NCBI GenBank assembly: GCA_021781835.1
Contig: JAJXWD010000003.1
Span: 62,001 to 126,000 of the forward strand
Origin: Pseudomonadota bacterium
GTDB lineage: Bacteria; Pseudomonadota; Alphaproteobacteria; Acetobacterales; Acetobacteraceae
Direction: 5' to 3'
DNA length: 64,000 nucleotides
The notes under the pieces were generated by a model. The model was not told where the DNA came from. It ran no database searches and worked only from the letters and a program-made list of their open reading frames with translations. This document shows positions 1 to 64,000 of this stretch, piece after piece (position 1 is the first letter of the stretch; the number at the start of each line of letters is the position of its first letter). The translations under genes were made by a program, and so were the position numbers.

Positions 1-1
1 C

Positions 2-508
2 CACCATTATGTGCGCATCGCGCATTATCGCCATTCCGGCCTGCAATGCGTGCCTTACGCGCGTGAGGTCTCGCACATCTCCCTGACGGGCGATGCCTAT
101 CTGTGGTGGGCCGAGGCCGCCGGCCGCTACGCCCGCGGCAATGTGCCCGAGCAGGGCGCGGTGCTGAATTTCCGCCCCATCGGGCGCATGCCGCTTGGCC
201 ATGTGGCGGTGGTGACCGGCGTGATCGACAGCCGCACCATTCTGGTGACCCAGGCCAACTGGGTGCCCGGCACGATTACCAATGACGTGACGGTGCAGGA
301 CGTCTCGCCCAATAATGACTGGTCGGAGGTCGAGGTCGAGCTGGGTGATTCGACCACCTGGGGCGCGGCCTACCCGGTTTATGGCTTTATCTACGACCGC
401 CCCGCCACCGGCACGGTGATTGCCGCCAACGGCCAGGGCGGCGAAGTGGCGGAAGCCCCGGTTGTGGCCCCCGTGGCCAGCCAGGCCCCCAACCGCAACC
501 TGCAATAA
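2..508 (+). CDS. CHAP-domain protein (5' end cut by window edge)
   Basis: The frame is open to the left edge (His-His-Tyr precede the first GTG at 11), so the N-terminus and any signal peptide lie outside the window. The visible part has a CHAP-type amidase/peptidase pattern: the candidate nucleophile Cys is in LQCVPYAREVS and the partner His in LGHVAVVTGV, about 50 residues later, followed by a beta-rich stretch. The tail (about 25 residues) is Ala/Pro/Val-rich and low in complexity. CHAP proteins usually cleave peptidoglycan stem or cross-bridge peptides outside the membrane. That role is inferred from the fold; the substrate cannot be read here. It is followed by a dispersed repeat. Confidence 0.75.
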   Translation, partial: HHYVRIAHYRHSGLQCVPYAREVSHISLTGDAYLWWAEAAGRYARGNVPEQGAVLNFRPIGRMPLGHVAVVTGVIDSRTILVTQANWVPGTITNDVTVQDVSPNNDWSEVEVELGDSTTWGAAYPVYGFIYDRPATGTVIAANGQGGEVAEAPVVAPVASQAPNRNLQ

Positions 509-525
509 CCCCGCCACCGGCCCTT

Positions 526-629
526 AGAGCGGGATGCGGTGTAACGCACCCGCTCTGAGCCTGTTTTAGCGATCAATTTCATTGGTTTAGCTTGCGTCTG
601 TCGACGCACTCTAAACCAATATCGATCCA
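526..629. repeat. Dispersed double-hairpin repeat, copy A
   Basis: About 104 bp lying between the CHAP gene and coxE-like gene. It has two inverted repeats: AGAGCGGG...CCCGCTCT (526-556 region) and GATCAATTTCATTGGTTTAG paired with CTAAACCAATATCGATC (571-627 region). A closely similar copy is at 45363-45466, and decayed inverse-orientation copies are at 3518-3604 and 12551-12610. It carries no gene. Confidence 0.8.
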
Positions 630-686
630 AGGGCGCGTAACGCCGCGCGGGCAGCCATCCTTTAACCGCACGCGTTTACGGCGCCA

Positions 687-1880
687 TCAGCGCGCCAGGG
701 TGCGGGTGGCGCCGTCCAGCCCTTCGAGGGTGAGCGGAAACATGCGCCCCTCCATCTGCTCGGAGATCAGGCGCGTGGTCTGGGCATAGACCCAATGGCG
801 CTCGGGCACAGGGTTCAGCCAGACGGATTTGGGAAAACCGGCCAGGAGCCGGCCAAGCCAGGTCTGGCCACTTTCCTCGTTCCAATAAGACACCGCGCCG
901 CCAGGGGAGATCAGCTCGTAGGGGCTCATGGCGGCATCGCCCACAATCACCAGCTTCCAATTATGGTCATAGGTATGGAGCACGTCGTGGGTGGCGATGG
1001 CGTCTTGCGGGCGCATGCGGGCATCGGTGAACAGGCGCTCATAGGGGCAATTATGAAAATAGAGATGTTTGAGGTGCTTGAACTCCGAGCGGACGGCGGT
1101 GAAGAGCTGCGCGCAGAGGGTGATATGGTCGTCCATCGAGCCGCCGATATCGAGCAGCAGCAGCAGCTTCACGGCATTGTGGCGCTCGGGCACCAGATGC
1201 AGGTCGAGATAGCCGGCATTGCGCGCGGTGGCGCCGATGGTGCCGGGGAGGTCGAGCGTCTGGGCGGCGCCCTCGCGGGCGAAGCGGCGCAGGCGGCGCA
1301 GCGCGATTTGCAGGTTGCGCGTGCCTAGCTCGGCATCGCCCGCGAGGTTTTTAAACGCCCTCTGGTCCCAGAGTTTCACCGCCCGGCGGTGGCGGCTTTG
1401 CTCCTGGCCTATGCGCACGCCCTCGGGGTTATAGCCCTGCGCGCCAAATGGCGAGGTGCCGGCCGTGCCGATCCATTTCGAGCCACCCTGGTGGCGCCCC
1501 TGCTGCTCGGCCAGACGCTGACGGAGCGTTTCCATCAGTGCCTCGAAGCCGCCCAGGGCCTCTATCTCGGCCTTCTCCGCCTCGGTCAGCAGTTTCTCGG
1601 CCAGCGCGCGCAGCCATTCCGCGGGCAGCTCATGCACCTCGACCGCCTCGGGGCCAGAGGGCGCGGGGCCGAGGACGCCCTTGAAATGGGCGGCGAAAAC
1701 CTGGTCGAACTTATCGAGCAGGCGCTCATCCTTGACCAGGGTGGCGCGTGCCAGAAAATAGAAATGCTCGGCATCGAACCCCGCCAGACCCGCCTGCATG
1801 GCTTGTTGCAGGGTCAGGAACTCGCGCAGGCTCGCTTTTACCCCGGCTTGGCGCAGCGCGAGGAAAAACCCGAGAAACAC
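687..1880 (-). CDS. VWA-domain CoxE-like protein
   Basis: A 397-residue protein of the CoxE/VWA family. The N-terminal half (FFLALRQAGVKASLREFL and on) is typical of these helical N-regions. The C-terminal half is a von Willebrand A domain with a MIDAS-like DIGGSMDD motif near residue 250. The gene starts with GTG three nucleotides after the stop of the MoxR-type ATPase, so the two are almost certainly co-translated. In this family the MoxR AAA+ ATPase and the VWA protein act together as a metal-insertion or complex-maturation chaperone (CoxD/CoxE in CO dehydrogenase). No client gene is visible nearby, so the substrate is unknown. Confidence 0.85.
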   Translation of the reverse strand: MFLGFFLALRQAGVKASLREFLTLQQAMQAGLAGFDAEHFYFLARATLVKDERLLDKFDQVFAAHFKGVLGPAPSGPEAVEVHELPAEWLRALAEKLLTEAEKAEIEALGGFEALMETLRQRLAEQQGRHQGGSKWIGTAGTSPFGAQGYNPEGVRIGQEQSRHRRAVKLWDQRAFKNLAGDAELGTRNLQIALRRLRRFAREGAAQTLDLPGTIGATARNAGYLDLHLVPERHNAVKLLLLLDIGGSMDDHITLCAQLFTAVRSEFKHLKHLYFHNCPYERLFTDARMRPQDAIATHDVLHTYDHNWKLVIVGDAAMSPYELISPGGAVSYWNEESGQTWLGRLLAGFPKSVWLNPVPERHWVYAQTTRLISEQMEGRMFPLTLEGLDGATRTLAR

Positions 1881-1883
1881 GGC

Positions 1884-2723
1884 TCAGCCGCGCCGGGCCA
1901 GAAAGGCGACGCGCTCGAAGAGATGCACATCCTGCTCGGTTTTGAGCAGCGCGCCATGGAGCGGGGGGATGAGCTTGGCGGCATTGGTCTCACGCAAAAT
2001 TTCCGGGCCGATCTCCTCGGCCAGCAGCAATTTCAGCCAATCGAGAAATTCCGACGTGCTCGGGCGCTTCTTGAGGCCGGGCAGGTCGCGCAGCGTGAAG
2101 AAGCTGGTGAGCGCCTCATGCACCAGCATGTGCGAGATGCCGGGATAATGCACATCGACGATGCGCTGCATGGTCTCGCGGTCGGGGAATTTGATGTAGT
2201 GGAAGAAGCAGCGGCGCAAAAACGCGTCGGGCAGCTCTTTTTCGTTGTTGGAGGTGATGACGATGATGGGGCGCTGGCGCGCGCGGATGGTTTGGCTCGT
2301 CTCATAGACATGGAATTCCATGCGGTCGAGCTCGAGCAGCAGGTCGTTGGGGAATTCGATGTCAGCCTTGTCGATTTCATCGATCAGCAGCACGGGGGCG
2401 GTGTCGGCCTCGAACGCCTCCCATAATTTGCCCTTGATGATGTAGTTGGAAATGTCGTGCACGCGGGCATCGCCCAGCTGGGAGTCGCGCAGGCGGGCGA
2501 CGGCATCATATTCATAAAGCCCCTGCTGGGCCTTGGTGGTGGATTTGATGTGCCAGGCAATGAGGTCGCGCCCCAGCGCCTCGGCGATTTCCTGCGCCAG
2601 CACGGTTTTGCCGGTCCCCGGCTCGCCTTTGATGAGCAGCGGGCGTTCGAGCGCCACGGCGGCGTTGACCGCGACCTTCAGATCCTCGGTGGCGACGAAA
2701 TTCCTGGTCCCCTCAAAGCGCAT
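1884..2723 (-). CDS. MoxR-family AAA+ ATPase
   Basis: A roughly 279-residue AAA+ ATPase. Walker A is GEPGTGKT near residue 40, Walker B is LLIDEIDKAD, and sensor-1 lies in VITSNNEKELPDAFLRRC. The frame stays open far upstream, but the start MRFEGTRNF is preferred because GAGGAG sits 7 nt upstream of this ATG; an ATG at 2729 would overlap that Shine-Dalgarno. The gene is the upstream partner of the VWA/CoxE gene. MoxR ATPases remodel client enzymes during cofactor insertion. Function here is inferred from the family and pairing, and no client is identifiable. Confidence 0.88.
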   Translation of the reverse strand: MRFEGTRNFVATEDLKVAVNAAVALERPLLIKGEPGTGKTVLAQEIAEALGRDLIAWHIKSTTKAQQGLYEYDAVARLRDSQLGDARVHDISNYIIKGKLWEAFEADTAPVLLIDEIDKADIEFPNDLLLELDRMEFHVYETSQTIRARQRPIIVITSNNEKELPDAFLRRCFFHYIKFPDRETMQRIVDVHYPGISHMLVHEALTSFFTLRDLPGLKKRPSTSEFLDWLKLLLAEEIGPEILRETNAAKLIPPLHGALLKTEQDVHLFERVAFLARRG

Positions 2724-2775
2724 GGCCATTCTCCTCGCCGCCAGGGTAGCGGGCGGCGGGGCGGGGTCAAGTCGC

Positions 2776-3435
2776 TCAATTGGGGAGGGTGACGAGCCGG
2801 AACAGGCCGAGCAGGCCGCAGGAGATGATTTTGGCGCGCGCCAGATCGGCGGTGGTGAAGAGATGGCCGAGGCGGAAATCCGGGTGCCAGCCCAACAGCG
2901 AGGAGGCCGGCGCCATGGCCCGCTCGGCCCACCAGAGCGGGCCGCGATCACGAGCGAAATGGTTGATGAACACAATGGTGCCGCCGGGCTTCACCACGCG
3001 GCGCAGCTCGGCCACCAAGGCGTGCGGGTCGGGGACCACGGAGGCGACAAACATGGCCACGGCGGCATCGAACGAGCCGGTGGCGAAGCTGGTGGCCTGG
3101 GCGTCCATTTCCAGCAAGGCGTCGATGTTGCGCAGGCCGAATTCGGCCACGCGCTCACGCGCCTGGGTGAGCATGTGGTGGGACAAATCGATGCCGGTGA
3201 TGCGCTTGGCGGGCACGTAATGGGGCAGGGCCAGCCCGGTGCCGACACCAACCTCGAGCACGTTCGAGGCCTCGAGGGCATTGACCGCCTCTATGGCCCG
3301 GTAGCGCGCGCCGCGCGAGACGAAGCCGAAAAAACTGTCATAGGTACGGGCCTGACGGCGATAGGCGGTGCGGACATCGTCCGCATCCATAGGCGAATGG
3401 CGCCCGCGCAACGCCGTACCCAACCCATCAGCCAT
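2776..3435 (-). CDS. pmtA: Phosphatidylethanolamine N-methyltransferase, Rhodobacter PmtA type
   Basis: A 219-residue class I SAM-dependent methyltransferase. The SAM-binding loop is VLEVGVGTGLALPHY (about residues 60-75), followed by GIDLSHHML (motif II) and VVKPGGTIVFINH. The DSFFGFVSRGAR N-region and the GWHPDFRLGHL tail match the soluble Rhodobacter-type PmtA rather than the Sinorhizobium type. This enzyme methylates phosphatidylethanolamine toward phosphatidylcholine at the inner membrane. AAGGGA lies 6 nt before the ATG at 3435; a second ATG (MDADDV) 45 nt inside is possible. It is monocistronic, between coxE/moxR and an IS remnant. Confidence 0.8.
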   Translation of the reverse strand: MADGLGTALRGRHSPMDADDVRTAYRRQARTYDSFFGFVSRGARYRAIEAVNALEASNVLEVGVGTGLALPHYVPAKRITGIDLSHHMLTQARERVAEFGLRNIDALLEMDAQATSFATGSFDAAVAMFVASVVPDPHALVAELRRVVKPGGTIVFINHFARDRGPLWWAERAMAPASSLLGWHPDFRLGHLFTTADLARAKIISCGLLGLFRLVTLPN

Positions 3436-3517
3436 ACGCGATCCCTTGTTCTGTCATCAATCCGTCACGGAACATGCGCAGAAATGTCTCATGGCGCAAT
3501 GGGGGGAGCGCGGTTTT

Positions 3518-3604
3518 TAGATCGATATTGGCTTGGCGTGAGCCGGCAGCCTCAAGATAAGTAACTGAAATATTTAGTCCAGGCATTTTCTGGAGCGGGT
3601 TTAG
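3518..3604. repeat. Dispersed double-hairpin repeat, decayed inverted copy
   Basis: Reads TAGATCGATATTGGCTTGG, then continues through a GCCGGCAGCCTCAAGATAAG-like stretch to CTGGAGCGGGTTTAGG. Compared with the reverse complement of the copy at 45363-45466 it aligns along most of its length with many substitutions. It is a degenerate copy lying between pmtA and the IS481 remnant. Confidence 0.55.
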
Positions 3605-3639
3605 GATGAATCTATCTGGCCGGTTTGCCCAGCATTTAC

Positions 3640-4390
3640 AGATGCATTGAGAAGCGGCGCTCAATGCCGTTGTCTTGGCACCGCGTCTCGAACATGTGGG
3701 TGGTGTAGCGTGCTGTCGGGCCGTTGGCGCAACGCGGGGGCAGACAGAACTGGATGCCATTATCGGTGAGCTCGGTATGGATTTCATAGGGCGCGGCGGC
3801 GATCAAGCCTTCGAGGAAGGCCGAGGCGGTGCCATGGTCGGAGTTAACCAATTGCACGAAGGCGAACTTGCCGGCGCGGTTGATGACGACAAAGAGGCAG
3901 AGTTTGCCTTCGGCGGTTTGCACCTTGGCAAGGTCGATATGAAGCGAAGCGTAAGCGCCACGGGTTCGAGCGCAACGCTGAGCCCGACGGGGTAGGATTT
4001 GAACTTTTTCTTCGCAGGCTTGTCGCCTTCGATGTCGGGCAAATGGCTGATGCCGTGGCGCGGCAAGCCGCGATGCAATGAGGAACGGGGCAGGTGAGGG
4101 ATGGTTGCCTGTCGGGTGTAGAGGCAATCATCCAGCGGCAGCAGCGTGTGGCGACGATAATCGCCTCCTCTTCAGCAGAAAGCACTGTGGATTTGGCGTC
4201 TTTCGGGCCGGTTGGCAGATCGTCAACCGCCGTCCGCTTCTCCCATTTGGCGACCGTCTTCTGGTTGATCCCATAGCGCGCCGCCAGACCCGCTTAAGCG
4301 CTCTTGACTATGCTGTATCGCTCGACGGATCGCCGCTGTCGTCGTGGTGGACCATAGGGCGTTTTTCCACTCATGCGAAAATAATGCGCC
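3640..4390 (-). pseudogene. IS481-family transposase remnant
   Basis: Pieces of one transposase appear in order but in different frames on the minus strand: AAIRRAIQHSQERLSG, then (frame-shifted) the INQKTVAKW-like helix-turn-helix, LSAEEEAIIVATR, the LPDIEGDKPAKKKFKSYPV segment, and then HIDLAKVQTAEGKLCLFVVI...AFVQLVNS...ELTDNGIQF of the DDE core. The C-terminal third is missing after DNGIERRF. At least two frameshifts plus the truncation make it non-functional. It lies immediately upstream of tRNA-Val. No clear terminal inverted repeats were found. Confidence 0.8.
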
Positions 4391-4499
4391 AGTAAAGTCC
4401 GGGATCAAACACCCAGATTGACCCACCTGGCGGCTAAACCCGCCGCCTGAAGCCGGCTCCAGGGCGGAAAGTTCCATAACTGTCTGATTAAAACGGATA

Positions 4500-4574
4500 T
4501 GGTGGGCACAACAGGGATTGAACCTGTGACCCCCACCATGTCAAGGTGGTGCTCTACCGCTGAGCTATGTGCCC
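4500..4574 (-). tRNA. tRNA-Val (GAC)
   Basis: On the minus strand the sequence folds as a full cloverleaf: acceptor GGGCACA/TGTGCCC, D-arm GCTCAGCGGTAGAGC, anticodon arm CCACC-TTGACAT-GGTGG with anticodon GAC, and a T-arm with TTCAATC. The CCA is encoded. It is followed on the other strand by the ClC gene, whose longest reading frame overlaps this tRNA and therefore must start later. Confidence 0.95.
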
Positions 4575-4628
4575 ATATCCGTGTGGGGGCGCTTAATAGC
4601 GGGACATGAACAGGGTGGCAAGAGCCGG

Positions 4629-5966
4629 ATGAAAAAAGCCGTGAGACGGCTGCGGGTGCTGCGGCGCCTGTGGGGCAACCGGGTGGCGTTCTGGGTTGGG
4701 GCGCTGGTGGTGGGCATGGTGAGCGTGCTGTTCGCCGCCGCGGCGGACTGGGCGCAGGCGCGGTTTTTCGCGCTGCAGGGGCGGTTCTGGCTGGCGCCCG
4801 TGCTGCTCACGCCGCTGGGGTTTGTGGTCTGCGCTCATCTGGCGCGGGTTTATTTCCCGGGCTCGCAGGGCAGCGGCATCCCCCAGGCCATCGCCGCCCG
4901 CCATCTCGGCCCAGGCCCCGAGCGCCAGCGCCTGTTATCGCTGCGCATTTGCGTCGGTAAAATCGGCCTCACCCTCATTGCCCTGCTGTGCGGCGCCTCG
5001 GTCGGACGCGAAGGCCCCACCGTGCAGGTGGGCGCGGCGCTCATGTTGCAAATCTCGCGCCTGTTCGGCACGGCCCAGCAGCGCGGGCTCATTCTGGCCG
5101 GTTCGGCGGCGGGCATCGCCGCGGCCTTCAACGCGCCGCTGGCCGGCGTTGTGTTCGCCATCGAGGAAATGAGCCGCGCCTTCGAGGCCCGCACCAACAG
5201 CCGGGTCATCACCACCGTCATCCTCTCCGGCCTCATTTCGCTCGGTCTCGAGGGCAATTACGTCTATTTCGGCGTCAGCACCGCCAGCTTCGATCAGCCC
5301 CACACCTGGATGCTGGTGGTGTTCTGCGGCCTTGGCGGCGGTTTGGCCGGCGGCGTGTTCGCCCGGCTGATGTTCGAGGGCACGCTCTGGCTGCGCGGCT
5401 TCATGGCCGTCGATCCGCTGCGCCGCCAATGGCTGGTGCCGCTGGGATGCGGCGTCATCGTCATGCTGTGCGGGCTGGTCTCGCACGGCGCCACCTTCGG
5501 CACCGGCTACGACCAGGCCAAAAGCGCCATCGAAGGCACCAGCCTGCCGGGCAGTTTCTGGGTGCTCAAGCTCATCGCCACGCTGGTCACCGCCATTTCG
5601 GGGCTGCCCGGCGGCATTTTCGCGCCCTCTTTGGCGGTGGGCGCGGGGCTTGGCGCGGCGCTCGCCGGGGCGGGCCTGGTGGGGGCCGGCGCGGTGCTGG
5701 GCATGACCGCCTATTTCGCCGGCGTCGTCGGCGCCCCCATGACGGCCTTCGTCATCGTGCTGGAAATGACCGGCAATGCCGGCAACGCCATTCCGGTCAT
5801 GCTCTCGGCCATGCTGGGGGTGAGCGCGTCCAAACTGGTCAACCGCACGCCGCTCTACCACGCCTTGTCAGAGCTGTTCCTGCCGCCCCGCCCAGGCCGC
5901 GTCAAACATCCTCAACCAGCTCAACGCCCTGAATCAGCTTCACCGCCTGCGCCAGGCGCGGCGTGA
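4629..5966 (+). CDS. clcA: ClC-family chloride transporter (probable H+/Cl- antiporter)
   Basis: A 445-residue multi-pass inner-membrane protein. ClC signature motifs appear in order: GSGIPQ (about 81-86), GREGP (about 126-130, with the external gating Glu), a FAIEEMSRAF segment holding the internal proton Glu of antiporter-type ClCs, GIFAPSLAVG, and TPLYHAL with the central Tyr. The retained proton Glu argues for an exchanger rather than a channel. The start MKKAVRR at 4629 was chosen because the longer frame runs into tRNA-Val. The last 65 nt overlap the 3' end of convergent dnaE. There is no C-terminal CBS domain. Confidence 0.9.
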   Translation: MKKAVRRLRVLRRLWGNRVAFWVGALVVGMVSVLFAAAADWAQARFFALQGRFWLAPVLLTPLGFVVCAHLARVYFPGSQGSGIPQAIAARHLGPGPERQRLLSLRICVGKIGLTLIALLCGASVGREGPTVQVGAALMLQISRLFGTAQQRGLILAGSAAGIAAAFNAPLAGVVFAIEEMSRAFEARTNSRVITTVILSGLISLGLEGNYVYFGVSTASFDQPHTWMLVVFCGLGGGLAGGVFARLMFEGTLWLRGFMAVDPLRRQWLVPLGCGVIVMLCGLVSHGATFGTGYDQAKSAIEGTSLPGSFWVLKLIATLVTAISGLPGGIFAPSLAVGAGLGAALAGAGLVGAGAVLGMTAYFAGVVGAPMTAFVIVLEMTGNAGNAIPVMLSAMLGVSASKLVNRTPLYHALSELFLPPRPGRVKHPQPAQRPESASPPAPGAA

Positions 5967-8900
5967 CATTATACCCCCCCGGCAGCGTGATCTCGAGCGT
6001 GCGCTCAAGCCCGGTCTTGGGCGCCAGCACCACGCGTCCCTTGCCCCGGCCCTCCTGCTCCAGCAGCAGCCGTATGGGGGCCAGCGCCTCGGTGCGGTCG
6101 AGCCAGATCTTAATGCCCGCCCCCGCCTGCGCCGCCGCCTCGTCAAGCCGCGCGATGTCGGAGGCAGTGATGCGCAGCGCCTCGCCATCCATGCGCACAT
6201 CCGCCGTCACCAGCAGCGCCGCCCCGTCTTCCAGCAATTCGCGCGAGCGGCCCAGCACTTCCGAGAACAAGGTCACCTCGAAACTGCCCTGCGTGTCCGA
6301 GAGCGTCGCCCACATCATGCGCGAACCCGTGCGGGTAATCCGTTCTTTGCGCGCTCCCAGCATGCCGGCGAGCTTGAGCCGTACCGGCCCGCCCTCGGCC
6401 TTGCGGGCAATGGCCCCCGCCGGCGTCACATCCAGCCGCTTCAGAGATTGCGCATAAGCATCCAGCGGGTGGGCCGAAACATGAAACCCGATCGCCTCGG
6501 CCTCAAAGCCCAGCTTGTCGGCATCGGGCCAGGGCGCGGCCTCGGGCACGCGCAAAACCTCCGGCTCGCCGCCGCCAAACAGCCCAATCTGCCCCGAAGA
6601 CCGCTCCTCCGCCCCCGCCTGCGCGGTGCGGATGATGACATCGGCCGCCGCGAACGCCCTGGCCCGTGAGGGCTCAAAGGCGTCAAACGCCCCCGCCTTG
6701 GCCAAAATCTCAATCTGCGCGCGGGTCAGTGCCCGGGGCGGAATGCGCGCGGCGAAATCGCTCAAATCCTTGAACGCCTTGTCGCCGCGGGCTTTCACCA
6801 GCTCCTCCATCGCGCTCACCCCCACGCGCTTGATGGCGCCCAGCGCATAGCGGATGGCATAAGCTCCGTCCTCGAGCTTCTCCAGGCAAAAATCCGCCTG
6901 TGATTTATTCACGTCCGGCGGCAGCACCCGGATGCGGTTCCGCAGCGCATCGGCGCGCAGCGTGGCGATCTTGTCGGTATTGGTGATCGAGAGCGACATG
7001 CAGGCGGCCAGAAACGCCACCGGATGGTTGGCGCGCAAATAAGCCGTTTGATACGAAACCAGCGCATAGGCCGCGGCGTGCGATTTATTGAAGCCGTAAT
7101 CCGCGAACTTCGCCATGAGGTCGAAGATCTCGTTGGCCTTTTCCTCGGTGAATCCCTTGGCCAGCGCGCCGTCGCAAAAAATCTTGCGCTGCGCGTCCAT
7201 CTCCGCCCGGATCTTCTTGCCCATCGCGCGGCGCAGCAAATCCGCGCCCGCCAGCGTGTAGCCCGCCATCACCTGGGCAATCTGCATCACCTGTTCCTGG
7301 TAAACGATGATGCCATAGGTCTCTTCGAGAATATGATGGATCGACGGGTCCGGCGCCGCCCAGTCCTGCTCGCCCTTCTTGCGCGCGCAATAATCGGGAA
7401 TATTGGCCATCGGCCCCGGCCGGTTGAGCGCCTGAATGGCGACGAGGTCCTCAAACCGGTCCGGCCGCATTTGCGCCAGCGCCGCCCGGTAGCCCGCGGT
7501 TTCAAACGTGAACACGCCCGCCGTGTCCCCGCGCGCGATCATCTCGTAAGTCTTGGGGTCATCGAGCGGGATTTTGGAAATATCCAGGCTCACGCCCTGG
7601 CTGGCCATGAATTTCAGCGCCCGGTCGATGACGGTGAGCGTGGTCAGGCCCAGAAAGTCGAACTTCACCAGCCCCGCCTGCTCGACATATTTCATCGAAT
7701 ATTGCGTCACCAGCAAATCCGAGCGCGGGTCTTTATAAAGCGGCACCAGCTCGACGAGCTTGCGATCCCCGATCACCACGCCCGCCGCATGGGTCGAGGC
7801 ATGGCGGTACAACCCCTCGATCTGCTGGGCGATTTCCATCAACCGCCCCAGCGCCTCATCGGTGTCGCGCATCTCGCGCAGCTTCACCTCGCCCTCGATC
7901 GCCTCTTTGAGCGTCACCGGCTTGGCCGGATTGTTGGGAATGAGCTCCGCCACCTTGTTGACCTGCCCATAAGGCAGGCCGAGCACGCGCCCCACATCGC
8001 GCACCGCCGCGCGGGCCTGGAGCTTTCCAAACGTGATGATCTGCGCCACCCGGTCGGCGCCATATTCGCCCACCACGTAATTAATCACCTCATCGCGCCG
8101 CTCCTGGCAAAAATCGATGTCGAAGTCAGGCATCGACACGCGCTCAGGATTCAAGAACCGCTCAAACAGCAGCGCATATTTCAGCGGGTTGAGATCGGTG
8201 ATGCGCAGCGCCCAGGCAACCAAGGAGCCCGCGCCCGAGCCGCGCCCCGGCCCCACCGGAATGGCATGATCCTTCGCCCACTGAATAAAATCCGCGACGA
8301 TCAGAAAATAGCCCGGAAACCCCATCTGAATGATGATGCCAAGCTCAAACTCCAGCCGCTCCCAATATTGCCCGTGCTCGGCGTCGGGTATCGCGTTGGC
8401 GCCGAGGCGCGCGCGCAACCCCTCCTCGGCCATGGCGCGCAGCGTCTCGGTCTCGGTGGCGCCCTCGCGCACTTTCGGGCAGCGGGGCAGCAGCGGCTTG
8501 CGGGTTTGCGCCATCACCGCGCAGCTGCGCGCAATGGCCAGCGTGTTGGCGGTGGCGTCGGGCAAATCGGCAAACAGCTCGCGCATCATTTTGGCGGGCT
8601 TGAACCAATGCTCGGGCGTCACGCGCCGGCGTTCCTTCTCGGCCAGCACCCGGCCCTCGGCAATGCACAGCAGCGCGTCATGCGGCTCATACATTTTCGG
8701 GCTGGCGAAGAAACATTCATTGGTGGCCACAATCGGCAGGCCCAGCCGCTCCGAGAGCTGCAACAGCCCCGGCTCCACCGCCTCCTCCAGCGCGGTGCCA
8801 TGGCGTTGCAGCTCCACCGCCATGCGCCCGGCAAACGCCTCGCCCAAGGCGCGCAGGCAGGCCTCCGCCTCGCCCATCTGCCCCTCGGCCAGCAGCCGCC

Positions 8901-9315
8901 CCGCCGGTCCCTCGGCCCCGCCGGTGAGCAAAAACAGCCCCTCCGCATGGTCAAGCAGGTGGGCCCGCGCCACTTGCGGCTTCACCCCCTCACCATCGGC
9001 AAAACTCAGCGAGGTCAGGCGCTGCAAATTGGCATAGCCGGCATCGTTTTGGGCCAGCAGCACCACATTGTCGGGCAGCAGGTTCACGCCCTCGCGCTTG
9101 AGCCCAATCTGGCAGCCGATCACCGGCTGCACCCCCGCCTTGGTGGCATATTGCGAGAATTCCAGCGCGCCGAACATGTTGGAGCTGTCGGTAATCGCCA
9201 CCGCCGGCATATGGTCCTCGGCCGCCAGCCCGATGATCTTGTCAGGCTTGATCGCCCCTTCCGAGAGCGAAAAAGCGGAATGGACGCGCAAATGCACGAA
9301 ATCGGCGTGAGGCAT
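5902..9315 (-). CDS. dnaE: DNA polymerase III subunit alpha
   Basis: A 1137-residue replicative polymerase catalytic subunit of the DnaE1 type. It has an N-terminal PHP domain (HLRVHSAFSLSEGA), a polymerase core with PGRGSGAGSLVAWAL and the catalytic PDFDIDFCQERR motif, a helix-hairpin-helix region (AYALVSYQTAYL and following), and a C-terminal OB-fold segment (KLAGMLGARKERITRTG) near residue 980. Length matches alphaproteobacterial DnaE1. GGAGT lies 8 nt before the ATG. The 3' end overlaps clcA convergently. Confidence 0.97.
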   Translation of the reverse strand: MPHADFVHLRVHSAFSLSEGAIKPDKIIGLAAEDHMPAVAITDSSNMFGALEFSQYATKAGVQPVIGCQIGLKREGVNLLPDNVVLLAQNDAGYANLQRLTSLSFADGEGVKPQVARAHLLDHAEGLFLLTGGAEGPAGRLLAEGQMGEAEACLRALGEAFAGRMAVELQRHGTALEEAVEPGLLQLSERLGLPIVATNECFFASPKMYEPHDALLCIAEGRVLAEKERRRVTPEHWFKPAKMMRELFADLPDATANTLAIARSCAVMAQTRKPLLPRCPKVREGATETETLRAMAEEGLRARLGANAIPDAEHGQYWERLEFELGIIIQMGFPGYFLIVADFIQWAKDHAIPVGPGRGSGAGSLVAWALRITDLNPLKYALLFERFLNPERVSMPDFDIDFCQERRDEVINYVVGEYGADRVAQIITFGKLQARAAVRDVGRVLGLPYGQVNKVAELIPNNPAKPVTLKEAIEGEVKLREMRDTDEALGRLMEIAQQIEGLYRHASTHAAGVVIGDRKLVELVPLYKDPRSDLLVTQYSMKYVEQAGLVKFDFLGLTTLTVIDRALKFMASQGVSLDISKIPLDDPKTYEMIARGDTAGVFTFETAGYRAALAQMRPDRFEDLVAIQALNRPGPMANIPDYCARKKGEQDWAAPDPSIHHILEETYGIIVYQEQVMQIAQVMAGYTLAGADLLRRAMGKKIRAEMDAQRKIFCDGALAKGFTEEKANEIFDLMAKFADYGFNKSHAAAYALVSYQTAYLRANHPVAFLAACMSLSITNTDKIATLRADALRNRIRVLPPDVNKSQADFCLEKLEDGAYAIRYALGAIKRVGVSAMEELVKARGDKAFKDLSDFAARIPPRALTRAQIEILAKAGAFDAFEPSRARAFAAADVIIRTAQAGAEERSSGQIGLFGGGEPEVLRVPEAAPWPDADKLGFEAEAIGFHVSAHPLDAYAQSLKRLDVTPAGAIARKAEGGPVRLKLAGMLGARKERITRTGSRMMWATLSDTQGSFEVTLFSEVLGRSRELLEDGAALLVTADVRMDGEALRITASDIARLDEAAAQAGAGIKIWLDRTEALAPIRLLLEQEGRGKGRVVLAPKTGLERTLEITLPGGYNVTPRLAQAVKLIQGVELVEDV

Positions 9316-9356
9316 CGCAAGACTCCGATGTCAGGGGGCTGAGAGTGGCGCGGGCG

Positions 9357-10118
9357 TTATTCCAGCGCAAGCGGCGGGTCATAGGCCACGCCGGTAAAAT
9401 AAAGCCCCTCGGGCGGCGCGGTCTGGGCGGCCAGCGCGCGGTTGCGCGCGCCCAGCACCTCGGTCAGCTTCTGCGCCGGCCAGGCGCCTTCGCCCACTTT
9501 CACCAGGCTGCCCACCATGTTGCGCACCTGGTGGTGCAAAAACGAGCGCGCCGCGGCCTCGATGATGATCTTCTCCCCCCGCCGCGCCACATCCAGCCGG
9601 TCGAGCGTGCGCAGCGGGCTTTTCGCCTGGCAGGCCGAGGCCCGGAAGGACGAGAAATCATGATGCCCCAGCAGCCTCTGCGCGGCCTCGTGCATGGCCT
9701 CGGCATCCAGCTTTTGGCGCAAATGCCACACGCGCCTGGCCTCCAGCGCGGGCGGCACGGCGCGGTTCGAGATGATATAGCGATATGTCCGCCCAAGGGA
9801 GGAAAACCGGGCATTCCACCCCTCGGGCGCCCTGCAGGCCCGCAGCACCACGATCGGGTGCGGCTTGAGGTGAAAATTCATCGCCTCGCGCACCCGGAAG
9901 GGCGTGAAGTCCGGCAGATCGATCTGCACGATCTGCGCCGCCGCATGGACCCCGGCATCGGTGCGCCCCGAGGCCACGGCCTCGCTCACCTCACCCCCGC
10001 CCTTCACCCGCGCGGCGGCCTCCTCAATCACCTGCTGAATGCCGAGCCCGTGCTTCTGGCGCTGCCAGCCCATGAAGGGCGTGCCGTCATACTCAACCTC
10101 CAGCGCCCACAGCGTCAC
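9357..10118 (-). CDS. truA: tRNA pseudouridine(38-40) synthase TruA
   Basis: A 253-residue enzyme that isomerises U38-U40 in the anticodon stem-loop of many tRNAs. The catalytic Asp is in [11 protein letters not shown], and the family pattern [13 protein letters not shown] is at the N-terminus. HHDFSSFRA and [13 protein letters not shown] also match. The start is a GTG that overlaps the fmt stop by 4 nt (GTGA), so translation is coupled to fmt. It is the last gene of def-fmt-truA. Confidence 0.96.
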
Positions 10119-11020
10119 GCCAGCACCGCGCCTTTCGCAATCGCCAGCCCGCGCAAAAACTCTGCCGCCGCCATCGGTCCCTTGCCGGGCCGCTGCAACC
10201 GGGTCACGCGCAAGGCCCCCTCGCCGCAGGCAATGGTCAGGCTGTCATCGAGCACCGTGCCCGGCGCGCCGTGCCCCTCGGTTGCCTCGGCGGCCAGAAT
10301 TTTCAGCATCATCTCGCCATAACAGGCCGTGGCGCCGGGCCAGGGCGTATAAGCGCGTATCCGCCGCGCCAGCACGGGGGCGGGCAGGGCGAAATCCAGC
10401 CGGGCATCCTCGCGGGTCAGCTTGCCCACATGGGTGGCCAGCCGGTCATCCTGGCGCTTTTGCGCCGAGGGGTGCGCCAGCTCCTCAACAATCAACTCCG
10501 CCCCCATGGCGCTCAGCGCGTCATGCAGCGTGCTGGCGGTGTCTTGCGCGCCAATCGCCACGCGGCCCTTGCGCAGCATCGGCCCGGTATCCAACCCGGC
10601 CTCCATCTGCATGATGGTCACGCCGGTCTCTGTGTCTCCGGCGGCAATGGCCGCCTGAATCGGCGCCGCACCGCGCCAGCGCGGCAACAGCGAGGCATGA
10701 ATATTGAGGCAGCCGCGTTTGGGCGCGTCCAAAAACCCTTGCGGCAAAATCAGCCCATAGGCGGCCACCACCGCGGCATCCAGGGCCAGCCCGTTAAAAA
10801 ACGCCAGCTCCGCCTCATTGCCGCGCAGGCGCCTGGGCGTGCGCACCGCAAGTCCCAGCGCCTCGGCGGCCAGATGCACGGGGCATTTCTGCTCTTTCTG
10901 GCCGCGCCCCGCGGGCTTGGGCGGCTGGGCATACACCACCGCCACCTCATGGCCGGCCGCCACCAGGGCCTTCAGCGCCGGCACCGAAAATTCCGGCGAG
11001 CCCATGAAGGCCAGTTTCAT
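10115..11020 (-). CDS. fmt: Methionyl-tRNA formyltransferase
   Basis: A 301-residue enzyme that formylates initiator Met-tRNA with 10-formyl-THF. The formyltransferase signature [17 protein letters not shown] with the catalytic Asn-His appears near residue 110, followed by a SLLP loop and the [13 protein letters not shown] segment. The C-terminal OB-type domain (YTPWPGATA) is present. The ATG overlaps the def stop (ATGA), and its own stop overlaps truA, forming a coupled translation-initiation operon. Confidence 0.97.
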
Positions 11021-11568
11021 GTGCGCCCCGCGAGGTCCTTTTGCGCCTTGGCCAGCTTGCGCAGCAAAATATTGCGCTTGAGCGCCGAGAGATGATCGAC
11101 GAACAGCACCCCGTCGAGATGGTCGATCTCATGCTGCACGCAGGCCGCCATCAGCCCCTCGGCCTCCAGCTCGCGCTTCTGCCACTGCTCATCCAAATAC
11201 CGCACCGTGACGCGCGCCGGGCGCACCACCTCGGCATATTGCTCGGGCACCGAGAGGCATCCCTCCTCCTGCACCGCCGTCTCCGCCGAGGCGCCGATGA
11301 TCTCGGGATTGATCAGCACGATCGGCTGGGGCGTTTTCTCGGGCGCCAGATCAATGGTCACCACGCGCAGCAGCTTGCCCACCTGCGGCGCGGCGAGGCC
11401 AATGCCCGGCGCCTTATACATGGTCTCGAACATCGAAGGGATCAGCGCCGCCACCTCGTCCCGGTCGGCTTGCGTCACCGCGCGGGCATGGCGGCGCAGC
11501 TTCGGGTCGGGGCAGATCAGGATCGGCAGCAAGGGGGCGTGGCGTTCGGTATCAGACATGAGCCGCAT
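11017..11568 (-). CDS. def: Peptide deformylase
   Basis: A 183-residue metalloenzyme that removes the formyl group from nascent proteins. All three motifs are present: [10 protein letters not shown] (I), EGCLSVPEQ (II, Cys metal ligand) and [12 protein letters not shown] (III, two His ligands and the catalytic Glu). The start is uncertain between ATG 11568 ([10 protein letters not shown]) and ATG 11559 (MSDTERH); neither has a strong Shine-Dalgarno. It is the first gene of def-fmt-truA and diverges from the hsp20 gene. Confidence 0.96.
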
Positions 11569-11640
11569 GTAGTCCGCGCGCGGCGCGGCTGCAACGCAAC
11601 ACTTGCATCATCGGCGGTTTATCCCCAACATAGAGTCATC

Positions 11641-11700
11641 CGGACGCCGCAAGGGTCCACCCACCCGCTTCGCTCAAATCATGGGGGAGCCTTATATATG
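11641..11700 (+). promoter_or_regulatory. ROSE-like RNA thermometer in the hsp20 leader
   Basis: The hsp20 Shine-Dalgarno GGGGGAG (11683-11689) can pair with GCTTCGCT (11667-11674): G-C, C-G, U-A, U.G, C-G, a G-G mismatch, C-G, U.G, with the loop CAAATCAT. The upstream strand contains UCGCU, matching the UYGCU consensus of ROSE elements, and the G opposite a Shine-Dalgarno G is the hallmark of that family. A second small stem (GGAC/GTCC, 11642-11658) lies just upstream. The location before a small heat-shock gene fits. Confidence 0.6.
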
Positions 11701-12162
11701 ACGACTCGTGTGTTCACCTCGCCGCTCTTCCTGGGCTTCGACCATCTCGAACAGATGATCGAACGCGCCGCCAAAACCTCGTCGGACGGTTACCCGCCCT
11801 ACAACATCGAGCAGCTCAGCCCGGTGTCCCTGCGCATCACCCTGGCGGTGGCGGGCTTCACCATGGATGATCTGCAAATCACCCTCGAAGACAACCAGCT
11901 CGTCATCCGCGGCCGCCAGCAAGATGACGGCCAGGGCCGCGTCTTCCTCCATCGCGGCATCGCGGCGCGCCAGTTTCAGCGCGCCTTCGTCATCGCCGAG
12001 GGCATCGAGGTCAAGGGCGCCTGGCTCGATAACGGGCTCTTGCATGTCGATCTGGTGCGCCCCATGCCCCAGCCGGTGGTCCGCTCCATCCCCATCGCGC
12101 GCGGCTCCTCGTCCAAGGCGGTGGCGCCCCGCACCGTCACCGCTCCCGATTCCAACACCTAA
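11698..12162 (+). CDS. Hsp20-family small heat-shock protein
   Basis: A 154-residue alpha-crystallin/Hsp20 chaperone. The N-arm PLFLGFDHLEQMIERA resembles IbpA/HspH-type proteins, and NIEQLSPVSLRITLAVAGF starts the alpha-crystallin domain, which continues through QLVIRGRQ and FLHRGIAARQFQRAF. The C-terminal IXI motif is IPI in RSIPIA. It binds unfolding proteins in the cytoplasm under heat stress. Start ATG 11698 is preceded by GGGGGAG at 8 nt, which lies in the ROSE-like hairpin, so translation is probably temperature-controlled. A DUF1150 gene follows, the usual alphaproteobacterial pairing. Confidence 0.93.
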   Translation: MTTRVFTSPLFLGFDHLEQMIERAAKTSSDGYPPYNIEQLSPVSLRITLAVAGFTMDDLQITLEDNQLVIRGRQQDDGQGRVFLHRGIAARQFQRAFVIAEGIEVKGAWLDNGLLHVDLVRPMPQPVVRSIPIARGSSSKAVAPRTVTAPDSNT

Positions 12163-12249
12163 ATACCTCACTCTTTCCATCATTTGGACATTTCCACCCG
12201 CTAGGATGGGGCCTCGAGAGGACCATCCCAGGGCCTGAAAGGATTTCCG

Positions 12250-12504
12250 ATGAACACCAAACATCACGATGGCGCGGCCCGTTTCATCCCCGGCGGCGGG
12301 CCCGATATTCACCACATCACCACCGCCGAGCTGGCCGCCCTGGGGCTTGAGCGGATCGCCTTCGTCAAACCCGTGATGACCGAGCAGGGCCAGGCCTTCT
12401 CCATCCACGCGGCCGACGGCACCCAGATCGCCATCGCGTCCGATGCCCGCCTCGCCGCCGCCGCCATCATCCAAAACGACATGACGCCCAGCATGGTCCA
12501 TTAA
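12250..12504 (+). CDS. DUF1150 family protein
   Basis: An 84-residue acidic protein with the DUF1150 pattern: LAALGLERIAFVKPVM, then FSIHAADGTQIAIASD and a C-terminal helix with the conserved Asn (AAAIIQNDMTP). Genes of this family very often sit directly behind hsp20 in Alphaproteobacteria. Biochemical function is unknown. A role alongside the small heat-shock protein is inference from position only. AAAGGA lies 6-8 nt before the ATG. Confidence 0.85.
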   Translation: MNTKHHDGAARFIPGGGPDIHHITTAELAALGLERIAFVKPVMTEQGQAFSIHAADGTQIAIASDARLAAAAIIQNDMTPSMVH

Positions 12505-12550
12505 CCCCCGCCCGCCCTTCGGGATCAATGTTGCGGCGGCATACTCGCGC

Positions 12551-12610
12551 CAACAAATTGAAATTGCTTATTAAAACAAAGCTGGAGCGGGGGGGATGTT
12601 CCCGCTCTAG
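12551..12610. repeat. Dispersed double-hairpin repeat, partial copy
   Basis: Reads CAACAAATTGAAATTGC, TTATTAAAAC, then CTGGAGCGGG...CCCGCTCTAG. This matches the half of the dispersed repeat (inverted relative to 45363-45466) that holds the GAGCGGG/CCCGCTC hairpin. The other hairpin half is absent. The remaining hairpin could also act as a transcription terminator between DUF1150 and hisG. Confidence 0.55.
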
Positions 12611-12642
12611 CCACCAAAACGCGGCAATGGTAAGCCCCCCTC

Positions 12643-13290
12643 ATGTCGATCGTTCTCGCTTTGCCCAAAGGCCGTATTCTCAAGGAAGCCGGTCCTCTGC
12701 TCGCCCGCGCCGGCATCACGCCCGAGGCCGATTACGCCGATGAATCCTCGCGCAAGCTGCGTTTTTCCACCAGCAATCCGGGGGTCGATGTCATCCGCGT
12801 CCGCTCCTTCGATGTCGCCACCTTCGTGGCCTTCGGCGGCGCCGAGCTGGGCATTTGCGGCGGCGATGTGCTGATGGAATTCGACTATCCCGAGGTTTAC
12901 ACCCCCCTCGATCTGGGCATTGGCCAATGCCGCATTTCGGTGGCCGAGCCCAAGGACGATGCCGGCCAGACTGATTTCGCCACCCAGTCGCGCATCCGGG
13001 TGGCCAGCAAATACCCCAACGTCGCCAAAAAACATTTCGCCGCCAAGGGCATCCAGGCCGAGATCGTGGCCCTGAACGGCGCCATGGAGCTGGCGCCCGG
13101 CCTTGGCCTCTCGCGCATGATCGTCGATCTCGTGCAGACCGGCAGCACGCTGCGCGCCAACGGCCTGGTCGAAACCGACGTGATCGCGCATGTGTCATCG
13201 CGTCTGGTCGTGAATCGTGTTGCATTGAAGACCCGTCCCGATGAAATAGGAGCCTGGATCGACGCGTTCAGAAAGGCGCTCACATCATGA
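12643..13290 (+). CDS. hisG: ATP phosphoribosyltransferase catalytic subunit, short form
   Basis: A 215-residue enzyme that catalyses the first step of histidine biosynthesis (ATP + PRPP). ALPKGRILKEA starts the protein. The PRPP loop is ALNGAMELAPGLGLS...DLVQTGSTLRANGL (about 145-180). The length is that of the short HisGS form, which lacks the C-terminal regulatory ACT-like domain and normally requires HisZ. hisZ is not in the window. It overlaps hisD by 4 nt (ATGA). Confidence 0.96.
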   Translation: MSIVLALPKGRILKEAGPLLARAGITPEADYADESSRKLRFSTSNPGVDVIRVRSFDVATFVAFGGAELGICGGDVLMEFDYPEVYTPLDLGIGQCRISVAEPKDDAGQTDFATQSRIRVASKYPNVAKKHFAAKGIQAEIVALNGAMELAPGLGLSRMIVDLVQTGSTLRANGLVETDVIAHVSSRLVVNRVALKTRPDEIGAWIDAFRKALTS

Positions 13291-14567
13291 AGCTGCTGAC
13301 GACCCGGCAAGCCAATTTCGAGGCTGAGTTCGCGGCGCTCATGGCGCGTGCCCAACCGGCCCCGGCCCTTGCCGAGAGCGTCCGCCAGATCATCGAGCAG
13401 GTCCGCCAGCAAGGCGATGCCGCCTTGTTCAATTTCACCTATCAGTTCGACCATCTGGAGCTGACGCAGGATACGGTCCGCGTCACCAGCGACGAGCTGC
13501 GCCTGGGCGTCGCGCAAGTGCCCAAAACCCTGCGTGACGCGCTGGGCGTGGCGGCCCGCCGGATCGAGACCTTCCACCGCGCCCAGCTCCCGCGTGATTT
13601 CGAGTTCACCGACGATGCCGGCGCCACGCTCGGCATGCGCTGGACCCCGCTCGATGCCGTTGGCCTCTATGTGCCGGGCGGCAAGGCGTCCTACCCCTCC
13701 TCGGTGCTCATGAACGCCATTCCCGCCCGCGTGGCGGGGGTACGGCGTTTGGCCATGTGCGTGCCAAGCCCGGGCGGCACGCTCAACCCGCTCATTTTGG
13801 CCGCCGCCTCGGCGGCGGGCGTATCCGAGATTTACCGCGTCGGCGGGGCGCAGGCGGTGGCGGCCATGGCCTATGGCACGCACTCCATCCGCGCGGTTGA
13901 CCGCATCGTCGGCCCCGGCAACGCCTATGTGGCCGAGGCCAAGCGCCAGGTATTTGGGCGGGTGGGCATAGATTCCATCGCCGGCCCGTCCGAGGTGCTG
14001 ATCATCGCCGATGACGGCAGCAACCCCCACCACATCGCGCTCGACCTGCTGGCCCAGTGCGAACATGACGAAGACGCCCAGGCGATCCTGATCACCGACT
14101 CGGGCGCCATGGCGTCCGCGGTGGCGGGCGCGGTCAACCAGGCCCTGCAAACCCTGCCCCGGCGCGACATCGCGGCCGAGAGCTGGCACCGCCACGGCGC
14201 CATCATCTTGGTGCAGAGCTGGGAAGAGGCCGAGATTTTGGCCAACCGCATCGCGCCCGAGCATTTGCAGCTCATGCTGGCCGAGCCCGACCGTTTGTTT
14301 CGCAAAATCCGCCATGCCGGGGCCATTTTCCTGGGCCGCCACACGCCCGAGGCCATGGGCGATTATGTCGCCGGCCCCAACCATGTGCTGCCCACCTCTG
14401 GCACGGCGCGCTTTGCTTCGGGCTTGTCGGTCTATGATTTCATGAAGCGCACCACCTACCTCGCCACCCCGCCCCGCGCGCTCGCGGTTCTGGGCCCCGT
14501 GGCGGTGGCGCTGGCCGAGGCCGAGGGCCTGGGCGCCCACGCCGCATCCGTCAAGGCGCGCCTTTAA
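13287..14567 (+). CDS. hisD: Histidinol dehydrogenase
   Basis: A 426-residue Zn-dependent enzyme that oxidises L-histidinol to L-histidine in two NAD-dependent steps. Characteristic segments include VGLYVPGGKASYPSSVLMN, the GGAQAVAAMAYGT loop, IVGPGNAYVAEAKRQVFG, and the metal and catalytic region ...IAPEHLQLM and GRHTPEAMGDYVAGPNHVLPT with conserved His and Glu residues. It is translationally coupled to hisG and ends at a strong terminator. Confidence 0.97.
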   Translation: MKLLTTRQANFEAEFAALMARAQPAPALAESVRQIIEQVRQQGDAALFNFTYQFDHLELTQDTVRVTSDELRLGVAQVPKTLRDALGVAARRIETFHRAQLPRDFEFTDDAGATLGMRWTPLDAVGLYVPGGKASYPSSVLMNAIPARVAGVRRLAMCVPSPGGTLNPLILAAASAAGVSEIYRVGGAQAVAAMAYGTHSIRAVDRIVGPGNAYVAEAKRQVFGRVGIDSIAGPSEVLIIADDGSNPHHIALDLLAQCEHDEDAQAILITDSGAMASAVAGAVNQALQTLPRRDIAAESWHRHGAIILVQSWEEAEILANRIAPEHLQLMLAEPDRLFRKIRHAGAIFLGRHTPEAMGDYVAGPNHVLPTSGTARFASGLSVYDFMKRTTYLATPPRALAVLGPVAVALAEAEGLGAHAASVKARL

Positions 14568-14585
14568 ACACCTGAAAACATTATA

Positions 14586-14640
14586 AAAGTTTTTGGGGGT
14601 GTGGGGGCTTTTTCCAAAAAGCCCCCACGTCTTTTCTTGT
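14586..14640 (+). terminator. Rho-independent terminator after hisD (half of a dispersed element)
   Basis: A 12-bp stem GTGGGGGCTTTT/AAAAGCCCCCAC (14601-14628), followed by GTCTTTTCTTGTG. It is preceded by TAAAAGTTTTTGGGGG, the same left flank found at 35362. It is a half copy of the element family described at 23253 and 35362. Confidence 0.85.
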
Positions 14641-14829
14641 GTCTGTCCTTGCGTCCTGCCCCCGGTCTTTGGCTCCCCCCTCTCCCCGCCCGCCGCCGCC
14701 ACCCCGCCAAAACATACCGGCCAAGCCACGAAAACGGCGAGAAAATCTTGACCGCGAGACAATCCCGGCTCATGTGAGCGGCAAGTTTTTCCTCTGTTTC
14801 TCTTTATTCCTCTTATCCCGGAGTTTTGT

Positions 14830-15048
14830 TTGTCCAAGGAAGATATGATCGAGTTCAGCGGCCAGGTGACCGAGCTGCTGCCCAACGCCATGTTCCGCGT
14901 GAAGCTGGATAATGACCACGTCATCCTCGCCCACACCAGCGGCAAGATGCGCAAGAACCGCATCCGCGTCCTGGCGGGCGACCGTGTGAATGTCGAGATG
15001 ACCCCTTACGACCTGACCAAGGGCCGTATCACATTCCGCTTCAAGTAA
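14830..15048 (+). CDS. infA: Translation initiation factor IF-1
   Basis: A 72-residue S1/OB-fold factor that occupies the ribosomal A site during initiation. Family hallmarks are [36 protein letters not shown] and [11 protein letters not shown]. The start is TTG ([11 protein letters not shown]) rather than the internal ATG: orthologues begin AKEE/SKED at this point, and GGAG (14820-14823) lies 6 nt before the TTG. It is followed without gap by maf. Confidence 0.96.
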
Positions 15049-15593
15049 CGCTCGCCTCGGGCTCGCCGCGCCGCCTTGAGCTGCTGCGCCAGATCGGTCT
15101 GGAGCCCGCGCATAGTCTCGTGCCCGACATAGACGAATCCCCCCTCCCGGGTGAGCGTCCCCGCGCCTATGCGCTGCGTCTGGCCCGTGCCAAGCTCATG
15201 CCCGCCGCCGGCTACACCATCGCCGCCGACACGGTGGTCGCCCTTGGCAGCCGCCTGCTGCATAAAACCGAAACCGAGGCCGAGGCCCGCGCCTATCTCA
15301 CCTTGCTGTCCGGCCGGCGCCATCATGTTGTCTCGGCGGTTGCCGTGCGCGCCCCCGATGGCCGGGTGGGCGCCAAGCTGTCCGCCTCCGTGGTCGGCTT
15401 TGCCCGGCTCGATGCCGCACAAATCGAAAATTACCTCGCCTCGGGCGAGTGGCGCGGCAAAGCCGGGGCCTATGCCATCCAGGGCCGCGCGGCGCAATTC
15501 ATCGCCTTTTTGTCCGGCTCCTATTCCGGCGTCGTCGGCCTGCCGCTGCACGAAACCGCCAATTTGCTGCGCGGTCTGGGCGCGCAATGGTAA
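15033..15593 (+). CDS. maf: Maf-family nucleotide pyrophosphatase (start codon uncertain)
   Basis: Maf/Ham1-like fold enzyme that hydrolyses non-canonical or excess NTPs. The conserved N-terminus [17 protein letters not shown] begins at 15051, three nucleotides after the infA stop. [22 protein letters not shown] and [13 protein letters not shown] (catalytic Asp and binding loops) follow. No ATG, GTG or TTG exists in frame between the infA coding region and this motif; the first is GTG 15120, which would delete the SGSPRR phosphate-binding motif. ATT at 15033 (AAGGG 10 nt upstream) is the best near-cognate candidate. It ends overlapping the RNase E/G-like gene. Confidence 0.85.
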
Positions 15594-16444
15594 TCATCGG
15601 CGCCCGCCGGGGCGGGTGCGTGCGCGTCGCCCGCGTTGAGCGGGGTGAACTGGCCGAGTTTTACCTCTGGCACCTTGCCGCCCCGGATGGGGTGGAAGAC
15701 CTCTATACTGGCCGGGTTGATGCCGTACTGCCAGCCCTGGCCGGGTGTTTCGTGGCGCTCGGCCCCAACCTATCCGGCTTTCTGCCGGACAGTGCCGGGG
15801 GCCGGGGGCAAAATATCGGCACCTATCTCACCGTCCGCGTCACGCGCGGCCCGCAAGGCGGCAAGGGCCCGCGCCTCGCGGCCCATCCCGCGCTGGCGCC
15901 GGGCGAAAGCCCCGGCCTCCTCAAACGCGGCCCCGGCCCGCTCATAGCCCTGGCCCAGGCCCATCCCGGGGCCGAGATCTGGGTCGATGATTACGAGCTG
16001 ATGGCCAGCCTCCGCCCCGCGCTCGCCGGCCGGCTGCGCCATGTGGCCGATGGCTTCGCCCCCTTCGAGGACGAAGCCGCCGCCCTGTTCGAGCCCAGCG
16101 CCCCGCTGCCCCAGGGCGCGCGCCTGCACATCACGCCCGCCCCCGCCGCCACCCTGCTCGACATAGACGCCGCCGCCGCCAGCGCCATGCCGCCCTTGGC
16201 GCTCAACCTCTCCCTCATCCCCGCGCTCTGCCGCCAGATCGTGCTACGCAACCTCTCGGGCGCCCTGCTCATCGATTTCGCGGGCCTCAAATCCGCCCAG
16301 CGCGCCAAGCTCGCAGCCCCCCTCCAGGCCGCCCTGGCGTTTGACCCCCTCAAGCCGCGCCTGCTGGGCTTCTCCCATCACGGTTTCGCCGAAATCACCC
16401 GCCCGCGCATCCGCCCGGCCCTGCACGAAATGCCGCCCCCATGA
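15587..16444 (+). CDS. Ribonuclease E/G-family protein, short form
   Basis: A 285-residue RNase E/G-like protein starting inside the maf stop (ATGGTAA). The S1-like N-region ([22 protein letters not shown]...GFLPDS) is followed by a reduced middle and an RNase H-like catalytic region. The two catalytic Asps are retained in [10 protein letters not shown] and LLIDFAGL. It is much shorter than E. coli RNase G, and the CPxC zinc-link is absent. It is expected to process RNA in the cytoplasm, but activity of this compact form is uncertain. Fourth member of infA-maf-rng-yacG. Confidence 0.8.
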
Positions 16445-16590
16445 CCTGCCCGATCTGCGCCAAACCGGCTCACCCCGCCCACAAACCCTTCTGCTCCGCG
16501 CGCTGCGCCCAGATCGACCTCGGACGCTGGCTGCGCGATGATTATAAAATCCCCGTGCGCCCCACGCCCGATGACGAAGACCCCGAATAA
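16441..16590 (+). CDS. yacG: YacG zinc-binding gyrase inhibitor
   Basis: A 49-residue protein, too short for most ORF cutoffs. It has two Cys pairs, CPICAK and CSARCAQ, in the YacG pattern C-x2-C...C-x3-C, followed by [14 protein letters not shown] and an acidic tail. E. coli YacG binds one Zn and inhibits DNA gyrase via GyrB. The ATG overlaps the stop of the RNase E/G-like gene (ATGA). Confidence 0.9.
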
Positions 16591-16619
16591 TACCCGTCAG
16601 CCTCAAGGCTGCCGGGTAT
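16590..16619. terminator. Hairpin between convergent yacG and methyltransferase
   Basis: ATACCCG...CGGGTAT with an inner stem CAGCC-TCAA-GGCTG gives a long near-perfect hairpin spanning the convergent gap. There is no long T-run on either side, so termination is plausible rather than proven. Confidence 0.5.
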
Positions 16620-16637
16620 AGCACCCCCAATATCGCT

Positions 16638-17489
16638 CTATCCCGGCTTTCGCGCCCATACATAAGCCACCCGGCGCGTGCGCCAGTTGCTGCCGGCCTC
16701 CACGGCGGGGCGCAGCGCCGCCTCCAGCGCCGCCCGCTCGGCGGTGCTCAGCGCGATCTCAGCCAGGCTAGGCGCCAGCGGGTGAGGGGTGAGGGCGCAA
16801 AACGCCGCCCAGCTCATGGCGGGCGCGGCCTCCACGTCGATTTCCAGCCGCACATGCACCTCGCCAAACCCGGCCGCGCGCGCCAGCATCAGCAGGCCGC
16901 GCTCGTCATAGCCGGTCAGCGCCGCCATCGCGTCCCCCGTGAATTGCGCGGCCTTCCATTTATGGCGGGCGCTTTTCAGCGGGTCGGGGGGGCCTGCCGC
17001 CAGCGCCGCCATGGCGGGCACGGCCTGGGCCTCATCGCGCCATACCGGCTCGGCTAGGCTCAGCCAGCCGCCGGGCTTGAGCACCCGGAACAGCTCGCCA
17101 AACGCCACCTCCCTGGCCGCCACATAAGCCAGCACCGCGCGCGCCGCCGCCACATCCTGGCTGGCATCCGCCACGCCCGCCAGCGCCGTCGCCGGCGCCT
17201 CGATAAACCGGCACGCGCCGCCTGGCGCGCGCGCCCGCGCCTGGGCCAGCAGCGGCGCCGAAACATCGCAAAAGGTCACGCCAAGCCCCGGCTGACGGGC
17301 CAGGGCGGCCAGTCCCACCAGCCCGGCGCCGCACCCCACATCCACCAGCGTCCCACCGGCGGGCAGGGGCACATGGTCCAGCAGCCGCCCCGCCAGGCGC
17401 GCGGTCTCGGCCTCCACCTGGGCGCGCAGCCGTTCATCATGGCCAAAGCGCCGCCCGTTCAGCCAGTCAAACCATAAATCCGCCGCCAT
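16638..17489 (-). CDS. Class I SAM-dependent methyltransferase
   Basis: A 283-residue cytosolic methyltransferase. Motif I is GGTLVDVGCGAGLVGLAAL (about 60-80), motif II VTFCDVSAPLL, and the post-motif region has LFRVLKPGGWLSLAEPVW. The C-terminal third is helical. The substrate cannot be told from sequence: the fold is shared by ubiquinone, lipid and small-molecule methyltransferases. It is convergent with yacG and tandem with the DMT transporter gene. Confidence 0.75.
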   Translation of the reverse strand: MAADLWFDWLNGRRFGHDERLRAQVEAETARLAGRLLDHVPLPAGGTLVDVGCGAGLVGLAALARQPGLGVTFCDVSAPLLAQARARAPGGACRFIEAPATALAGVADASQDVAAARAVLAYVAAREVAFGELFRVLKPGGWLSLAEPVWRDEAQAVPAMAALAAGPPDPLKSARHKWKAAQFTGDAMAALTGYDERGLLMLARAAGFGEVHVRLEIDVEAAPAMSWAAFCALTPHPLAPSLAEIALSTAERAALEAALRPAVEAGSNWRTRRVAYVWARKPG

Positions 17490-17525
17490 GGCCGCATCAT
17501 GGCGGCGCTCTCTAGGGTTGTAAAG

Positions 17526-18395
17526 CTACACGCGCTGCGCGAGAAACACCGAGGCCAAAATCAGCCCGCCGCCCGCCAGCTCCACCCCGCTCAGCGGCTC
17601 GCCCAGCTGCACGGCCCCGCCCAGCACCCCGATCACCGGCAGCAGATACAAAAACCACCCCGCCGCCTCCGGCCCCAACCGCGCCGCGCCCTTGTTCCAG
17701 GCCACAATCGAAACCACGGTCGGCCCCAGTGTCAGCGCAATGGTCACCTGCCATTGCGCGCGGCTCATATCATGCAGCATGGGCAGCATGGTGGGGCTGC
17801 CCACCGCCAGCAGCGGCAGCGCGCCGCTCACCATGGTCACGCTGGCCACGCCCAGCGCGCCCCGCCGGGCCAGCAGCGGCGGCACCAGCACGCAATAAGC
17901 CGACCAGCACAAAGCCGCGAACAAACACAGCGCCATTCCCGCCAGCGTGCCATCGGCCGGCCCCGCCGTATGGGTCAGCAGCCCGATTCCCGCCATTCCA
18001 ACCGCGGCCGCCCCCAGCGTCGCGCGGCGCGGCAGGCGCAGCTCCTTCAGGCTCACCAGCAGCACGATCAAAAGCGGTTCAGCCGCGTTGATCAGCCCGC
18101 TCATCCCCGCCGAAACCGTGCGCATGCCCATTGAATTGGCGAGGTTGTAGCCTGTCACGCCCAGCATCCCGAGCCCCACCCCAATGGCCAGGTCGCGCCT
18201 GCTCCAGCGCGGCAGCCGCGTCAGCGCCACCGGCAGAAAGCACAAGGCGGTCAGCCCATAGCGCAACCCCGCGAACGAGGCCGCCGGCAGCCCGCCAAAC
18301 GCCGTGCCCAGCAGATAGCGCGTGCCCACCGGCGCCAGCCCCCACATCGCCACGGCGGTCAATGTCAATAAAACAGCCTGCAAGCGTGGCGACAT
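17526..18395 (-). CDS. DMT-superfamily (EamA) transporter
   Basis: A 289-residue inner-membrane protein with about ten hydrophobic segments arranged as two EamA repeats. MWGLAPVGTRYLLG is in the first helix region, and FAALCWSAYCVLVPPLL starts the second repeat. Typical members export amino acids or metabolites, but the substrate cannot be deduced. The start MSPRLQAV at 18395 was chosen because the upstream extension is charged and not membrane-like, and the family begins at the first helix. Confidence 0.82.
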   Translation of the reverse strand: MSPRLQAVLLTLTAVAMWGLAPVGTRYLLGTAFGGLPAASFAGLRYGLTALCFLPVALTRLPRWSRRDLAIGVGLGMLGVTGYNLANSMGMRTVSAGMSGLINAAEPLLIVLLVSLKELRLPRRATLGAAAVGMAGIGLLTHTAGPADGTLAGMALCLFAALCWSAYCVLVPPLLARRGALGVASVTMVSGALPLLAVGSPTMLPMLHDMSRAQWQVTIALTLGPTVVSIVAWNKGAARLGPEAAGWFLYLLPVIGVLGGAVQLGEPLSGVELAGGGLILASVFLAQRV

Positions 18396-18538
18396 AAAAC
18401 CCTCAAATCCCCATGAACCCGCGGCGGGGAATGTCTCGTCAGCCGCGGCGCGGGCGGATTCCCGCCATTTCCCCCCTTGCCGCTCCATAAGCGAGATTTG
18501 CGACGCGCCAAAATGTCCGCCACGCGCATCAGCCCCCA

Positions 18539-18567
18539 ACAAAAAACCCGGCCGCATGGGCCGGGTT
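18539..18567 (-). terminator. Terminator downstream of icd
   Basis: On the minus strand, AACCCGGCC-CATGC-GGCCGGGTT is followed by a run of Ts (the plus strand shows AAAAAA at 18541-18546). It lies about 20 nt after the icd stop. Confidence 0.85.
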
Positions 18568-18586
18568 GCTTGGTAAAGCGGGCCGC

Positions 18587-20065
18587 TCAGCCTTCGCCCT
18601 GCGGGCGCTCAAACCCGTCCTTGCCGTCAAAGCGCTGCAGCTTCTCGATATGCATCCAGGTGAATTTCGAGCCGATGCGCTGCACGAGATACGAGATCTC
18701 CGGCTGCCCGGCGGTGGTGGTGTTGTTGAGCGAAAACGGCGTGTCGAGCATGAAGCGCGCCGCGAAATGATCGACCAGGAAGGTCTCGCCCCCCGTCGGC
18801 GGATACACCGACACGCCGCGGTTCGAGATGCCGGTCAGCTTGAAGGGGCTGTATTTCGAGAGTTCCTCGAGCGTCTTGCCCAGCTGCTCGGCGCCCATGT
18901 CGGTCTCGAGGAAAATATCGATCCCCACCAGCTCGCGGTCGGTCGGCTCGGCATGGGCGGTGAGCTTGGGCCACGCCGCCAGCTCCAGCTTCTTGTAGCT
19001 GCGCGAGCGCATGGCCGATGCACGGCCCAGATTGGCGATCACCTGGTCGGTGAACGCCTTGGTGCCCACGCCATGGCCCCTGGGCGCCAGGTCGCCGGTC
19101 AGGTTGCGCCCCTCGGCCAGGGTCACGAACAGCGCCTGCTCCACCGTCTCGGCGATGTCAAACGCCCCGATATGGCGCAGCAGCATGATGGAGGCCGAGA
19201 GCAGGGCGGTGGGGTTGGCCATGTCCTTGCCGGCGATATCGGGCGCCGAGCCGTGCACGGCCTCGAAGATGGCGGCATTGTCGCCCAGGTTCGAAGAAGG
19301 CGCGATGCCCAACCCGCCCACCAGCCCGGCGGCGAGGTCGGAGATGATGTCGCCGTTCATGTTCGAGGTGACGATCACATCGAAGGCCTCGGGCTTGATG
19401 ACCAGCTGGTGCGCGCAATTATCGATAATGATCTGGCTCGCCCGGATGCCGGGGAATTCGCGCGCCACCTTCTCGCCCATGCGCTTCATCATGCCCTCGG
19501 TGAGCTTCATGATGTTGGCCTTGTGCGCCACCGTCACGGTCTGGCGCTCCTCGGCCAGGGCCAGCCCATAAGCCGCGCGGATGATGCGCTCGCAGCCCGG
19601 CGCCGTCATCAGCTTCAGGCACTGCGCCACGCCCGTGGTCTCCATATGCTCGATGCCGGCATACACATCTTCCACGTTCTCGCGCACAATCACCATATCG
19701 ATGCCACGGCCCGAAAACGGCGTGGCAATGCCCGGCAACTCGCGCACCGGGCGGATATTGGCATAAAGCTCGAAGAATTTGCGCATCGTCACATTGGCCG
19801 ACTTGCCGCCATAGCCAATCGGCGTCTCGAGCGGGCTTTTCAGCGCCAGCTTGTTGGTGGCAATCGAGTCGAGCGTCTCGCGGGGCACCCCGGTGACCAC
19901 GCCGCGCTCAAACGCCTTGGCGCCGGCCTCGGCGAATTCCCACTCGATCGGGGCGTTCGCGGCGGTGAGGATCTTGATGGTGGCGTCCATCACCTCAGGG
20001 CCGATCCCATCACCCGGCAGGGCTGTGACCTTGGTCTTGGCTTGGGTATCGGCGCTCGCGCTCAT
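18587..20065 (-). CDS. icd: Isocitrate dehydrogenase, type II (Thermus-like long form)
   Basis: A 492-residue beta-decarboxylating dehydrogenase of the TCA cycle. It has GDGIGPEVMDATIKIL at the N-terminus, the substrate loop with RENVEDVYAGIEHMET, the catalytic Lys and Asp regions, and a C-terminal extension of about 140 residues as in Thermus and Rickettsia enzymes. The coenzyme motif reads HGSAPDIAGKDMANP: Asp-Ile replace the Lys-Tyr of NADP-specific enzymes (HGTAPKYAG), which predicts NAD use. It is monocistronic with a terminator. Some annotators would label it NADP-dependent by default. Confidence 0.93.
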   Translation of the reverse strand: MSASADTQAKTKVTALPGDGIGPEVMDATIKILTAANAPIEWEFAEAGAKAFERGVVTGVPRETLDSIATNKLALKSPLETPIGYGGKSANVTMRKFFELYANIRPVRELPGIATPFSGRGIDMVIVRENVEDVYAGIEHMETTGVAQCLKLMTAPGCERIIRAAYGLALAEERQTVTVAHKANIMKLTEGMMKRMGEKVAREFPGIRASQIIIDNCAHQLVIKPEAFDVIVTSNMNGDIISDLAAGLVGGLGIAPSSNLGDNAAIFEAVHGSAPDIAGKDMANPTALLSASIMLLRHIGAFDIAETVEQALFVTLAEGRNLTGDLAPRGHGVGTKAFTDQVIANLGRASAMRSRSYKKLELAAWPKLTAHAEPTDRELVGIDIFLETDMGAEQLGKTLEELSKYSPFKLTGISNRGVSVYPPTGGETFLVDHFAARFMLDTPFSLNNTTTAGQPEISYLVQRIGSKFTWMHIEKLQRFDGKDGFERPQGEG

Positions 20066-20207
20066 GTTCGGCTCCTTGTCTCTCTGTTGATCGCGGGCGG
20101 TTTATAGCTTGGGGCGTACCTCAAGCCTATATGTGTCCCCGGATGGCGCTACCTGATTTCAGTAATTCTGCCCCGCGCGGGCTGGGGGCATTTAAGTTGC
20201 AAGCCGC

Positions 20208-22889
20208 TCAATGCGCCTCCCCCCAGTTCTGGCCGATGCCCGTTTCCACCACCAGCGGCACCGAGAGCAGGGCCGCCCCCTGCATCACCTCCTGCGCCAG
20301 CTTCGCGGTCGCCTCGGCCTCGGCCTCGGGGGCCTCGAACAGCAGCTCGTCATGCACCTGCAGCAGCAGCCTGGCGCTCAGCCCCGCGGCCGCCAGCGCG
20401 CCGGGCAGCTTCACCATCGCGCGCTTGATGATATCCGCCCCGCCGCCCTGCAAGGGCGCGTTGATGGCGGCGCGCTCGGCATAGGCGCGCAGGGGCGGCG
20501 CCTTGTCGTTTATTTTCGGCACCCACACCCGCCGGCCAAAGGGGGTGAGCACATAGCCGGTCTCGCGGGCCTGGGCCTTGGTGCGGTCCATGAAATCCCT
20601 GATTTCCGGGTAGCGGGCGTGATACGCCTCTATGAACCCCTTGGCCTCGGCGGCCGGAATCCCCAGCTGCCGGGCCAGCCCGAAGGCCGAAATCCCGTAG
20701 ATGATCCCGAAATTGATCGCCTTGGCGCGGCGTCTGGTCATCGCGTCCATATTCGCCATCGGCACGCCAAACACTTCCGAGGCCGTCCGCGCGTGAATAT
20801 CCTCCCCCCGCGCGAAACTCGCCTTGAGCGCGCCAATATCGGCCACATGCGCGAGCAGCCGCAGCTCGATCTGCGAATAATCCGCCGAAACCAGCCGCAA
20901 CCCCGGCGGCGCGATAAAGGTTTTCCGGATCCGCGCGCCCTCCTCGGTGCGGATCGGGATATTCTGCAAATTCGGCTCGACCGAGGATAACCGCCCCGTG
21001 GTGGTCGCGGCCATCTGAAACACCGTATGCACCCGGCTTTGCCCGTCGGTCAGGCTCACCAGCGCATCGGCATAGGTGCTTTTCAGCTTGGCGAGCTGGC
21101 GCCAATCCATGATGGTCTGGGCCATGCCGACGCCCTGCTCCGCCAGCCCCTCCAGCACCGCGCCATCGGTGCCCCAGGCGCCGGTCTTGCCTTTCTTGCC
21201 GCCGGGCAGGGCCATGTCCTCAAACAGCACCTCGCCCAGCTGCTTCGGGCTGCCGACATTAAACTCACGTCCCGCCAGCCTGTGCGCCTCGGCCTCGAAC
21301 GCCGCCATGCGCCGCTCAAACTCCGCCGACATGGCGGCCAGATCCGCCCGGTCCACCATCACCCCGGCCGCTTCCATGGCCAGCAGCACCGGCACCAGCG
21401 GTTTTTCCAGCAGCTCGTAGAGCGCCAGGGCCTTGGCGGGGCGGAGCGCGGGTTTGAGCCAGCCATGCAGCCGCATCACCAAATCCGCCCGCTCGGCCGC
21501 ATACTCGCCCGCGCGCGCGGGCGGGGCATCGGCCAAGGCCTGGCGCGCGCGGCCCGTGCCGGTCACATGTTCGAGCGTCTTGGCCTCATGGCCCAAATGC
21601 TGGCGGGCGAGTGTCTCCACATCATGCGCCCAGCGTCCGCCATCCTGCGCCATCGAGATCAGCATCACATCGTCAAACGCCGCCACCGGCAGGCCGAGCA
21701 TCTTCCATTCGGCCTTGGCGTCGTGAAACAGCGTCAGCATGGCGGGGTTGGCGAGCACCGGGGCCAGCAACTCGGCCACCTGCGCGCGGGTCATGTGGGG
21801 GGCGTCGCCGAGGGTCAGATTATGCCCAACCGGCACATAAGCCGCCGCCCCCGGCCGGGCGCACAGCCCATATCCGGTAGGGTCACCCAGCGTGACCAGG
21901 GCCAGATACCCGCTCGCCTCCGCCTCGCCCAGCAGCGCCGCCAGCGCCTCGGGGGTGGTGATGACAGGGTAGGGGCCAAAGGGCCGCGCCGTCTCGGCGG
22001 GGCTTGGCGCCGCCGCCTCCAGCGCGCCCGGCCCGGCGGCGGCTTCCAGGCGCAATTTGCCGGCCAGGGATTTAAAGCCGTTTTCGGCCAAAAACGCCCG
22101 CAGCACGGCGGGCTCCCAGGGTGTGGCGGCCAAATCGGCCACCGGCACGGGCAGGGGCGCGTCGTCGCGCAGCGTCACCAGCGCTTTCGAGAGCCGGGCC
22201 TTGTCCGCATGCTCGATCAGCGCCTCGCGCCGTTTCGAGGGCTTCATCGCGGGCGCGGCCGCCAGCACGGCGTCCAGCGTGCCATATTCGCCAATCAGCG
22301 CCGCCGCGCCCTTGGGGCCAATGCCCGGCACGCCCGGCACATTATCCACCGCGTCCCCAATCAGCGCCTGCACCTCGATCACCTTGTCCGGCGTCACGCC
22401 AAACTTGGCCGCCACCTCCGCCAGCCCGATCTGCTGGTTCTTCATGGCGTCTTGCATGGTCACGCCGGGGCGCAGCAGCTGCATCAAATCCTTGTCCGAG
22501 GAGATGATCACCACCTCCCCCCCGGCGTCCAGCCCGGCCTTGGCATAAGCCGCGATCAGGTCATCGGCTTCCCACCCGGCCAGCTCTATGGCCGGCACCC
22601 CAAAGGCGCGCGTGGCCTCGCGGATGAGCGCGAATTGCGGGCGCAGCTCCTCGGGCGGCTCGGGCCTGTGGGCCTTGTAGGCGTCGTAAATCTGGTTCCG
22701 GAACGTCACCCGCCCGGCGTCGAAAATCACCGCCACATGGCTGCTGGGCTCCTCGCGGAGCAGCTTGGCGAGCATGTTGCAAAACCCGTAAACGGCGTTC
22801 ACATGCACGCCGTCGGGGCGGGTCATGGGCGGCAGGGCGTGGAAGGCCCGGAAGATGAACCCCGAGCCATCGACCAGAACCAGTTTCAA
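20208..22889 (-). CDS. polA: DNA polymerase I
   Basis: An 893-residue protein with an N-terminal 5'-nuclease domain (VDGSGFIFRAFHALPP...GWEADDLIAAYA), a 3'-5' exonuclease-like middle domain, and a C-terminal family A polymerase (ADYSQIELRLLAH, RRAKAINFGIIYGIS, QVHDELLFEAP). The start is TTG (LKLVLVDGSG), which overlaps the zf-CHCC stop (TTGA); no ATG gives a native N-terminus. The middle domain lacks the DTE-type exonuclease I motif (LALVTLGDP instead) and has YAAERAD where Y-x3-D is expected, so proofreading is probably lost. It serves in Okazaki maturation and repair. Confidence 0.95.
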   Translation of the reverse strand: MKLVLVDGSGFIFRAFHALPPMTRPDGVHVNAVYGFCNMLAKLLREEPSSHVAVIFDAGRVTFRNQIYDAYKAHRPEPPEELRPQFALIREATRAFGVPAIELAGWEADDLIAAYAKAGLDAGGEVVIISSDKDLMQLLRPGVTMQDAMKNQQIGLAEVAAKFGVTPDKVIEVQALIGDAVDNVPGVPGIGPKGAAALIGEYGTLDAVLAAAPAMKPSKRREALIEHADKARLSKALVTLRDDAPLPVPVADLAATPWEPAVLRAFLAENGFKSLAGKLRLEAAAGPGALEAAAPSPAETARPFGPYPVITTPEALAALLGEAEASGYLALVTLGDPTGYGLCARPGAAAYVPVGHNLTLGDAPHMTRAQVAELLAPVLANPAMLTLFHDAKAEWKMLGLPVAAFDDVMLISMAQDGGRWAHDVETLARQHLGHEAKTLEHVTGTGRARQALADAPPARAGEYAAERADLVMRLHGWLKPALRPAKALALYELLEKPLVPVLLAMEAAGVMVDRADLAAMSAEFERRMAAFEAEAHRLAGREFNVGSPKQLGEVLFEDMALPGGKKGKTGAWGTDGAVLEGLAEQGVGMAQTIMDWRQLAKLKSTYADALVSLTDGQSRVHTVFQMAATTTGRLSSVEPNLQNIPIRTEEGARIRKTFIAPPGLRLVSADYSQIELRLLAHVADIGALKASFARGEDIHARTASEVFGVPMANMDAMTRRRAKAINFGIIYGISAFGLARQLGIPAAEAKGFIEAYHARYPEIRDFMDRTKAQARETGYVLTPFGRRVWVPKINDKAPPLRAYAERAAINAPLQGGGADIIKRAMVKLPGALAAAGLSARLLLQVHDELLFEAPEAEAEATAKLAQEVMQGAALLSVPLVVETGIGQNWGEAH

Positions 22890-23068
22890 TGCGCGTCGCC
22901 CATGGCGCCGTCTTCGAGCACAAAGCGTTTCGAGCAATAAGGGCAGGAGATTTCCTTATCCACGATGCGCAGATAGATGCGCGGATGCCCAAGCCCGCCA
23001 ACCCCGCCATCGCAGGAGACGGAAGGGGTTTTCACAAGCACGGTTTCCGGGGTGGTGGTGTCGGTCAT
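22886..23068 (-). CDS. zf-CHCC zinc-finger protein (NDUFS6-like)
   Basis: A 60-residue protein with the zf-CHCC pattern C-x(6+)-H-x-R-IYL...C-PYC: VSCDGG, LGHPRIYLRI and ISCPYCSKRFVL. The family is homologous to the accessory complex I subunit NDUFS6 and occurs as a single small protein in Alphaproteobacteria. Its stop overlaps the TTG start of polA, so the two are co-translated. Confidence 0.88.
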   Translation of the reverse strand: MTDTTTPETVLVKTPSVSCDGGVGGLGHPRIYLRIVDKEISCPYCSKRFVLEDGAMGDAH

Positions 23069-23252
23069 GTCATCCAGTCCTGTTTGGGTCGGTGTCGCGC
23101 CCTTCTAGCCGCATTTGCGCGCGCGCCCAAGCTCTGGCTGGCGGCGCTCGCGCTCCTTGCCATCCTCCGCCCCCAGCGCCGCCGCGGTGTTTCTCGCCAA
23201 AGAGTGAAACACCCAACACCTGGATCACGGCGCAAAACCATCACTCAAACTG

Positions 23253-23351
23253 AGCAAAAGTTTTTTGGGGCCTGGCCCTTTTTTTCAAAAAAGGGCCAGA
23301 ATCTTGGGATACTTTAAAAAAAGCGCCCCAAACCCCGCAAAAATTTTTGCT
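23253..23351. repeat. Dispersed terminator-bearing element with inverted ends, copy 1
   Basis: Outer ends are AGCAAAAGTTTTTTGGGG (from 23253) and, inverted, CGCAAAAATTTTTGCT (to 23351). Inside lie the hairpin CTGGCCCTTTTTTT/AAAAAAGGGCCAG (23271-23299 region) and the block CTTTAAAAAAAGCGCCCC. This fills most of the roughly 300-bp gap between the zf-CHCC gene and the UPF0280 gene; the rest shows no gene. It probably terminates transcription of the minus-strand UPF0280 gene. Confidence 0.7.
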
Positions 23352-23371
23352 CCTTTTGGCAGGGGGTAAAC

Positions 23372-24373
23372 TCAATGCCGCGCGGCGTTGAGCAGCTCCA
23401 GCGTCATGGGCGCCGGCGCGCTCAGCAACTCCTCGCCCCGCACCCCCATCAGCGCCATCGTCACCAGCCCGGCCGCGCGCAAATCCTCCGCCCGCGCATG
23501 GCACAGCGCCAGCAGCGCCGAGGCCAGCGCCTCGGGCAAAGCCAGCCCGGCGGGCAGCACCAGCAGCCCCCCGCTGCGGCCGCGCTCGCCAAAACGCTCC
23601 AGCGCCACGCCTTGCGCGGCCAGCACCTCCTCCGGCGCCGCCTCCAGCGCAATGGCCGCCGCCGCCGCCGCCGCCGCCTGCGCCGCGCTCTGTCCGCCCA
23701 CCCACAACGTGTCCAGACATCCCAGCGCATAAGGCGCAAACCGCCAGCCCGCCGTCACCAGCGCGCGGGTCCGGCTGGTCCAGTCCAGCGGCGCCCGCCC
23801 CGCCATCTGGCGTTGGCCCGGCCATTCGGTCACCGCCACGTCCAGCATCTGGCCCTCGGCCAAATGCAGCGCCACCGCGCCGCGATTATTCACAAACCCC
23901 CGCTCCAGCGGCGCGCCCGCGGCCATGGCGGCCAGCAGCTCATCGGCAATCGCGCCATTGAGCGCCACACAAGCCCCCCAGCCATGGCGCAACCCGCCGG
24001 GCAGCCGCGCCACCGCCCCCAGCGCGGCCCAGGCCGCCGCCCCGCGCGGCGCCCGGCCCTCATGAAGCGCCGGCAGATCATGGCTCAATTCCTGGCAAAT
24101 TTCCCGCGCCCGGCTGATCGCGGCATCATAAGCCCGCCCCACATGGCTGGGCCGGCCAAAGCCCTGCACCACCACATCCAGCGGCCCGTTGCGCAGCCGC
24201 AGCCGGCGCCCATCGGGCAGCCAGGCCACTTTCAGCCGTTTTTCCAAAGCCTCGTCGCGCGGGGCGTGGGCGGGCTTGGCCCAGCCGCAAATCTGGGCGA
24301 AATCCATTCCCCCCTGCGCTTCCCATCCGCCGGGCTCGCCTGCATCTGGGGGCGGGGGTGTGGTGTCGCTCAT
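23372..24373 (-). CDS. UPF0280 (ApbE-like) family protein
   Basis: A 333-residue protein resembling the UPF0280 branch of the ApbE fold: GPLDVVVQGFGRPSHVGRAYDAAIS near the N-terminus, a helical domain, then ALNGAIADELLAAM and RGFVNNRGAVALHLAEGQMLDVAV, the region that binds FAD or substrate in ApbE proteins. It contains a run of nine Ala (AAAAAAAAA) and is very Ala-rich overall. True flavin transferase activity has not been assigned to this subfamily. Monocistronic. Confidence 0.75.
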   Translation of the reverse strand: MSDTTPPPPDAGEPGGWEAQGGMDFAQICGWAKPAHAPRDEALEKRLKVAWLPDGRRLRLRNGPLDVVVQGFGRPSHVGRAYDAAISRAREICQELSHDLPALHEGRAPRGAAAWAALGAVARLPGGLRHGWGACVALNGAIADELLAAMAAGAPLERGFVNNRGAVALHLAEGQMLDVAVTEWPGQRQMAGRAPLDWTSRTRALVTAGWRFAPYALGCLDTLWVGGQSAAQAAAAAAAAIALEAAPEEVLAAQGVALERFGERGRSGGLLVLPAGLALPEALASALLALCHARAEDLRAAGLVTMALMGVRGEELLSAPAPMTLELLNAARH

Positions 24374-24460
24374 ACTGCCAACTCCAGTGGCATCATGTTG
24401 GGCCGGCGCTGGTTAACATTCCGCCAACGCCCGCGCCCAAAGGTAAAAAGCCCCGAAACT

Positions 24461-25567
24461 TTACCTGAATCGCATGGGGTCGATGGCCGCGATCACCGCC
24501 CCGGCTTCGCCCGGATCCTCGCCCTTGATCATGGCGGCCACCAGCGCGCTGGCCGCCGGCGCGGTCTGGATGCCATAGCCCCCCTGGCCCACGCACCAGA
24601 AAAACCCTTCGGCATCCCGGTCGAATCCAAAGGCCAGCGAGCGGTCGGGGCTAAAGGTGCGCAGCCCCGCCCAGCTATGCTCCACCCGCCGCACCTCTAT
24701 ATCCAGCGCCTGCTGCATGCGGTCTATGCCGATCGCCACATCCAGATCGTCGGGGTGCACATCATGGGGGGGCATGGGGGTTTCGTCGCAGGGTGTCACC
24801 ATCAGGCGGGTGCGCGCTTCGGTCCGCACATACCAATCATGCCCGGCCGACTGCACCATCGGCCAATGCTCCACCTGCCACGGTGCGGGGTCGATGATGG
24901 CGGCCGTGCGCCGGCAGGGCACCAGCCCGAGCGGGCGCAGCCCGGCGATCTCCGCCACCTCATCCCCCCAGGCCCCGGCGGCATTAACCAAGATGGGCGC
25001 CGCAATCTCCAGCCCGCCCGCCGTGTGCACATGCCAAAGCCCGTCCCGGCGCTCGATCCGGTCGGCCCGGTTGCGCAGCATCAGCTGCCCGCCCGCGGCC
25101 TTGGCGCGCCGGAGGTAATATTGGTGCAGGGCCGCCACATCCATGTCGAACCCGTCTGTCTCCAGCGCGGCGCGCACGGCATAGCCATCCCGGATCGCCG
25201 GGCAAAGCCCCTTCGCCCGCGCCAGCGAAATCTCCTCAACCCCCAGCCCCTGGCCGATCAGCCCGTCCAGATTTTGCTCCTGGCCCGCGGGGGCGAGGTA
25301 CAAAATCTCCCGCCCCACGGCCAAATGGTCGGTGCCGATATCGGCGGGCGGGTTATGGTAGAAATCGGCCGAGAGTCCGGTCAGCACCCGTACATCCTGG
25401 GGGCCGTAATTGCGCACCCAAATGGCCGCCGAGCGTCCGGTGGTATGGTATCCGGCCTGGGCCTCGGTCTCCACGATGGCGGCCCGCCATTGGCTGCCCA
25501 GCGCCGCCGCCACCGAGGCGCCGACCATTCCGGCCCCCACGATGATGACATCGAATTTATCGCTCAT
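24461..25567 (-). CDS. FAD-dependent oxidoreductase (DAO/GlpO fold)
   Basis: A 368-residue flavoprotein. The N-terminal dinucleotide-binding motif is VIIVGAGMVGASVAAALG, followed by the ETEAQAGYHTTGRSAA loop. The second FAD segment is LVNAAGAWGDEVAEIAGL, and the C-terminal motif is FWCVGQGGYGIQTAPA. This is the glycine/D-amino-acid oxidase-like (DAO) fold that oxidises amines or amino acids; the specific substrate is not evident. The ATG overlaps the stop of the alpha/beta hydrolase gene (ATGA), so the two are co-expressed. Confidence 0.85.
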   Translation of the reverse strand: MSDKFDVIIVGAGMVGASVAAALGSQWRAAIVETEAQAGYHTTGRSAAIWVRNYGPQDVRVLTGLSADFYHNPPADIGTDHLAVGREILYLAPAGQEQNLDGLIGQGLGVEEISLARAKGLCPAIRDGYAVRAALETDGFDMDVAALHQYYLRRAKAAGGQLMLRNRADRIERRDGLWHVHTAGGLEIAAPILVNAAGAWGDEVAEIAGLRPLGLVPCRRTAAIIDPAPWQVEHWPMVQSAGHDWYVRTEARTRLMVTPCDETPMPPHDVHPDDLDVAIGIDRMQQALDIEVRRVEHSWAGLRTFSPDRSLAFGFDRDAEGFFWCVGQGGYGIQTAPAASALVAAMIKGEDPGEAGAVIAAIDPMRFR

Positions 25568-26328
25568 GCGCTCAAAAACTCCTTCAGCGCGGCAATCACC
25601 TCGGCAGGCTTGTCGGCATGCAGCCAGTGCGCCGCCCCGTCCACACGCGCCAGCCGCGCGGCGGGAAAGCGGGCGTGTATCTCGCTTTCATAGGCCGGGC
25701 GCACATAGTCGCTCAAGGCGCCGGCCAGAAACAGCGTCCGGCCGCGATAGGGGGCGGCGCCGGCGGGGTCTTCCCAGGCCAGCATGTCGGGCATGGCGGC
25801 CTGGATCTCCTCCAGCCCCACGCGCCAATGGGGCGTCTCGCCCAGCACCAGATTATTGAGCAAAAAAGCCCGCATCGGCGCGGCTTTCACCACGGGGCTC
25901 AAGGCCCGCTCGGCCTCGGCGCGGGTCAGGCCGGGGCGCAGCTCGATGCGCAGCATGGCGGCCACGAAATCATCGTAATCATGGTCATAGCTCACCGGGG
26001 CAATGTCCATCACGCACAGCCGCTCGACCCTCTCCGGGCGGGTCAAGGCGAGCGCCATGGCGGTCTTGCCGCCCAGCGAATGCCCGGCCACGGCGGCCCG
26101 CTCCAGGCCCAGCGCCGCCATCGTCTCGGCCACGTCCGCGGCCATGGTCGCAAAACGCATATCAGCCCCGTGCGGACTGTCGCCATGATTGCGCAAATCC
26201 AGGGCAATCACAGTAAAATCAGCACTTAGCGCGCGCGTCAGCACGCCCAGATTCCGCGCCGCCCCAAACAATCCGTGCAGCAGCACCACCGGCGCGCCCT
26301 GGCCGGCCATTGTGTAATTCAGCTTCAT
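25564..26328 (-). CDS. Alpha/beta hydrolase (YbfF-like esterase)
   Basis: A 254-residue hydrolase. VVLLHGLFGAARNLG holds the oxyanion region, LDLRNHGDS the family turn, and the nucleophile elbow is AGHSLGGKTAM. Asp in FLAGALSDYV and His in DGAAHWLH complete a plausible triad. The sequence resembles YbfF-type esterases. The start MKLNYTMAG (26328) is preferred: the longer frame adds a charged tail unlike the family. It is the upstream partner of the FAD oxidoreductase. Confidence 0.85.
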   Translation of the reverse strand: MKLNYTMAGQGAPVVLLHGLFGAARNLGVLTRALSADFTVIALDLRNHGDSPHGADMRFATMAADVAETMAALGLERAAVAGHSLGGKTAMALALTRPERVERLCVMDIAPVSYDHDYDDFVAAMLRIELRPGLTRAEAERALSPVVKAAPMRAFLLNNLVLGETPHWRVGLEEIQAAMPDMLAWEDPAGAAPYRGRTLFLAGALSDYVRPAYESEIHARFPAARLARVDGAAHWLHADKPAEVIAALKEFLSA

Positions 26329-26532
26329 GGCCGGCAGTTTTCTCCCCTTTGCCAAAAATCTCAAGCACTTCCGGGGGCGCATCTGCCCTGCGCCGCCCTG
26401 CGTGTGCGTTTCATTCTCATTTCGCACCGTCAGGCCCGGAAAAACCCAGCCCAGGCAACCAGATGGTGGGTTTTGTTGAAGCGCCATCCAGCCATCTTCG
26501 CAAAGGCGTGAAATGGGACTAGGAGCGGACCC

Positions 26533-27522
26533 ATGATCACACGCCGCGCCGCCCTAGGCCTGCCTTTCGCCCTTGCCGCCACCCCAGCCTTCGCCGATAC
26601 CGGCGCGCCCCCGCCCATCTGCATGGTCATGAACTCGGGCGACGCCACCATCTCGGTCATCGACATGACCACCAGACAAATCATCGCCACCCAGCCAACC
26701 TTCCGTGAGCCCAGCCATTGGGCGCTCACCCCCGACCGCCAAACCCTCTACGTCTCCGATGCCGGCGGCAACGCCCTGTTCGCCTTCGACCCGCAAACCG
26801 GCGCGCCCAAGGGCCACGCCCCCATCGCCGACCCCTACCAGCTCGGCTACAGCCCCGATGCCAAATATCTTGTGGTCAACGCGCTCCGCCTCAACCATGT
26901 CGATGTGTACGACACCGCGAGCCTCGCCCTGGTCAAGCGTTTCCAGGCCGGCAAAATGCCCAGCCACCTCGATTTCTCGCCCGATTCCCGCTGGTGCTTC
27001 TCCTCCCAGCAGGAGAGCGACACGCTGTTCTCCTTCGACATGACAACCCTGACCCCCCGCTGGACCGTGCCCATCGGCCACACCCCGGCCGGCGTGCTGT
27101 GGCTTAACGGCAAGCTCATCGTCTGCATCATGGGCGAAAACGGCATCGTCGAGGTTGACCCGGTGGACGGCCACATCACCCGCCGCCAAAAAACCGGCCC
27201 CGGCGCGCATAACGTGTTTCTGGATTCCAAAAACCAGATTCTCTATGTCTCCAATCGCGCGGTCGGCCACACCTCGCTCGCCGCCCTCGACCCCGTCACC
27301 CTCGAGGTCAAGCGCGTCTATCCCATCGATGGCGGCCCCGACGATATCGGCATCGCCCCCGACGGCAAGATCTGGATCGCGCTGCGCTTCAACGAGGAGG
27401 TGGCGGTCATGGACCCGCAAACCGGCGATTACGAGACCATCCAGGTCGGCCGCTCGCCCCACGGCATCTATCTCTCCACCATCCTGTCCCGCCAGGGGCG
27501 CATCACCGCCGAGACCATCTAA
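26533..27522 (+). CDS. Exported YncE-like beta-propeller protein
   Basis: A 329-residue protein with a Tat-type leader (ITRRAALGLPFALAATPAFA, cleavage after AFA). The rest is a series of blade repeats of the type ...HWALTPDRQTLYVSDAGGNALFAFD, LGYSPDAKYLVV, LDFSPDSRWCF, typical of seven-bladed YncE/cytochrome-D1-like propellers. Likely periplasmic, with ligand unknown. The following sterol-desaturase-like gene starts 9 nt later, so they form an operon; a cofactor or lipid link between them is only a guess. Confidence 0.85.
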   Translation: MITRRAALGLPFALAATPAFADTGAPPPICMVMNSGDATISVIDMTTRQIIATQPTFREPSHWALTPDRQTLYVSDAGGNALFAFDPQTGAPKGHAPIADPYQLGYSPDAKYLVVNALRLNHVDVYDTASLALVKRFQAGKMPSHLDFSPDSRWCFSSQQESDTLFSFDMTTLTPRWTVPIGHTPAGVLWLNGKLIVCIMGENGIVEVDPVDGHITRRQKTGPGAHNVFLDSKNQILYVSNRAVGHTSLAALDPVTLEVKRVYPIDGGPDDIGIAPDGKIWIALRFNEEVAVMDPQTGDYETIQVGRSPHGIYLSTILSRQGRITAETI

Positions 27523-27531
27523 GGCCCCGCC

Positions 27532-28497
27532 ATGCTCCACAGCCTCGACCAGTTTTTCTCCATCCTCGCCGGCTACATGGACGAATACACCGTGGTGCCG
27601 GTGCTCTATCATTTCCACTGGATGGAGTGGGACGAGCTGTCCTTCGACTGGTGCCTGGTCTGCATGTACGGCCTGTTCGCGGTCATCGTCACCTATGCCA
27701 TCTGCTGGCCGCTCGAGCATTTTTTTCCCATCGAGCGCTGGGACAATAAAAGCGCCGTGCTGGTGGATGTGTTCTACACCTTCCTCAACCGCGTCGGCGT
27801 CATCCCCGTCATCACGTTTTTGCTGTTCTACCAGGCGCAAACCTGTTTCACCGGCTGGGTGGTCGATCTGGGCTACATCCCGCCAACGCTGGACAGCCTG
27901 ATCCCAGGCCTGTTCGGCCACCCCATCCTCACCTTCTGGCTCTACGCCCTGCTGCTCGACGGCGCCGATTACTGGCGCCACCGCCTCTCGCACAGTTTCC
28001 GCGCCTGGTACGCGCTGCACGCCCTCCACCACGCCCAGCGCCAGATGTCCTTCTGGTCCGACGACCGCAACCATATTTTCGATGATTTCATCTCCTTCGC
28101 GTGGTTTTTCATCATCGGCCTGGCCATTGGCATCCCGCCTCTGCAATTTCCGTTGCTCATGCTCGGGCTGCGCTTCATCGAGAGTTTTTCCCACGCCAAC
28201 ATCCGGGTCAATTTCGGCCCGCTCGAATGGCTGGTCGTCTCGCCCCGCTTCCACCGCCTGCACCACGCGCTCCGCGCGGCGGGCCGGGGCTCGTTCAACT
28301 ATGCCGGCGTGTTCTCGCTGTGGGATGTCATCTTCCGCACCGCCGATTTCTCCCCCCTCTACCTCCCCACCGGCGACGCCAAAGCCCCCGAGGCCCTGGC
28401 CACGGGCTCCTATCTCGCGCAGCAAATCTGCGGGGCCAAAATGTTCTTCGCCTCACTGGCCAAGACGTTTGGCCTTACCGGGCGTAAACCCGCGTAG
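27532..28497 (+). CDS. Sterol desaturase / fatty acid hydroxylase family membrane protein
   Basis: A 321-residue protein with four or more membrane segments and the diiron histidine clusters of the fatty-acid-hydroxylase superfamily: HRLSH, HALHHAQ and HRLHHAL. The membrane-embedded diiron site oxidises C-H bonds of lipids or sterol-like substrates. Exact substrate unknown. The stop TAG overlaps the GTAG tetranucleotide of the following REP palindrome, so the REP sits directly on the gene's 3' end. Confidence 0.87.
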   Translation: MLHSLDQFFSILAGYMDEYTVVPVLYHFHWMEWDELSFDWCLVCMYGLFAVIVTYAICWPLEHFFPIERWDNKSAVLVDVFYTFLNRVGVIPVITFLLFYQAQTCFTGWVVDLGYIPPTLDSLIPGLFGHPILTFWLYALLLDGADYWRHRLSHSFRAWYALHALHHAQRQMSFWSDDRNHIFDDFISFAWFFIIGLAIGIPPLQFPLLMLGLRFIESFSHANIRVNFGPLEWLVVSPRFHRLHHALRAAGRGSFNYAGVFSLWDVIFRTADFSPLYLPTGDAKAPEALATGSYLAQQICGAKMFFASLAKTFGLTGRKPA

Positions 28498-28522
28498 GGT
28501 GCAATGCCAAAGGCATTGCACC
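28494..28522 (+). repeat. REP palindrome upstream of RAYT gene
   Basis: GTAG tetranucleotide (28494-28497) followed by the perfect hairpin GGTGCAATGCC-AAA-GGCATTGCACC. This is the head-plus-hairpin architecture recognised by RAYT transposases. Confidence 0.85.
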
Positions 28523-28588
28523 AATTTCGTTCCGGTACCACCATAAGAAGGTCTTCCCTCCTCACTACGGCAACGCTAAATTGCCATA

Positions 28589-29122
28589 ATGCCCGATTAC
28601 CGACGCCATCGCGTGGCTGGTGCCAGCTATTTCTTCACGGTCAATCTGCTCGACCGGCGGAGTTCGCTGCTGGTTGACAAGATTGACGTGCTACGCGCCG
28701 CCGTCGCACGAGTGCGCGAATTGATGCCGTTCCATATCGATGGCTGGTGCGTATTGCCCGACCATATGCACTGTCTCTGGACCTTGCCTGCCCATGACGG
28801 TGATTTTCCGAAACGATGGCAGGCCATCAAAACGGGGTTTTCGCGGCGGATAGACCCCGGCGAGCCCATTTCGATGAGTCGCTCCATACGCGGTGAAAGG
28901 GGCATATGGCAGCGGCGCTATTGGGAACATACGATACGAGACGAGCGGGACTACGCGGCGCATCTGGATTATATTCATTTTAATCCCGTTAAACACGGTT
29001 ATGCCGCGCTGCCCTCTGAGTGGAAATTCTCCTCTTTTCACCGGGCGGTAAGCCAGGGTCTTTACCCCGCGACGTGGGCCGAGCCAGATAACGGGACGGA
29101 AACATGGGGAGAGCGTCGGTGA
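28589..29122 (+). CDS. REP-associated tyrosine transposase (RAYT, Y1_Tnp)
   Basis: A 177-residue HUH-superfamily transposase. It begins PDYRRHRVAGASYFFTVNL, the HUH metal motif is LPDHMHCLW (His-Met-His), and the catalytic Tyr is in DYIHFNPVKHGY. RAYTs cleave single-stranded REP hairpins at GTAG-like tetranucleotides and are thought to spread REPs. The gene lies between two REPs in opposite orientation, forming a complete REPtron-like unit. The frame is intact. Confidence 0.93.
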   Translation: MPDYRRHRVAGASYFFTVNLLDRRSSLLVDKIDVLRAAVARVRELMPFHIDGWCVLPDHMHCLWTLPAHDGDFPKRWQAIKTGFSRRIDPGEPISMSRSIRGERGIWQRRYWEHTIRDERDYAAHLDYIHFNPVKHGYAALPSEWKFSSFHRAVSQGLYPATWAEPDNGTETWGERR

Positions 29123-29148
29123 CGAGCATTGTGCTGGTAGCTATTGGT

Positions 29149-29177
29149 GGTGCAATGCCTGAGGCATTGCACCCTAC
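29149..29177 (-). repeat. REP palindrome downstream of RAYT gene, inverted
   Basis: GGTGCAATGCC-TGA-GGCATTGCACC followed by CTAC, i.e. GTAG on the minus strand. The stem is identical to the REP at 28494 but in opposite orientation. Confidence 0.85.
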
Positions 29178-29227
29178 GCTTGCTAACCTCCGCTCCCTGT
29201 GCCAGCATCTCTCCCGCGAAGGCCTGC

Positions 29228-29431
29228 ATGGCGCTTTACATCCACAATCTCACCGACTGGCCCCATTTCCGTTGGGATCAGGACGCGGTTCTAGCCCCCC
29301 TGGCTGCTGTACGGCACCGCCAGGGGCGCCTCATCGGGCGCATGGAAGCGCTCGGTTTTCCGCTACGAATTGAGGCCGTTCTGCAATCTGCCAATTTCGT
29401 CCGCTCTCAGCCCGGCTCGTCGATAGCCTAA
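29228..29431 (+). pseudogene. Truncated Fic-family protein (DUF4172 N-terminal fragment)
   Basis: The 67 codons read ALYIHNLTDWPHFRWDQ, then VLAPLAAVRHRQGRLIGRME and ALGFPLRIEA, matching the N-terminal DUF4172 segment of Fic-domain proteins. It then diverges to a stop and lacks the whole HPFxxGNG catalytic domain. It is therefore a remnant left at the edge of the mobile hotspot next to the RAYT unit. Fic enzymes transfer AMP or other groups to target proteins; this fragment cannot. Confidence 0.7.
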
Positions 29432-29482
29432 ACGTATATCTGTGTTCGTATTATGTAACGCCACAGTTCCAGCGCTTCCTTT

Positions 29483-30697
29483 CTAACCGCGGCCGGCTTT
29501 CACTTCCCAATAGATCCAGTTCAGAAAGGCGTCGATCTCGGAGAAATCCGTCACCCCAATCCGCTTGCCGAGCGCGCCGATTGTGGCGCAGAGCTTCTCG
29601 TATCGTGGCGGGGAGATCGCCCGGAAATTTGGGTGCACCGGGGCTGTGATGCCGAGTGCGTCGAGCGCGCCCACGGTGTTCCCGTTATAGACCGCATAGC
29701 GATCGGGAGCGAAGGTGCAGAGGATCTCAGTCGCCATGTTGAGGCCGACCCCGGGGATCGGTTCGCCTGCTTTGCGCATGGCATCATAGCCATCGCGCGG
29801 CGGCTTAGCAGCTACGGATCGGCCGAGGGCGAACAAGGCGATGACCTTCTTCGGGTGGTCAAGGGCCTCACTGCCGCGCCGGTGGATATCGCCTGATCCC
29901 CAGAGGTGCCGGCCGCCATTGCTGGTCATGAGGTCGCGGAAGTGTGTCTGGAATGCCTGTTTCGTGGTTGCGTTGAGTGGGGCCGCCGCAAGGGCCGCGA
30001 TGGCGGTCTGAACGCCAAGCGCCGCGACGCGCCGTTGCCGGCGCTTGGCGAGGTCTGACATCGCCTCGGGGTCCGCTTGATAGCGCCGATACCAATTCTC
30101 AATGACGCGGAGGTCGAATGCGGATGGGAGCGCATTGTCCCTCGCTTTCTCGTATTTTTTACGTTCGCGTTCGTCAATGGCGTGACTGGAGGCATATTGC
30201 TCGAGAACGAGAGAGTCCAACTCTTGGAACCGCGGCGATTTCCTGTAGCGGTTAAAAGTGGCGATCAGCTGGGTTGTGAGCGCGTCGTCAACGCTATGGT
30301 CCACGCAAAGCGAAAGTTCCTCGTTGGTGTTAAGCGCACCGCCCGTGAGGTTCGCCGAGCCGATCAGGCTACGATACTGGTCGCCCCGTCGCGACACATA
30401 GGCCTTCGGGTGAAAAGTCGCGGACCCGCGGTCCGCGAGATAGATCTTGCAAGCCGGGTGGCGGTCTTTTAGCGCCAGGAAAGTTTCAAGTGCGGCCGGC
30501 TCGGTAAGGAAGAAGTCTGTCCCGATGAAGAGCTCGACATCTGCGTCGTCCGCTAGGCGTTTTTCGAGAAGCGGTGCAATGAGATCGGCGCCAGCTCGCT
30601 TCAGGAACGCTACCGCGATGAAGATTTCGTCGGCGTTTTTGATGATGTCCGGGATGGATTTTGAGTGATCGGCCTTTCCCGTGTTCGCGACGAGCAT
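29483..30697 (-). CDS. PLD-like nuclease with C-terminal helix-hairpin-helix-type domain
   Basis: A 404-residue protein. The N-terminal half is a phospholipase D-like domain with one HKD-type motif: FHPKAYVSR...LIGSANLTGGAL (about 95-125), as in NgoFVII/BfiI-type nucleases that act as dimers. The last 120 residues include GEPIPGVGLNMATEILCTF followed by PDRYAVYNGNTVGAL, resembling a domain (G-x-G-x3-AT-x-IL...P-x-x-Y-x-V-x-N) seen in modification-dependent restriction enzymes. Start ATG 30697 has AGGAG 8 nt upstream. A defence or restriction role is inference. No methyltransferase is nearby. An IS256 element lies just upstream. Confidence 0.75.
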   Translation of the reverse strand: MLVANTGKADHSKSIPDIIKNADEIFIAVAFLKRAGADLIAPLLEKRLADDADVELFIGTDFFLTEPAALETFLALKDRHPACKIYLADRGSATFHPKAYVSRRGDQYRSLIGSANLTGGALNTNEELSLCVDHSVDDALTTQLIATFNRYRKSPRFQELDSLVLEQYASSHAIDERERKKYEKARDNALPSAFDLRVIENWYRRYQADPEAMSDLAKRRQRRVAALGVQTAIAALAAAPLNATTKQAFQTHFRDLMTSNGGRHLWGSGDIHRRGSEALDHPKKVIALFALGRSVAAKPPRDGYDAMRKAGEPIPGVGLNMATEILCTFAPDRYAVYNGNTVGALDALGITAPVHPNFRAISPPRYEKLCATIGALGKRIGVTDFSEIDAFLNWIYWEVKAGRG

Positions 30698-30787
30698 TTT
30701 TTCTCCTTCTCTACAAACAAGAGTTGTGATCGTCGCCTTAGTAAAAGCCACAGAAGAGTTATAGCGAATCGATCGGCTGCGTCGATA

Positions 30788-32079
30788 GGGACTGTCATTA
30801 GTTTTGTGCTTGGCCTGTTGCACTTAATTTTTGAACCGCTCGCCGAAAATGATGGCGAACTGGGTTTTGGCCTCGGTCCATTCCCTTGGCTGTCGTTTCC
30901 ACTCCTGGGCCAAGTGATTGAGGACGAGATATAGCAGCTTGATGGCGGCTTCGTCATTGGGAAAGTGTCCCCTGGCGCGAACGGCGCGGCGCAGTTTGGA
31001 ATTCATCGCTTCGATGGAATTCGTGGTGTAGATGATTTTCCTGACGGCTTCCGGGAAGGCAAAGAAGGGGATGACATTCTCCCAGACCCGCCGCCAGCAC
31101 GGCGCTATGGCGGGGTATTTCTGCCCCCAGGGGCTGGCTTCGAAAGCCTCCAAAGCGGCAAGCCCGGCCTTGGCGTCGACCGCACGGTATACGGTTTTCA
31201 GTGCCGCGGCGATTTCCTTGCGGTCCTTCCAGGACGCAAAATTCATGCTGTTTCGCAGTAGGTGGACGATGCAGGTTTGAATGATCGTCTGCGGAAACAC
31301 GGCCGTGATGGCCTCGGGAAAGCCCTTCAACCCATCCACGACGGCGATCAGGATGTTACCGACGCCGCGGGTCTTCAGTTCGTTCATCACCCGCAGCCAG
31401 AATTTGGCGCCCTCGGTCTGCTCGATCCACAGGCCGAGAATGTCCTTCGTGCCGTCAGGCAGAATGCCAAGGGCGACGTAGACGGCCTTGTTGCGGACAA
31501 AGCCTTCATCCCGGATTTTAACCCGGATGGCATCGAAGAAGACCAGCGGGTAGCTGCTGTCCAGCGGCCGCCCCTGCCATTCCGCCACGGTTTCCAGGAC
31601 CGCGTCCGTCACCGTCGAAATCAGATCGGGTGATACCTCGATGCCATAGAGATCCTCCAGATGCCCGCGGATCTCCCGCACGCTCATGCCGCGGGCATAC
31701 ATCGAGATGACCTTGTCATCGAACTCTGGAAACCGCCGCTGGTGCTTCGCAATCAGTTTCGGATCGAACGTCCCGGCCCGGTCGCGGGGAATATCCAGCG
31801 TCACCTGCGAGGTGCCACTCAATACCGTCTTCTTCGACGTCCCATTCCGCCGGTTGCTCCGCTCCGCCGCCTCTTCACGAGCCAGGTGGTCGTCCAGCTC
31901 CGCCGATAGAATGCGCTCCGAAAGCGCCTTCTTCAGCTCATCAAGCAGCCCGCCGCTCCCAAACAGCTCCTTCGCATCGCGGCCGGCAAGCAACTGGTCA
32001 AGCAAGTCATTATTAATCGCCATCTCTTCGGGCCTCCATGCCCAACTCTATGGCCAAGCACAAAATTTAGGACAGTCCC
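30788..32079 (-). mobile_element. IS256-family insertion sequence (intact)
   Basis: About 1.29 kb bounded by 28-bp imperfect inverted repeats: the left reads GGGACTGTCATTAGTTTTGT, the right (inverted) GGGACTGTCCTAAATTTTGT, both continuing GCTTGGCC. It holds one intact transposase gene. The 8 bp flanking each end do not match (CGTCGATA versus AGCAAGCG), so no target duplication remains. Confidence 0.92.
30824..32023 (-). CDS. IS256-family transposase
   Basis: A 399-residue Mutator-like DDE transposase. The catalytic Asp residues are in FFDAIRVKIRDEG and AVVDGLKGFPEAI, and the Glu is in TTNSIEAMNSKLRRA. The N-terminal KELFGSGGLLDELKKAL and LDIPRDRAGTFDPKLI segments are typical of the family. 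Full length with no frameshift, so probably active. It occupies nearly all of its IS. Confidence 0.97.
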   Translation of the reverse strand: MAINNDLLDQLLAGRDAKELFGSGGLLDELKKALSERILSAELDDHLAREEAAERSNRRNGTSKKTVLSGTSQVTLDIPRDRAGTFDPKLIAKHQRRFPEFDDKVISMYARGMSVREIRGHLEDLYGIEVSPDLISTVTDAVLETVAEWQGRPLDSSYPLVFFDAIRVKIRDEGFVRNKAVYVALGILPDGTKDILGLWIEQTEGAKFWLRVMNELKTRGVGNILIAVVDGLKGFPEAITAVFPQTIIQTCIVHLLRNSMNFASWKDRKEIAAALKTVYRAVDAKAGLAALEAFEASPWGQKYPAIAPCWRRVWENVIPFFAFPEAVRKIIYTTNSIEAMNSKLRRAVRARGHFPNDEAAIKLLYLVLNHLAQEWKRQPREWTEAKTQFAIIFGERFKN

Positions 32080-32337
32080 AGCAAGCGTAGCATGGGCTAC
32101 TGAGCGTAACCGATCGTTTTTAATCAAACGCCCCCGCATCAGCAGGCGTCTCGCCGCTCACCCATCCCATCCGGCGCCAAGGCGCCCCGCTCCTGCGGGC
32201 AAGGCTTCGGCCCCAGCCTTCCGCCGCCCCACATCATCAAGCCCCCCGTCCAGCCAAAACCAGCCCCCGCGCCGCCCTGAGCCGCAAAACCGCCCCCCCG
32301 CCTTCACAATCCCCCGCTCTCAGCCTAAAACCCCCCC

Positions 32338-33564
32338 ATGGACAAGAGCATCAAAAAGGTCGTTCTCGCTTATTCCGGCGGGCTCGACACCTCCGTCATC
32401 CTGCGCTGGCTGCAAAACACCTACCAGTGTGAGGTCGTCACCTTCACCGCCGACCTCGGCCAGGGCGAGGAGCTGGAGCCCGCCCGCAAAAAGGCCGAGA
32501 TGTTTGGCGTCAAGCAGATCTTCGTCGAGGATCTGCGCGAAACCTTCGTGAAGGATTTCGTCTTCCCCATGTTCCGGGCCAACGCGCTCTATGAGGGCCA
32601 GTACCTGCTCGGCACCTCCATCGCCCGCCCGCTCATCGCCCAGCGCCAGATCGAAATCGCCGAGGCCGTCGGCGCCGACGCGGTCGCCCATGGCGCCACC
32701 GGCAAAGGCAACGACCAGGTCCGCTTCGAGCTCGGCTATTACGCCCTCAACCCCAACATCCGCGTCATCGCCCCCTGGCGCGAATGGGACCTGACCTCGC
32801 GCACCAAGCTGATTGAGTACGCCGAAGCCAACCAGATCCCCATCACCAAGGACAAGCGCGGCGAAGCCCCTTTCTCGGTGGATGCCAACCTCCTGCACTC
32901 CTCCTCCGAGGGCAAATTGCTCGAAGACCCGGCCGTCGGCCCGGATGAAATCGTCTATCAGCGCACCATCTCGCCCGAGGCCGCGCCCGATCAGGCCGCC
33001 GAAATCACCATCGCGTTCCAGCATGGCGACGCCGTGGGCCTGAATGGCGAGGCGCTCTCGCCCGCCACCATCCTCACCCGCCTGAACGAATACGGCAAAG
33101 CCAACGGCATCGGCCGGCTCGATCTGGTCGAGAACCGCTTTGTCGGCATGAAGTCGCGCGGTGTCTACGAAACCCCCGGCGGCACCATCCTGCTCGCCGC
33201 CCATCGCGGCATCGAGTCCATCACCCTCGACCGCGAGGCCGCCCACCTCAAAGACAGCCTGATGCCCCGCTACGCCGAGCTGATCTATAACGGCTTCTGG
33301 TTCAGCCCAGAGCGCCGCATGCTCCAGGCCCTCATCGATGCCTCGCAGGCCTCCGTCACCGGCACGGTGCGGCTCAAGCTCTACAAGGGCAACGTCATCG
33401 TCATGGGCCGCGAGAGCCCGCACTCCCTCTACAACACCCGCATGGTCACCTTCGAGGACGACCAGGGCGCCTATAACCAGCAAGACGCCGCGGGCTTCAT
33501 CAAGCTCCAGGCGCTCCGCCTGCGCTTAGGCGCCTCCATAGGCCGCCGCGGCGGCGCCCTCTAA
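32338..33564 (+). CDS. argG: Argininosuccinate synthase
   Basis: A 408-residue enzyme that joins citrulline and aspartate using ATP in arginine biosynthesis. The ATP pyrophosphatase P-loop is [16 protein letters not shown] near the N-terminus, followed by [27 protein letters not shown] and the [18 protein letters not shown]-region. Full length. A strong terminator follows. The 258 bp between the IS256 element and argG show no gene. Confidence 0.97.
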
Positions 33565-33569
33565 GCCAT

Positions 33570-33602
33570 AAAAAAGGGCGCCTCGCGAGAGGCGCCCTTT
33601 TT
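33570..33602 (+). terminator. Rho-independent terminator after argG
   Basis: AAAAAGGGCGCCTC-GCGA-GAGGCGCCCTTTTT, a perfect long stem with a T-run on both strands, six nt after the argG stop. Confidence 0.95.
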
Positions 33603-33652
33603 GCATCCCAGCGCCCACGCCATCTCATTTCCCAGCCCCGCCGCCGCGCCTT

Positions 33653-33675
33653 AAGATGAATTTAATATTCATCTT
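33653..33675 (+). promoter_or_regulatory. NsrR-type operator before the truncated haemoglobin gene
   Basis: A perfect 9-bp inverted repeat AAGATGAAT...ATTCATCTT with the spacer TTAAT. It matches the known NsrR consensus (AAGATG...CATCTT arms around an A/T core). It sits 13 bp before the start of the truncated haemoglobin gene, so it probably overlaps the promoter or early leader and mediates NO-relieved repression. Confidence 0.7.
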
Positions 33676-33688
33676 CAAGCGAGCCCCC

Positions 33689-34057
33689 ATGTCCGACCTC
33701 ACCGAACCCCAGCTCCGCACCCTGGTCGAAGCATTCTACGCCACCATCCGCCAGGACGCCGCCCTCGGCCCCATCTTCAACGACATCATCGAAGACTGGC
33801 CCGAACATCTCGACAAGCTCACCGCCTTCTGGTCGGGCGTCATGCTGGGGTCGGGGCGCTATAGCGGCAACCCCATGGCCAAACATGTCGCCATCAGGGC
33901 CCGGCTCTCGCCGGCGCTGTTCAGCCGCTGGTTGTCGCTCTGGGGCGAAACCGCCGCCCGCCTGCTGCCCCCCGAGCCCGCCGCCGCCATCAAAGCCACG
34001 GCCCAGCGCATCGCCCACAACCTCCAGCGCGGCTGCGGCCTGCTGGAAAACATCTGA
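33689..34057 (+). CDS. Group III truncated haemoglobin
   Basis: A 122-residue globin. PQLRTLVEAFYATIRQD begins helix B. DKLTAFWSGVMLGSGRYSGNPMAKH is the group III signature with the proximal region, and QRIAHNLQRGCGLLENI ends the protein. ATG 33689 is used; an ATG at 33656 lies inside the NsrR box. Group III truncated haemoglobins such as Campylobacter Ctb bind O2/NO and are linked to nitrosative stress, which agrees with the operator. Confidence 0.9.
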   Translation: MSDLTEPQLRTLVEAFYATIRQDAALGPIFNDIIEDWPEHLDKLTAFWSGVMLGSGRYSGNPMAKHVAIRARLSPALFSRWLSLWGETAARLLPPEPAAAIKATAQRIAHNLQRGCGLLENI

Positions 34058-34092
34058 CCGGCGAGACGAATATAGAGCACAGGGAGTCGATC

Positions 34093-34107
34093 GAACAAAA
34101 AAAGAAC
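34093..34107 (+). promoter_or_regulatory. LexA box upstream of recA
   Basis: GAAC-AAAAAAA-GAAC, the direct-repeat SOS box typical of Alphaproteobacteria (GAAC-N7-GAAC or its complement GTTC-N7-GTTC), about 95 bp before the recA start. Confidence 0.85.
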
Positions 34108-34202
34108 AAATTATTAACAGGAATGTTGCCTGTTTGTTCCAGGCGTGGCAAGCTGCGACCATAGATTAACAAATTCCTCTGGCCTTTCATGGAGAACACG
34201 TT

Positions 34203-35342
<1,140 letters not shown>

Positions 35343-35361
35343 CCAACCATCTGAAAAACCT

Positions 35362-35452
35362 ATAAAAGTTTTTGGGGGTATGGGGGCTTTTTCCAAAAAG
35401 CCCCCATGTCTTTCGCCGCTTTTTAAAAAAAGCGGCCCCAAAAATTTTTAAA
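35362..35452. repeat. Dispersed terminator-bearing element with inverted ends, copy 2
   Basis: Left end ATAAAAGTTTTTGGGGG, right end (inverted) CCCCAAAAATTTTTA. Inside are the hairpin ATGGGGGCTTTTT/AAAAAGCCCCCAT (35380-35407) and CGCTTTTTAAAAAAAGCGGC. It shares its layout with 23253-23351, its left half with 14586-14632, and works as a recA terminator. Confidence 0.75.
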
Positions 35453-35520
35453 ACCCAGGGCGCGGCCCCCACCAGCCTTCACCCTTGGCGAAAGCGTGGC
35501 TTCCCTGTAATCCAGGCCTC

Positions 35521-38148
<2,628 letters not shown>

Positions 38149-38174
38149 CCGCTCCTTAAAACGGGGCGGACTCC

Positions 38175-38220
38175 TTGGGGGCTTTTTGAAAAAAGCCCCC
38201 AAACCCGCAAAAACTTTTGA
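38175..38220. terminator. Terminator after alaS (half copy of the dispersed element, inverted)
   Basis: TTGGGGGCTTTTT/AAAAAGCCCCCAA hairpin (38175-38202) followed by ACCCGCAAAAACTTTTGA, which is the inverted AAAAGTTTTT end of the family. It lies about 26 nt after the alaS stop. Confidence 0.75.
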
Positions 38221-38252
38221 TAATTTGTGCGGGGGTTCTTAACCTCCGGTTC

Positions 38253-38279
38253 ATGACCATGGCCTATGACCATGGTCAT
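38253..38279 (+). promoter_or_regulatory. Candidate operator of the Phd/PIN module
   Basis: ATGACCATGG occurs twice, 13 bp apart (38253 and 38266). The second is part of the perfect 14-bp palindrome ATGACCATGGTCAT overlapping the antitoxin start. Such repeats at the 5' end are typical of autoregulated toxin-antitoxin operons, but binding is not shown. Confidence 0.4.
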
Positions 38280-38475
38280 GGCCGAGCATCTCTCCAAATC
38301 TCAGTTCAAGCCTCGCGCGCTGGAATATTTCCGCGCCATCGAAGCCACCGGCAAACCCCTCATCATCACCGATAATGGCGTACCGGTGCTCGAAATCCGC
38401 CCCTGGCGCCCGCGGACCGACCAGCTCGAAGCGCTGCGCGGCTCGGTGCTCCGCTTCACCCCGCCAGACCCGTAA
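38266..38475 (+). CDS. Phd/YefM-family antitoxin
   Basis: A 69-residue DNA-binding antitoxin candidate. SKSQFKPRALEYFRAIEATG followed by KPLIITDNGVPVLEIRPWR is the Phd/YefM N-terminal fold, and the short C-tail would wrap the toxin. The start is ambiguous among in-frame ATGs at 38266, 38272 and 38278 (MAEHLSK); no strong Shine-Dalgarno separates them. The PIN-domain gene starts 2 nt after its stop. Confidence 0.85.
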   Translation: MTMVMAEHLSKSQFKPRALEYFRAIEATGKPLIITDNGVPVLEIRPWRPRTDQLEALRGSVLRFTPPDP

Positions 38476-38477
38476 CC

Positions 38478-38864
38478 ATGGTCCTGCTCGACACGCCCAG
38501 CCTCCTCTGGTGGATCAACCGCGACAACAAGCTCAGCCCGCGCGCCCTCGGCGCCATCGAGGCCGAGCGCCCTGGCGGCGAAATCATCGTCTCCACCCTC
38601 TCCGCCTACCAGATCGCCCGCTGGGTGCATGAAGGCCGGCTGGAATTGAGCATGTCCCCGGCGGACTGGTTCGCCCGCCTCCAGGCCGCCCCCGAAATCA
38701 CCCTTGCCCCCATCGATGCCCCGCTCGCCCTCCAGGCCGCGCCCCTGCCGCTGGCCCATGCCGCCGCGCGCCTGCTCATCGCCCAGGCCCGCCGGCTCAA
38801 TTGCCCGCTCATCACCCAAAACCCGGCGCTCGCCGGGGCGGGCCTCGCCAAAATCATCTGGTAG
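38478..38864 (+). CDS. PIN-domain (VapC-like) toxin with altered active site
   Basis: A 128-residue PIN-domain protein paired with the Phd antitoxin. VapC toxins are Mg-dependent RNases using four acidic residues. The first Asp is kept (VLLDTPSLLWWINRD). The others appear replaced: SAYQIARWV where S-x-W-E-I-A is usual (Glu to Gln), AHAAARLLIAQA where D-P-A-D-R-L-I is usual (Asp to Ala), and LITQNPAL where L-x-T-x-D is usual (Asp to Asn). It may be inactive as an RNase or act by binding only. Confidence 0.82.
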   Translation: MVLLDTPSLLWWINRDNKLSPRALGAIEAERPGGEIIVSTLSAYQIARWVHEGRLELSMSPADWFARLQAAPEITLAPIDAPLALQAAPLPLAHAAARLLIAQARRLNCPLITQNPALAGAGLAKIIW

Positions 38865-38885
38865 CGGGCAGGGCAGGGGCTCTGG

Positions 38886-39233
38886 TCAGGCCGCCACGGC
38901 CCCGGCAATCCCCATGGCGGCAAACACCTGGTTGCCCACGGCCTTGCGCGCCTCGCCCGCGAGCGCGCCAATCAGCTCGGCCTTGCGCGCCTCCACCGTG
39001 AAGATTTTCGCCGTGCGGATCACCGCCGGCACGCCCAACCCGGCGCCAATCGTGTCCTGAATCTCAATATCCCCGGGCCAGCCCTTATTGCCGGCGCTGG
39101 TAATCATCAGCACCCACAGCAGCCCGTGCTGCTTCAGCAGCTCTCCGGCCACAATCACCAAAGCCGGCCGGAATTCCGGCGTGTCATTCATCGGGTGGGG
39201 AATTTTCACCACATCCCAGCGCTTAAAGACCAT
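38886..39233 (-). CDS. MazF/PemK-family toxin
   Basis: A 115-residue endoribonuclease toxin candidate. MVFKRWDVVKIPHP is the usual N-terminal strand with Arg. FRPALVIVAGELL is followed by WVLMITSAGNKGWPGDI (MazF core with T/S), and GVPAVIRTAKIFTVEARKAELIG matches the dimer-interface strand of PemK proteins. It overlaps the antitoxin gene by 11 nt. It is convergent with the PIN toxin, 21 nt apart. Confidence 0.85.
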   Translation of the reverse strand: MVFKRWDVVKIPHPMNDTPEFRPALVIVAGELLKQHGLLWVLMITSAGNKGWPGDIEIQDTIGAGLGVPAVIRTAKIFTVEARKAELIGALAGEARKAVGNQVFAAMGIAGAVAA

Positions 39234-39438
39234 AAAACGCCCTCTGATCCGCTTCCGATTCCCACTCGCCGGAGATGCTCACCGGCCCGCCCGGCATTTT
39301 CACCACCGGCTTCACCAGCAGCACGCGCTCGCCATCCAGAATAAACCCGAGCAAATCCCCCTCCGCCACGCCCAAATGCCGCCGCACGGCCTGCGGAATG
39401 GTCGTCTGCGCCTTGGCCGTCATCTTGCTGGTGATCAA
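39223..39438 (-). CDS. AbrB/MazE-family antitoxin
   Basis: A 71-residue swapped-hairpin antitoxin: ITSKMTAKAQTTIPQAVRRH, then LGVAEGDLLGFILDGERVLL, with an acidic Ser/Glu-rich tail that neutralises the toxin. TTG 39438 is chosen as start: AAGGAG lies exactly 6 nt before it and the family begins with (M)xTSKxTxKxQ. The ATG at 39423 is the alternative. The promoter region contains the repeated AATTTTCC array. Confidence 0.83.
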   Translation of the reverse strand: MITSKMTAKAQTTIPQAVRRHLGVAEGDLLGFILDGERVLLVKPVVKMPGGPVSISGEWESEADQRAFYGL

Positions 39439-39543
39439 GTCCCGCTCCTTTCCGAGTCGCCCTTGAGGCTTACCGGCCCAAAGCTGAACACCGCGTAAAT
39501 TTCCCGGATTTTTCCGCCGTTTTTCACGGAGTTTTCCGTAAAC

Positions 39544-39704
39544 CCGGAAACTCCTTACCCGCCGCCCCAAACCCAGAATTTTCCTTACCGGCCGGAATTT
39601 TCCCGCCCCGCCCCGAATTTTCCTTACCGCTCCGAAAACCGCTGCGATTCCCGGAATTTCCTTACCAAAACCCCAGAATTTTCTAGGATGTAAGGAAAAT
39701 CACC
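39544..39704. repeat. Iteron-like array of CCnGAATTTTCCTTACC units
   Basis: Units at 39544, 39572, 39592 (partial), 39611, 39650 and 39672 (diverged end) read CCCGGAAACTCCTTACC, CCCAGAATTTTCCTTACC, CCGGAATTTTCC, CCCCGAATTTTCCTTACC, CCCGGAATTTCCTTACC and CCCAGAATTTTC. The array ends with the inverse TAAGGAAAATC at 39691. Spacing is irregular (20-39 bp). It fills the gap between mazE and the GNAT gene. Confidence 0.75.
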
Positions 39705-39710
39705 GGCATT

Positions 39711-40175
39711 TCAGCCCGGTTTCGCGCCCTCTCGGCGCATCAGCACCACTTTCACCGGCGCCCGCTCCGGCGGATCGGCAAACATCGCCCGCCCGGTCTC
39801 CACAAACCCGCAGCTGGCATAAAATCCGGCGGCATGCAGCGTCGCCTCCAGCCGCACCGCGCCGGGCCCGGCCATCTGGCAGCCCGCCTCCAGCAAAAGC
39901 CGCCCCAGCCCCTGGCCCATGGCCTCCGGGCGCACATAAAGCCGACGGATCAGCCCCGGCACGGCATCCACAAACCCCAGCACGGCGCCCGCCTGCTCGG
40001 CCACCCTCACGCCGCCTTCGGCAATCACCGCCTCGTAATGGCGGGCATCGCGCCCGGCCATCCAGCCGCGCACCTGGGCTTGCGTATAAAACGCCCCGGC
40101 CTTCGCCTCGGTCGCGGCTTTGGTAATGTCGTACAATATTTGCCCCTCACCGGCCTGGGCGGGGCGCAGCCTCAT
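39711..40175 (-). CDS. GNAT-family N-acetyltransferase
   Basis: A 154-residue acetyltransferase. The acetyl-CoA-binding V/I-x-x-x-x-Q/R-G-x-G/A motif is RRLYVRPEAMGQGLGRLLLEAG (about 85-105), preceded by VLGFVDAVPG and followed by HAAGFYASCGFVETGR. Substrate unknown. The start overlaps the rnd stop (ATGA), so it is co-translated with rnd. Confidence 0.85.
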   Translation of the reverse strand: MRLRPAQAGEGQILYDITKAATEAKAGAFYTQAQVRGWMAGRDARHYEAVIAEGGVRVAEQAGAVLGFVDAVPGLIRRLYVRPEAMGQGLGRLLLEAGCQMAGPGAVRLEATLHAAGFYASCGFVETGRAMFADPPERAPVKVVLMRREGAKPG

Positions 40176-41344
40176 TCGGCGGGCAATTCCACAATGCGTA
40201 TGCGCTTGCCCTTGGCCGAGAGCGCCACCTCCCCCCTGATCAGCCGCAGCGCGTCATTGCCAAACATCTCGCGCCGCCAGCCTTCCAAAATCGGGTTGGG
40301 CGCGGTCTCATCCAGCGCCAGCGCCTCAATCTCGTCGCCTCCGGCCACCAGCCGGGGCGCCACGTTATTCTGCTCCGCCGCCGCGTTCAGCAGCACTTTC
40401 AGCAGCGCCACCAAGGCGGGCGAGGCGCGTGGTACGTCCCGTGGCCGGTCAATCTTGGGCAATTCCGCCTCGGGCAGGGTTTTGGCGGCGGCAATGGTGG
40501 CCAGCAGCGAAACCCCAGACTTGCCATTGGCAAACCCGGCGGTCACGCCCCGCGCGCGTGTCAGGCCATCGGCCGTATCGGGCGCCAAAGCGGCGATTTC
40601 GGGTATCTGCTCATCCTTGAGCAGCCTTTGGCGCGGAATATTGATCCGCTGCGCCTCGCGCTCGCGCCACGCCGCCACGGCTTTAATAATCGCCAGCTGC
40701 CGGCGGTTGCTGGTGCGCAGCTTCAGCCGCTCCCAGGCTTTTTCGGGGTCCACCCGGTAGGTGGCGGGCTCGGCCAGTACCGCCATTTCCTCGGCCACCC
40801 AGGCCAGCCGGTCCTCTTTCTCCAGCCGGGCGGCGAGTTTCTCATAAATCACCCGCAAATGCGTCACGTCGGCGGCGGCATACTCCACCTGCGCGCGTGA
40901 GAGCGGCCGCGCCGCCCAGTCGCTGAAGCGGTGGGTCTTGTCGATATGCGCGCCGGTCAAGGCCTGCACCAGCGAGTCATAGCCCACCTGGTCGCCAAAC
41001 CCGGCCACCATGGCGGCCACCTGGGTATCAAACAGGTTGGCGGGCACGGCGTCATACATCTGCAGAAAAATTTCCACATCCTGCCGGCAGGCGTGAAACA
41101 CCTTCACCACCTCGGGCTTGGCCAGCAGCGCGCCCAGCGGGGCCATGTCGAGCCCTGGCGCCAGCGCGTCCACCACCGCCACGTCATCCGTTCCCGCCAG
41201 CTGAATCAGGCACAGCTCCGGGTAATAGGTTTTCTCACGCATGAACTCGGTGTCCACGGTGATGAAGCTTTCCTGGCTCAGCCGCTCGCACAGGGCGGCC
41301 AGCTCCTCGGATGACGCGATAAAGGCGGTTTTTGGCTCACTCAT
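40172..41344 (-). CDS. rnd: Ribonuclease D
   Basis: A 390-residue 3'-5' exoribonuclease that matures tRNA 3' ends. The DEDDy motifs are [21 protein letters not shown] (Exo I, D and E), a middle segment with [13 protein letters not shown] (Exo II) and [16 protein letters not shown] (Exo III, with Tyr and Asp). One HRDC domain ([25 protein letters not shown]) follows and a second degenerate region ends the protein. Start ATG 41344 (MSEPKTAF) with GGGGAGG just before. A promoter is shared with divergent aspS. Confidence 0.95.
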
Positions 41345-41403
41345 ACCTCCCCTTTGCGCCATCCCCGCTTGACAGGAAAGGGGGCCCGGTCTCTTTGCCC
41401 TGC

Positions 41404-43200
41404 ATGGAACAGATAAACGCCTACCGCACCCATAGCTGCGCTGCCCTGCGGCGCGAAAATATCGGCCAGACCGCCCGGCTTTCCGGCTGGGTTCACGCCA
41501 AGCGCGACCATGGCGGCCTGCTCTTCATAGATCTGCGCGACCATTACGGCCTCACCCAATGCGTGTTCCCGGCGGGCTCGGCGTCCTTTGCCCAGGCCGA
41601 GCATTTGCGGGTCGAGTCGGTCATCACCGTCACCGGCCAGGTGGTCGAGCGCGCGCCCGGCACCCAAAACCCCAAGCTTCCCACCGGCGAGATCGAGCTG
41701 AAGGTCGAGGCGCTGGTGCTGCAATCGGGCGCCGATGTGCTGCCCCTCCAGGTCGCGGGCAACGAGAACTACCCCGACGAGCTGCGCCTCAAATACCGCT
41801 TCCTCGATCTGCGCCGCGAGAGCGTGCACAAAAACATCATGCTGCGCGCGGGCGTCATCGCCTCATTCCGCCGCCGCATGATCGAGTCCGGCTTCACCGA
41901 GTTCCAAACCCCCATCCTCACGGCAAGCAGCCCCGAAGGCGCGCGCGACTTCCTGGTGCCCTCCAGAAACCATCCGGGCAAGTTCTACGCCCTGCCCCAG
42001 GCGCCCCAGCAGTTCAAGCAGCTGCTCATGGTGGCGGGCTTCGACCGCTATTTCCAAATCGCCCCCTGCTTCCGCGACGAGGCCTCCCGCGCCGACCGTT
42101 CCCCCGGCGAGTTCTACCAGCTCGATTTCGAGATGAGCTTCGTCACCCAGGAAGACGTGTTCGCCACCATCGAGCCCATCCTGCACGGCGTGTTCGATGA
42201 GTTCGCCAATGGCCGCGAGGTCGGCAAGCCGCCGTTCCTGCGCATCGCCTACGATGATGCCCTGCTCAAATACGGCTCCGACAAGCCCGATCTGCGCAAC
42301 CCCCTGCTCATCTCCGATGTCACCGAGGCCTTCCGCGGCTCCTCCTTCGGCCTGTTCGCCAAAATCGTCGAAGCGGGCGGCATCGTCCGCGCCATCCCCG
42401 CGCCCGGCGCCGGCGCCAACCCGCGCTCCTTCTTCGATAAGCTGAATGACTGGGCGCGCGCCGAAGGTGCTGGCGGCCTGGGCTACATCACCTGGAGCGA
42501 CCAGGGCGCCCAAGGCCCCATCGCCAAAAACCTCTCGCCCGAGCGCGCCGAGGCCATCCGCGAGATTTGCGGCCTGAGCGCGGGCGATGCCGTGTTCTTC
42601 GCCGCCGGCAAGCCCGATGCGGCGGCCAAGTTCGCGGGCGCGGTGCGCACCAAGCTTGGCACAGACCTCAACCTCATCAAGCCCGGCGAGTTCAAATTCT
42701 GCTGGATCGTCGATTTCCCGATGTATGAGTACGACGAGGAGCTGAAGCAGGTGGTGTTCAGCCACAACCCCTTCTCCATGCCCCAGGGCGGCATGGAGAC
42801 GCTGGAAACCCAGGACCCGCTGACCATCAAGGCCTTCCAGTACGACATCGTGTGTAACGGCATCGAGCTGTCATCGGGCGCCATCCGCAACCACCGCCCC
42901 GACATCATGCTCAAAGCCTTCGAAATCGCCGGCTACGGCCCCGAGGAAGTCGAAGCCCGCTTTGGCGGCATGCTCAACGCCTTCCGCTTCGGCGCCCCCC
43001 CGCATGGCGGCTCCGCGCCCGGCATCGACCGCATCGTCATGCTCCTGGCCGATGAGCCCAACATCCGCGAAGTCATCGCCTTCCCGCTCAACCAGCAAGG
43101 CGAAGACCTGATGATGGGCGCGCCCGCCCCCGTGCCGGCCAACCGTCTCAAGGAACTGTCCATCGGCCTGGCCCTGCCGCCCAAAATCGTCAAAACCTGA
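41404..43200 (+). CDS. aspS: Aspartyl-tRNA synthetase (probably non-discriminating)
   Basis: A 598-residue class IIb synthetase. The N-terminal OB anticodon-binding domain has [22 protein letters not shown], and the core has [15 protein letters not shown], the motif 2 region [20 protein letters not shown], the bacterial insertion domain, and motif 3 [22 protein letters not shown]. The His at about residue 36, where E. coli has Leu, is a marker of enzymes that also charge tRNA-Asn in organisms using GatCAB. Start ATG 41404. Confidence 0.97.
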
Positions 43201-43224
43201 CCGATCGGTAAAATTCTGGCAATC

Positions 43225-43258
43225 AAGGGGGCGTTTTCCCAAAAACGCCCCCTTTTTT
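43225..43258 (+). terminator. Rho-independent terminator after aspS
   Basis: AAGGGGGCGTTTT-CCC-AAAAACGCCCCCTT followed by TTTT, about 25 nt after the aspS stop. Confidence 0.93.
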
Positions 43259-43373
43259 GTGCCCATTCGCCGCCCTGTGCGCTATTTTGTCGCACAGGGC
43301 GCCTCAACATTTTGTTGCAAATATCCACATTTCGTCCATAAACATACGTAAACGTCAACTACCGGCCCTACGC

Positions 43374-43480
43374 TGCCAAACCAAACACGACCAAACCAGC
43401 CACGGCCAAACCAAACCCAGACCAATAAAAACCGACCAAGAAGCCAAAAATCCAGACGAACCAACCAAGGGAGACCCATA
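43374..43480 (+). other. C/A-rich, T/G-poor leader before the autotransporter gene
   Basis: About 100 nt of repeated CCAAAC, GACCAA and ACCAAAC words with very few T or G. It should be unstructured in RNA. It runs up to GGGAGACCC before the ATG at 43481, so GGGAG at about 8 nt is the likely Shine-Dalgarno. The rest of the 281-bp gap holds the aspS terminator and an AT-rich stretch (43310-43355) where a promoter is plausible. Confidence 0.55.
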
Positions 43481-45364
43481 ATGACCAGGCGCAACCTGCT
43501 CGCCTCCACCGTGCTTTTCGGGCTGCTCGGCGCGCCCGCCATGGCCGGCACGCTCTATGTCTTCGGCGACAGCCTGTCCGATGACGGCAATCTCTACGCC
43601 CTCACCGGCCAGCCTCCCGCGCCCTATTACCAGGGCCGCTTCTCCAATGGCCCCGTCTGGGTCGAGTATCTGCCCAGCCTCACCGGCCTCGGCTTTTCCG
43701 CCGCCACCGATTACGCCTATGGCGGCGCCTTCACCGGCGACCTCACCGTCAACGGCACCAATTACGGCACCAACCTCGAAAGCGCCGCCCTGCCCGGCAT
43801 CAGCACCGAAATCAGCGGCTTCGCCGGGGCTGGCGGCCATTTCACCGCGTCCGACGTGGTCACCCTCTGGGGCGGCGCCAATAATTATTTCCTCTATGCC
43901 GAGCTGGCCCAGGCCAACCCCGCCAACGCCGCCGCCTATGTCGCCGAGGGCGTGGCCACCACCATCTCCCAGCTCACCACCGATGTCGGCTCTCTCATCG
44001 GGCTGGGCGCCCAAACGCTCATCGTGCCCAACATGCCAGATCTCGGCGTCACCCCGCTTTTCAACACCAGCGCCCAAGGCATCGCGCTGGGCGATGCCTT
44101 CTCGGTCAACCACAATCTCTACCTCCCCATAGAAATGGCCACCCTCCACCAAAACACCGGGGCCAACATCATCGTCTTGAACACCGAGCAATTGCTCAAC
44201 AACGTCGTCGCCAGCCCCGCCACCTACGGCTTCACCAACGTCACCCAGGCCTGCATCGCGGTCGCGGCCTGCGTCACCGGCACCACCGCCCAGCAAAACC
44301 AGTATCTGTTCTGGGACAGCGTCCACCCCACCACCCACGCGCAAGACATCATCGCCCAATACGCGGCCGATTCCCTTCTGGGCTACCAAAACCTCGCCAT
44401 TCCCGCGCAGCTGGGCACCAGCGTGGTCACCACCTTCACCGGCCTGCTCGACCAGCGCCTCTCCGCCCTCGCCAATGGCGCCAGCGGCGCCTCCTACACG
44501 CTGGGCGGCATGAGCGCCTCGGCGCCCCTGCCCGATCACGGCATCTCCCTGTTTCTCTCCGAGACCGGCAGCTTTGGCGCCCAGGCCACAAAGGGCCAGG
44601 ATACCGGCTTCACCTCCAGCCTCGAGACCACCACCCTCGGCGTCGAGGATCACCTCTCCGATACCCTGGTCGCCGGTTTGGCGCTGGGCTATGCCAGCGC
44701 CTCGGCCAGCCCCAAAACCGCGGGTTCGGTGCATGATGACGCGCTCGAATTCGGCCTCTACGGCGCCTATAGCGGCCCGGCCTTCTATGCCCGGCTGAGC
44801 GGGGCGGCGGGCGAGAACTGGTACAAGGCGCAAAGCCCGGCCTATTTGGGCGGCGCGGTCACCGGCAAGCCCTCTGGCCTCAGCCTCGCCGTCCAGGGCG
44901 CGGCGGGCTATGCCTATGCGTTCAGCGGCGGGCTCAGCGCCGGGCCGGAGCTGGGGCTCATCTATTCCCGCGTCGGGCTGAACGGCTACACCGAAACGGG
45001 CGACGCCCTGCTCACCAAACAAGTCATCGCCCAGACCGACCAGCAACTGGACGCCACGGCCGGCCTGCGTGTCTCCTGGGCCGGGGCGCTGGGGGGCTGG
45101 CAGCTCACCCCCACCGCGCTGCTCGGCGCCGATGTGCCGCTCTCGGGCAGCAATGGCGACTTCACGGCGGTCTTCACCTCCGAGCCCCTGGTGCCGCTCA
45201 CCATCCGCTACCCGCACCGCCAGTCCGCCTGGGCCATTTACCAGCTGGGCACATCGGTGGCGCTCGGCCAAAGCCTGTCGGCCCAGGCCGAGGTCGGCGG
45301 CACGGTATTCCGCACCGGCGGCAACGATGTCAGCCTCTCAGGAGGCCTCACCTGGCGCTTCTAG
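43481..45364 (+). CDS. Autotransporter GDSL/SGNH esterase (EstA-like)
   Basis: A 627-residue type Va autotransporter. The Sec signal is TRRNLLASTVLFGLLGAPAMA. The passenger is a GDSL lipase/esterase: block I FGDSLSDDGNLYAL (catalytic Ser), the LWGGANNYFLYAEL block with Gly-Asn-like residues, and the block V DSVHPTTHAQ (Asp and His). About 300 residues of passenger are followed by a linker and a C-terminal beta-barrel of about 270 residues ending in LTWRF, with the terminal Phe needed for outer-membrane assembly. It hydrolyses esters on the cell surface. Confidence 0.92.
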   Translation: MTRRNLLASTVLFGLLGAPAMAGTLYVFGDSLSDDGNLYALTGQPPAPYYQGRFSNGPVWVEYLPSLTGLGFSAATDYAYGGAFTGDLTVNGTNYGTNLESAALPGISTEISGFAGAGGHFTASDVVTLWGGANNYFLYAELAQANPANAAAYVAEGVATTISQLTTDVGSLIGLGAQTLIVPNMPDLGVTPLFNTSAQGIALGDAFSVNHNLYLPIEMATLHQNTGANIIVLNTEQLLNNVVASPATYGFTNVTQACIAVAACVTGTTAQQNQYLFWDSVHPTTHAQDIIAQYAADSLLGYQNLAIPAQLGTSVVTTFTGLLDQRLSALANGASGASYTLGGMSASAPLPDHGISLFLSETGSFGAQATKGQDTGFTSSLETTTLGVEDHLSDTLVAGLALGYASASASPKTAGSVHDDALEFGLYGAYSGPAFYARLSGAAGENWYKAQSPAYLGGAVTGKPSGLSLAVQGAAGYAYAFSGGLSAGPELGLIYSRVGLNGYTETGDALLTKQVIAQTDQQLDATAGLRVSWAGALGGWQLTPTALLGADVPLSGSNGDFTAVFTSEPLVPLTIRYPHRQSAWAIYQLGTSVALGQSLSAQAEVGGTVFRTGGNDVSLSGGLTWRF

Positions 45365-45466
45365 AGCGGGATGCGTTATGACGCACCCGCTCTAGTTATA
45401 TTTTAACGATCAATTTCATTGGTTTAGCTTACGTCTGTCGACTCAATCTAAACCAATATTGATCTA
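45363..45466. repeat. Dispersed double-hairpin repeat, copy B
   Basis: Starts at the stop codon of the autotransporter gene. AGAGCGGGATGCG...CGCACCCGCTCT hairpin, then GATCAATTTCATTGGTTTAG ... CTAAACCAATATTGATC. About 85% identical by eye to the copy at 526-629. The first hairpin may serve as terminator for the upstream gene. Confidence 0.8.
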
Positions 45467-45617
45467 GCGCTACAGTTGCCTTTTGATTTGAGATGAGCGT
45501 GTCTGGCCGCGGCTTGATGACTTCGTCTGAATATTGACCATTCGAGGATATGCGCGACGGGGAGTGGCCGTTGCGCGAGCCTCAGGGGCTGGCGGGTATA
45601 AACATGTGCATCCGCCT

Positions 45618-47504
45618 CTAACGCGCCAGCACGGCCGCGATCTCGGCCGGGGAGAGCAGCTGGGGCAGCACGCGGGGGGAGGCGTCGCCCGCCGGATAAT
45701 AGAGGTAAAGCGGCACCCCGGCGCGGTGATTGGCCACCAGCAGGGCGGTGATGGCAGGGTCGCGGTCTGTCCAGTCACCGACCAGCAGGGCGACATGACG
45801 GGCCGCGAACAGCGCCTGCACCTGGGGCGCGGCGAGGGTCGTGGTCTCGTTGACCAGGCAGGTGACGCACCAGGCGGCGGTGAGGTCGATGAACACCGGC
45901 TGGCCGGCGGCGCGCAGGCTGGCCAGGCGGGCCGCCGAGTAGGGCGCCGCGCCCGGCAGGGTGAGCTGCCCGGCGGCGGCGGGCGCCGAGCGCAGAAACG
46001 GCAGCGCCACCAGCACCGCCAAGGCCATGGCCGGGCGCAGGCGCAGCGCGGCCGCCAGAAACACCCCGCCAAGGAGGGCGATCATCAGCCCGGTCTGACC
46101 GCTTTGGTGAAACAGCACCCAGGCGAGCCAGAAAAACCCGCCCAGCAGCGGCAGGCTGAGCAGGCGCTGGAGCATGAGCATCCAACGCCCGGGGCGGGGC
46201 AGGAGATGGGCGAGGCTGGGGATGAACGCCAGCACCAGAATGGGCAGGGCCAGCCCCAGCCCGAGCGCGGCAAACAGCCCCAGCGCTGGCAGCACGGGCA
46301 TGTTGAGCGCCGCGGCCACCGCCGTGCCCATGAAGGGCGCGGTGCAGGGCGTGGCCACCGCCACGGCCAGCAGGCCGGTGAGAAAACTATGCTGGGCGGG
46401 CAGATGGCGGATGAAGCCGGGGGGCAGAAACTGGAACCATCCGGCCATGTTGAGGCCCGCGGCCAGCATGACCCAGCCGGCCAGCGCCACGAAGACCGGG
46501 CTTTGAAACTGGAAGCCCCAGAAGATTTGGTGGCCGAGCACGCGCAAGGTGAGCAGCAGCCCGGCCAGCACCAGCATGGAGGCGAGCACGCCCGCGCCAT
46601 AGCCCAGCGCCTCGCGCCGCACATGGCCGGGCGCCGCCCCGCCCAGCCGGGCGAAGGCCAGCGCCTTCATGGCCAGAATCGGGAACACGCAGGGCATGAG
46701 GTTGAGCACCAGCCCGCCCAGCAGCGCCAGCAGCCAATAGGGGGCGTGGGCGGGGGCGGTGCCGCGCGGGGCATCGAGGCTGAGGGCCTGGGTGGCGCCG
46801 GAGGGATCGGTGAGTTCGAGCACCCCCGCGAGGCGCGACGGCGCCGGGCCGGTGAGAGGCAGGTGCAGCGCGATGCCGTTGGCGGTGAAAGAGAGGCGCT
46901 GCGGGGCGGTATTGTCGAGCTGGCCGGGCTGGAGGGGGAAGAACCGCGCCGCGGCCACCTGGTTGGCGCCAAGGCCGGCGATGGTGAGCGTGCCGCCCGG
47001 CGTGAAGCTGGCGGCAAAGGGCGAGGCGATGATCGGCGGCGGCGCGGCCTGCGCGGGGGCCGAGGGCGGCGGCACGGTCAGCGCGGCATGTTCGGGCACG
47101 CAGAGATCGGCGCAGACCAGCCAGTTGGCGGTGAGCGTGACGGGCGCCGCCGAGGCGGGCAGGCCATGGGCCGTGAAGGGCAGCAGCACATGGCCCGAGA
47201 GCACATAAACCCCCACCCCGTCCTGGTTGAGGTAGCTGGGGGCGGGAAAGCGCAGCGCCGAGAGCGTGACCGGCGCGGGCGCGGCGAGGCGCGGCGGGTA
47301 GCCGGCATCGCCCGGGTTTTGCCAGTAAATATGCCACCCCGGGGCCAGCGTGAAGGCAAGCGCCAGGGGGCGCGTGCCGTTGACCTCGGGGCCAGTTGCC
47401 ACGAGCTCGACCTGATCGCGCGGCGAGGTGAAGCCGCCCGCCCCTTGCGCGCGCGCGAAACCCGGCAAAAGCAGAAGGGCGAGGCAAAGAATGACATGGC
47501 GCAT
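45618..47504 (-). CDS. DsbD/ScsB-like membrane thiol-disulfide interchange protein
   Basis: A 628-residue protein. Signal peptide RHVILCLALLLLPGFARA. The periplasmic N-terminal domain carries SADLCVPEHA-like WLVCADLCVPEHAA (two Cys). The central membrane domain has PCVFPILAMKALAFARLGG and VATPCTAPFMGTAVAAAL (the transmembrane Cys pair). The C-terminal periplasmic thioredoxin-like domain has TAAWCVTCLVNE (CxxC). This layout carries electrons from cytoplasmic thioredoxin to periplasmic substrates. Start ATG 47504; the long upstream frame overlaps hrpB and is not used. Confidence 0.9.
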   Translation of the reverse strand: MRHVILCLALLLLPGFARAQGAGGFTSPRDQVELVATGPEVNGTRPLALAFTLAPGWHIYWQNPGDAGYPPRLAAPAPVTLSALRFPAPSYLNQDGVGVYVLSGHVLLPFTAHGLPASAAPVTLTANWLVCADLCVPEHAALTVPPPSAPAQAAPPPIIASPFAASFTPGGTLTIAGLGANQVAAARFFPLQPGQLDNTAPQRLSFTANGIALHLPLTGPAPSRLAGVLELTDPSGATQALSLDAPRGTAPAHAPYWLLALLGGLVLNLMPCVFPILAMKALAFARLGGAAPGHVRREALGYGAGVLASMLVLAGLLLTLRVLGHQIFWGFQFQSPVFVALAGWVMLAAGLNMAGWFQFLPPGFIRHLPAQHSFLTGLLAVAVATPCTAPFMGTAVAAALNMPVLPALGLFAALGLGLALPILVLAFIPSLAHLLPRPGRWMLMLQRLLSLPLLGGFFWLAWVLFHQSGQTGLMIALLGGVFLAAALRLRPAMALAVLVALPFLRSAPAAAGQLTLPGAAPYSAARLASLRAAGQPVFIDLTAAWCVTCLVNETTTLAAPQVQALFAARHVALLVGDWTDRDPAITALLVANHRAGVPLYLYYPAGDASPRVLPQLLSPAEIAAVLAR

Positions 47505-47549
47505 GCGCCCCTTATCGCACGGCGCGGCGGTCTCTGGTATCGGGGCGGC

Positions 47550-49937
47550 GTGATTGATCTGCCTGTCGCCCATGTGCTGCCCGAATTGCTGCGTACCCTC
47601 AAAACGGAGGGGCGCAATGCCGTGCTCGTCGCCCCGCCGGGGGCGGGCAAAACCACGCTGGTGCCGCTCGCCGCGCGCGAGGCGGGGCTGGGCCGGATTT
47701 TGCTGCTCGAGCCCCGGCGGCTGGCGGCGCGGGCGGCGGCCATGCGCATGGCCGCGCTGCTGGGCGAATCGGTGGGCGAGCGCGTGGGGTTTCGCACGCG
47801 CCTGGAGAGCGCGGTGAGCGCGCGCACCGAGATCGAGGTGATCACCGAGGGGCTGCTCACCGCCAAGCTGCTCGCCGACCCTGGGCTCGACGGCGTGGGG
47901 CTGGTGATTTTCGACGAGGTGCATGAGCGCAGCCTGGAGGCCGATCTGGCGCTGGCGCTGGTGCGCGATTTGCAGCGCACGCTGCGGCCCGAATTGCGGC
48001 TATTGGCGATGTCGGCGACCGCCGATGCCGAGAAATTCTGCGCGGCGCTCGAGGCGCCGGTGGTCGAGAGCGCGGGCAAGATGTTCCCGGTCGAGATCAT
48101 CCACGCCAAGCGCGACCTCACCGGCCCGCGCGATTTGCCCGAGGCCGCGGCCAAGGCGGTGCGCGAGGCGCTCAGCCAGCACGCGGGCGATATTCTGGTG
48201 TTTCTGCCCGGCATGGCGGAAATCCGGCGCACCCAGGCGGCGCTGGAGACATGCCCGGCGCTGGTGCTGCCGCTGCATGGCGACCTCTCACGCGAGGCGC
48301 AGGACCTTGCGCTGAGGGAGCATGAGGGGCGGCGGGTGGTGCTGTCCACCTCCATTGCCGAAACCTCGCTGACCGTGCCGGGGGTGAGAATTGTGATCGA
48401 TGGCGGGTATCGCCGCGCGCCGGTGCTCGATGCCGGCTCGGGGCTGACCCGGCTGATGACGACCCGCATCTCGCGCGCCGCCGCCACCCAGCGGGCCGGG
48501 CGCGCCGGGCGCTTGGCGCCGGGCGTGGCGATAAGGCTTTGGAGCGAGGCGCTGCACCGCGGCCTGGCGCTGTTCGACCGGCCCGAGATTTTCGCCGCCG
48601 AGCTTTCCGGCCTGGCGCTCGCCTGCGCGGCCTGGGGCGAGGCGCCCAACGCCCTGCCCTTCATAGACAAGCCGCCCGAGGGCACGTTGAAAGCCGCCCA
48701 GGCGCTGCTGGCCGAGCTGGGCGCCGTGGACGAGGCCGGGCGGATTACGGGCCTGGGCCGCGCCATGGCCCGGCTGCGCGCCGAACCCCGGCTGGGGGCG
48801 ATGATGCTGGCCGGCGCGGGCAAGCCCGAACAGGCGCTGGCCGCCGACATCGCCGCCATTTTGGAGGAGCGGGATTTTCTCTCCGCCACCGCCTCGGCCG
48901 ACATCGCCTTGCGCCTCGAGGCCCTGGCCGGGCGGGGCGAGGGCGACCGCGCCATACTCGCGCGCGTGCGGTTGGGGGCCAAGATTTACCGCAACCGCCT
49001 GGGCGTTGGGGGCATGGCCGCCGAGGGCCATGCCGGCGCGCTGCTGGCCTGCGGCTTCCCCGACCGAATCGGCCAGGCGCGGGGCGAGGCCGGGTCTTAC
49101 CGGCTCTCGGGCGGCGGCGCGGGCAATCTCTCGCCGGCCGACCCGCTGGCCCGCGCCCGGCTGCTGGTGGCCGCCGAAATGGACGCCAAGGGCAGCAAGA
49201 TCCGCCTGGGCGCGGCGCTCACGCTCGATGAACTGCCGCCCGTGTTGCGCGCGCGCTGCAAAACCACGCGCGATGTGGGGTTCGACCCCGGCTCGGGCGC
49301 GGTTTCGGTGCGCGAGCGCGTGCGGCTGGGCGCGCTGGTGCTGGCCGACCGCAACGCCCCCGCCCTGCCCGATGAGATCCAGGCCGCGCTGGCCGGCGCG
49401 CTCGCAACCCGGCTGGAGCAGCTGGACTGGACGGCGGCGGCCGAAAATTTATGCGCCCGCGTGGCGGTGATGCGCGGGCTGGACGGCACCTGGCCCGATT
49501 TCTCGCGCGCCGCGCTGGCGGCCACGGCGCAGGCGTGGCTGGCGCCCTATCTGGCCGGCATGACCAATCTGCGCGAGGCCCGCGCCGTGGATCTCCACCA
49601 GGCCTTGCGCGGGCAGCTGAGCCACGAGCAGGCCGTGCGGCTGGACAAGGAGTTGCCGCCCGAGATCCGGCTGAAAAACGGCGTCATCCGGGTGGATTAT
49701 TCTGGGCCGGTGCCGGTGGCCTCGGCGCGCGCGCATGTGTTTTACGGCACCGACACCACCCCCAAACTGGCCGCCGGGCGTGTGAAGCTGCAACTTGCCC
49801 TGCTCTCCCCCGCCGGCCGGCCGATCGCGATCACCGCCGACCTCGCCAGCTTCTGGCGCGGCGGCTGGCTGGATGCGCGCCGCGACATGCGCGGGCGTTA
49901 CCCCAAGCATGACTGGCCGGAAGAGCCGTGGAAATGA
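47550..49937 (+). CDS. hrpB: ATP-dependent helicase HrpB
   Basis: A 795-residue DEAH-type helicase. Walker A is APPGAGKTTLVPLA, motif Ia LLLEPRRLAARAAAMR, the Walker B box is DEVHERSLEADLAL (DEVH), motif III is AMSATADA, and motif VI is ATQRAGRAGRLAPG. The C-terminal HrpB-specific domain (VARVRLGAKIYRN and on to DWPEEPWK) is complete. Start GTG 47550; the upstream extension is antisense to the dsbD-like gene. Its stop lies 9 nt before the left end of the genomic island. Confidence 0.95.
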   Translation: MIDLPVAHVLPELLRTLKTEGRNAVLVAPPGAGKTTLVPLAAREAGLGRILLLEPRRLAARAAAMRMAALLGESVGERVGFRTRLESAVSARTEIEVITEGLLTAKLLADPGLDGVGLVIFDEVHERSLEADLALALVRDLQRTLRPELRLLAMSATADAEKFCAALEAPVVESAGKMFPVEIIHAKRDLTGPRDLPEAAAKAVREALSQHAGDILVFLPGMAEIRRTQAALETCPALVLPLHGDLSREAQDLALREHEGRRVVLSTSIAETSLTVPGVRIVIDGGYRRAPVLDAGSGLTRLMTTRISRAAATQRAGRAGRLAPGVAIRLWSEALHRGLALFDRPEIFAAELSGLALACAAWGEAPNALPFIDKPPEGTLKAAQALLAELGAVDEAGRITGLGRAMARLRAEPRLGAMMLAGAGKPEQALAADIAAILEERDFLSATASADIALRLEALAGRGEGDRAILARVRLGAKIYRNRLGVGGMAAEGHAGALLACGFPDRIGQARGEAGSYRLSGGGAGNLSPADPLARARLLVAAEMDAKGSKIRLGAALTLDELPPVLRARCKTTRDVGFDPGSGAVSVRERVRLGALVLADRNAPALPDEIQAALAGALATRLEQLDWTAAAENLCARVAVMRGLDGTWPDFSRAALAATAQAWLAPYLAGMTNLREARAVDLHQALRGQLSHEQAVRLDKELPPEIRLKNGVIRVDYSGPVPVASARAHVFYGTDTTPKLAAGRVKLQLALLSPAGRPIAITADLASFWRGGWLDARRDMRGRYPKHDWPEEPWK

Positions 49938-49945
49938 GCCTTTAT

Positions 49946-49973
49946 GGGAAACTGGAGGGTAGCGGGAATCGAA
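49946..49973. repeat. Island left end, att repeat
   Basis: GGGAAACTGGA + GGGTAGCGGGAATCGAA. Identical to the right copy (61700-61729) except for two bases (GC) missing after CTGGA. It does not continue into a tRNA. Confidence 0.85.
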
Positions 49974-50242
49974 TTGTAATAGCTATCTAATTAAAAAACA
50001 TGTGAGTATATTTATCTAAAATCCATTGAAGCCCCCGTTAAGGCCCCCAAATATTAAGGTGGCGATGGGCGATATAAGGAACCAAACTACCTGCAATTTG
50101 AAGTTAACCCCTTGCCCCTTCCACGCCGCTGTGGTCTCAATCGCAAAAGTTACACCATCGCACATTCAACAACCTCAACAGGCAATCCCCGCGGATAGCA
50201 CCGACCTCGTTCAAAACCAGTGATCGTTACCAGAGGACATGC

Positions 50243-51250
50243 ATGATCGACGGCGCTTCCCAAAACGGATTGACCTTAGTAAAAACACGGACGCCGTGGG
50301 CCGCAAGAATTTTGGCGGCATTGCTGTCTTTTTGTTTGCCCGGTGTCGGCCAGATTTATGCACGCGAATATCGTCTTGGTGTCGCAATCGGTCTCATTGC
50401 TCTTTTCCTGAACTTGATCGCTGGGATAATTATTAACTCATCTAACCCAAGTACTTTTACCGTCTTGCCTGTCTTTGTTTCATTCTTGATGCTCATAGTT
50501 ATTCATTTTTTTGCGGCGGTCGATGCGTCCATAAAAGCAGCAACCAGAGATATCCGAGCAGCCCCTCCCTGGTACAGGTCAGCATGGGTATTGGGCATTT
50601 TATATGTCCTCTGTTTAGCATTGTTACATGGTGCCTTTTCCCCGCCACATTGGCGGACGTACCTCCTGCCGTCTGACTCAAATGCTCCAACGCTACTAGC
50701 TGGAGATTATTTTATCTCAGCCAACTCTAAGAATGGAATGACGTTCAAGCGCGGCGATATACTAATATTCCGCCCACCAGGCGCACCCAGTGAAGCTTTC
50801 GTTCAACGCCTAATCGGCCTACCGGGTGATACCATCCAGGTGACAGCCGGGCAGTTACTTATCAATGGCCAACCTGCGGCCGAAGCCGACGCTGGCACCT
50901 ACGTTGATGATAGTTCGGGTGAGGCCCTACAGGGCCAAGCATTTACCGAAACGCTCCCCAACGGCATCATTCATCGAATTCTACGCTTACCTGACACGGA
51001 TGACGATTTCGCCAACAATACGCCCCTCTACACTGTGCCCTCGGGCCATTATTTTATGATGGGCGATAACCGCGACAATTCCGAGGACTCACGCTTTTCG
51101 GATGGCCCTGTGGGATACGTGCCAATCAACGACATCATCGGTCAAGTCGACATAGTTGAGTTTTCTATCGACTTTAAGCATCCAGCATCAAAGTTTTGGT
51201 ATTGGCCAACCGAAATTCGCTGGAACCGGCTCTTTAAATCCGTTTCGTGA
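50243..51250 (+). CDS. S26 signal peptidase I-like membrane protein, catalytic Lys apparently replaced
   Basis: A 335-residue protein. The N-terminal 130 residues are four hydrophobic segments starting with LLSFCLPGVGQIYAREY (a TM2-like pattern). The C-terminal half is signal-peptidase-like: box B PSDSNAPTLLAGDYF keeps the Ser, box D reads FVQRLIGLPGD where YIKR-type sequences carry the general-base Lys, and the last box FMMGDNRDNSEDSRF is intact. Lys to Gln suggests an inactive enzyme or a different mechanism. AGAGGA precedes the ATG. The next gene overlaps by 4 nt. Encoded in AT-rich island DNA. Confidence 0.75.
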   Translation: MIDGASQNGLTLVKTRTPWAARILAALLSFCLPGVGQIYAREYRLGVAIGLIALFLNLIAGIIINSSNPSTFTVLPVFVSFLMLIVIHFFAAVDASIKAATRDIRAAPPWYRSAWVLGILYVLCLALLHGAFSPPHWRTYLLPSDSNAPTLLAGDYFISANSKNGMTFKRGDILIFRPPGAPSEAFVQRLIGLPGDTIQVTAGQLLINGQPAAEADAGTYVDDSSGEALQGQAFTETLPNGIIHRILRLPDTDDDFANNTPLYTVPSGHYFMMGDNRDNSEDSRFSDGPVGYVPINDIIGQVDIVEFSIDFKHPASKFWYWPTEIRWNRLFKSVS

Positions 51251-51756
51251 ACATGCCGAATGTGGAGTCAAATATGGCAAACGACGAACCAACAAATTCT
51301 GGCATTCCTAGCTCAAATTTGGTTCCTGGGACAAAGAAATGTCCATTCTGCAAGGAAGTTATCATGGAGGATGCGCTGAAGTGCAAGCACTGCGGCAGCA
51401 TTCTAGTACCTTTGAATCAGTTTGCTCCTGCCGCCGTCACACCAGTTCCAGCGGCCGGAAACACCGTTCAAATCGTTACAAATACAGTTGAGCAGAAGCC
51501 GTCTTTCTCGGAAGAAGTTAAAACCAAATATGGTCATGGATGGGCAGGGCTGATTGTTTCTGTAATTCTTTTGTTCACGGTGTTTGGCCAAGGCGAAACT
51601 ACTCCGGATTGGGCGAAAGCTGTTGCTGATCTAGGAGCAATAATTATTGGACCTTGGATGATATGGATATTGAGCCGTCCACACACAAATAAAGTTCTAC
51701 CGGTATTAGCTCTCCTCATAACGGCCTTTGTCGTTGTCGGAGCAAACGCAAGCTAA
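51247..51756 (+). CDS. Zinc-ribbon membrane protein, unknown function
   Basis: A 169-residue protein. A double-Cys zinc ribbon (CPFCKEVIMEDALKCKHCGS, about 32-51) is followed by a Pro/Ala linker and three hydrophobic segments (LIVSVILLFTVFG, IIGPWMIWILSR, LALLITAFVVVG). The start GTG 51247 overlaps the signal-peptidase-like stop (GTGA); ATGs at 51253 or 51274 are alternatives. It is co-transcribed with the preceding gene, which suggests a joint membrane function. No known family is recognised beyond the zinc ribbon. Confidence 0.7.
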   Translation: MNMPNVESNMANDEPTNSGIPSSNLVPGTKKCPFCKEVIMEDALKCKHCGSILVPLNQFAPAAVTPVPAAGNTVQIVTNTVEQKPSFSEEVKTKYGHGWAGLIVSVILLFTVFGQGETTPDWAKAVADLGAIIIGPWMIWILSRPHTNKVLPVLALLITAFVVVGANAS

Positions 51757-51930
51757 TATCACTGAAATGTCATGTTTGTATGTAAAAAGGTATGCCCTCG
51801 TGAGAACTCAATGGTCACGAACATATTGACGACTGTTCGTCATGCTACGCCCCTTTCTAACCTCAACATTACCGGAGCGACAACTTTAAAAGTTGAGTTT
51901 CATTAAACTGGGAAAACGGGCGTAAAGGTG

Positions 51931-52329
51931 ATGAAAATATCTCGCATTCGAGATGTGATTTTTCTTGTGATTCTGATAACAATCATTCCGTCCCATTATG
52001 CGGGAGCTGATCCAACGCGTGCGGTGGACACCGAGTCAGATCCGCTAGCTGTAGTTGTATGCAACAATCAGAGTTTACAGTCAGAGCTGGCGAAACGTAT
52101 CAATAGTACGGGCGGAGTGTTATTGGTGAGTCTATCTTTAGATGCCTTACATCCGATCTCATACCTTGATGCCGCGCAGGATTATGTAAATCTTGGATGT
52201 TTATACGACGTAGAAGTGGGAGCGAGTGTTCAAGATCAGTTAAAAGACATAAAATTTCAACAGATAGTCCATCTTCGCCTTTACCTAGACCATCTAGTCG
52301 TCGAAAACGTAACAATACCCAATAGTTGA
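51931..52329 (+). CDS. Small exported protein of unknown function
   Basis: A 132-residue protein with an N-terminal hydrophobic segment (DVIFLVILITIIPSHYAGA) that looks like a Sec signal with cleavage near AGA-D. Two Cys remain in the mature part (VVCNNQ, LGCLYD), enough for one disulfide. AAAGGTG lies directly before ATG 51931. No family recognised. AT-rich, like its neighbours, and separated from them by about 175 bp on each side with no gene. Confidence 0.55.
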   Translation: MKISRIRDVIFLVILITIIPSHYAGADPTRAVDTESDPLAVVVCNNQSLQSELAKRINSTGGVLLVSLSLDALHPISYLDAAQDYVNLGCLYDVEVGASVQDQLKDIKFQQIVHLRLYLDHLVVENVTIPNS

Positions 52330-52511
52330 GTTACTCCCTTTCAAGAGATTATGGCTTATTACGGAGATGCTTGTACACAAATTCCAAATGCATTCTCGGG
52401 TCAAAACTGACATGAATATTCGGTTAGAAATATTCTACTACGGCACGCAATTTAATCAGTGGACCCATGATGCTATTGTCGAGATAGAGATTTGTTTTAA
52501 GGGATAAAGAA

Positions 52512-53033
52512 ATGGACAGCCTTTTCAAAGACATTCTTTTGCCAATAATCGTCGCCTTGATTACCTCGTTCGTTACGATACGAATCAACGACAGGCAAAT
52601 TCAAATCGATAACATTACAAAAGAACGCGCCAAATGGCGTGATAAAATCCGCGCAATGTTGGTCGAGACCCATAAAGCCTGGGAAACAGCAGATATCCAA
52701 AAGATCAAAGAACTGAAGTCAACATTTGCAGTATATTTAAATCCGTTTGACACAGAAGATGAAGGAATTCTGACTGCACTCGAAAAGCTCATAAATGATC
52801 GGGAAGATCCGGCAATCCTAGAGTTCTATATAAGGATCTCGCTCTTACTCAAACATGATTGGGAGCGGGCAAAATTTGAATCGAAGCCTTGGGCTCCTAG
52901 GATAATTTGTGGCATTCTCACAATGAAATGCCAAATGCATAACATTCAAAAATGTAGGCTAAATGGATGGTTTTGCCCACCACAGCGTGAGACCTATAGC
53001 AATTTTAAAAATTGGATTCAAACCAAAAATTGA
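52512..53033 (+). CDS. Membrane-anchored protein of unknown function
   Basis: A 173-residue protein. One N-terminal hydrophobic helix (DILLPIIVALITSFVTIRI) is followed by a charged helical region (TKERAKWRDKIRAMLVETHKAW) resembling the cytoplasmic stretch of small phage- or defence-associated membrane proteins. The C-terminus has several Cys (CGILTMKCQMHNIQKCRLNGWFC written as separate residues C132, C139 and following). No family assigned. Last gene of the AT-rich left cargo. Confidence 0.55.
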   Translation: MDSLFKDILLPIIVALITSFVTIRINDRQIQIDNITKERAKWRDKIRAMLVETHKAWETADIQKIKELKSTFAVYLNPFDTEDEGILTALEKLINDREDPAILEFYIRISLLLKHDWERAKFESKPWAPRIICGILTMKCQMHNIQKCRLNGWFCPPQRETYSNFKNWIQTKN

Positions 53034-53034
53034 G

Positions 53035-53058
53035 GCCCGCCCTTTGTCAAGGCAGGGC
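53035..53058 (+). terminator. Hairpin after the left cargo genes
   Basis: GCCC-GC-CCTT-TGTC-AAGG-CA-GGGC stem-loop directly after the stop of the preceding gene. No T-run of note. Possible terminator between the convergent cargo and relaxase transcripts. Confidence 0.4.
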
Positions 53059-53166
53059 CCATTTCCTTAGCGGACATCGCCGTCCCCGGCTGTACCGTGA
53101 GAAGACCCTAGCATAGCAATCGAGCGTCGTCAGCTAAAATTTCCTTACTCAAATATCCCGGAGAGC

Positions 53167-53187
53167 GCGAGAGGCAGAGCCTCTCGC
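53167..53187 (-). terminator. Hairpin after the relaxase gene
   Basis: Perfect 9-bp inverted repeat GCGAGAGGC-AGA-GCCTCTCGC, 17 nt beyond the relaxase stop. A terminator for the mobilization operon is plausible although no T-run follows. Confidence 0.45.
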
Positions 53188-53203
53188 TTAACGTATCGCT
53201 CCG

Positions 53204-56017
53204 CTACAAGGCTATGCCTCTGAACGACAAAAATGAAAATTTTTTTCGATCAGTCGAGTCCCCGTGTGCCGCAACAATTTGACTGTTGTTCGCTACGATG
53301 GCACTGGCATTTGGTCTGAGCGCTGTCTGTTTCATCCCCATACGCTCCAGCAAGCCCCCCACCAACTTGCCCCGGTCATTGGTATAAATGGCGGTATTCT
53401 CCTTGGCGCGGGACAACGCGACATAAAAGCTCTTTTGATCCAGCAGGTTGGTGGCGGCGCTGTCGGCGTGGATGAAGGTCCGTTCGGCGGTGCGCCCCTG
53501 AGCGGCGAAGGCCGTTGCCACATAGCTATGGGCAATATGCTGGTTACTCGGGTCATCGAGCTTCAGGGTCTCAACCTTGCCCCTGGCCAGCCGGACCGTG
53601 GCGCTGCGCGTGCTAGGGTCAATGGCGGTAATCTCGGCTTGCTGGCCGTTGATCCGCCCCAGGGCGCGGTCATTGCGGGTGAACTGCATTTTATCTCCCG
53701 CCCGCAGCTCAATCGTCTCGGAGGTGAAGGCTTGGGACTGCGCAGCCCCCCATTGGCGAAGCCGCCAATCGATCATCCTGCCGGTCTGGTCAGCCAGCGA
53801 GATTGCCGCCTTGCCGGTGTCGATGCCGGTCACCCGGTAGGCCTGTGCCTTTGATACACCCTTATCGGCGTAATCCTTGGCGAAGCGGATCATGTCGCCG
53901 ATGGCATAGCTGTGCGGGTCTTTGGCTTCGGCGCGGGTCATATCTTTGGACACAAGCCTTGGCGCGGTAATCGCCGGGCCGTGAAGCTGGCCACGTTCGG
54001 CAAGCGCATGGCGAATCTCCTTGGTCAGCGCGTCGCGCCCCTCGCGGGACGGCTCAATCACCAGGGCCTTGCGCCTCTCCTTGGCGTCCAACTTGGCATA
54101 ATCCTGGGCGATTTGGGCAAAGCGGGCCTCGCGGGTGTCACATTCAACAATGCGCCCGCCGCCCGCGTCCAGCGCCGCCAGGGCCTTCTTGGCATTGCCC
54201 TCCAGGCTGGCCTCCACCGACGCCTTGGCGTGCTCGTTGGTCTGGCGCAGAATTTGGGTCAGGCGGGCGGTTTCCATGCCCGCACCCTGTAGCTGGGCAA
54301 AGGCAGCACCCGCTGCCACGGAACCAAGCTGCGCCGTATCGCCTACCAGCAGTACCCGCGCCCGGTGGGATTCGGCTAGGCCCAGCAGCTTGGCGGCATC
54401 TGCCGCCGAGATCAGCGAGGCTTCGTCAACAATCCAAAGCCGCTCCTTGAGTGTGGGGCGGCCCGGCGCCAACAAATGCCGGGCCAGTGTATCGGCGCGG
54501 CTATCCAGCGCCTCGCCCAAAACCTGTGCCGCCGATGCCGTGGGAGCGAGTGCTACCACCTGAATGCCCCGGGCCTCGGCCTCGCGTGCGATGGTTGCCA
54601 ATACGGTGGAAGTCTTGGCGGTGCCCGCAGCTCCCTGCAAACCAATGACCCGGTTGCGGCTGGTGAGGATTTGCGCCGCCGCCACTTTTTGCTCATCGGT
54701 CCAGCTATGCCCCCGCGTGGCGCTGCGCCGCTCGGCCACGGCAACCGCCCTGCTGGCGGCAATGGGGGAGAGGATCGGTTCCACCTGCTGGCGGCCTTGT
54801 TCCTCCAGCCGCAGCAGTGCCGTCTCGTTGGCGATATTGGCGGCAGTGGTGAAGCCCTCGAAAACCACGCCCCGCCGGTCAAGGCATTCGCGCGCGTCCA
54901 GCGCGCCGGTCGTCTCGGCACGGGCAATGGCGGCGGCGATGTCATCATGCCCAACGCGGCCCATGCCGAACCGCCCCGCTGCCTCGTGCAGGGCGGTGGT
55001 GGAGAACACGGATTGCCGCTCTCCCAGCATCGCCGCACCCTGCGCCACCGCACGATCAGCCGCCAGCTCACGCGCAAATTCATGGTCGGCGCTGAGGGTG
55101 GTGGATTTTGCTTGCGCCTCGGCCTGGGCAATCAACCCGTGCCGCGCCTGTTCATCCCATCCGGCTGTATCGGCGGCCTCACGCCATGCGCCGATTAGTT
55201 CGGCATGGGGCACGGCTTCCTTGGCCAGCCGCGTGTCCAGCGCCGCGATCTGCTTCTCGGCGGCGCTGGCCTCCGCCCGGCTTTTACCCCGCTCGGCCAG
55301 CCGCGCCTCGATGGCAGCACTGCGCTGGCTGAACGCCTCCAGCGTGGTGTTGCCGATACCGGCAATCTCAAAGATCGAATCCTTGCCGCGCTCAATCGCG
55401 TAGCCCAGGTTTTGCACCCCGGCGGCCAGCTCCTGCCGATAAATGGCGCCCATCTGCTTTTGCATCTGGTAGAAGGCACGCGGCTCCAGGCTGCGCCATT
55501 GCCCGCCCTCGTCCCGGGTCATGTTGAGGATGATGTTATGGCTATGAAGCTGCGGGTCGAGCGCCCGGCTGGTGCCATGCCGGAAAGAGGCAATGACCAA
55601 ATTGCCGGTCGCCTCCCGCCGGTTGCTGCCATCTTCCCGAATGCGCGTGGCGGTAAAATGCTGCTCCGCCAGGCCCAGCGCGGTTTTCACCGCCTGTTCA
55701 TGCGCCGCGATGAGGCGACGGTCGCCCGCCACCTCGGCCATGATCGACACAGATTTGGGCGCGCTGAAGGTTACATCCCAACCGGGCCGGTGCTCCCACT
55801 CACCCTCCCGCATGGTGCCAAGGCTTTGACCGGCGACATGGCCGTCCAGTAGGCGGGCAAATTGCTCGCGGTCAACGGCCCCGGTCAGGTTCAGCGCTTG
55901 TGCGCCTTGGCCCAGCCATTCCGAGGGGGCAAGCCCCCCTTCGGCGTAATAATCATCAGCCTCGTAATAGCTGGCAGCCTGCCCGGCACTGGTCAGGGCG
56001 GAGATTGTCGCCACCAT
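53204..56017 (-). CDS. MOBF-family conjugative relaxase (TrwC/TraA-type)
   Basis: A 937-residue protein with an N-terminal relaxase and C-terminal helicase. N-terminal tyrosines are in ASYYEADDYYAEGG, and the three-His metal motif is FRHGTSRALDPQLHSHN (about 145-165), with TFSAPKSVSIMAEV before it. The RecD-like helicase has Walker A LQGAAGTAKTS, IVDEASLISAADAAKL and LVGDTAQLGSVAAG, and the SF1 motif VALSRAKENT near the end. It nicks oriT and pilots the strand. The start overlaps the coupling-protein stop (TAATG). No TraI C-terminal extension like F. Confidence 0.95.
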   Translation of the reverse strand: MVATISALTSAGQAASYYEADDYYAEGGLAPSEWLGQGAQALNLTGAVDREQFARLLDGHVAGQSLGTMREGEWEHRPGWDVTFSAPKSVSIMAEVAGDRRLIAAHEQAVKTALGLAEQHFTATRIREDGSNRREATGNLVIASFRHGTSRALDPQLHSHNIILNMTRDEGGQWRSLEPRAFYQMQKQMGAIYRQELAAGVQNLGYAIERGKDSIFEIAGIGNTTLEAFSQRSAAIEARLAERGKSRAEASAAEKQIAALDTRLAKEAVPHAELIGAWREAADTAGWDEQARHGLIAQAEAQAKSTTLSADHEFARELAADRAVAQGAAMLGERQSVFSTTALHEAAGRFGMGRVGHDDIAAAIARAETTGALDARECLDRRGVVFEGFTTAANIANETALLRLEEQGRQQVEPILSPIAASRAVAVAERRSATRGHSWTDEQKVAAAQILTSRNRVIGLQGAAGTAKTSTVLATIAREAEARGIQVVALAPTASAAQVLGEALDSRADTLARHLLAPGRPTLKERLWIVDEASLISAADAAKLLGLAESHRARVLLVGDTAQLGSVAAGAAFAQLQGAGMETARLTQILRQTNEHAKASVEASLEGNAKKALAALDAGGGRIVECDTREARFAQIAQDYAKLDAKERRKALVIEPSREGRDALTKEIRHALAERGQLHGPAITAPRLVSKDMTRAEAKDPHSYAIGDMIRFAKDYADKGVSKAQAYRVTGIDTGKAAISLADQTGRMIDWRLRQWGAAQSQAFTSETIELRAGDKMQFTRNDRALGRINGQQAEITAIDPSTRSATVRLARGKVETLKLDDPSNQHIAHSYVATAFAAQGRTAERTFIHADSAATNLLDQKSFYVALSRAKENTAIYTNDRGKLVGGLLERMGMKQTALRPNASAIVANNSQIVAAHGDSTDRKKFSFLSFRGIAL

Positions 56018-57861
56018 TACACCGGCCCCGGGCCAAGAATTGTACCCTGGATGGGGGCGTCGGGCGTTTCTGCCGCCTTGGCCTCCTGCAATCCGCCCCA
56101 GAGCGTTTCCGCAATATCGGCGGGGATGAAGTCCGGCTGCCGGGCGGGACCGCGTGCGATGATATGGTCATCGGTCAGCTTGATCCGCGCCACCGGCAAG
56201 CCATCGGGCAACAGCAGATAGCCGGTATATTTCGGCAAGCGCAGATCGCTCTCCAGCACGGCGGCGCGCAATTCGCGCATCGTGCTCAAGGTCCGCTGCG
56301 GTTTACCCGTATTCGGATCGAACGTCTCGCTGAAAGTGGACGTTTCCACTTCGACGCTGCCAATGGTCGCGGCCGCCCATTCGCGGCTAGCATGGTCGCT
56401 CATTTGCAGGAACAGCTTGGTGTTGCAGCACCCCAGAAGGGTTTCGGCGCCATCGGGGCCGTAATGTCCGCGCATCTGGCCAATCGCCTGGCACGACAAA
56501 ATTATGCACGCCCCGAATTTCCTGCCTTGCGGCGCGAGGCGTTCAAGGTTTTGGACGCGGGGAAGATCGGGCAGCTCATCCAGCAGGAACCATACCCTGC
56601 GGGTTGTGCTGGCGGACAGGCCCAGCATGGCGCTGGCCGCGCATTCCAGCCACAGCGCCATCAAAGGCTTCATGGCTTCGAAATAATCTTCCTTCCTGGG
56701 CACAAATATCCAAGGCTTGCGGGCTTTGTGCTGGTCGATGCCCTTGAAGAACTGGGAAATCGAAAAGGCTTCTTCACCATCGCGAGGTGCCTTGCGCAGG
56801 AACATGAGCATGTTGACCGCCTTGACCAGCATGAACAGCACGCTGGCGGTGGCGCGGTCGGCATCTTTCTCGAAGGTACGGGCCGATGACGTGTTGGCCA
56901 GCCACCGCTCTAACTCCTTGCGCGGCATGGATTGCAGCGCATTCAGTAATGCTTGCAGCGTGCCGCGTCCCTCCCGCCAAAGATTGCGCATGACATTCGC
57001 CACCAAATTGCGGCTGGTTTCCAGCCAGATGTCCTTATCCTCGTCGCCGGTCTCATTGATGAGGTAGCGGGCAATCCGGTCGGCATCGGCCGGATGAATG
57101 ATCTCGGCGAAGGGACTCCAAAATACTCCCCGCTGATCGAACGGGTTCAAAATGATGTCACCGCGTGCCGGATCGTAATAATTCGCCACGAACTCGCCGC
57201 TGGTGTCGTACACCAAAGCAGCCTCGCCTCTCGCCTCGATCACGTCCAGTTGCTGCCGGAGCGCCGTCGTCTTGCCGCCGCCGGTTGTTCCAATCAAGGC
57301 TGTGTGCCGGGTTTCCAATCCACTCGGCAAGGTAACGCCACCGAATTGCAGGCGCGGCTCATCGCTTTCCTCGGCGGTTATGCCGGCCAAGGTTGCCTCG
57401 CTGACCACGCGCGTACCCCGCATGACCCGATCCGCCAGCCGCGCTTCTTGCTTGCGCCGCCGCCGGTCAGCGGTCAGCCAGAGGCCAGCCATTCCCCCGG
57501 CAAAGCCCAATGCGCCACCCAGCCCGAGGGCGCGGGCAAAGCTTGCCGCATCCTGTCGCAATGGCTGGAACGCCGCCCATTCCTTGACCCCCGTGCGGCC
57601 TGCCTGACCGTTCCAGGCAATCGTCATCAAGGGGTCGGACGGCATATCCGACAAGAGAAAACTCGTGAAGGCGGCAACGCCATATTCGGTGTCGGCCTGG
57701 ATTTGCGACGGGCTGGTGACAACCGCCCCCAAGGCCAGCGCGCCAAGCAGCGCGCCACCGGCTAACACGCGGGCATTGAAGCGGAATTGAGCTTGACCAT
57801 CGGCGCGGTCACGCGCCCGCAGGGCGGCGATATGCGCCCGGCTGCTGCTGTCTTTGGACAT
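56017..57861 (-). CDS. TraD-like type IV coupling protein
   Basis: A 614-residue VirD4/TraD-family ATPase that links the relaxosome to a secretion channel. Two N-terminal membrane helices (AGGALLGALALGAVV and ALGGALGFAGGMAGLWL) are followed by Walker A GTTGGGKTTALRQQL, and DTSGEFVANYYDPARGDIILNPF is a T4CP signature. Walker B is RRVWFLLDELPDLP. The ATG overlaps the stop of the accessory gene (TGATG). Only this coupling protein, and no channel genes, are on the island. Confidence 0.93.
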   Translation of the reverse strand: MSKDSSSRAHIAALRARDRADGQAQFRFNARVLAGGALLGALALGAVVTSPSQIQADTEYGVAAFTSFLLSDMPSDPLMTIAWNGQAGRTGVKEWAAFQPLRQDAASFARALGLGGALGFAGGMAGLWLTADRRRRKQEARLADRVMRGTRVVSEATLAGITAEESDEPRLQFGGVTLPSGLETRHTALIGTTGGGKTTALRQQLDVIEARGEAALVYDTSGEFVANYYDPARGDIILNPFDQRGVFWSPFAEIIHPADADRIARYLINETGDEDKDIWLETSRNLVANVMRNLWREGRGTLQALLNALQSMPRKELERWLANTSSARTFEKDADRATASVLFMLVKAVNMLMFLRKAPRDGEEAFSISQFFKGIDQHKARKPWIFVPRKEDYFEAMKPLMALWLECAASAMLGLSASTTRRVWFLLDELPDLPRVQNLERLAPQGRKFGACIILSCQAIGQMRGHYGPDGAETLLGCCNTKLFLQMSDHASREWAAATIGSVEVETSTFSETFDPNTGKPQRTLSTMRELRAAVLESDLRLPKYTGYLLLPDGLPVARIKLTDDHIIARGPARQPDFIPADIAETLWGGLQEAKAAETPDAPIQGTILGPGPV

Positions 57862-58223
57862 CACGAATCTCCGGCAAGGTTGAGTTGGCGTTGAAACGCT
57901 GCCCCTATCTCAGTAGTCAGAATGGACTCGTCGGAGCGGGGACCGGCGGCAACGCGGGTGTAGGTGTAGGCGGCGCACGCGGTAAACAGCGTCCGCTCCG
58001 TCAAGCGCTCGACATGGGCCAGGCGCGCGGCCAATGCCCCGATCTCTTGGGCGATCTCGGCGGTAAGTTGCGGCCCCGCCTGTTCGCCGGAAAGGGAGGC
58101 CAGCCCGGCCCGCACGCATTGTTGCAATAGGGCATAGGGGGTCATCTGGCGGTTTTGGGCAGCGTGACGCAATGCTTTATCCAGCACCAAGGGGAGGCGC
58201 ACGGAGTGCTGAACAAACTTCAC
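57861..58223 (-). CDS. Putative relaxosome accessory protein
   Basis: A 120-residue protein. SVRLPLVLDKALRHAAQNRQ fits a ribbon-helix-helix-type N-terminus, followed by helices; the C-terminal half has LTAEIAQEIGALAARLAHVERL, possibly coiled-coil. GTG 58223 is chosen as start: GGAGG lies 7 nt upstream and longer starts give an uncharacteristic N-terminus. It is the first gene of the mobilization operon and lies directly beside the oriT candidate, as TraY/MobC-like proteins do. Function inferred from place and fold. Confidence 0.6.
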   Translation of the reverse strand: MKFVQHSVRLPLVLDKALRHAAQNRQMTPYALLQQCVRAGLASLSGEQAGPQLTAEIAQEIGALAARLAHVERLTERTLFTACAAYTYTRVAAGPRSDESILTTEIGAAFQRQLNLAGDS

Positions 58224-58266
58224 AGCCTGTCCTCCCCCCGCATCCGGCGCGTATCCTCGGCCAGCC

Positions 58267-58365
58267 CAGGCATGGCGCGAGGTATCGAGCACGCGCCATG
58301 CCTGCACCCGGATCGCACCCTCGATCGGCTCAGGCCAATAGCTGCTCTGCCGAGCGTGGGGTGTG
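58267..58365 (+). other. Predicted oriT
   Basis: A perfect 13-bp inverted repeat CAGGCATGGCGCG / CGCGCCATGCCTG (58267-58279 and 58292-58304, 12-nt spacer). About 50 nt to the right lies GCGTGGGGTGTG (58354-58365), the same 12 nt as the core of the F-plasmid nic site recognised by the MOBF relaxase TraI (from memory). The site lies just upstream of the mobilization operon. By analogy the nick would fall after 58364, and the integrase side would enter first. Confidence 0.65.
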
Positions 58366-58427
58366 TGACTTCCCTGTCTTGATGCGCAGCATCGAGACCA
58401 TCAGCAAAGCGCCAAAATTGTTGGGGC

Positions 58428-58886
58428 TTACGCATCTTTTGCCCCCCGATGTTGATGTTGGGGGAGAGTTGTCCAACGGCCGCGCATGATCTCGTCTGCC
58501 CAGTCTCGGATGGCCATTTCGATAGCCGTCTTGATGCGGTTATCGAGGTCATGGGCCTCGTCAGGCGAGAGGTGTGCGGTCAAGCCTGGCGTCTCGACCA
58601 AGCCACCCGCTGGGCGGTAGCCTCTTTCATCGGAGGTTGAAGGGCCGTCGATGCGGCAGAGGGAGGACGTTCCAAGGTAGACATTGAGGGGTGGCACGTC
58701 CCAGCGATGCCAGAAGGCGACGGCAAACCGATAGGTCTCGCCAGCCCTGTCATCGCGTATTAGCTTCTCGATGATCGGCATGACGAAACGGGTAATGCGC
58801 GGCGTTGTCCGCACGGTGAAACTGGCAACCCTCTCGGGGAGGAGCCGGGCGTACAAACGGGCGACAATATGCTGGAAAATGGACAT
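58428..58886 (-). CDS. Unknown protein of the mobilization region
   Basis: A 152-residue, mostly helical protein; it begins SIFQHIVARLYARLLPE and ends with a His-rich tail. Central segment AGETYRFAVAFWHRWDVPP is aromatic-rich. ATG 58886 has AAGGA 7 nt upstream. It lies on the other side of the oriT candidate from the accessory gene, in the same direction, and may be a second relaxosome or regulation gene, but no family is recognised. Confidence 0.55.
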   Translation of the reverse strand: MSIFQHIVARLYARLLPERVASFTVRTTPRITRFVMPIIEKLIRDDRAGETYRFAVAFWHRWDVPPLNVYLGTSSLCRIDGPSTSDERGYRPAGGLVETPGLTAHLSPDEAHDLDNRIKTAIEMAIRDWADEIMRGRWTTLPQHQHRGAKDA

Positions 58887-59004
58887 AGAGGTATCCTTTC
58901 CGCGCACGGGGGCGCGAATGCGTGGAGGTCAGTTTTTGTTCATGGGAGGAGGCGAAGGCGCAGCAGTCCACTCATTCAAAAGGCTGGGACCGCGGGCCTT
59001 CGGT

Positions 59005-59178
59005 TCAGGGGGATTGGTTGGCCTGTGCCAGGCGCTTAATAGAGACGGTTGTCAGCAGAGTTCGCCTGCCAATCTTGATCGCCTCCAGCCTGCCAGATTT
59101 AAGCAAGACGTAAATGGAGCTTCGTCCAACCCCGAGAGCTTTGGCGGCGGCGTTAACGGAGATAGCAATCGGTTCCAT
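59005..59178 (-). CDS. Excisionase-like HTH_17 protein (AlpA/Xis type)
   Basis: A 57-residue protein: ISVNAAAKALGVGRSSIYVL then LLKSGRLEAIKIGRRTLL, the winged-helix pattern of excisionase-family DNA-binding proteins. AGGAGG lies 11 nt before ATG 59178. In islands with P4-type integrases such a gene directs excision and sometimes represses the integrase. Confidence 0.75.
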   Translation of the reverse strand: MEPIAISVNAAAKALGVGRSSIYVLLKSGRLEAIKIGRRTLLTTVSIKRLAQANQSP

Positions 59179-59355
59179 GTTTGAGAGAGCCTCCTGATGT
59201 TCGTTGGAAGGCCTCTCAAATTGCACACGGATGGTGGCGCGTCGTCCGATTTTAAAACAACCAATCCAGTCCAGACACTATGCAAATTCCGGTAGAGACG
59301 CCCGGAGATAATGCTTTGATTTACAACAAATTCCGGCGAAGGCGCCGTTGAAAAT

Positions 59356-60345
59356 TCAACCGGGAAGCGACTTGTTTTTTTCTATAGCCGTCAAAATTTC
59401 GCCAACAAACTTATACATCTGCGACTTTTCAGGCGTGAGATCGTCAAAATCCATGTCTTGCTCATCAGCGTCGGCATCGCTCAAGCTGGTTATCAGTTTT
59501 TTGAGTCTGCCCGCGTCACGAGGTTCGCCTCGAATAATCTGCTTGAGGGCCGGATGCTCAATTATTAGGAGCAGCAGCCGCTTGTAATCGTGTTGGTCTG
59601 ATTTTTGACGCTTGTCGGGGCTAGCATTTGTCCTTTGGATTAAAGCCTTTATGTTCACCCTCATGAAAGTCTCGTGCGAAAATGGCCATGGCCTTACGGG
59701 CTGAAAAACAAGTTCTCTATATGTTCTCTCTGGCGACAAGAGTAAGAAACGTAAGCCTCCATAGAAGTGCTTCTGGTCAAGATACCTGTCTGATCCATTT
59801 TTTTTGAAGTAAGCCTTTGGCGTTTTCCCGCTTTGTAAGTGCTTAAAAAGGCCATCTAATTTGAGTGCGACATCTTTATCACTTTCACCATAAAAGGCTT
59901 CCTGAGATTTTTTTGCGGAAAGACTTCCATATTGGAAAGCCTGCCATGACCAAAAGCTGAAGAGCACCCCAAAAAACGAAAGCACGGCAACGACATAGAG
60001 AGGGTCGCCATACTTTGCGCTTAGTCGGTCAATAATTATTGCAAAAATAATCAAAACAACAAAAAGTCCGCAAAGCCAAGCAGCTCTAGCCATCAATAAA
60101 CTATATTTATTTGAATATTGATTATAAATTCTTCCGGTAAAGGCATCCAACCGCTTTAATCCATCATCTTCGTCTTCTGAAATGAAGTTGGCTGCAATCT
60201 GCCTTAAAGGAAACTCTTTTTCTTGAGCTTGCTCTAGTACCAACCGCGCCTCTTTTTGAGATTTTTCTTCTGTTCGTATATTCGGTGTTTTGCTTGCTTT
60301 TGGCGCCTGGGCCACTTCTTTCTGCGTTACCGACCTTGGTGCCAT
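59356..60345 (-). CDS. Membrane protein of unknown function, coupled to the integrase
   Basis: A 329-residue, AT-rich gene. A charged N-terminal 75 residues (RSVTQKEVAQAPKASKTP and a Gln/Glu-rich helix) is followed by two hydrophobic segments (AAWLCGLFVVLIIFAIIID and VVAVLSFFGVLFSFWSWQAF) and a large cytoplasmic C-domain ending with an acidic DADADEQDMDFDD stretch. ATG 60345 overlaps the integrase stop (TGATG) and has GGAGG 10 nt upstream. No family recognised. The coding style is unlike the integrase it follows, suggesting later acquisition as cargo. Confidence 0.6.
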   Translation of the reverse strand: MAPRSVTQKEVAQAPKASKTPNIRTEEKSQKEARLVLEQAQEKEFPLRQIAANFISEDEDDGLKRLDAFTGRIYNQYSNKYSLLMARAAWLCGLFVVLIIFAIIIDRLSAKYGDPLYVVAVLSFFGVLFSFWSWQAFQYGSLSAKKSQEAFYGESDKDVALKLDGLFKHLQSGKTPKAYFKKNGSDRYLDQKHFYGGLRFLLLSPERTYRELVFQPVRPWPFSHETFMRVNIKALIQRTNASPDKRQKSDQHDYKRLLLLIIEHPALKQIIRGEPRDAGRLKKLITSLSDADADEQDMDFDDLTPEKSQMYKFVGEILTAIEKNKSLPG

Positions 60346-61541
60346 CAGACATTTCCTCCCGTTCGCAACTCGTCCAAATAATTGCTCCACCACTGCGCCA
60401 TCTCTACCCGCTCAGCCCAATAGGCGGATTGGTTGTAAATGCGCCGAATGATGCCGGGCACCATATGGGCCAGCGCGCGCTCGATTGCGTCTGGGTTCCA
60501 CTTGCCCGATTCGTTGAGCAACGATGAGGCCGAAGTACGGAAGCCGTGCGCCGTCATTTGATCCTTGGAGTAGCCCATTCGCCGCAGTGCAGCATTAACG
60601 GTGTTGTCGCTGATTGGCCGGGCTTTGGTGCGCACAGAGGGAAAAACATAGCGCCCCGCCCCGGACAAGCCCCTCATCTCACGGAGAATCACCAGGGCTT
60701 GCTGTGATAGTGGAACTGCATGGGGCTGGCGCATCTTCATCTTGATCTCGGGTATCGTCCAGACGGCCTTGTCGAAGTCGACCTCGGCCCATTCCATCTG
60801 GCGTATCTCGCCAGGGCGCTGAAAGACATGCGGCGTGAGCTTCAAGGCATACATAACGGAAGGGTCGCCCTGATAATCGTCTATCGCCCGCAAGAGCGCC
60901 CCAAACTGGGCTGTATCGGTAATCGCGGCGAAATGTTTGACGGTCGGGGAAATCAGCGCCCCTTGCAGGAGCTGAGCCGGGTCGCGCTCCGCCCGTGCGG
61001 TGGCCGCCGCATAGCGGAATACCTGCCCGGCAAAGGCACGGAGCTGCTTGGCCGTTTCCAGCCTCCCCCTGCGTTCGTGTTTTTTAAGCTCGTGAAGCAG
61101 CTCCTGGGGCGTGATGTCGGCCACCGGCCTCTTTCCGAAGTCTGCCCCCAGTAGTTTCAATAGCCAGCGTTGCTTCTCCAGTGTCGCGGTCGCCCGCCCT
61201 TCCCGGCCCTTTTTTTCAATCAGCTCCTCCGCCACGCCGTTGAAGGTGTTCCCGGCGCGAATGCTTGCCTCAATCCTGGCCTGGCGTTTGGCGGCGTTGG
61301 GGTCGATTGAGTGGGCCAGTTGCTTGCGTGCAGCGTCACGGGCTGCCCGTGCCTCAGCCAGGGTTATTTCGGGATAAGCTCCCAGAGCGAGTTTACGCTC
61401 GGCTCCATCTATGCGGTATTTTATCCGCCAAAGCTTGCTCCCCGTTGGATTGACGAGAAGGTACAACCCCTGGGCGTCGGCCACCTTATAGGGTTTATCC
61501 TTTGGCTTGGCATTGCGAATCGCTGTATCAGTCAGCGCCAT
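60345..61541 (-). CDS. P4-type tyrosine integrase (DUF4102 N-terminus)
   Basis: A 398-residue site-specific recombinase. N-terminal DUF4102: LTDTAIRNAKPKDKPYKVAD and GLYLLVNPTGSKLWRIKYR. The catalytic domain has QRPGEIRQMEW (Arg I), TAHGFRTSASSLLNES (His-x2-Arg), ALAHM and RRIYNQSAYWAER (Tyr). It drives integration into the tRNA-Gly 3' end located about 165 nt upstream of its start. The frame is intact. Confidence 0.96.
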   Translation of the reverse strand: MALTDTAIRNAKPKDKPYKVADAQGLYLLVNPTGSKLWRIKYRIDGAERKLALGAYPEITLAEARAARDAARKQLAHSIDPNAAKRQARIEASIRAGNTFNGVAEELIEKKGREGRATATLEKQRWLLKLLGADFGKRPVADITPQELLHELKKHERRGRLETAKQLRAFAGQVFRYAAATARAERDPAQLLQGALISPTVKHFAAITDTAQFGALLRAIDDYQGDPSVMYALKLTPHVFQRPGEIRQMEWAEVDFDKAVWTIPEIKMKMRQPHAVPLSQQALVILREMRGLSGAGRYVFPSVRTKARPISDNTVNAALRRMGYSKDQMTAHGFRTSASSLLNESGKWNPDAIERALAHMVPGIIRRIYNQSAYWAERVEMAQWWSNYLDELRTGGNV

Positions 61542-61699
61542 ATGGGGGCCTCGGATTGGAGGGGGCTTTTTGAGGCCCCCAAATCAGGCCCCCATCTTCT
61601 GCGGTTGCAGGCAGACAAAGGCAGTCACTGACAATCAGTAACCACTCAAAAATACAGGAATTTCATGGGCTTTTCAATCATCGGCGAGCATCGTCGAAC

Positions 61700-61729
61700 G
61701 GGAAACTGGAGCGGGTAGCGGGAATCGAA
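61700..61729. repeat. Island right end, att repeat inside tRNA-Gly
   Basis: GGGAAACTGGA-GC-GGGTAGCGGGAATCGAA: the 3' 23 nt of tRNA-Gly with CCA, plus 7 nt beyond it. Same as the left copy but for the two extra bases. Confidence 0.85.
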
Positions 61730-61780
61730 CCCGCGCGTCGAGCTTGGGAAGCTTGCAGGCTACCATTACATCATACCCGC
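61707..61780 (-). tRNA. tRNA-Gly (CCC)
   Basis: On the minus strand: acceptor GCGGGTA/TACCCGC, D-arm with AATGGTAG, anticodon arm CAAGC-TTCCCAA-GCTCG (one A.C mismatch) with anticodon CCC, T-arm GCGGG-TTCGATT-CCCGC, and encoded CCA. It is the integration site of the island, reconstituted on its integrase side. Confidence 0.92.
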
Positions 61781-61844
61781 GCCGTGGGCGCCTTCTTAGT
61801 CTGATGTTCTTGACCGCGCAAGCGGGGGGGCGTAGGCGAAATGC

Positions 61845-61939
61845 ACCTCGTGATTTGTCTGGCCGGATTGCGGCGAGGCCGGGGCGTGAAAACCAGGGGG
61901 TTTTGCGCGGCCGGGAGTAAAAAAAACGCGCTAAAGAGG
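61845..61939 (+). promoter_or_regulatory. SAM-II riboswitch (expanded form) upstream of metZ
   Basis: CCTCG-TGATTTG-TCTGGCCGGA-TTGC-GG-CGAGG (61846-61878) reproduces the SAM-II 5' part: P1 CCTCG/CGAGG, the conserved [UG]AUUUG, and UUGC before the P1 return. The 3' part, GCTAAAGAGG (61930-61939) after an A-run GTAAAAAAAACGC, matches the GUUAAA...GCUAAA segment. Between them is an insertion of about 35 nt able to form its own stem. It ends about 60 nt before the metZ start. SAM-II elements repress methionine genes when SAM is high. Confidence 0.75.
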
Positions 61940-62000
61940 CCAAGCCCCGGCGCGCCCGTGGCTTGTCTCCGGTGGCCGGTTGATTGTTCTTGGGGGCCGC

Positions 62001-63185
62001 ATGACTGACACACCAAAAACCCGACTTGCCACAGACCTCGTGCATGGCGGGCGCATCCGCACCAATCTCTACGAGAATTCCGAGGCGTTGTTCCTGACCT
62101 CGGGCTTTGTCTATGACGATGCCGAGCAGGCGGAAGCCGTGTTCGCCAACCAGATCCAGCATTACCAATATTCGCGCTTCTCCAACCCGACGGTCGCCAT
62201 GCTGGAGGCCAAGCTCGCCAAAATTGAGGGCGCGGATGTGTGCCGCGCCACCGCCACGGGCATGGCGGCGGTTTCGGCGGCGGTGCTGTGCGGCGTGAAG
62301 GCCGGGCAGCGCGTCGTCGCCTCGCGCGCGCTGTTCGGCTCGTGCCACTGGATCATCTCGACCTTGCTGCCCCAATACGGCATCGAGACCATGTTCGTGG
62401 ATGGCGCGGACCTGGACCAATGGCGCGCCGCGCTCAGCCAGCCGACCGCGCTGGTGCTGCTCGAGAGCCCCTCCAACCCGATGCTCGATATCATCGACCT
62501 GCGCGCCGTCTCGGCGCTGGCCCACGAGGCCGGGGCCATCGTGGTGGTGGATAACGTGTTCGCCACGCCGCTGCTGCAAAAACCGCTCGAGCTGGGCGCG
62601 GATGTGGTGGTGTATTCGGCCACCAAGCACATGGATGGCCAGGGCCGCGTGCTCGGCGGCGCGGTGCTGGGGGCCAAGGACTGGATGGAGCAGGTGTTTC
62701 AGCCCTTTTTCCGCAATACCGGCCCGACCATGTCCCCCTTCAATGCCTGGGTGATCCTGAAAGGGCTGGAGACCATGCATCTGCGCGTGAAGGCGCAAAG
62801 CGACTCGGCCGAGACGGTGGCGCGGTTTCTCGAGGCCTCGCCCAAGATCGCGCGCGCGCTCTACCCCACCCTGGCCTCGCACCCGCAGCGGGCGCTGGCC
62901 ATGAGCCAGATGAGCGGCGGCGGCACGATGGTGACGTTCGAGGTCGAGGGCGGCAAGGACGGCGCCTTCAGGCTGATGAACGCGCTGCGCATCGTCACCA
63001 TTTCCAACAATCTGGGCGATGCGCGCTCGCTCGCCACCCATCCGGCCACCACCACCCATATGCGCATCGGCCCCGAGGAGCGGGCGCGGATGGGCATCAC
63101 CGATGGCACCATCCGCCTCTCGGTGGGGCTTGAGGATGTGCAAGACCTGATCGACGACCTGACCCAGGCGCTGGCCCAGGTTTAA
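62001..63185 (+). CDS. metZ: O-succinylhomoserine sulfhydrylase
   Basis: A 394-residue PLP enzyme of the Cys/Met metabolism family that makes homocysteine from O-succinylhomoserine and sulfide. It has LATDLVHGGRIRTNLYENSEAL and QYSRFSNPTVAMLEAKLA, the PLP-Asp in VVVDNVFATPLLQ, and the PLP-Lys in VVYSATKHMDGQGRVLGG. The SAM-II riboswitch upstream supports a methionine role and distinguishes it from cystathionine gamma-synthase. Start ATG 62001. Confidence 0.93.
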   Translation: MTDTPKTRLATDLVHGGRIRTNLYENSEALFLTSGFVYDDAEQAEAVFANQIQHYQYSRFSNPTVAMLEAKLAKIEGADVCRATATGMAAVSAAVLCGVKAGQRVVASRALFGSCHWIISTLLPQYGIETMFVDGADLDQWRAALSQPTALVLLESPSNPMLDIIDLRAVSALAHEAGAIVVVDNVFATPLLQKPLELGADVVVYSATKHMDGQGRVLGGAVLGAKDWMEQVFQPFFRNTGPTMSPFNAWVILKGLETMHLRVKAQSDSAETVARFLEASPKIARALYPTLASHPQRALAMSQMSGGGTMVTFEVEGGKDGAFRLMNALRIVTISNNLGDARSLATHPATTTHMRIGPEERARMGITDGTIRLSVGLEDVQDLIDDLTQALAQV

Positions 63186-63272
63186 GGCAAACCGCGCGCC
63201 CTGGCACCCGCCGGGGCGCGCGGCATGGCAAAGGCGGTTGCGCGCGCCCGGCGGCGGTGAGACAAACGCGGC

Positions 63273-63941
63273 ATGGAATTCATTTTCATGCTCACCCAGG
63301 CCGACCGCACGGTGGCCAATTGCCTGGAGGTGCTCGATGAGATCGCGCCTCTGGGTCTGCGTGCCGTGGGGTTCAAGGATGTGGGCGCCCCGCCCGCGAC
63401 CTTGCGGCGGCTGAATGAGCGGATCAAGGCGCTGGGGGCCCGGAGCTATCTGGAGGTGGTGGCGACCTCGCCCGAGGCCATGCTGCACTCGGCGCGGGTG
63501 GCGGTGGAGATCGGGGTCGATCATCTGCTCGGCGGCACCATGGTGGCCGAGACGCTGGCCCTGCTGCGCGGCACCGCCATTGGCTATTATCCGTTTCCCG
63601 GCCTGCCCGTGGGGCACCCGACCAGACTAGGCGGCGATGCGCCGCTGATCGAGGCCCAGACCCGCGCCTTTATCGCCCAGGGCTGCGCGGGGGTGGATTT
63701 GCTGGCCTACCGCGCCACCCAGGCCGAGCCGCTGGCCCTGGTCCGCGCCGCCCGGCAAGGCTGCGGCACGGCGGGGCGGCTGATCTGCGCCGGCGATGTG
63801 GACAGCCCGGCCCGCATAAAGGCGCTGCGCGCGGCGGGCGCTGATGGGTTTACCGTCGGCTCGGCGGCCTTCGCCGGCCGGTTCGCCCCCCAAGCCCAGG
63901 GGCTCGCCGCACAACTCAAGGAAATTCTCTCATGCGTCTGA
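63273..63941 (+). CDS. TIM-barrel-like protein of unknown function
   Basis: A 222-residue protein with alternating strand/helix repeats and phosphate-binding-type loops near the C-terminus (LICAGDVDSPARIKALRAAGADGFTVGSAAF split in two: ICAGDVDS and GADGFTVGSA), as in HisA/TrpF-like barrels. Specific family not recognised. Its stop overlaps the start of an SDR gene, so the two may form a catabolic pair. Confidence 0.6.
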   Translation: MEFIFMLTQADRTVANCLEVLDEIAPLGLRAVGFKDVGAPPATLRRLNERIKALGARSYLEVVATSPEAMLHSARVAVEIGVDHLLGGTMVAETLALLRGTAIGYYPFPGLPVGHPTRLGGDAPLIEAQTRAFIAQGCAGVDLLAYRATQAEPLALVRAARQGCGTAGRLICAGDVDSPARIKALRAAGADGFTVGSAAFAGRFAPQAQGLAAQLKEILSCV

Positions 63942-64000
63942 AAGACAAGCGGATCGTCATCACCGGGGCGGGCAGCGGCATCGGGCGGGCCACCGCGCTG
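63932..64000 (+). CDS. SDR-family oxidoreductase (3' end beyond window)
   Basis: 23 codons visible: RLKDKRIVITGAGSGIGRAT, with the TGxxxGIG cofactor loop of short-chain dehydrogenases. It overlaps the upstream TIM-barrel gene by 10 nt, so co-translation is likely. Substrate unknown because the protein is cut by the window. Confidence 0.8.
   Translation, partial: MRLKDKRIVITGAGSGIGRATAL

Follow-up and report, generated by a model that had tools for sequence, protein, structure and literature searches.

The segment at positions 58239–58398 of the window (the whole stretch of DNA analysed, 64,000 nucleotides) is very probably, as judged from its sequence, the origin of transfer (oriT) of an integrative mobilisable element (IME) of the MOBF type. 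The features predicted for a MOBF oriT were found there together: a hairpin abutting nic, a MOBF core, a purine (G) after the predicted cut, and a position upstream of an accessory gene. An oriT with an F-like nic core had been proposed in the initial annotation, and conservation among relatives and identity with F both argue for it. The features of the island and of the putative oriT are listed below.

49946–49973: left att repeat, 28 bases (the right copy has two more)
49974–61729: integrated mobilisable island of about 11.76 kb, as bounded by an empty site in the same-genus genome G140; the end copy of tRNA-Gly at the right is included
53204–56017, – strand: MOBF relaxase-helicase (Pfam TrwC, NCBIfam MobF)
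56017–57864, – strand: TraD/TrwB-type coupling protein (Pfam TrwB_AAD_bind, E 2.8e-123)
57861–58223, – strand: accessory relaxosome protein, proposed ribbon-helix-helix; start at GTG 58223 by alignment of relatives (the ORF can run to 58307)
58239–58256, + strand: proposed accessory half-sites 1 and 2, CGCATCC at 58239 and CGTATCC at 58250, from equal offsets and concerted change across loci
58267–58304: 13-bp inverted repeat, real but not conserved
58303–58320, + strand: proposed accessory half-sites 3 and 4, TGCACCC at 58303 and CGCACCC at 58314
58343–58356, + strand: proposed nic-proximal hairpin (T)GCTC-TGCC-GAGC(G), helix 1
58354–58365, + strand: putative nic core GCGTGGGGTGT^G, with the cut predicted between 58364 and 58365 from F identity and conservation
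58376–58398, + strand: proposed 3′ hairpin GTCTTGATGC-GCA-GCATCGAGAC with one T.G pair, helix 2
58428–58886, – strand: p159, first gene on the leading side (the ORF can start at 58907)
59005–59178, – strand: small HTH protein (ORF), AlpA/Xis excisionase-like by eye
59356–60393, – strand: 345-aa protein
60345–61541, – strand: tyrosine integrase adjoining tRNA-Gly
61700–61729: right att repeat, the 3′ end of tRNA-Gly(CCC)

Island borders and gene content

The borders of the island (about 49974–61729) were derived from the unoccupied site in G140: with window 48500–63200 as the query, query positions 1–1474 and 13201–14701 were matched, both flanks being contiguous in G140 with a 30-base overlap. 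The tRNA-Gly(CCC) gene (61707–61780) marks the right end. With an integrase, att repeats at a tRNA gene, an empty site elsewhere, a relaxase and an oriT, and with no channel of its own by searches with PF03135 and PF11130, the 11.8 kb island has the features of an IME. The same searches gave no VirB4 (PF03135) and no TraC (PF11130) match in the host genome (2,904,139 bases, completeness 99.29%); as far as these two profiles go, the element is therefore mobilisable and not self-transferring, and its transfer would need a helper type IV secretion channel.

The relaxase, TraD, accessory and integrase genes all lie on the – strand. Cargo at 50243–51756 comprises a signal-peptidase-I-like gene and a zinc-ribbon protein. 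In many relatives the leading-side neighbour of the oriT is likewise p159; by tblastn none was found in L008, L019, L024, L025 or L072, and a Pfam match was obtained for one of 11 members (DUF3258, weak). Genome G224, of the same genus as that of the window, carries a related island, whose relaxase has the same coordinates as in the Acidocella aromatica record L008. A second relaxase module (L020), 82% identical and with its own oriT GCGTGCGGTGTG, is present near a tRNA-Ser gene on contig 2 of the window's own genome. A tRNA gene, namely tRNA-Gly(CCC), tRNA-Ser(GGA) or tRNA-Ser(GCT), is found near the integrase end in L007, L008, L012, L015, L019, L020, L051 and L054, and the integrases of the relatives compared are either 90–95% or about 30% identical to that of the window; from these differences the transfer module appears to have been combined with different integrases.

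Relaxase and coupling protein

The MOBF relaxase that the initial annotation had placed on a chromosomal island was borne out by profile matches to the relaxase and TraD genes (53204–57864). The relaxase carries a TrwC/TraI relaxase domain (TrwC, E 1.7e-93) and an SF1 helicase domain (AAA_30, E 1.7e-44), and scores 301.7 bits with NCBIfam MobF (cut-off 100). Both YY pairs and the qlHsH stretch align by eye with F TraI and TrwC. The tyrosine motif, likewise read by eye, is YY-X4-YY, shorter than the YY-X(5-6)-YY quoted for MOBF in a passage of PMC9868005.

Putative nic core and its conservation

The 12-mer GCGTGGGGTGTG has a single occurrence in the window, at 58354–58365 on the + strand, and allowing one mismatch adds no other. 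Shuffled windows gave a mean of 0.62 matches with up to one mismatch, so that the 12-mer alone is weak evidence. The initial annotation had equated it with the F nic core, and the F record NC_002483 does hold the identical 12-mer in its oriT, preceded by gcaaaaacttgttttt. Its proposal had also depended on the 12-mer being rare in the genome, where two copies were counted; the 12.3 kb around the second copy (L021) have no tblastn match to any of six island proteins.

It is conservation that raises the site above chance. A relaxase scan of genome contigs yielded 15 loci, 12 of them with enough upstream DNA (L009, L014 and L017 lack it). GCGTGNGGTGTG is present in all 12, at an equal distance from the accessory gene, and nine of the cores are exact. 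The other three depart from it at position 6 alone, L007 with T and L008 and L018 with A. In L020 this position is C. An alignment of 23 rows was assembled from the contig relatives and from further loci obtained by family, class and plasmid searches. Twelve rows have GCGTGGGGTGTG, ten differ at position 6 only (A in seven, C in two, T in one) and L053 has three differences. The distance from nic to the aligned accessory start is equal in 21 of 22 rows, L054 being 2 bases off; L091, the 23rd row, lacks the gene.

Position 6 thus takes all four bases among the relatives of the window. When the cores are aligned it corresponds to nucleotide 20 of the R388 TrwC site, which, according to passages of PMC4176350, has no direct protein contact and is processed with any base, while G17, T18, T21 and T23 do not tolerate a change without loss. 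The freely varying base is therefore the one left free in the R388 libraries.

The 22-base oriT pattern of the relatives was scanned, with at most one mismatch, over 397 family genomes. Eight places in eight genomes were found, seven at relaxase modules and one (G295) not; the reversed control gave none. The G295 site (L091:12057-12230; contig 1, near 80112) is a lone oriT copy with the exact F core, a perfect 10-bp 3′ hairpin and degenerate half-sites. The G295 genome gave no TrwC-family match, and none of the six island proteins was found within the surrounding 20 kb. Comparison of the region with 12 same-genus genomes, made to see it as an insertion, gave patchy matches and no clear boundaries. 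The copy would be a remnant or a satellite mobilised in trans. No plasmid copy of the oriT DNA was detected by blastn with the window's 206 bases or the 261 bases of L012, and no viral contig carries the 22-mer. Two further loci appear damaged: L053 (genome G192), where a relaxase gene cut short by the contig end is preceded by the degenerate nic GAGTACGGTGTG, is possibly a decaying element, and in L018 an intact oriT lies upstream of a relaxase gene apparently without residues of about 187–558.

That the oriT of the window is genuine and now inert, left in a decaying island without a partner transfer system, is improbable. The missing VirB4 and TraC matches in the host genome would fit such an end state, and the lone G295 site, in a genome without a MOBF relaxase match, indicates that such sites can be left behind. 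However, the relaxase, TraD, accessory and integrase genes are open frames, the oriT elements in the window are intact, and mobilisable elements normally have no channel of their own. An oriT belonging to a mobilisable element is the reading adopted below.

Hairpins

The arms of the 13-bp inverted repeat, CAGGCATGGCGCG (58267–58279) and CGCGCCATGCCTG (58292–58304), pair perfectly across a 12-nt loop. Since inverted repeats of at least 13 bp with a loop of 3–30 occur at three places in the window, the repeat is unusual and not unique. As a perfect repeat it is exactly what the initial annotation described; as the oriT hairpin of the relaxase it was rejected, for pairing is kept in the window copy only: 13 of 13 pairs there against 2 to 10 standard pairs in the 22 other rows, with traces in L010 (10), L006 (9) and L015, L019 and L054 (8 each).

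By comparison of the rows, the relaxase hairpin is the 4-bp GCTCtgccGAGC directly abutting nic. Its four pairs (helix 1) include the GC of the nic core; helix 2 has ten pairs (58376–58385/58389–58398). Over the 23 rows, 94.7% of the cells of the two helices are paired, against 81.5% after shuffling and 24–48% with slid partners, figures that favour the structure somewhat since it was read from the same 23 sequences. Nine of the 14 pairs change on both sides, eight of them among the ten of helix 2. The proximal 4-bp hairpin taken alone is no better than shuffles, so its support is the comparison across rows. In the window, a strict Watson–Crick count gives 5 bp for the 3′ hairpin, likewise no better than shuffles, because of the T.G pair. 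Inverted repeats 3′ of nic that beat shuffles were found in F, R100, L026, L104 (7 bp, +14), L109 (7 bp, +17) and L091 (10 bp); none was found in R388 (within 60 bases), L027, L061, L055, L060, L106, L107, L108 or L110.

Twenty of the 23 rows have a GNA loop on helix 2, every base occurring at N; two have AAA and one GTGA, and the closing pair is C–G in 22 rows. GNA and GNNA loops on G–C pairs are described in PMC4686876 as giving unusually stable DNA mini-hairpins. By computed energy the + strand folds better in 16 of the 23 rows (mostly by little), five are tied, and L024 and L025 slightly favour the – strand; in the window the values are –6.7 (+ strand) against –4.4 kcal/mol (– strand). These energies being indecisive, the strand argument rests on the helix 2 loop.

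Accessory protein and half-sites

The window's accessory protein has no Pfam and no NCBIfam match. Its helix pattern (12–24/29–44) fits a ribbon-helix-helix fold, which remains a guess: the AlphaFold model is of low confidence (pLDDT 67.9), its Arc matches in Foldseek came at E over 6 only, and the profile match to NikA is weak (E 0.58).

For each of the 23 rows, heptamers were read at four offsets (58239, 58250, 58303 and 58314). Eighteen rows have two or more that fit the scanned YGCA-type pattern; L020, L024, L025, L072 and L091 carry others, such as CGCTGCC four times in L025, an example of concerted change. For the likeness test, 12 representative rows were chosen from the 23 to reduce near-duplicates. 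Identity was 4.99/7 within a locus against 4.16/7 between loci, a difference reached in 0 of 20000 shuffles. One of six shifted controls (shift 20) was also in excess, at 3.32 against 3.06 (0.8% of shuffles), whereas none of the remaining five attained the 5% level. The pattern looks like what would be expected of the binding sites of a changing DNA-binding protein.

Relaxase residues and nic bases

Harley and Schildbach reportedly found in 2003 that residues Q193 and R201 of F TraI, which are exchanged in R100, set specificity. The two are treated as the F/R100 specificity residues, and were used in R1, in passages of PMC3245843. By alignment, Q186 and R194 of the window relaxase correspond to Q193 and R201 of F TraI; R100 has R and Q, and R388 T and N, in these columns. 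Q and R together were found in 19 of 19 rows (of the 23) with a readable core frame and both residues, the rows left out being L018 (gap in the relaxase), L019 (contig end), L053 (degenerate core) and L091 (no relaxase).

Nic bases 5 and 7 appear, in the aligned sequences, to track residues 193 and 201. Among 22 nic-bearing relaxases, the top score of all columns for base 5 (0.95) is shared by residue 193 and columns 71, 190 and 195, and that for base 7 (0.91) by residue 201 and columns 80 and 207, residue 201 coming first after a small variety penalty. Q goes with G5 in 12 of 13 rows (exception L055) and non-Q with A5 in 9/9; R goes with G7 in 15 of 16 (exception L061, with A) and Q, N, T or D with T7 in 4/4, while K has one of each. 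The rows are related, so that these counts are not independent. L053, absent from the 22-row table, breaks the rule with a Q/R relaxase at its degenerate nic.

The rule was set before the extra plasmids were read: R or K at 201 predicts G7, Q or N predicts T7; Q at 193 predicts G5 and other residues A5. Six of seven new loci have a site (L104 and L106–L110). Base 5 was predicted correctly in all six. For base 7 the rule held in the three loci with R and failed in L110 (K with T); L107 (T at 201) and L109 (D) fall outside the rule as stated, and both have T.

A regulatory reading of the conserved block, as the control region of the accessory–traD–relaxase operon with the 12-mer a coincidence and the true oriT elsewhere in the island, is barely credible. 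Half-sites beside the accessory gene would also serve autoregulation, like the TraM sites in F as described in passages of PMC7690428. Yet the invariant bases include those contacted by TrwC and the free base is the uncontacted one (PMC4176350), and promoter elements would explain neither this contact pattern nor the tracking of nic bases by relaxase residues.

With the block taken as an oriT, a further proposal has two parts that would have to hold together: that the GNA-loop mini-hairpin, 12–34 bases behind nic (15–37 in most relatives), is a working single-stranded signal of this oriT clade on the transferred strand, and that MOBF relaxases follow a readable two-position code (193 for base 5, 201 for base 7). 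It is tentative, the balance leaning somewhat against it. If it is true, the hairpin may serve re-binding or rejoining by the relaxase, protection of the incoming end or the start of the second strand, and the code would predict which relaxase mobilises which MOBF element, including relaxase-less copies like that of G295.

Common MOBF frame and kinship with F

The frame GCGT[AG]N[GTA]GT[GC]T[AG] was scanned in 24 more distant MOBF loci. Exactly one match each was obtained in 12, including R388, mostly just upstream of an accessory-like gene. The assignments for L027 and L061 are less certain, their matches being about 5.4 kb upstream of the relaxase and away from the operon; in L110 the frame sits between the relaxase and stb genes, on the downstream side of the former. 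No match was obtained in L056, L057, L058, L059, L073, L074, L075, L076, L077, L078, L079 or L105; L074 and L078 have Q/R relaxases, and L059 and L076 have little upstream DNA. In the comparison with known MOBF oriTs called for by the initial annotation, F showed the same 12-mer and R388 the wider frame. In a passage of PMC4176350, G at position 21 is given for pKM101 and F only among those compared there.

In an unrooted tree of 31 relaxase domains the window falls into a set of ten rows (support 98/98) without F, comprising Acetobacteraceae, sphingomonad and one further alphaproteobacterial row; base 5 is A in the deepest pair of this set, L026 and L104. A long branch separates F and R100 from the rest, and R100, the sister of F, reads A and T at bases 5 and 7. 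The window relaxase falls outside the F (MOBF12) subgroup, both by this grouping and by its TraI_TIGR score of 451.8 (cut-off 929.85).

The frame in 12 of 24 distant loci, A5 within the window clade and A and T in R100 together mean that the match to F singles out no F kinship; the shared 12-mer would be one state of a common MOBF frame, in which G at bases 5 and 7 may be either inherited or of double origin. Highly unlikely, then, is the view that the 13-bp repeat is the oriT hairpin and the 12-mer a mark of special kinship or retained identity with F. It has on its side a perfect repeat placed between the two half-site pairs, with traces in L010 (10/13) and L006 (9), and a 12-mer and relaxase residues that are those of F; but the repeat is not preserved in most of the other rows, position 6 takes every base, and neither the window clade, with A at position 5 in its deepest pair, nor R100 fits a special tie. 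Of the F-like nic recognition claimed for an alphaproteobacterial IME, the identical 12-mer and the Q/R residues stand; a special tie to F is not supported by the tree or the common frame.

Proposed transfer mechanism and direction

On the reading preferred here, the element would first be excised and would then borrow a type IV secretion channel. The accessory protein would bind the two heptamer pairs (11 bp apart; pairs 64 bp apart) beside its own gene and help to open the DNA at nic. The MOBF relaxase would read the short nic-abutting hairpin and the single-stranded GTGGGGTGT, cut the + strand between T58364 and G58365 and stay joined to G58365, as extrapolated from F and R388.

In F, R388 and the window alike, the accessory gene is located 5′ of nic on the cut strand, and TraI of F is described in PMC7690428 as remaining on the 5′ end at nic; from these two points the integrase side would enter first and the tra genes last. 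The direction given in the initial annotation is therefore supported by homology. The + strand would leave 5′ first towards higher coordinates, taking the 3′ hairpin (at its stated distance from the bound end, and probably folded as single-stranded DNA in the transferred strand, to judge from its loop), p159, the xis-like gene, the integrase and the joined att, then the cargo at 50.2–53.0 kb and finally the relaxase, TraD and accessory genes.

In titles and abstracts of the literature on alphaproteobacterial MOBF oriTs, Acetobacter-type hosts, the 11-mer itself and MOBF mobilisable elements, subscription papers being mostly outside this scope, the site is not described; the 11-mer string occurs in at least four papers, two of which deal with conjugation, one on R1 and one on a relaxase structure. 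The oriT of a whole island and plasmid group (Acetobacteraceae/Acidocellaceae and sphingomonads) would become readable from sequence, together with its free base, covarying hairpins and accessory sites. To our knowledge, few MOBF nic sites have been mapped outside well-studied plasmids. From the site follow a transfer direction, the exact oligonucleotides needed in a nicking assay and a relaxase-specificity rule open to testing by residue swaps of the kind made between F and R100.

Comparison with known systems

The oriT/TraI system of F (NC_002483) has in common with the window the 12-mer, a 5′ nic-abutting hairpin, a 3′ inverted repeat, an accessory gene (traM) on the 5′ side, Q193/R201 and the helicase domain. 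It differs in residing on a plasmid and not in an integrated island, and in its hairpin sequence; the 3′ inverted repeat of F (and R100) has 8 bp at +8 with a GAGA loop, whereas that of the window lies at +12 with a 3-base loop. The accessory protein of the window, without a Pfam or NCBIfam match, has none to TraM or TraY of F, the relaxase is outside the F group in the tree, and the island has TraD and the relaxase only, with no channel.

R388 (oriT/TrwABC; NC_028464) shares the order accessory gene–coupling protein–relaxase with the oriT just upstream, the frame GCGT.. and the proximal arm GTGCG, which 19 of the 23 rows also have. It differs in its core, GCGTATTGTCTA, in T and N at the 193/201 columns and in that no 3′ hairpin within 60 bases exceeds shuffles. 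The sphingomonad MOBF plasmids pMC4 and pBSY18_2 (L024 and L025) have the same module, nic distance, GCGTGAGGTGTG and 3′ hairpin, with half-sites of their own sequence; unlike the island, they are plasmids on which these lie beside a trb transfer system. The MOBF IMEs of Mesorhizobium, according to passages of PMC8627217, are likewise chromosomal mobilisable elements, several of them at tRNA genes, but are mostly of the Ti-type traACD organisation, with traA and traC divergent around oriT.
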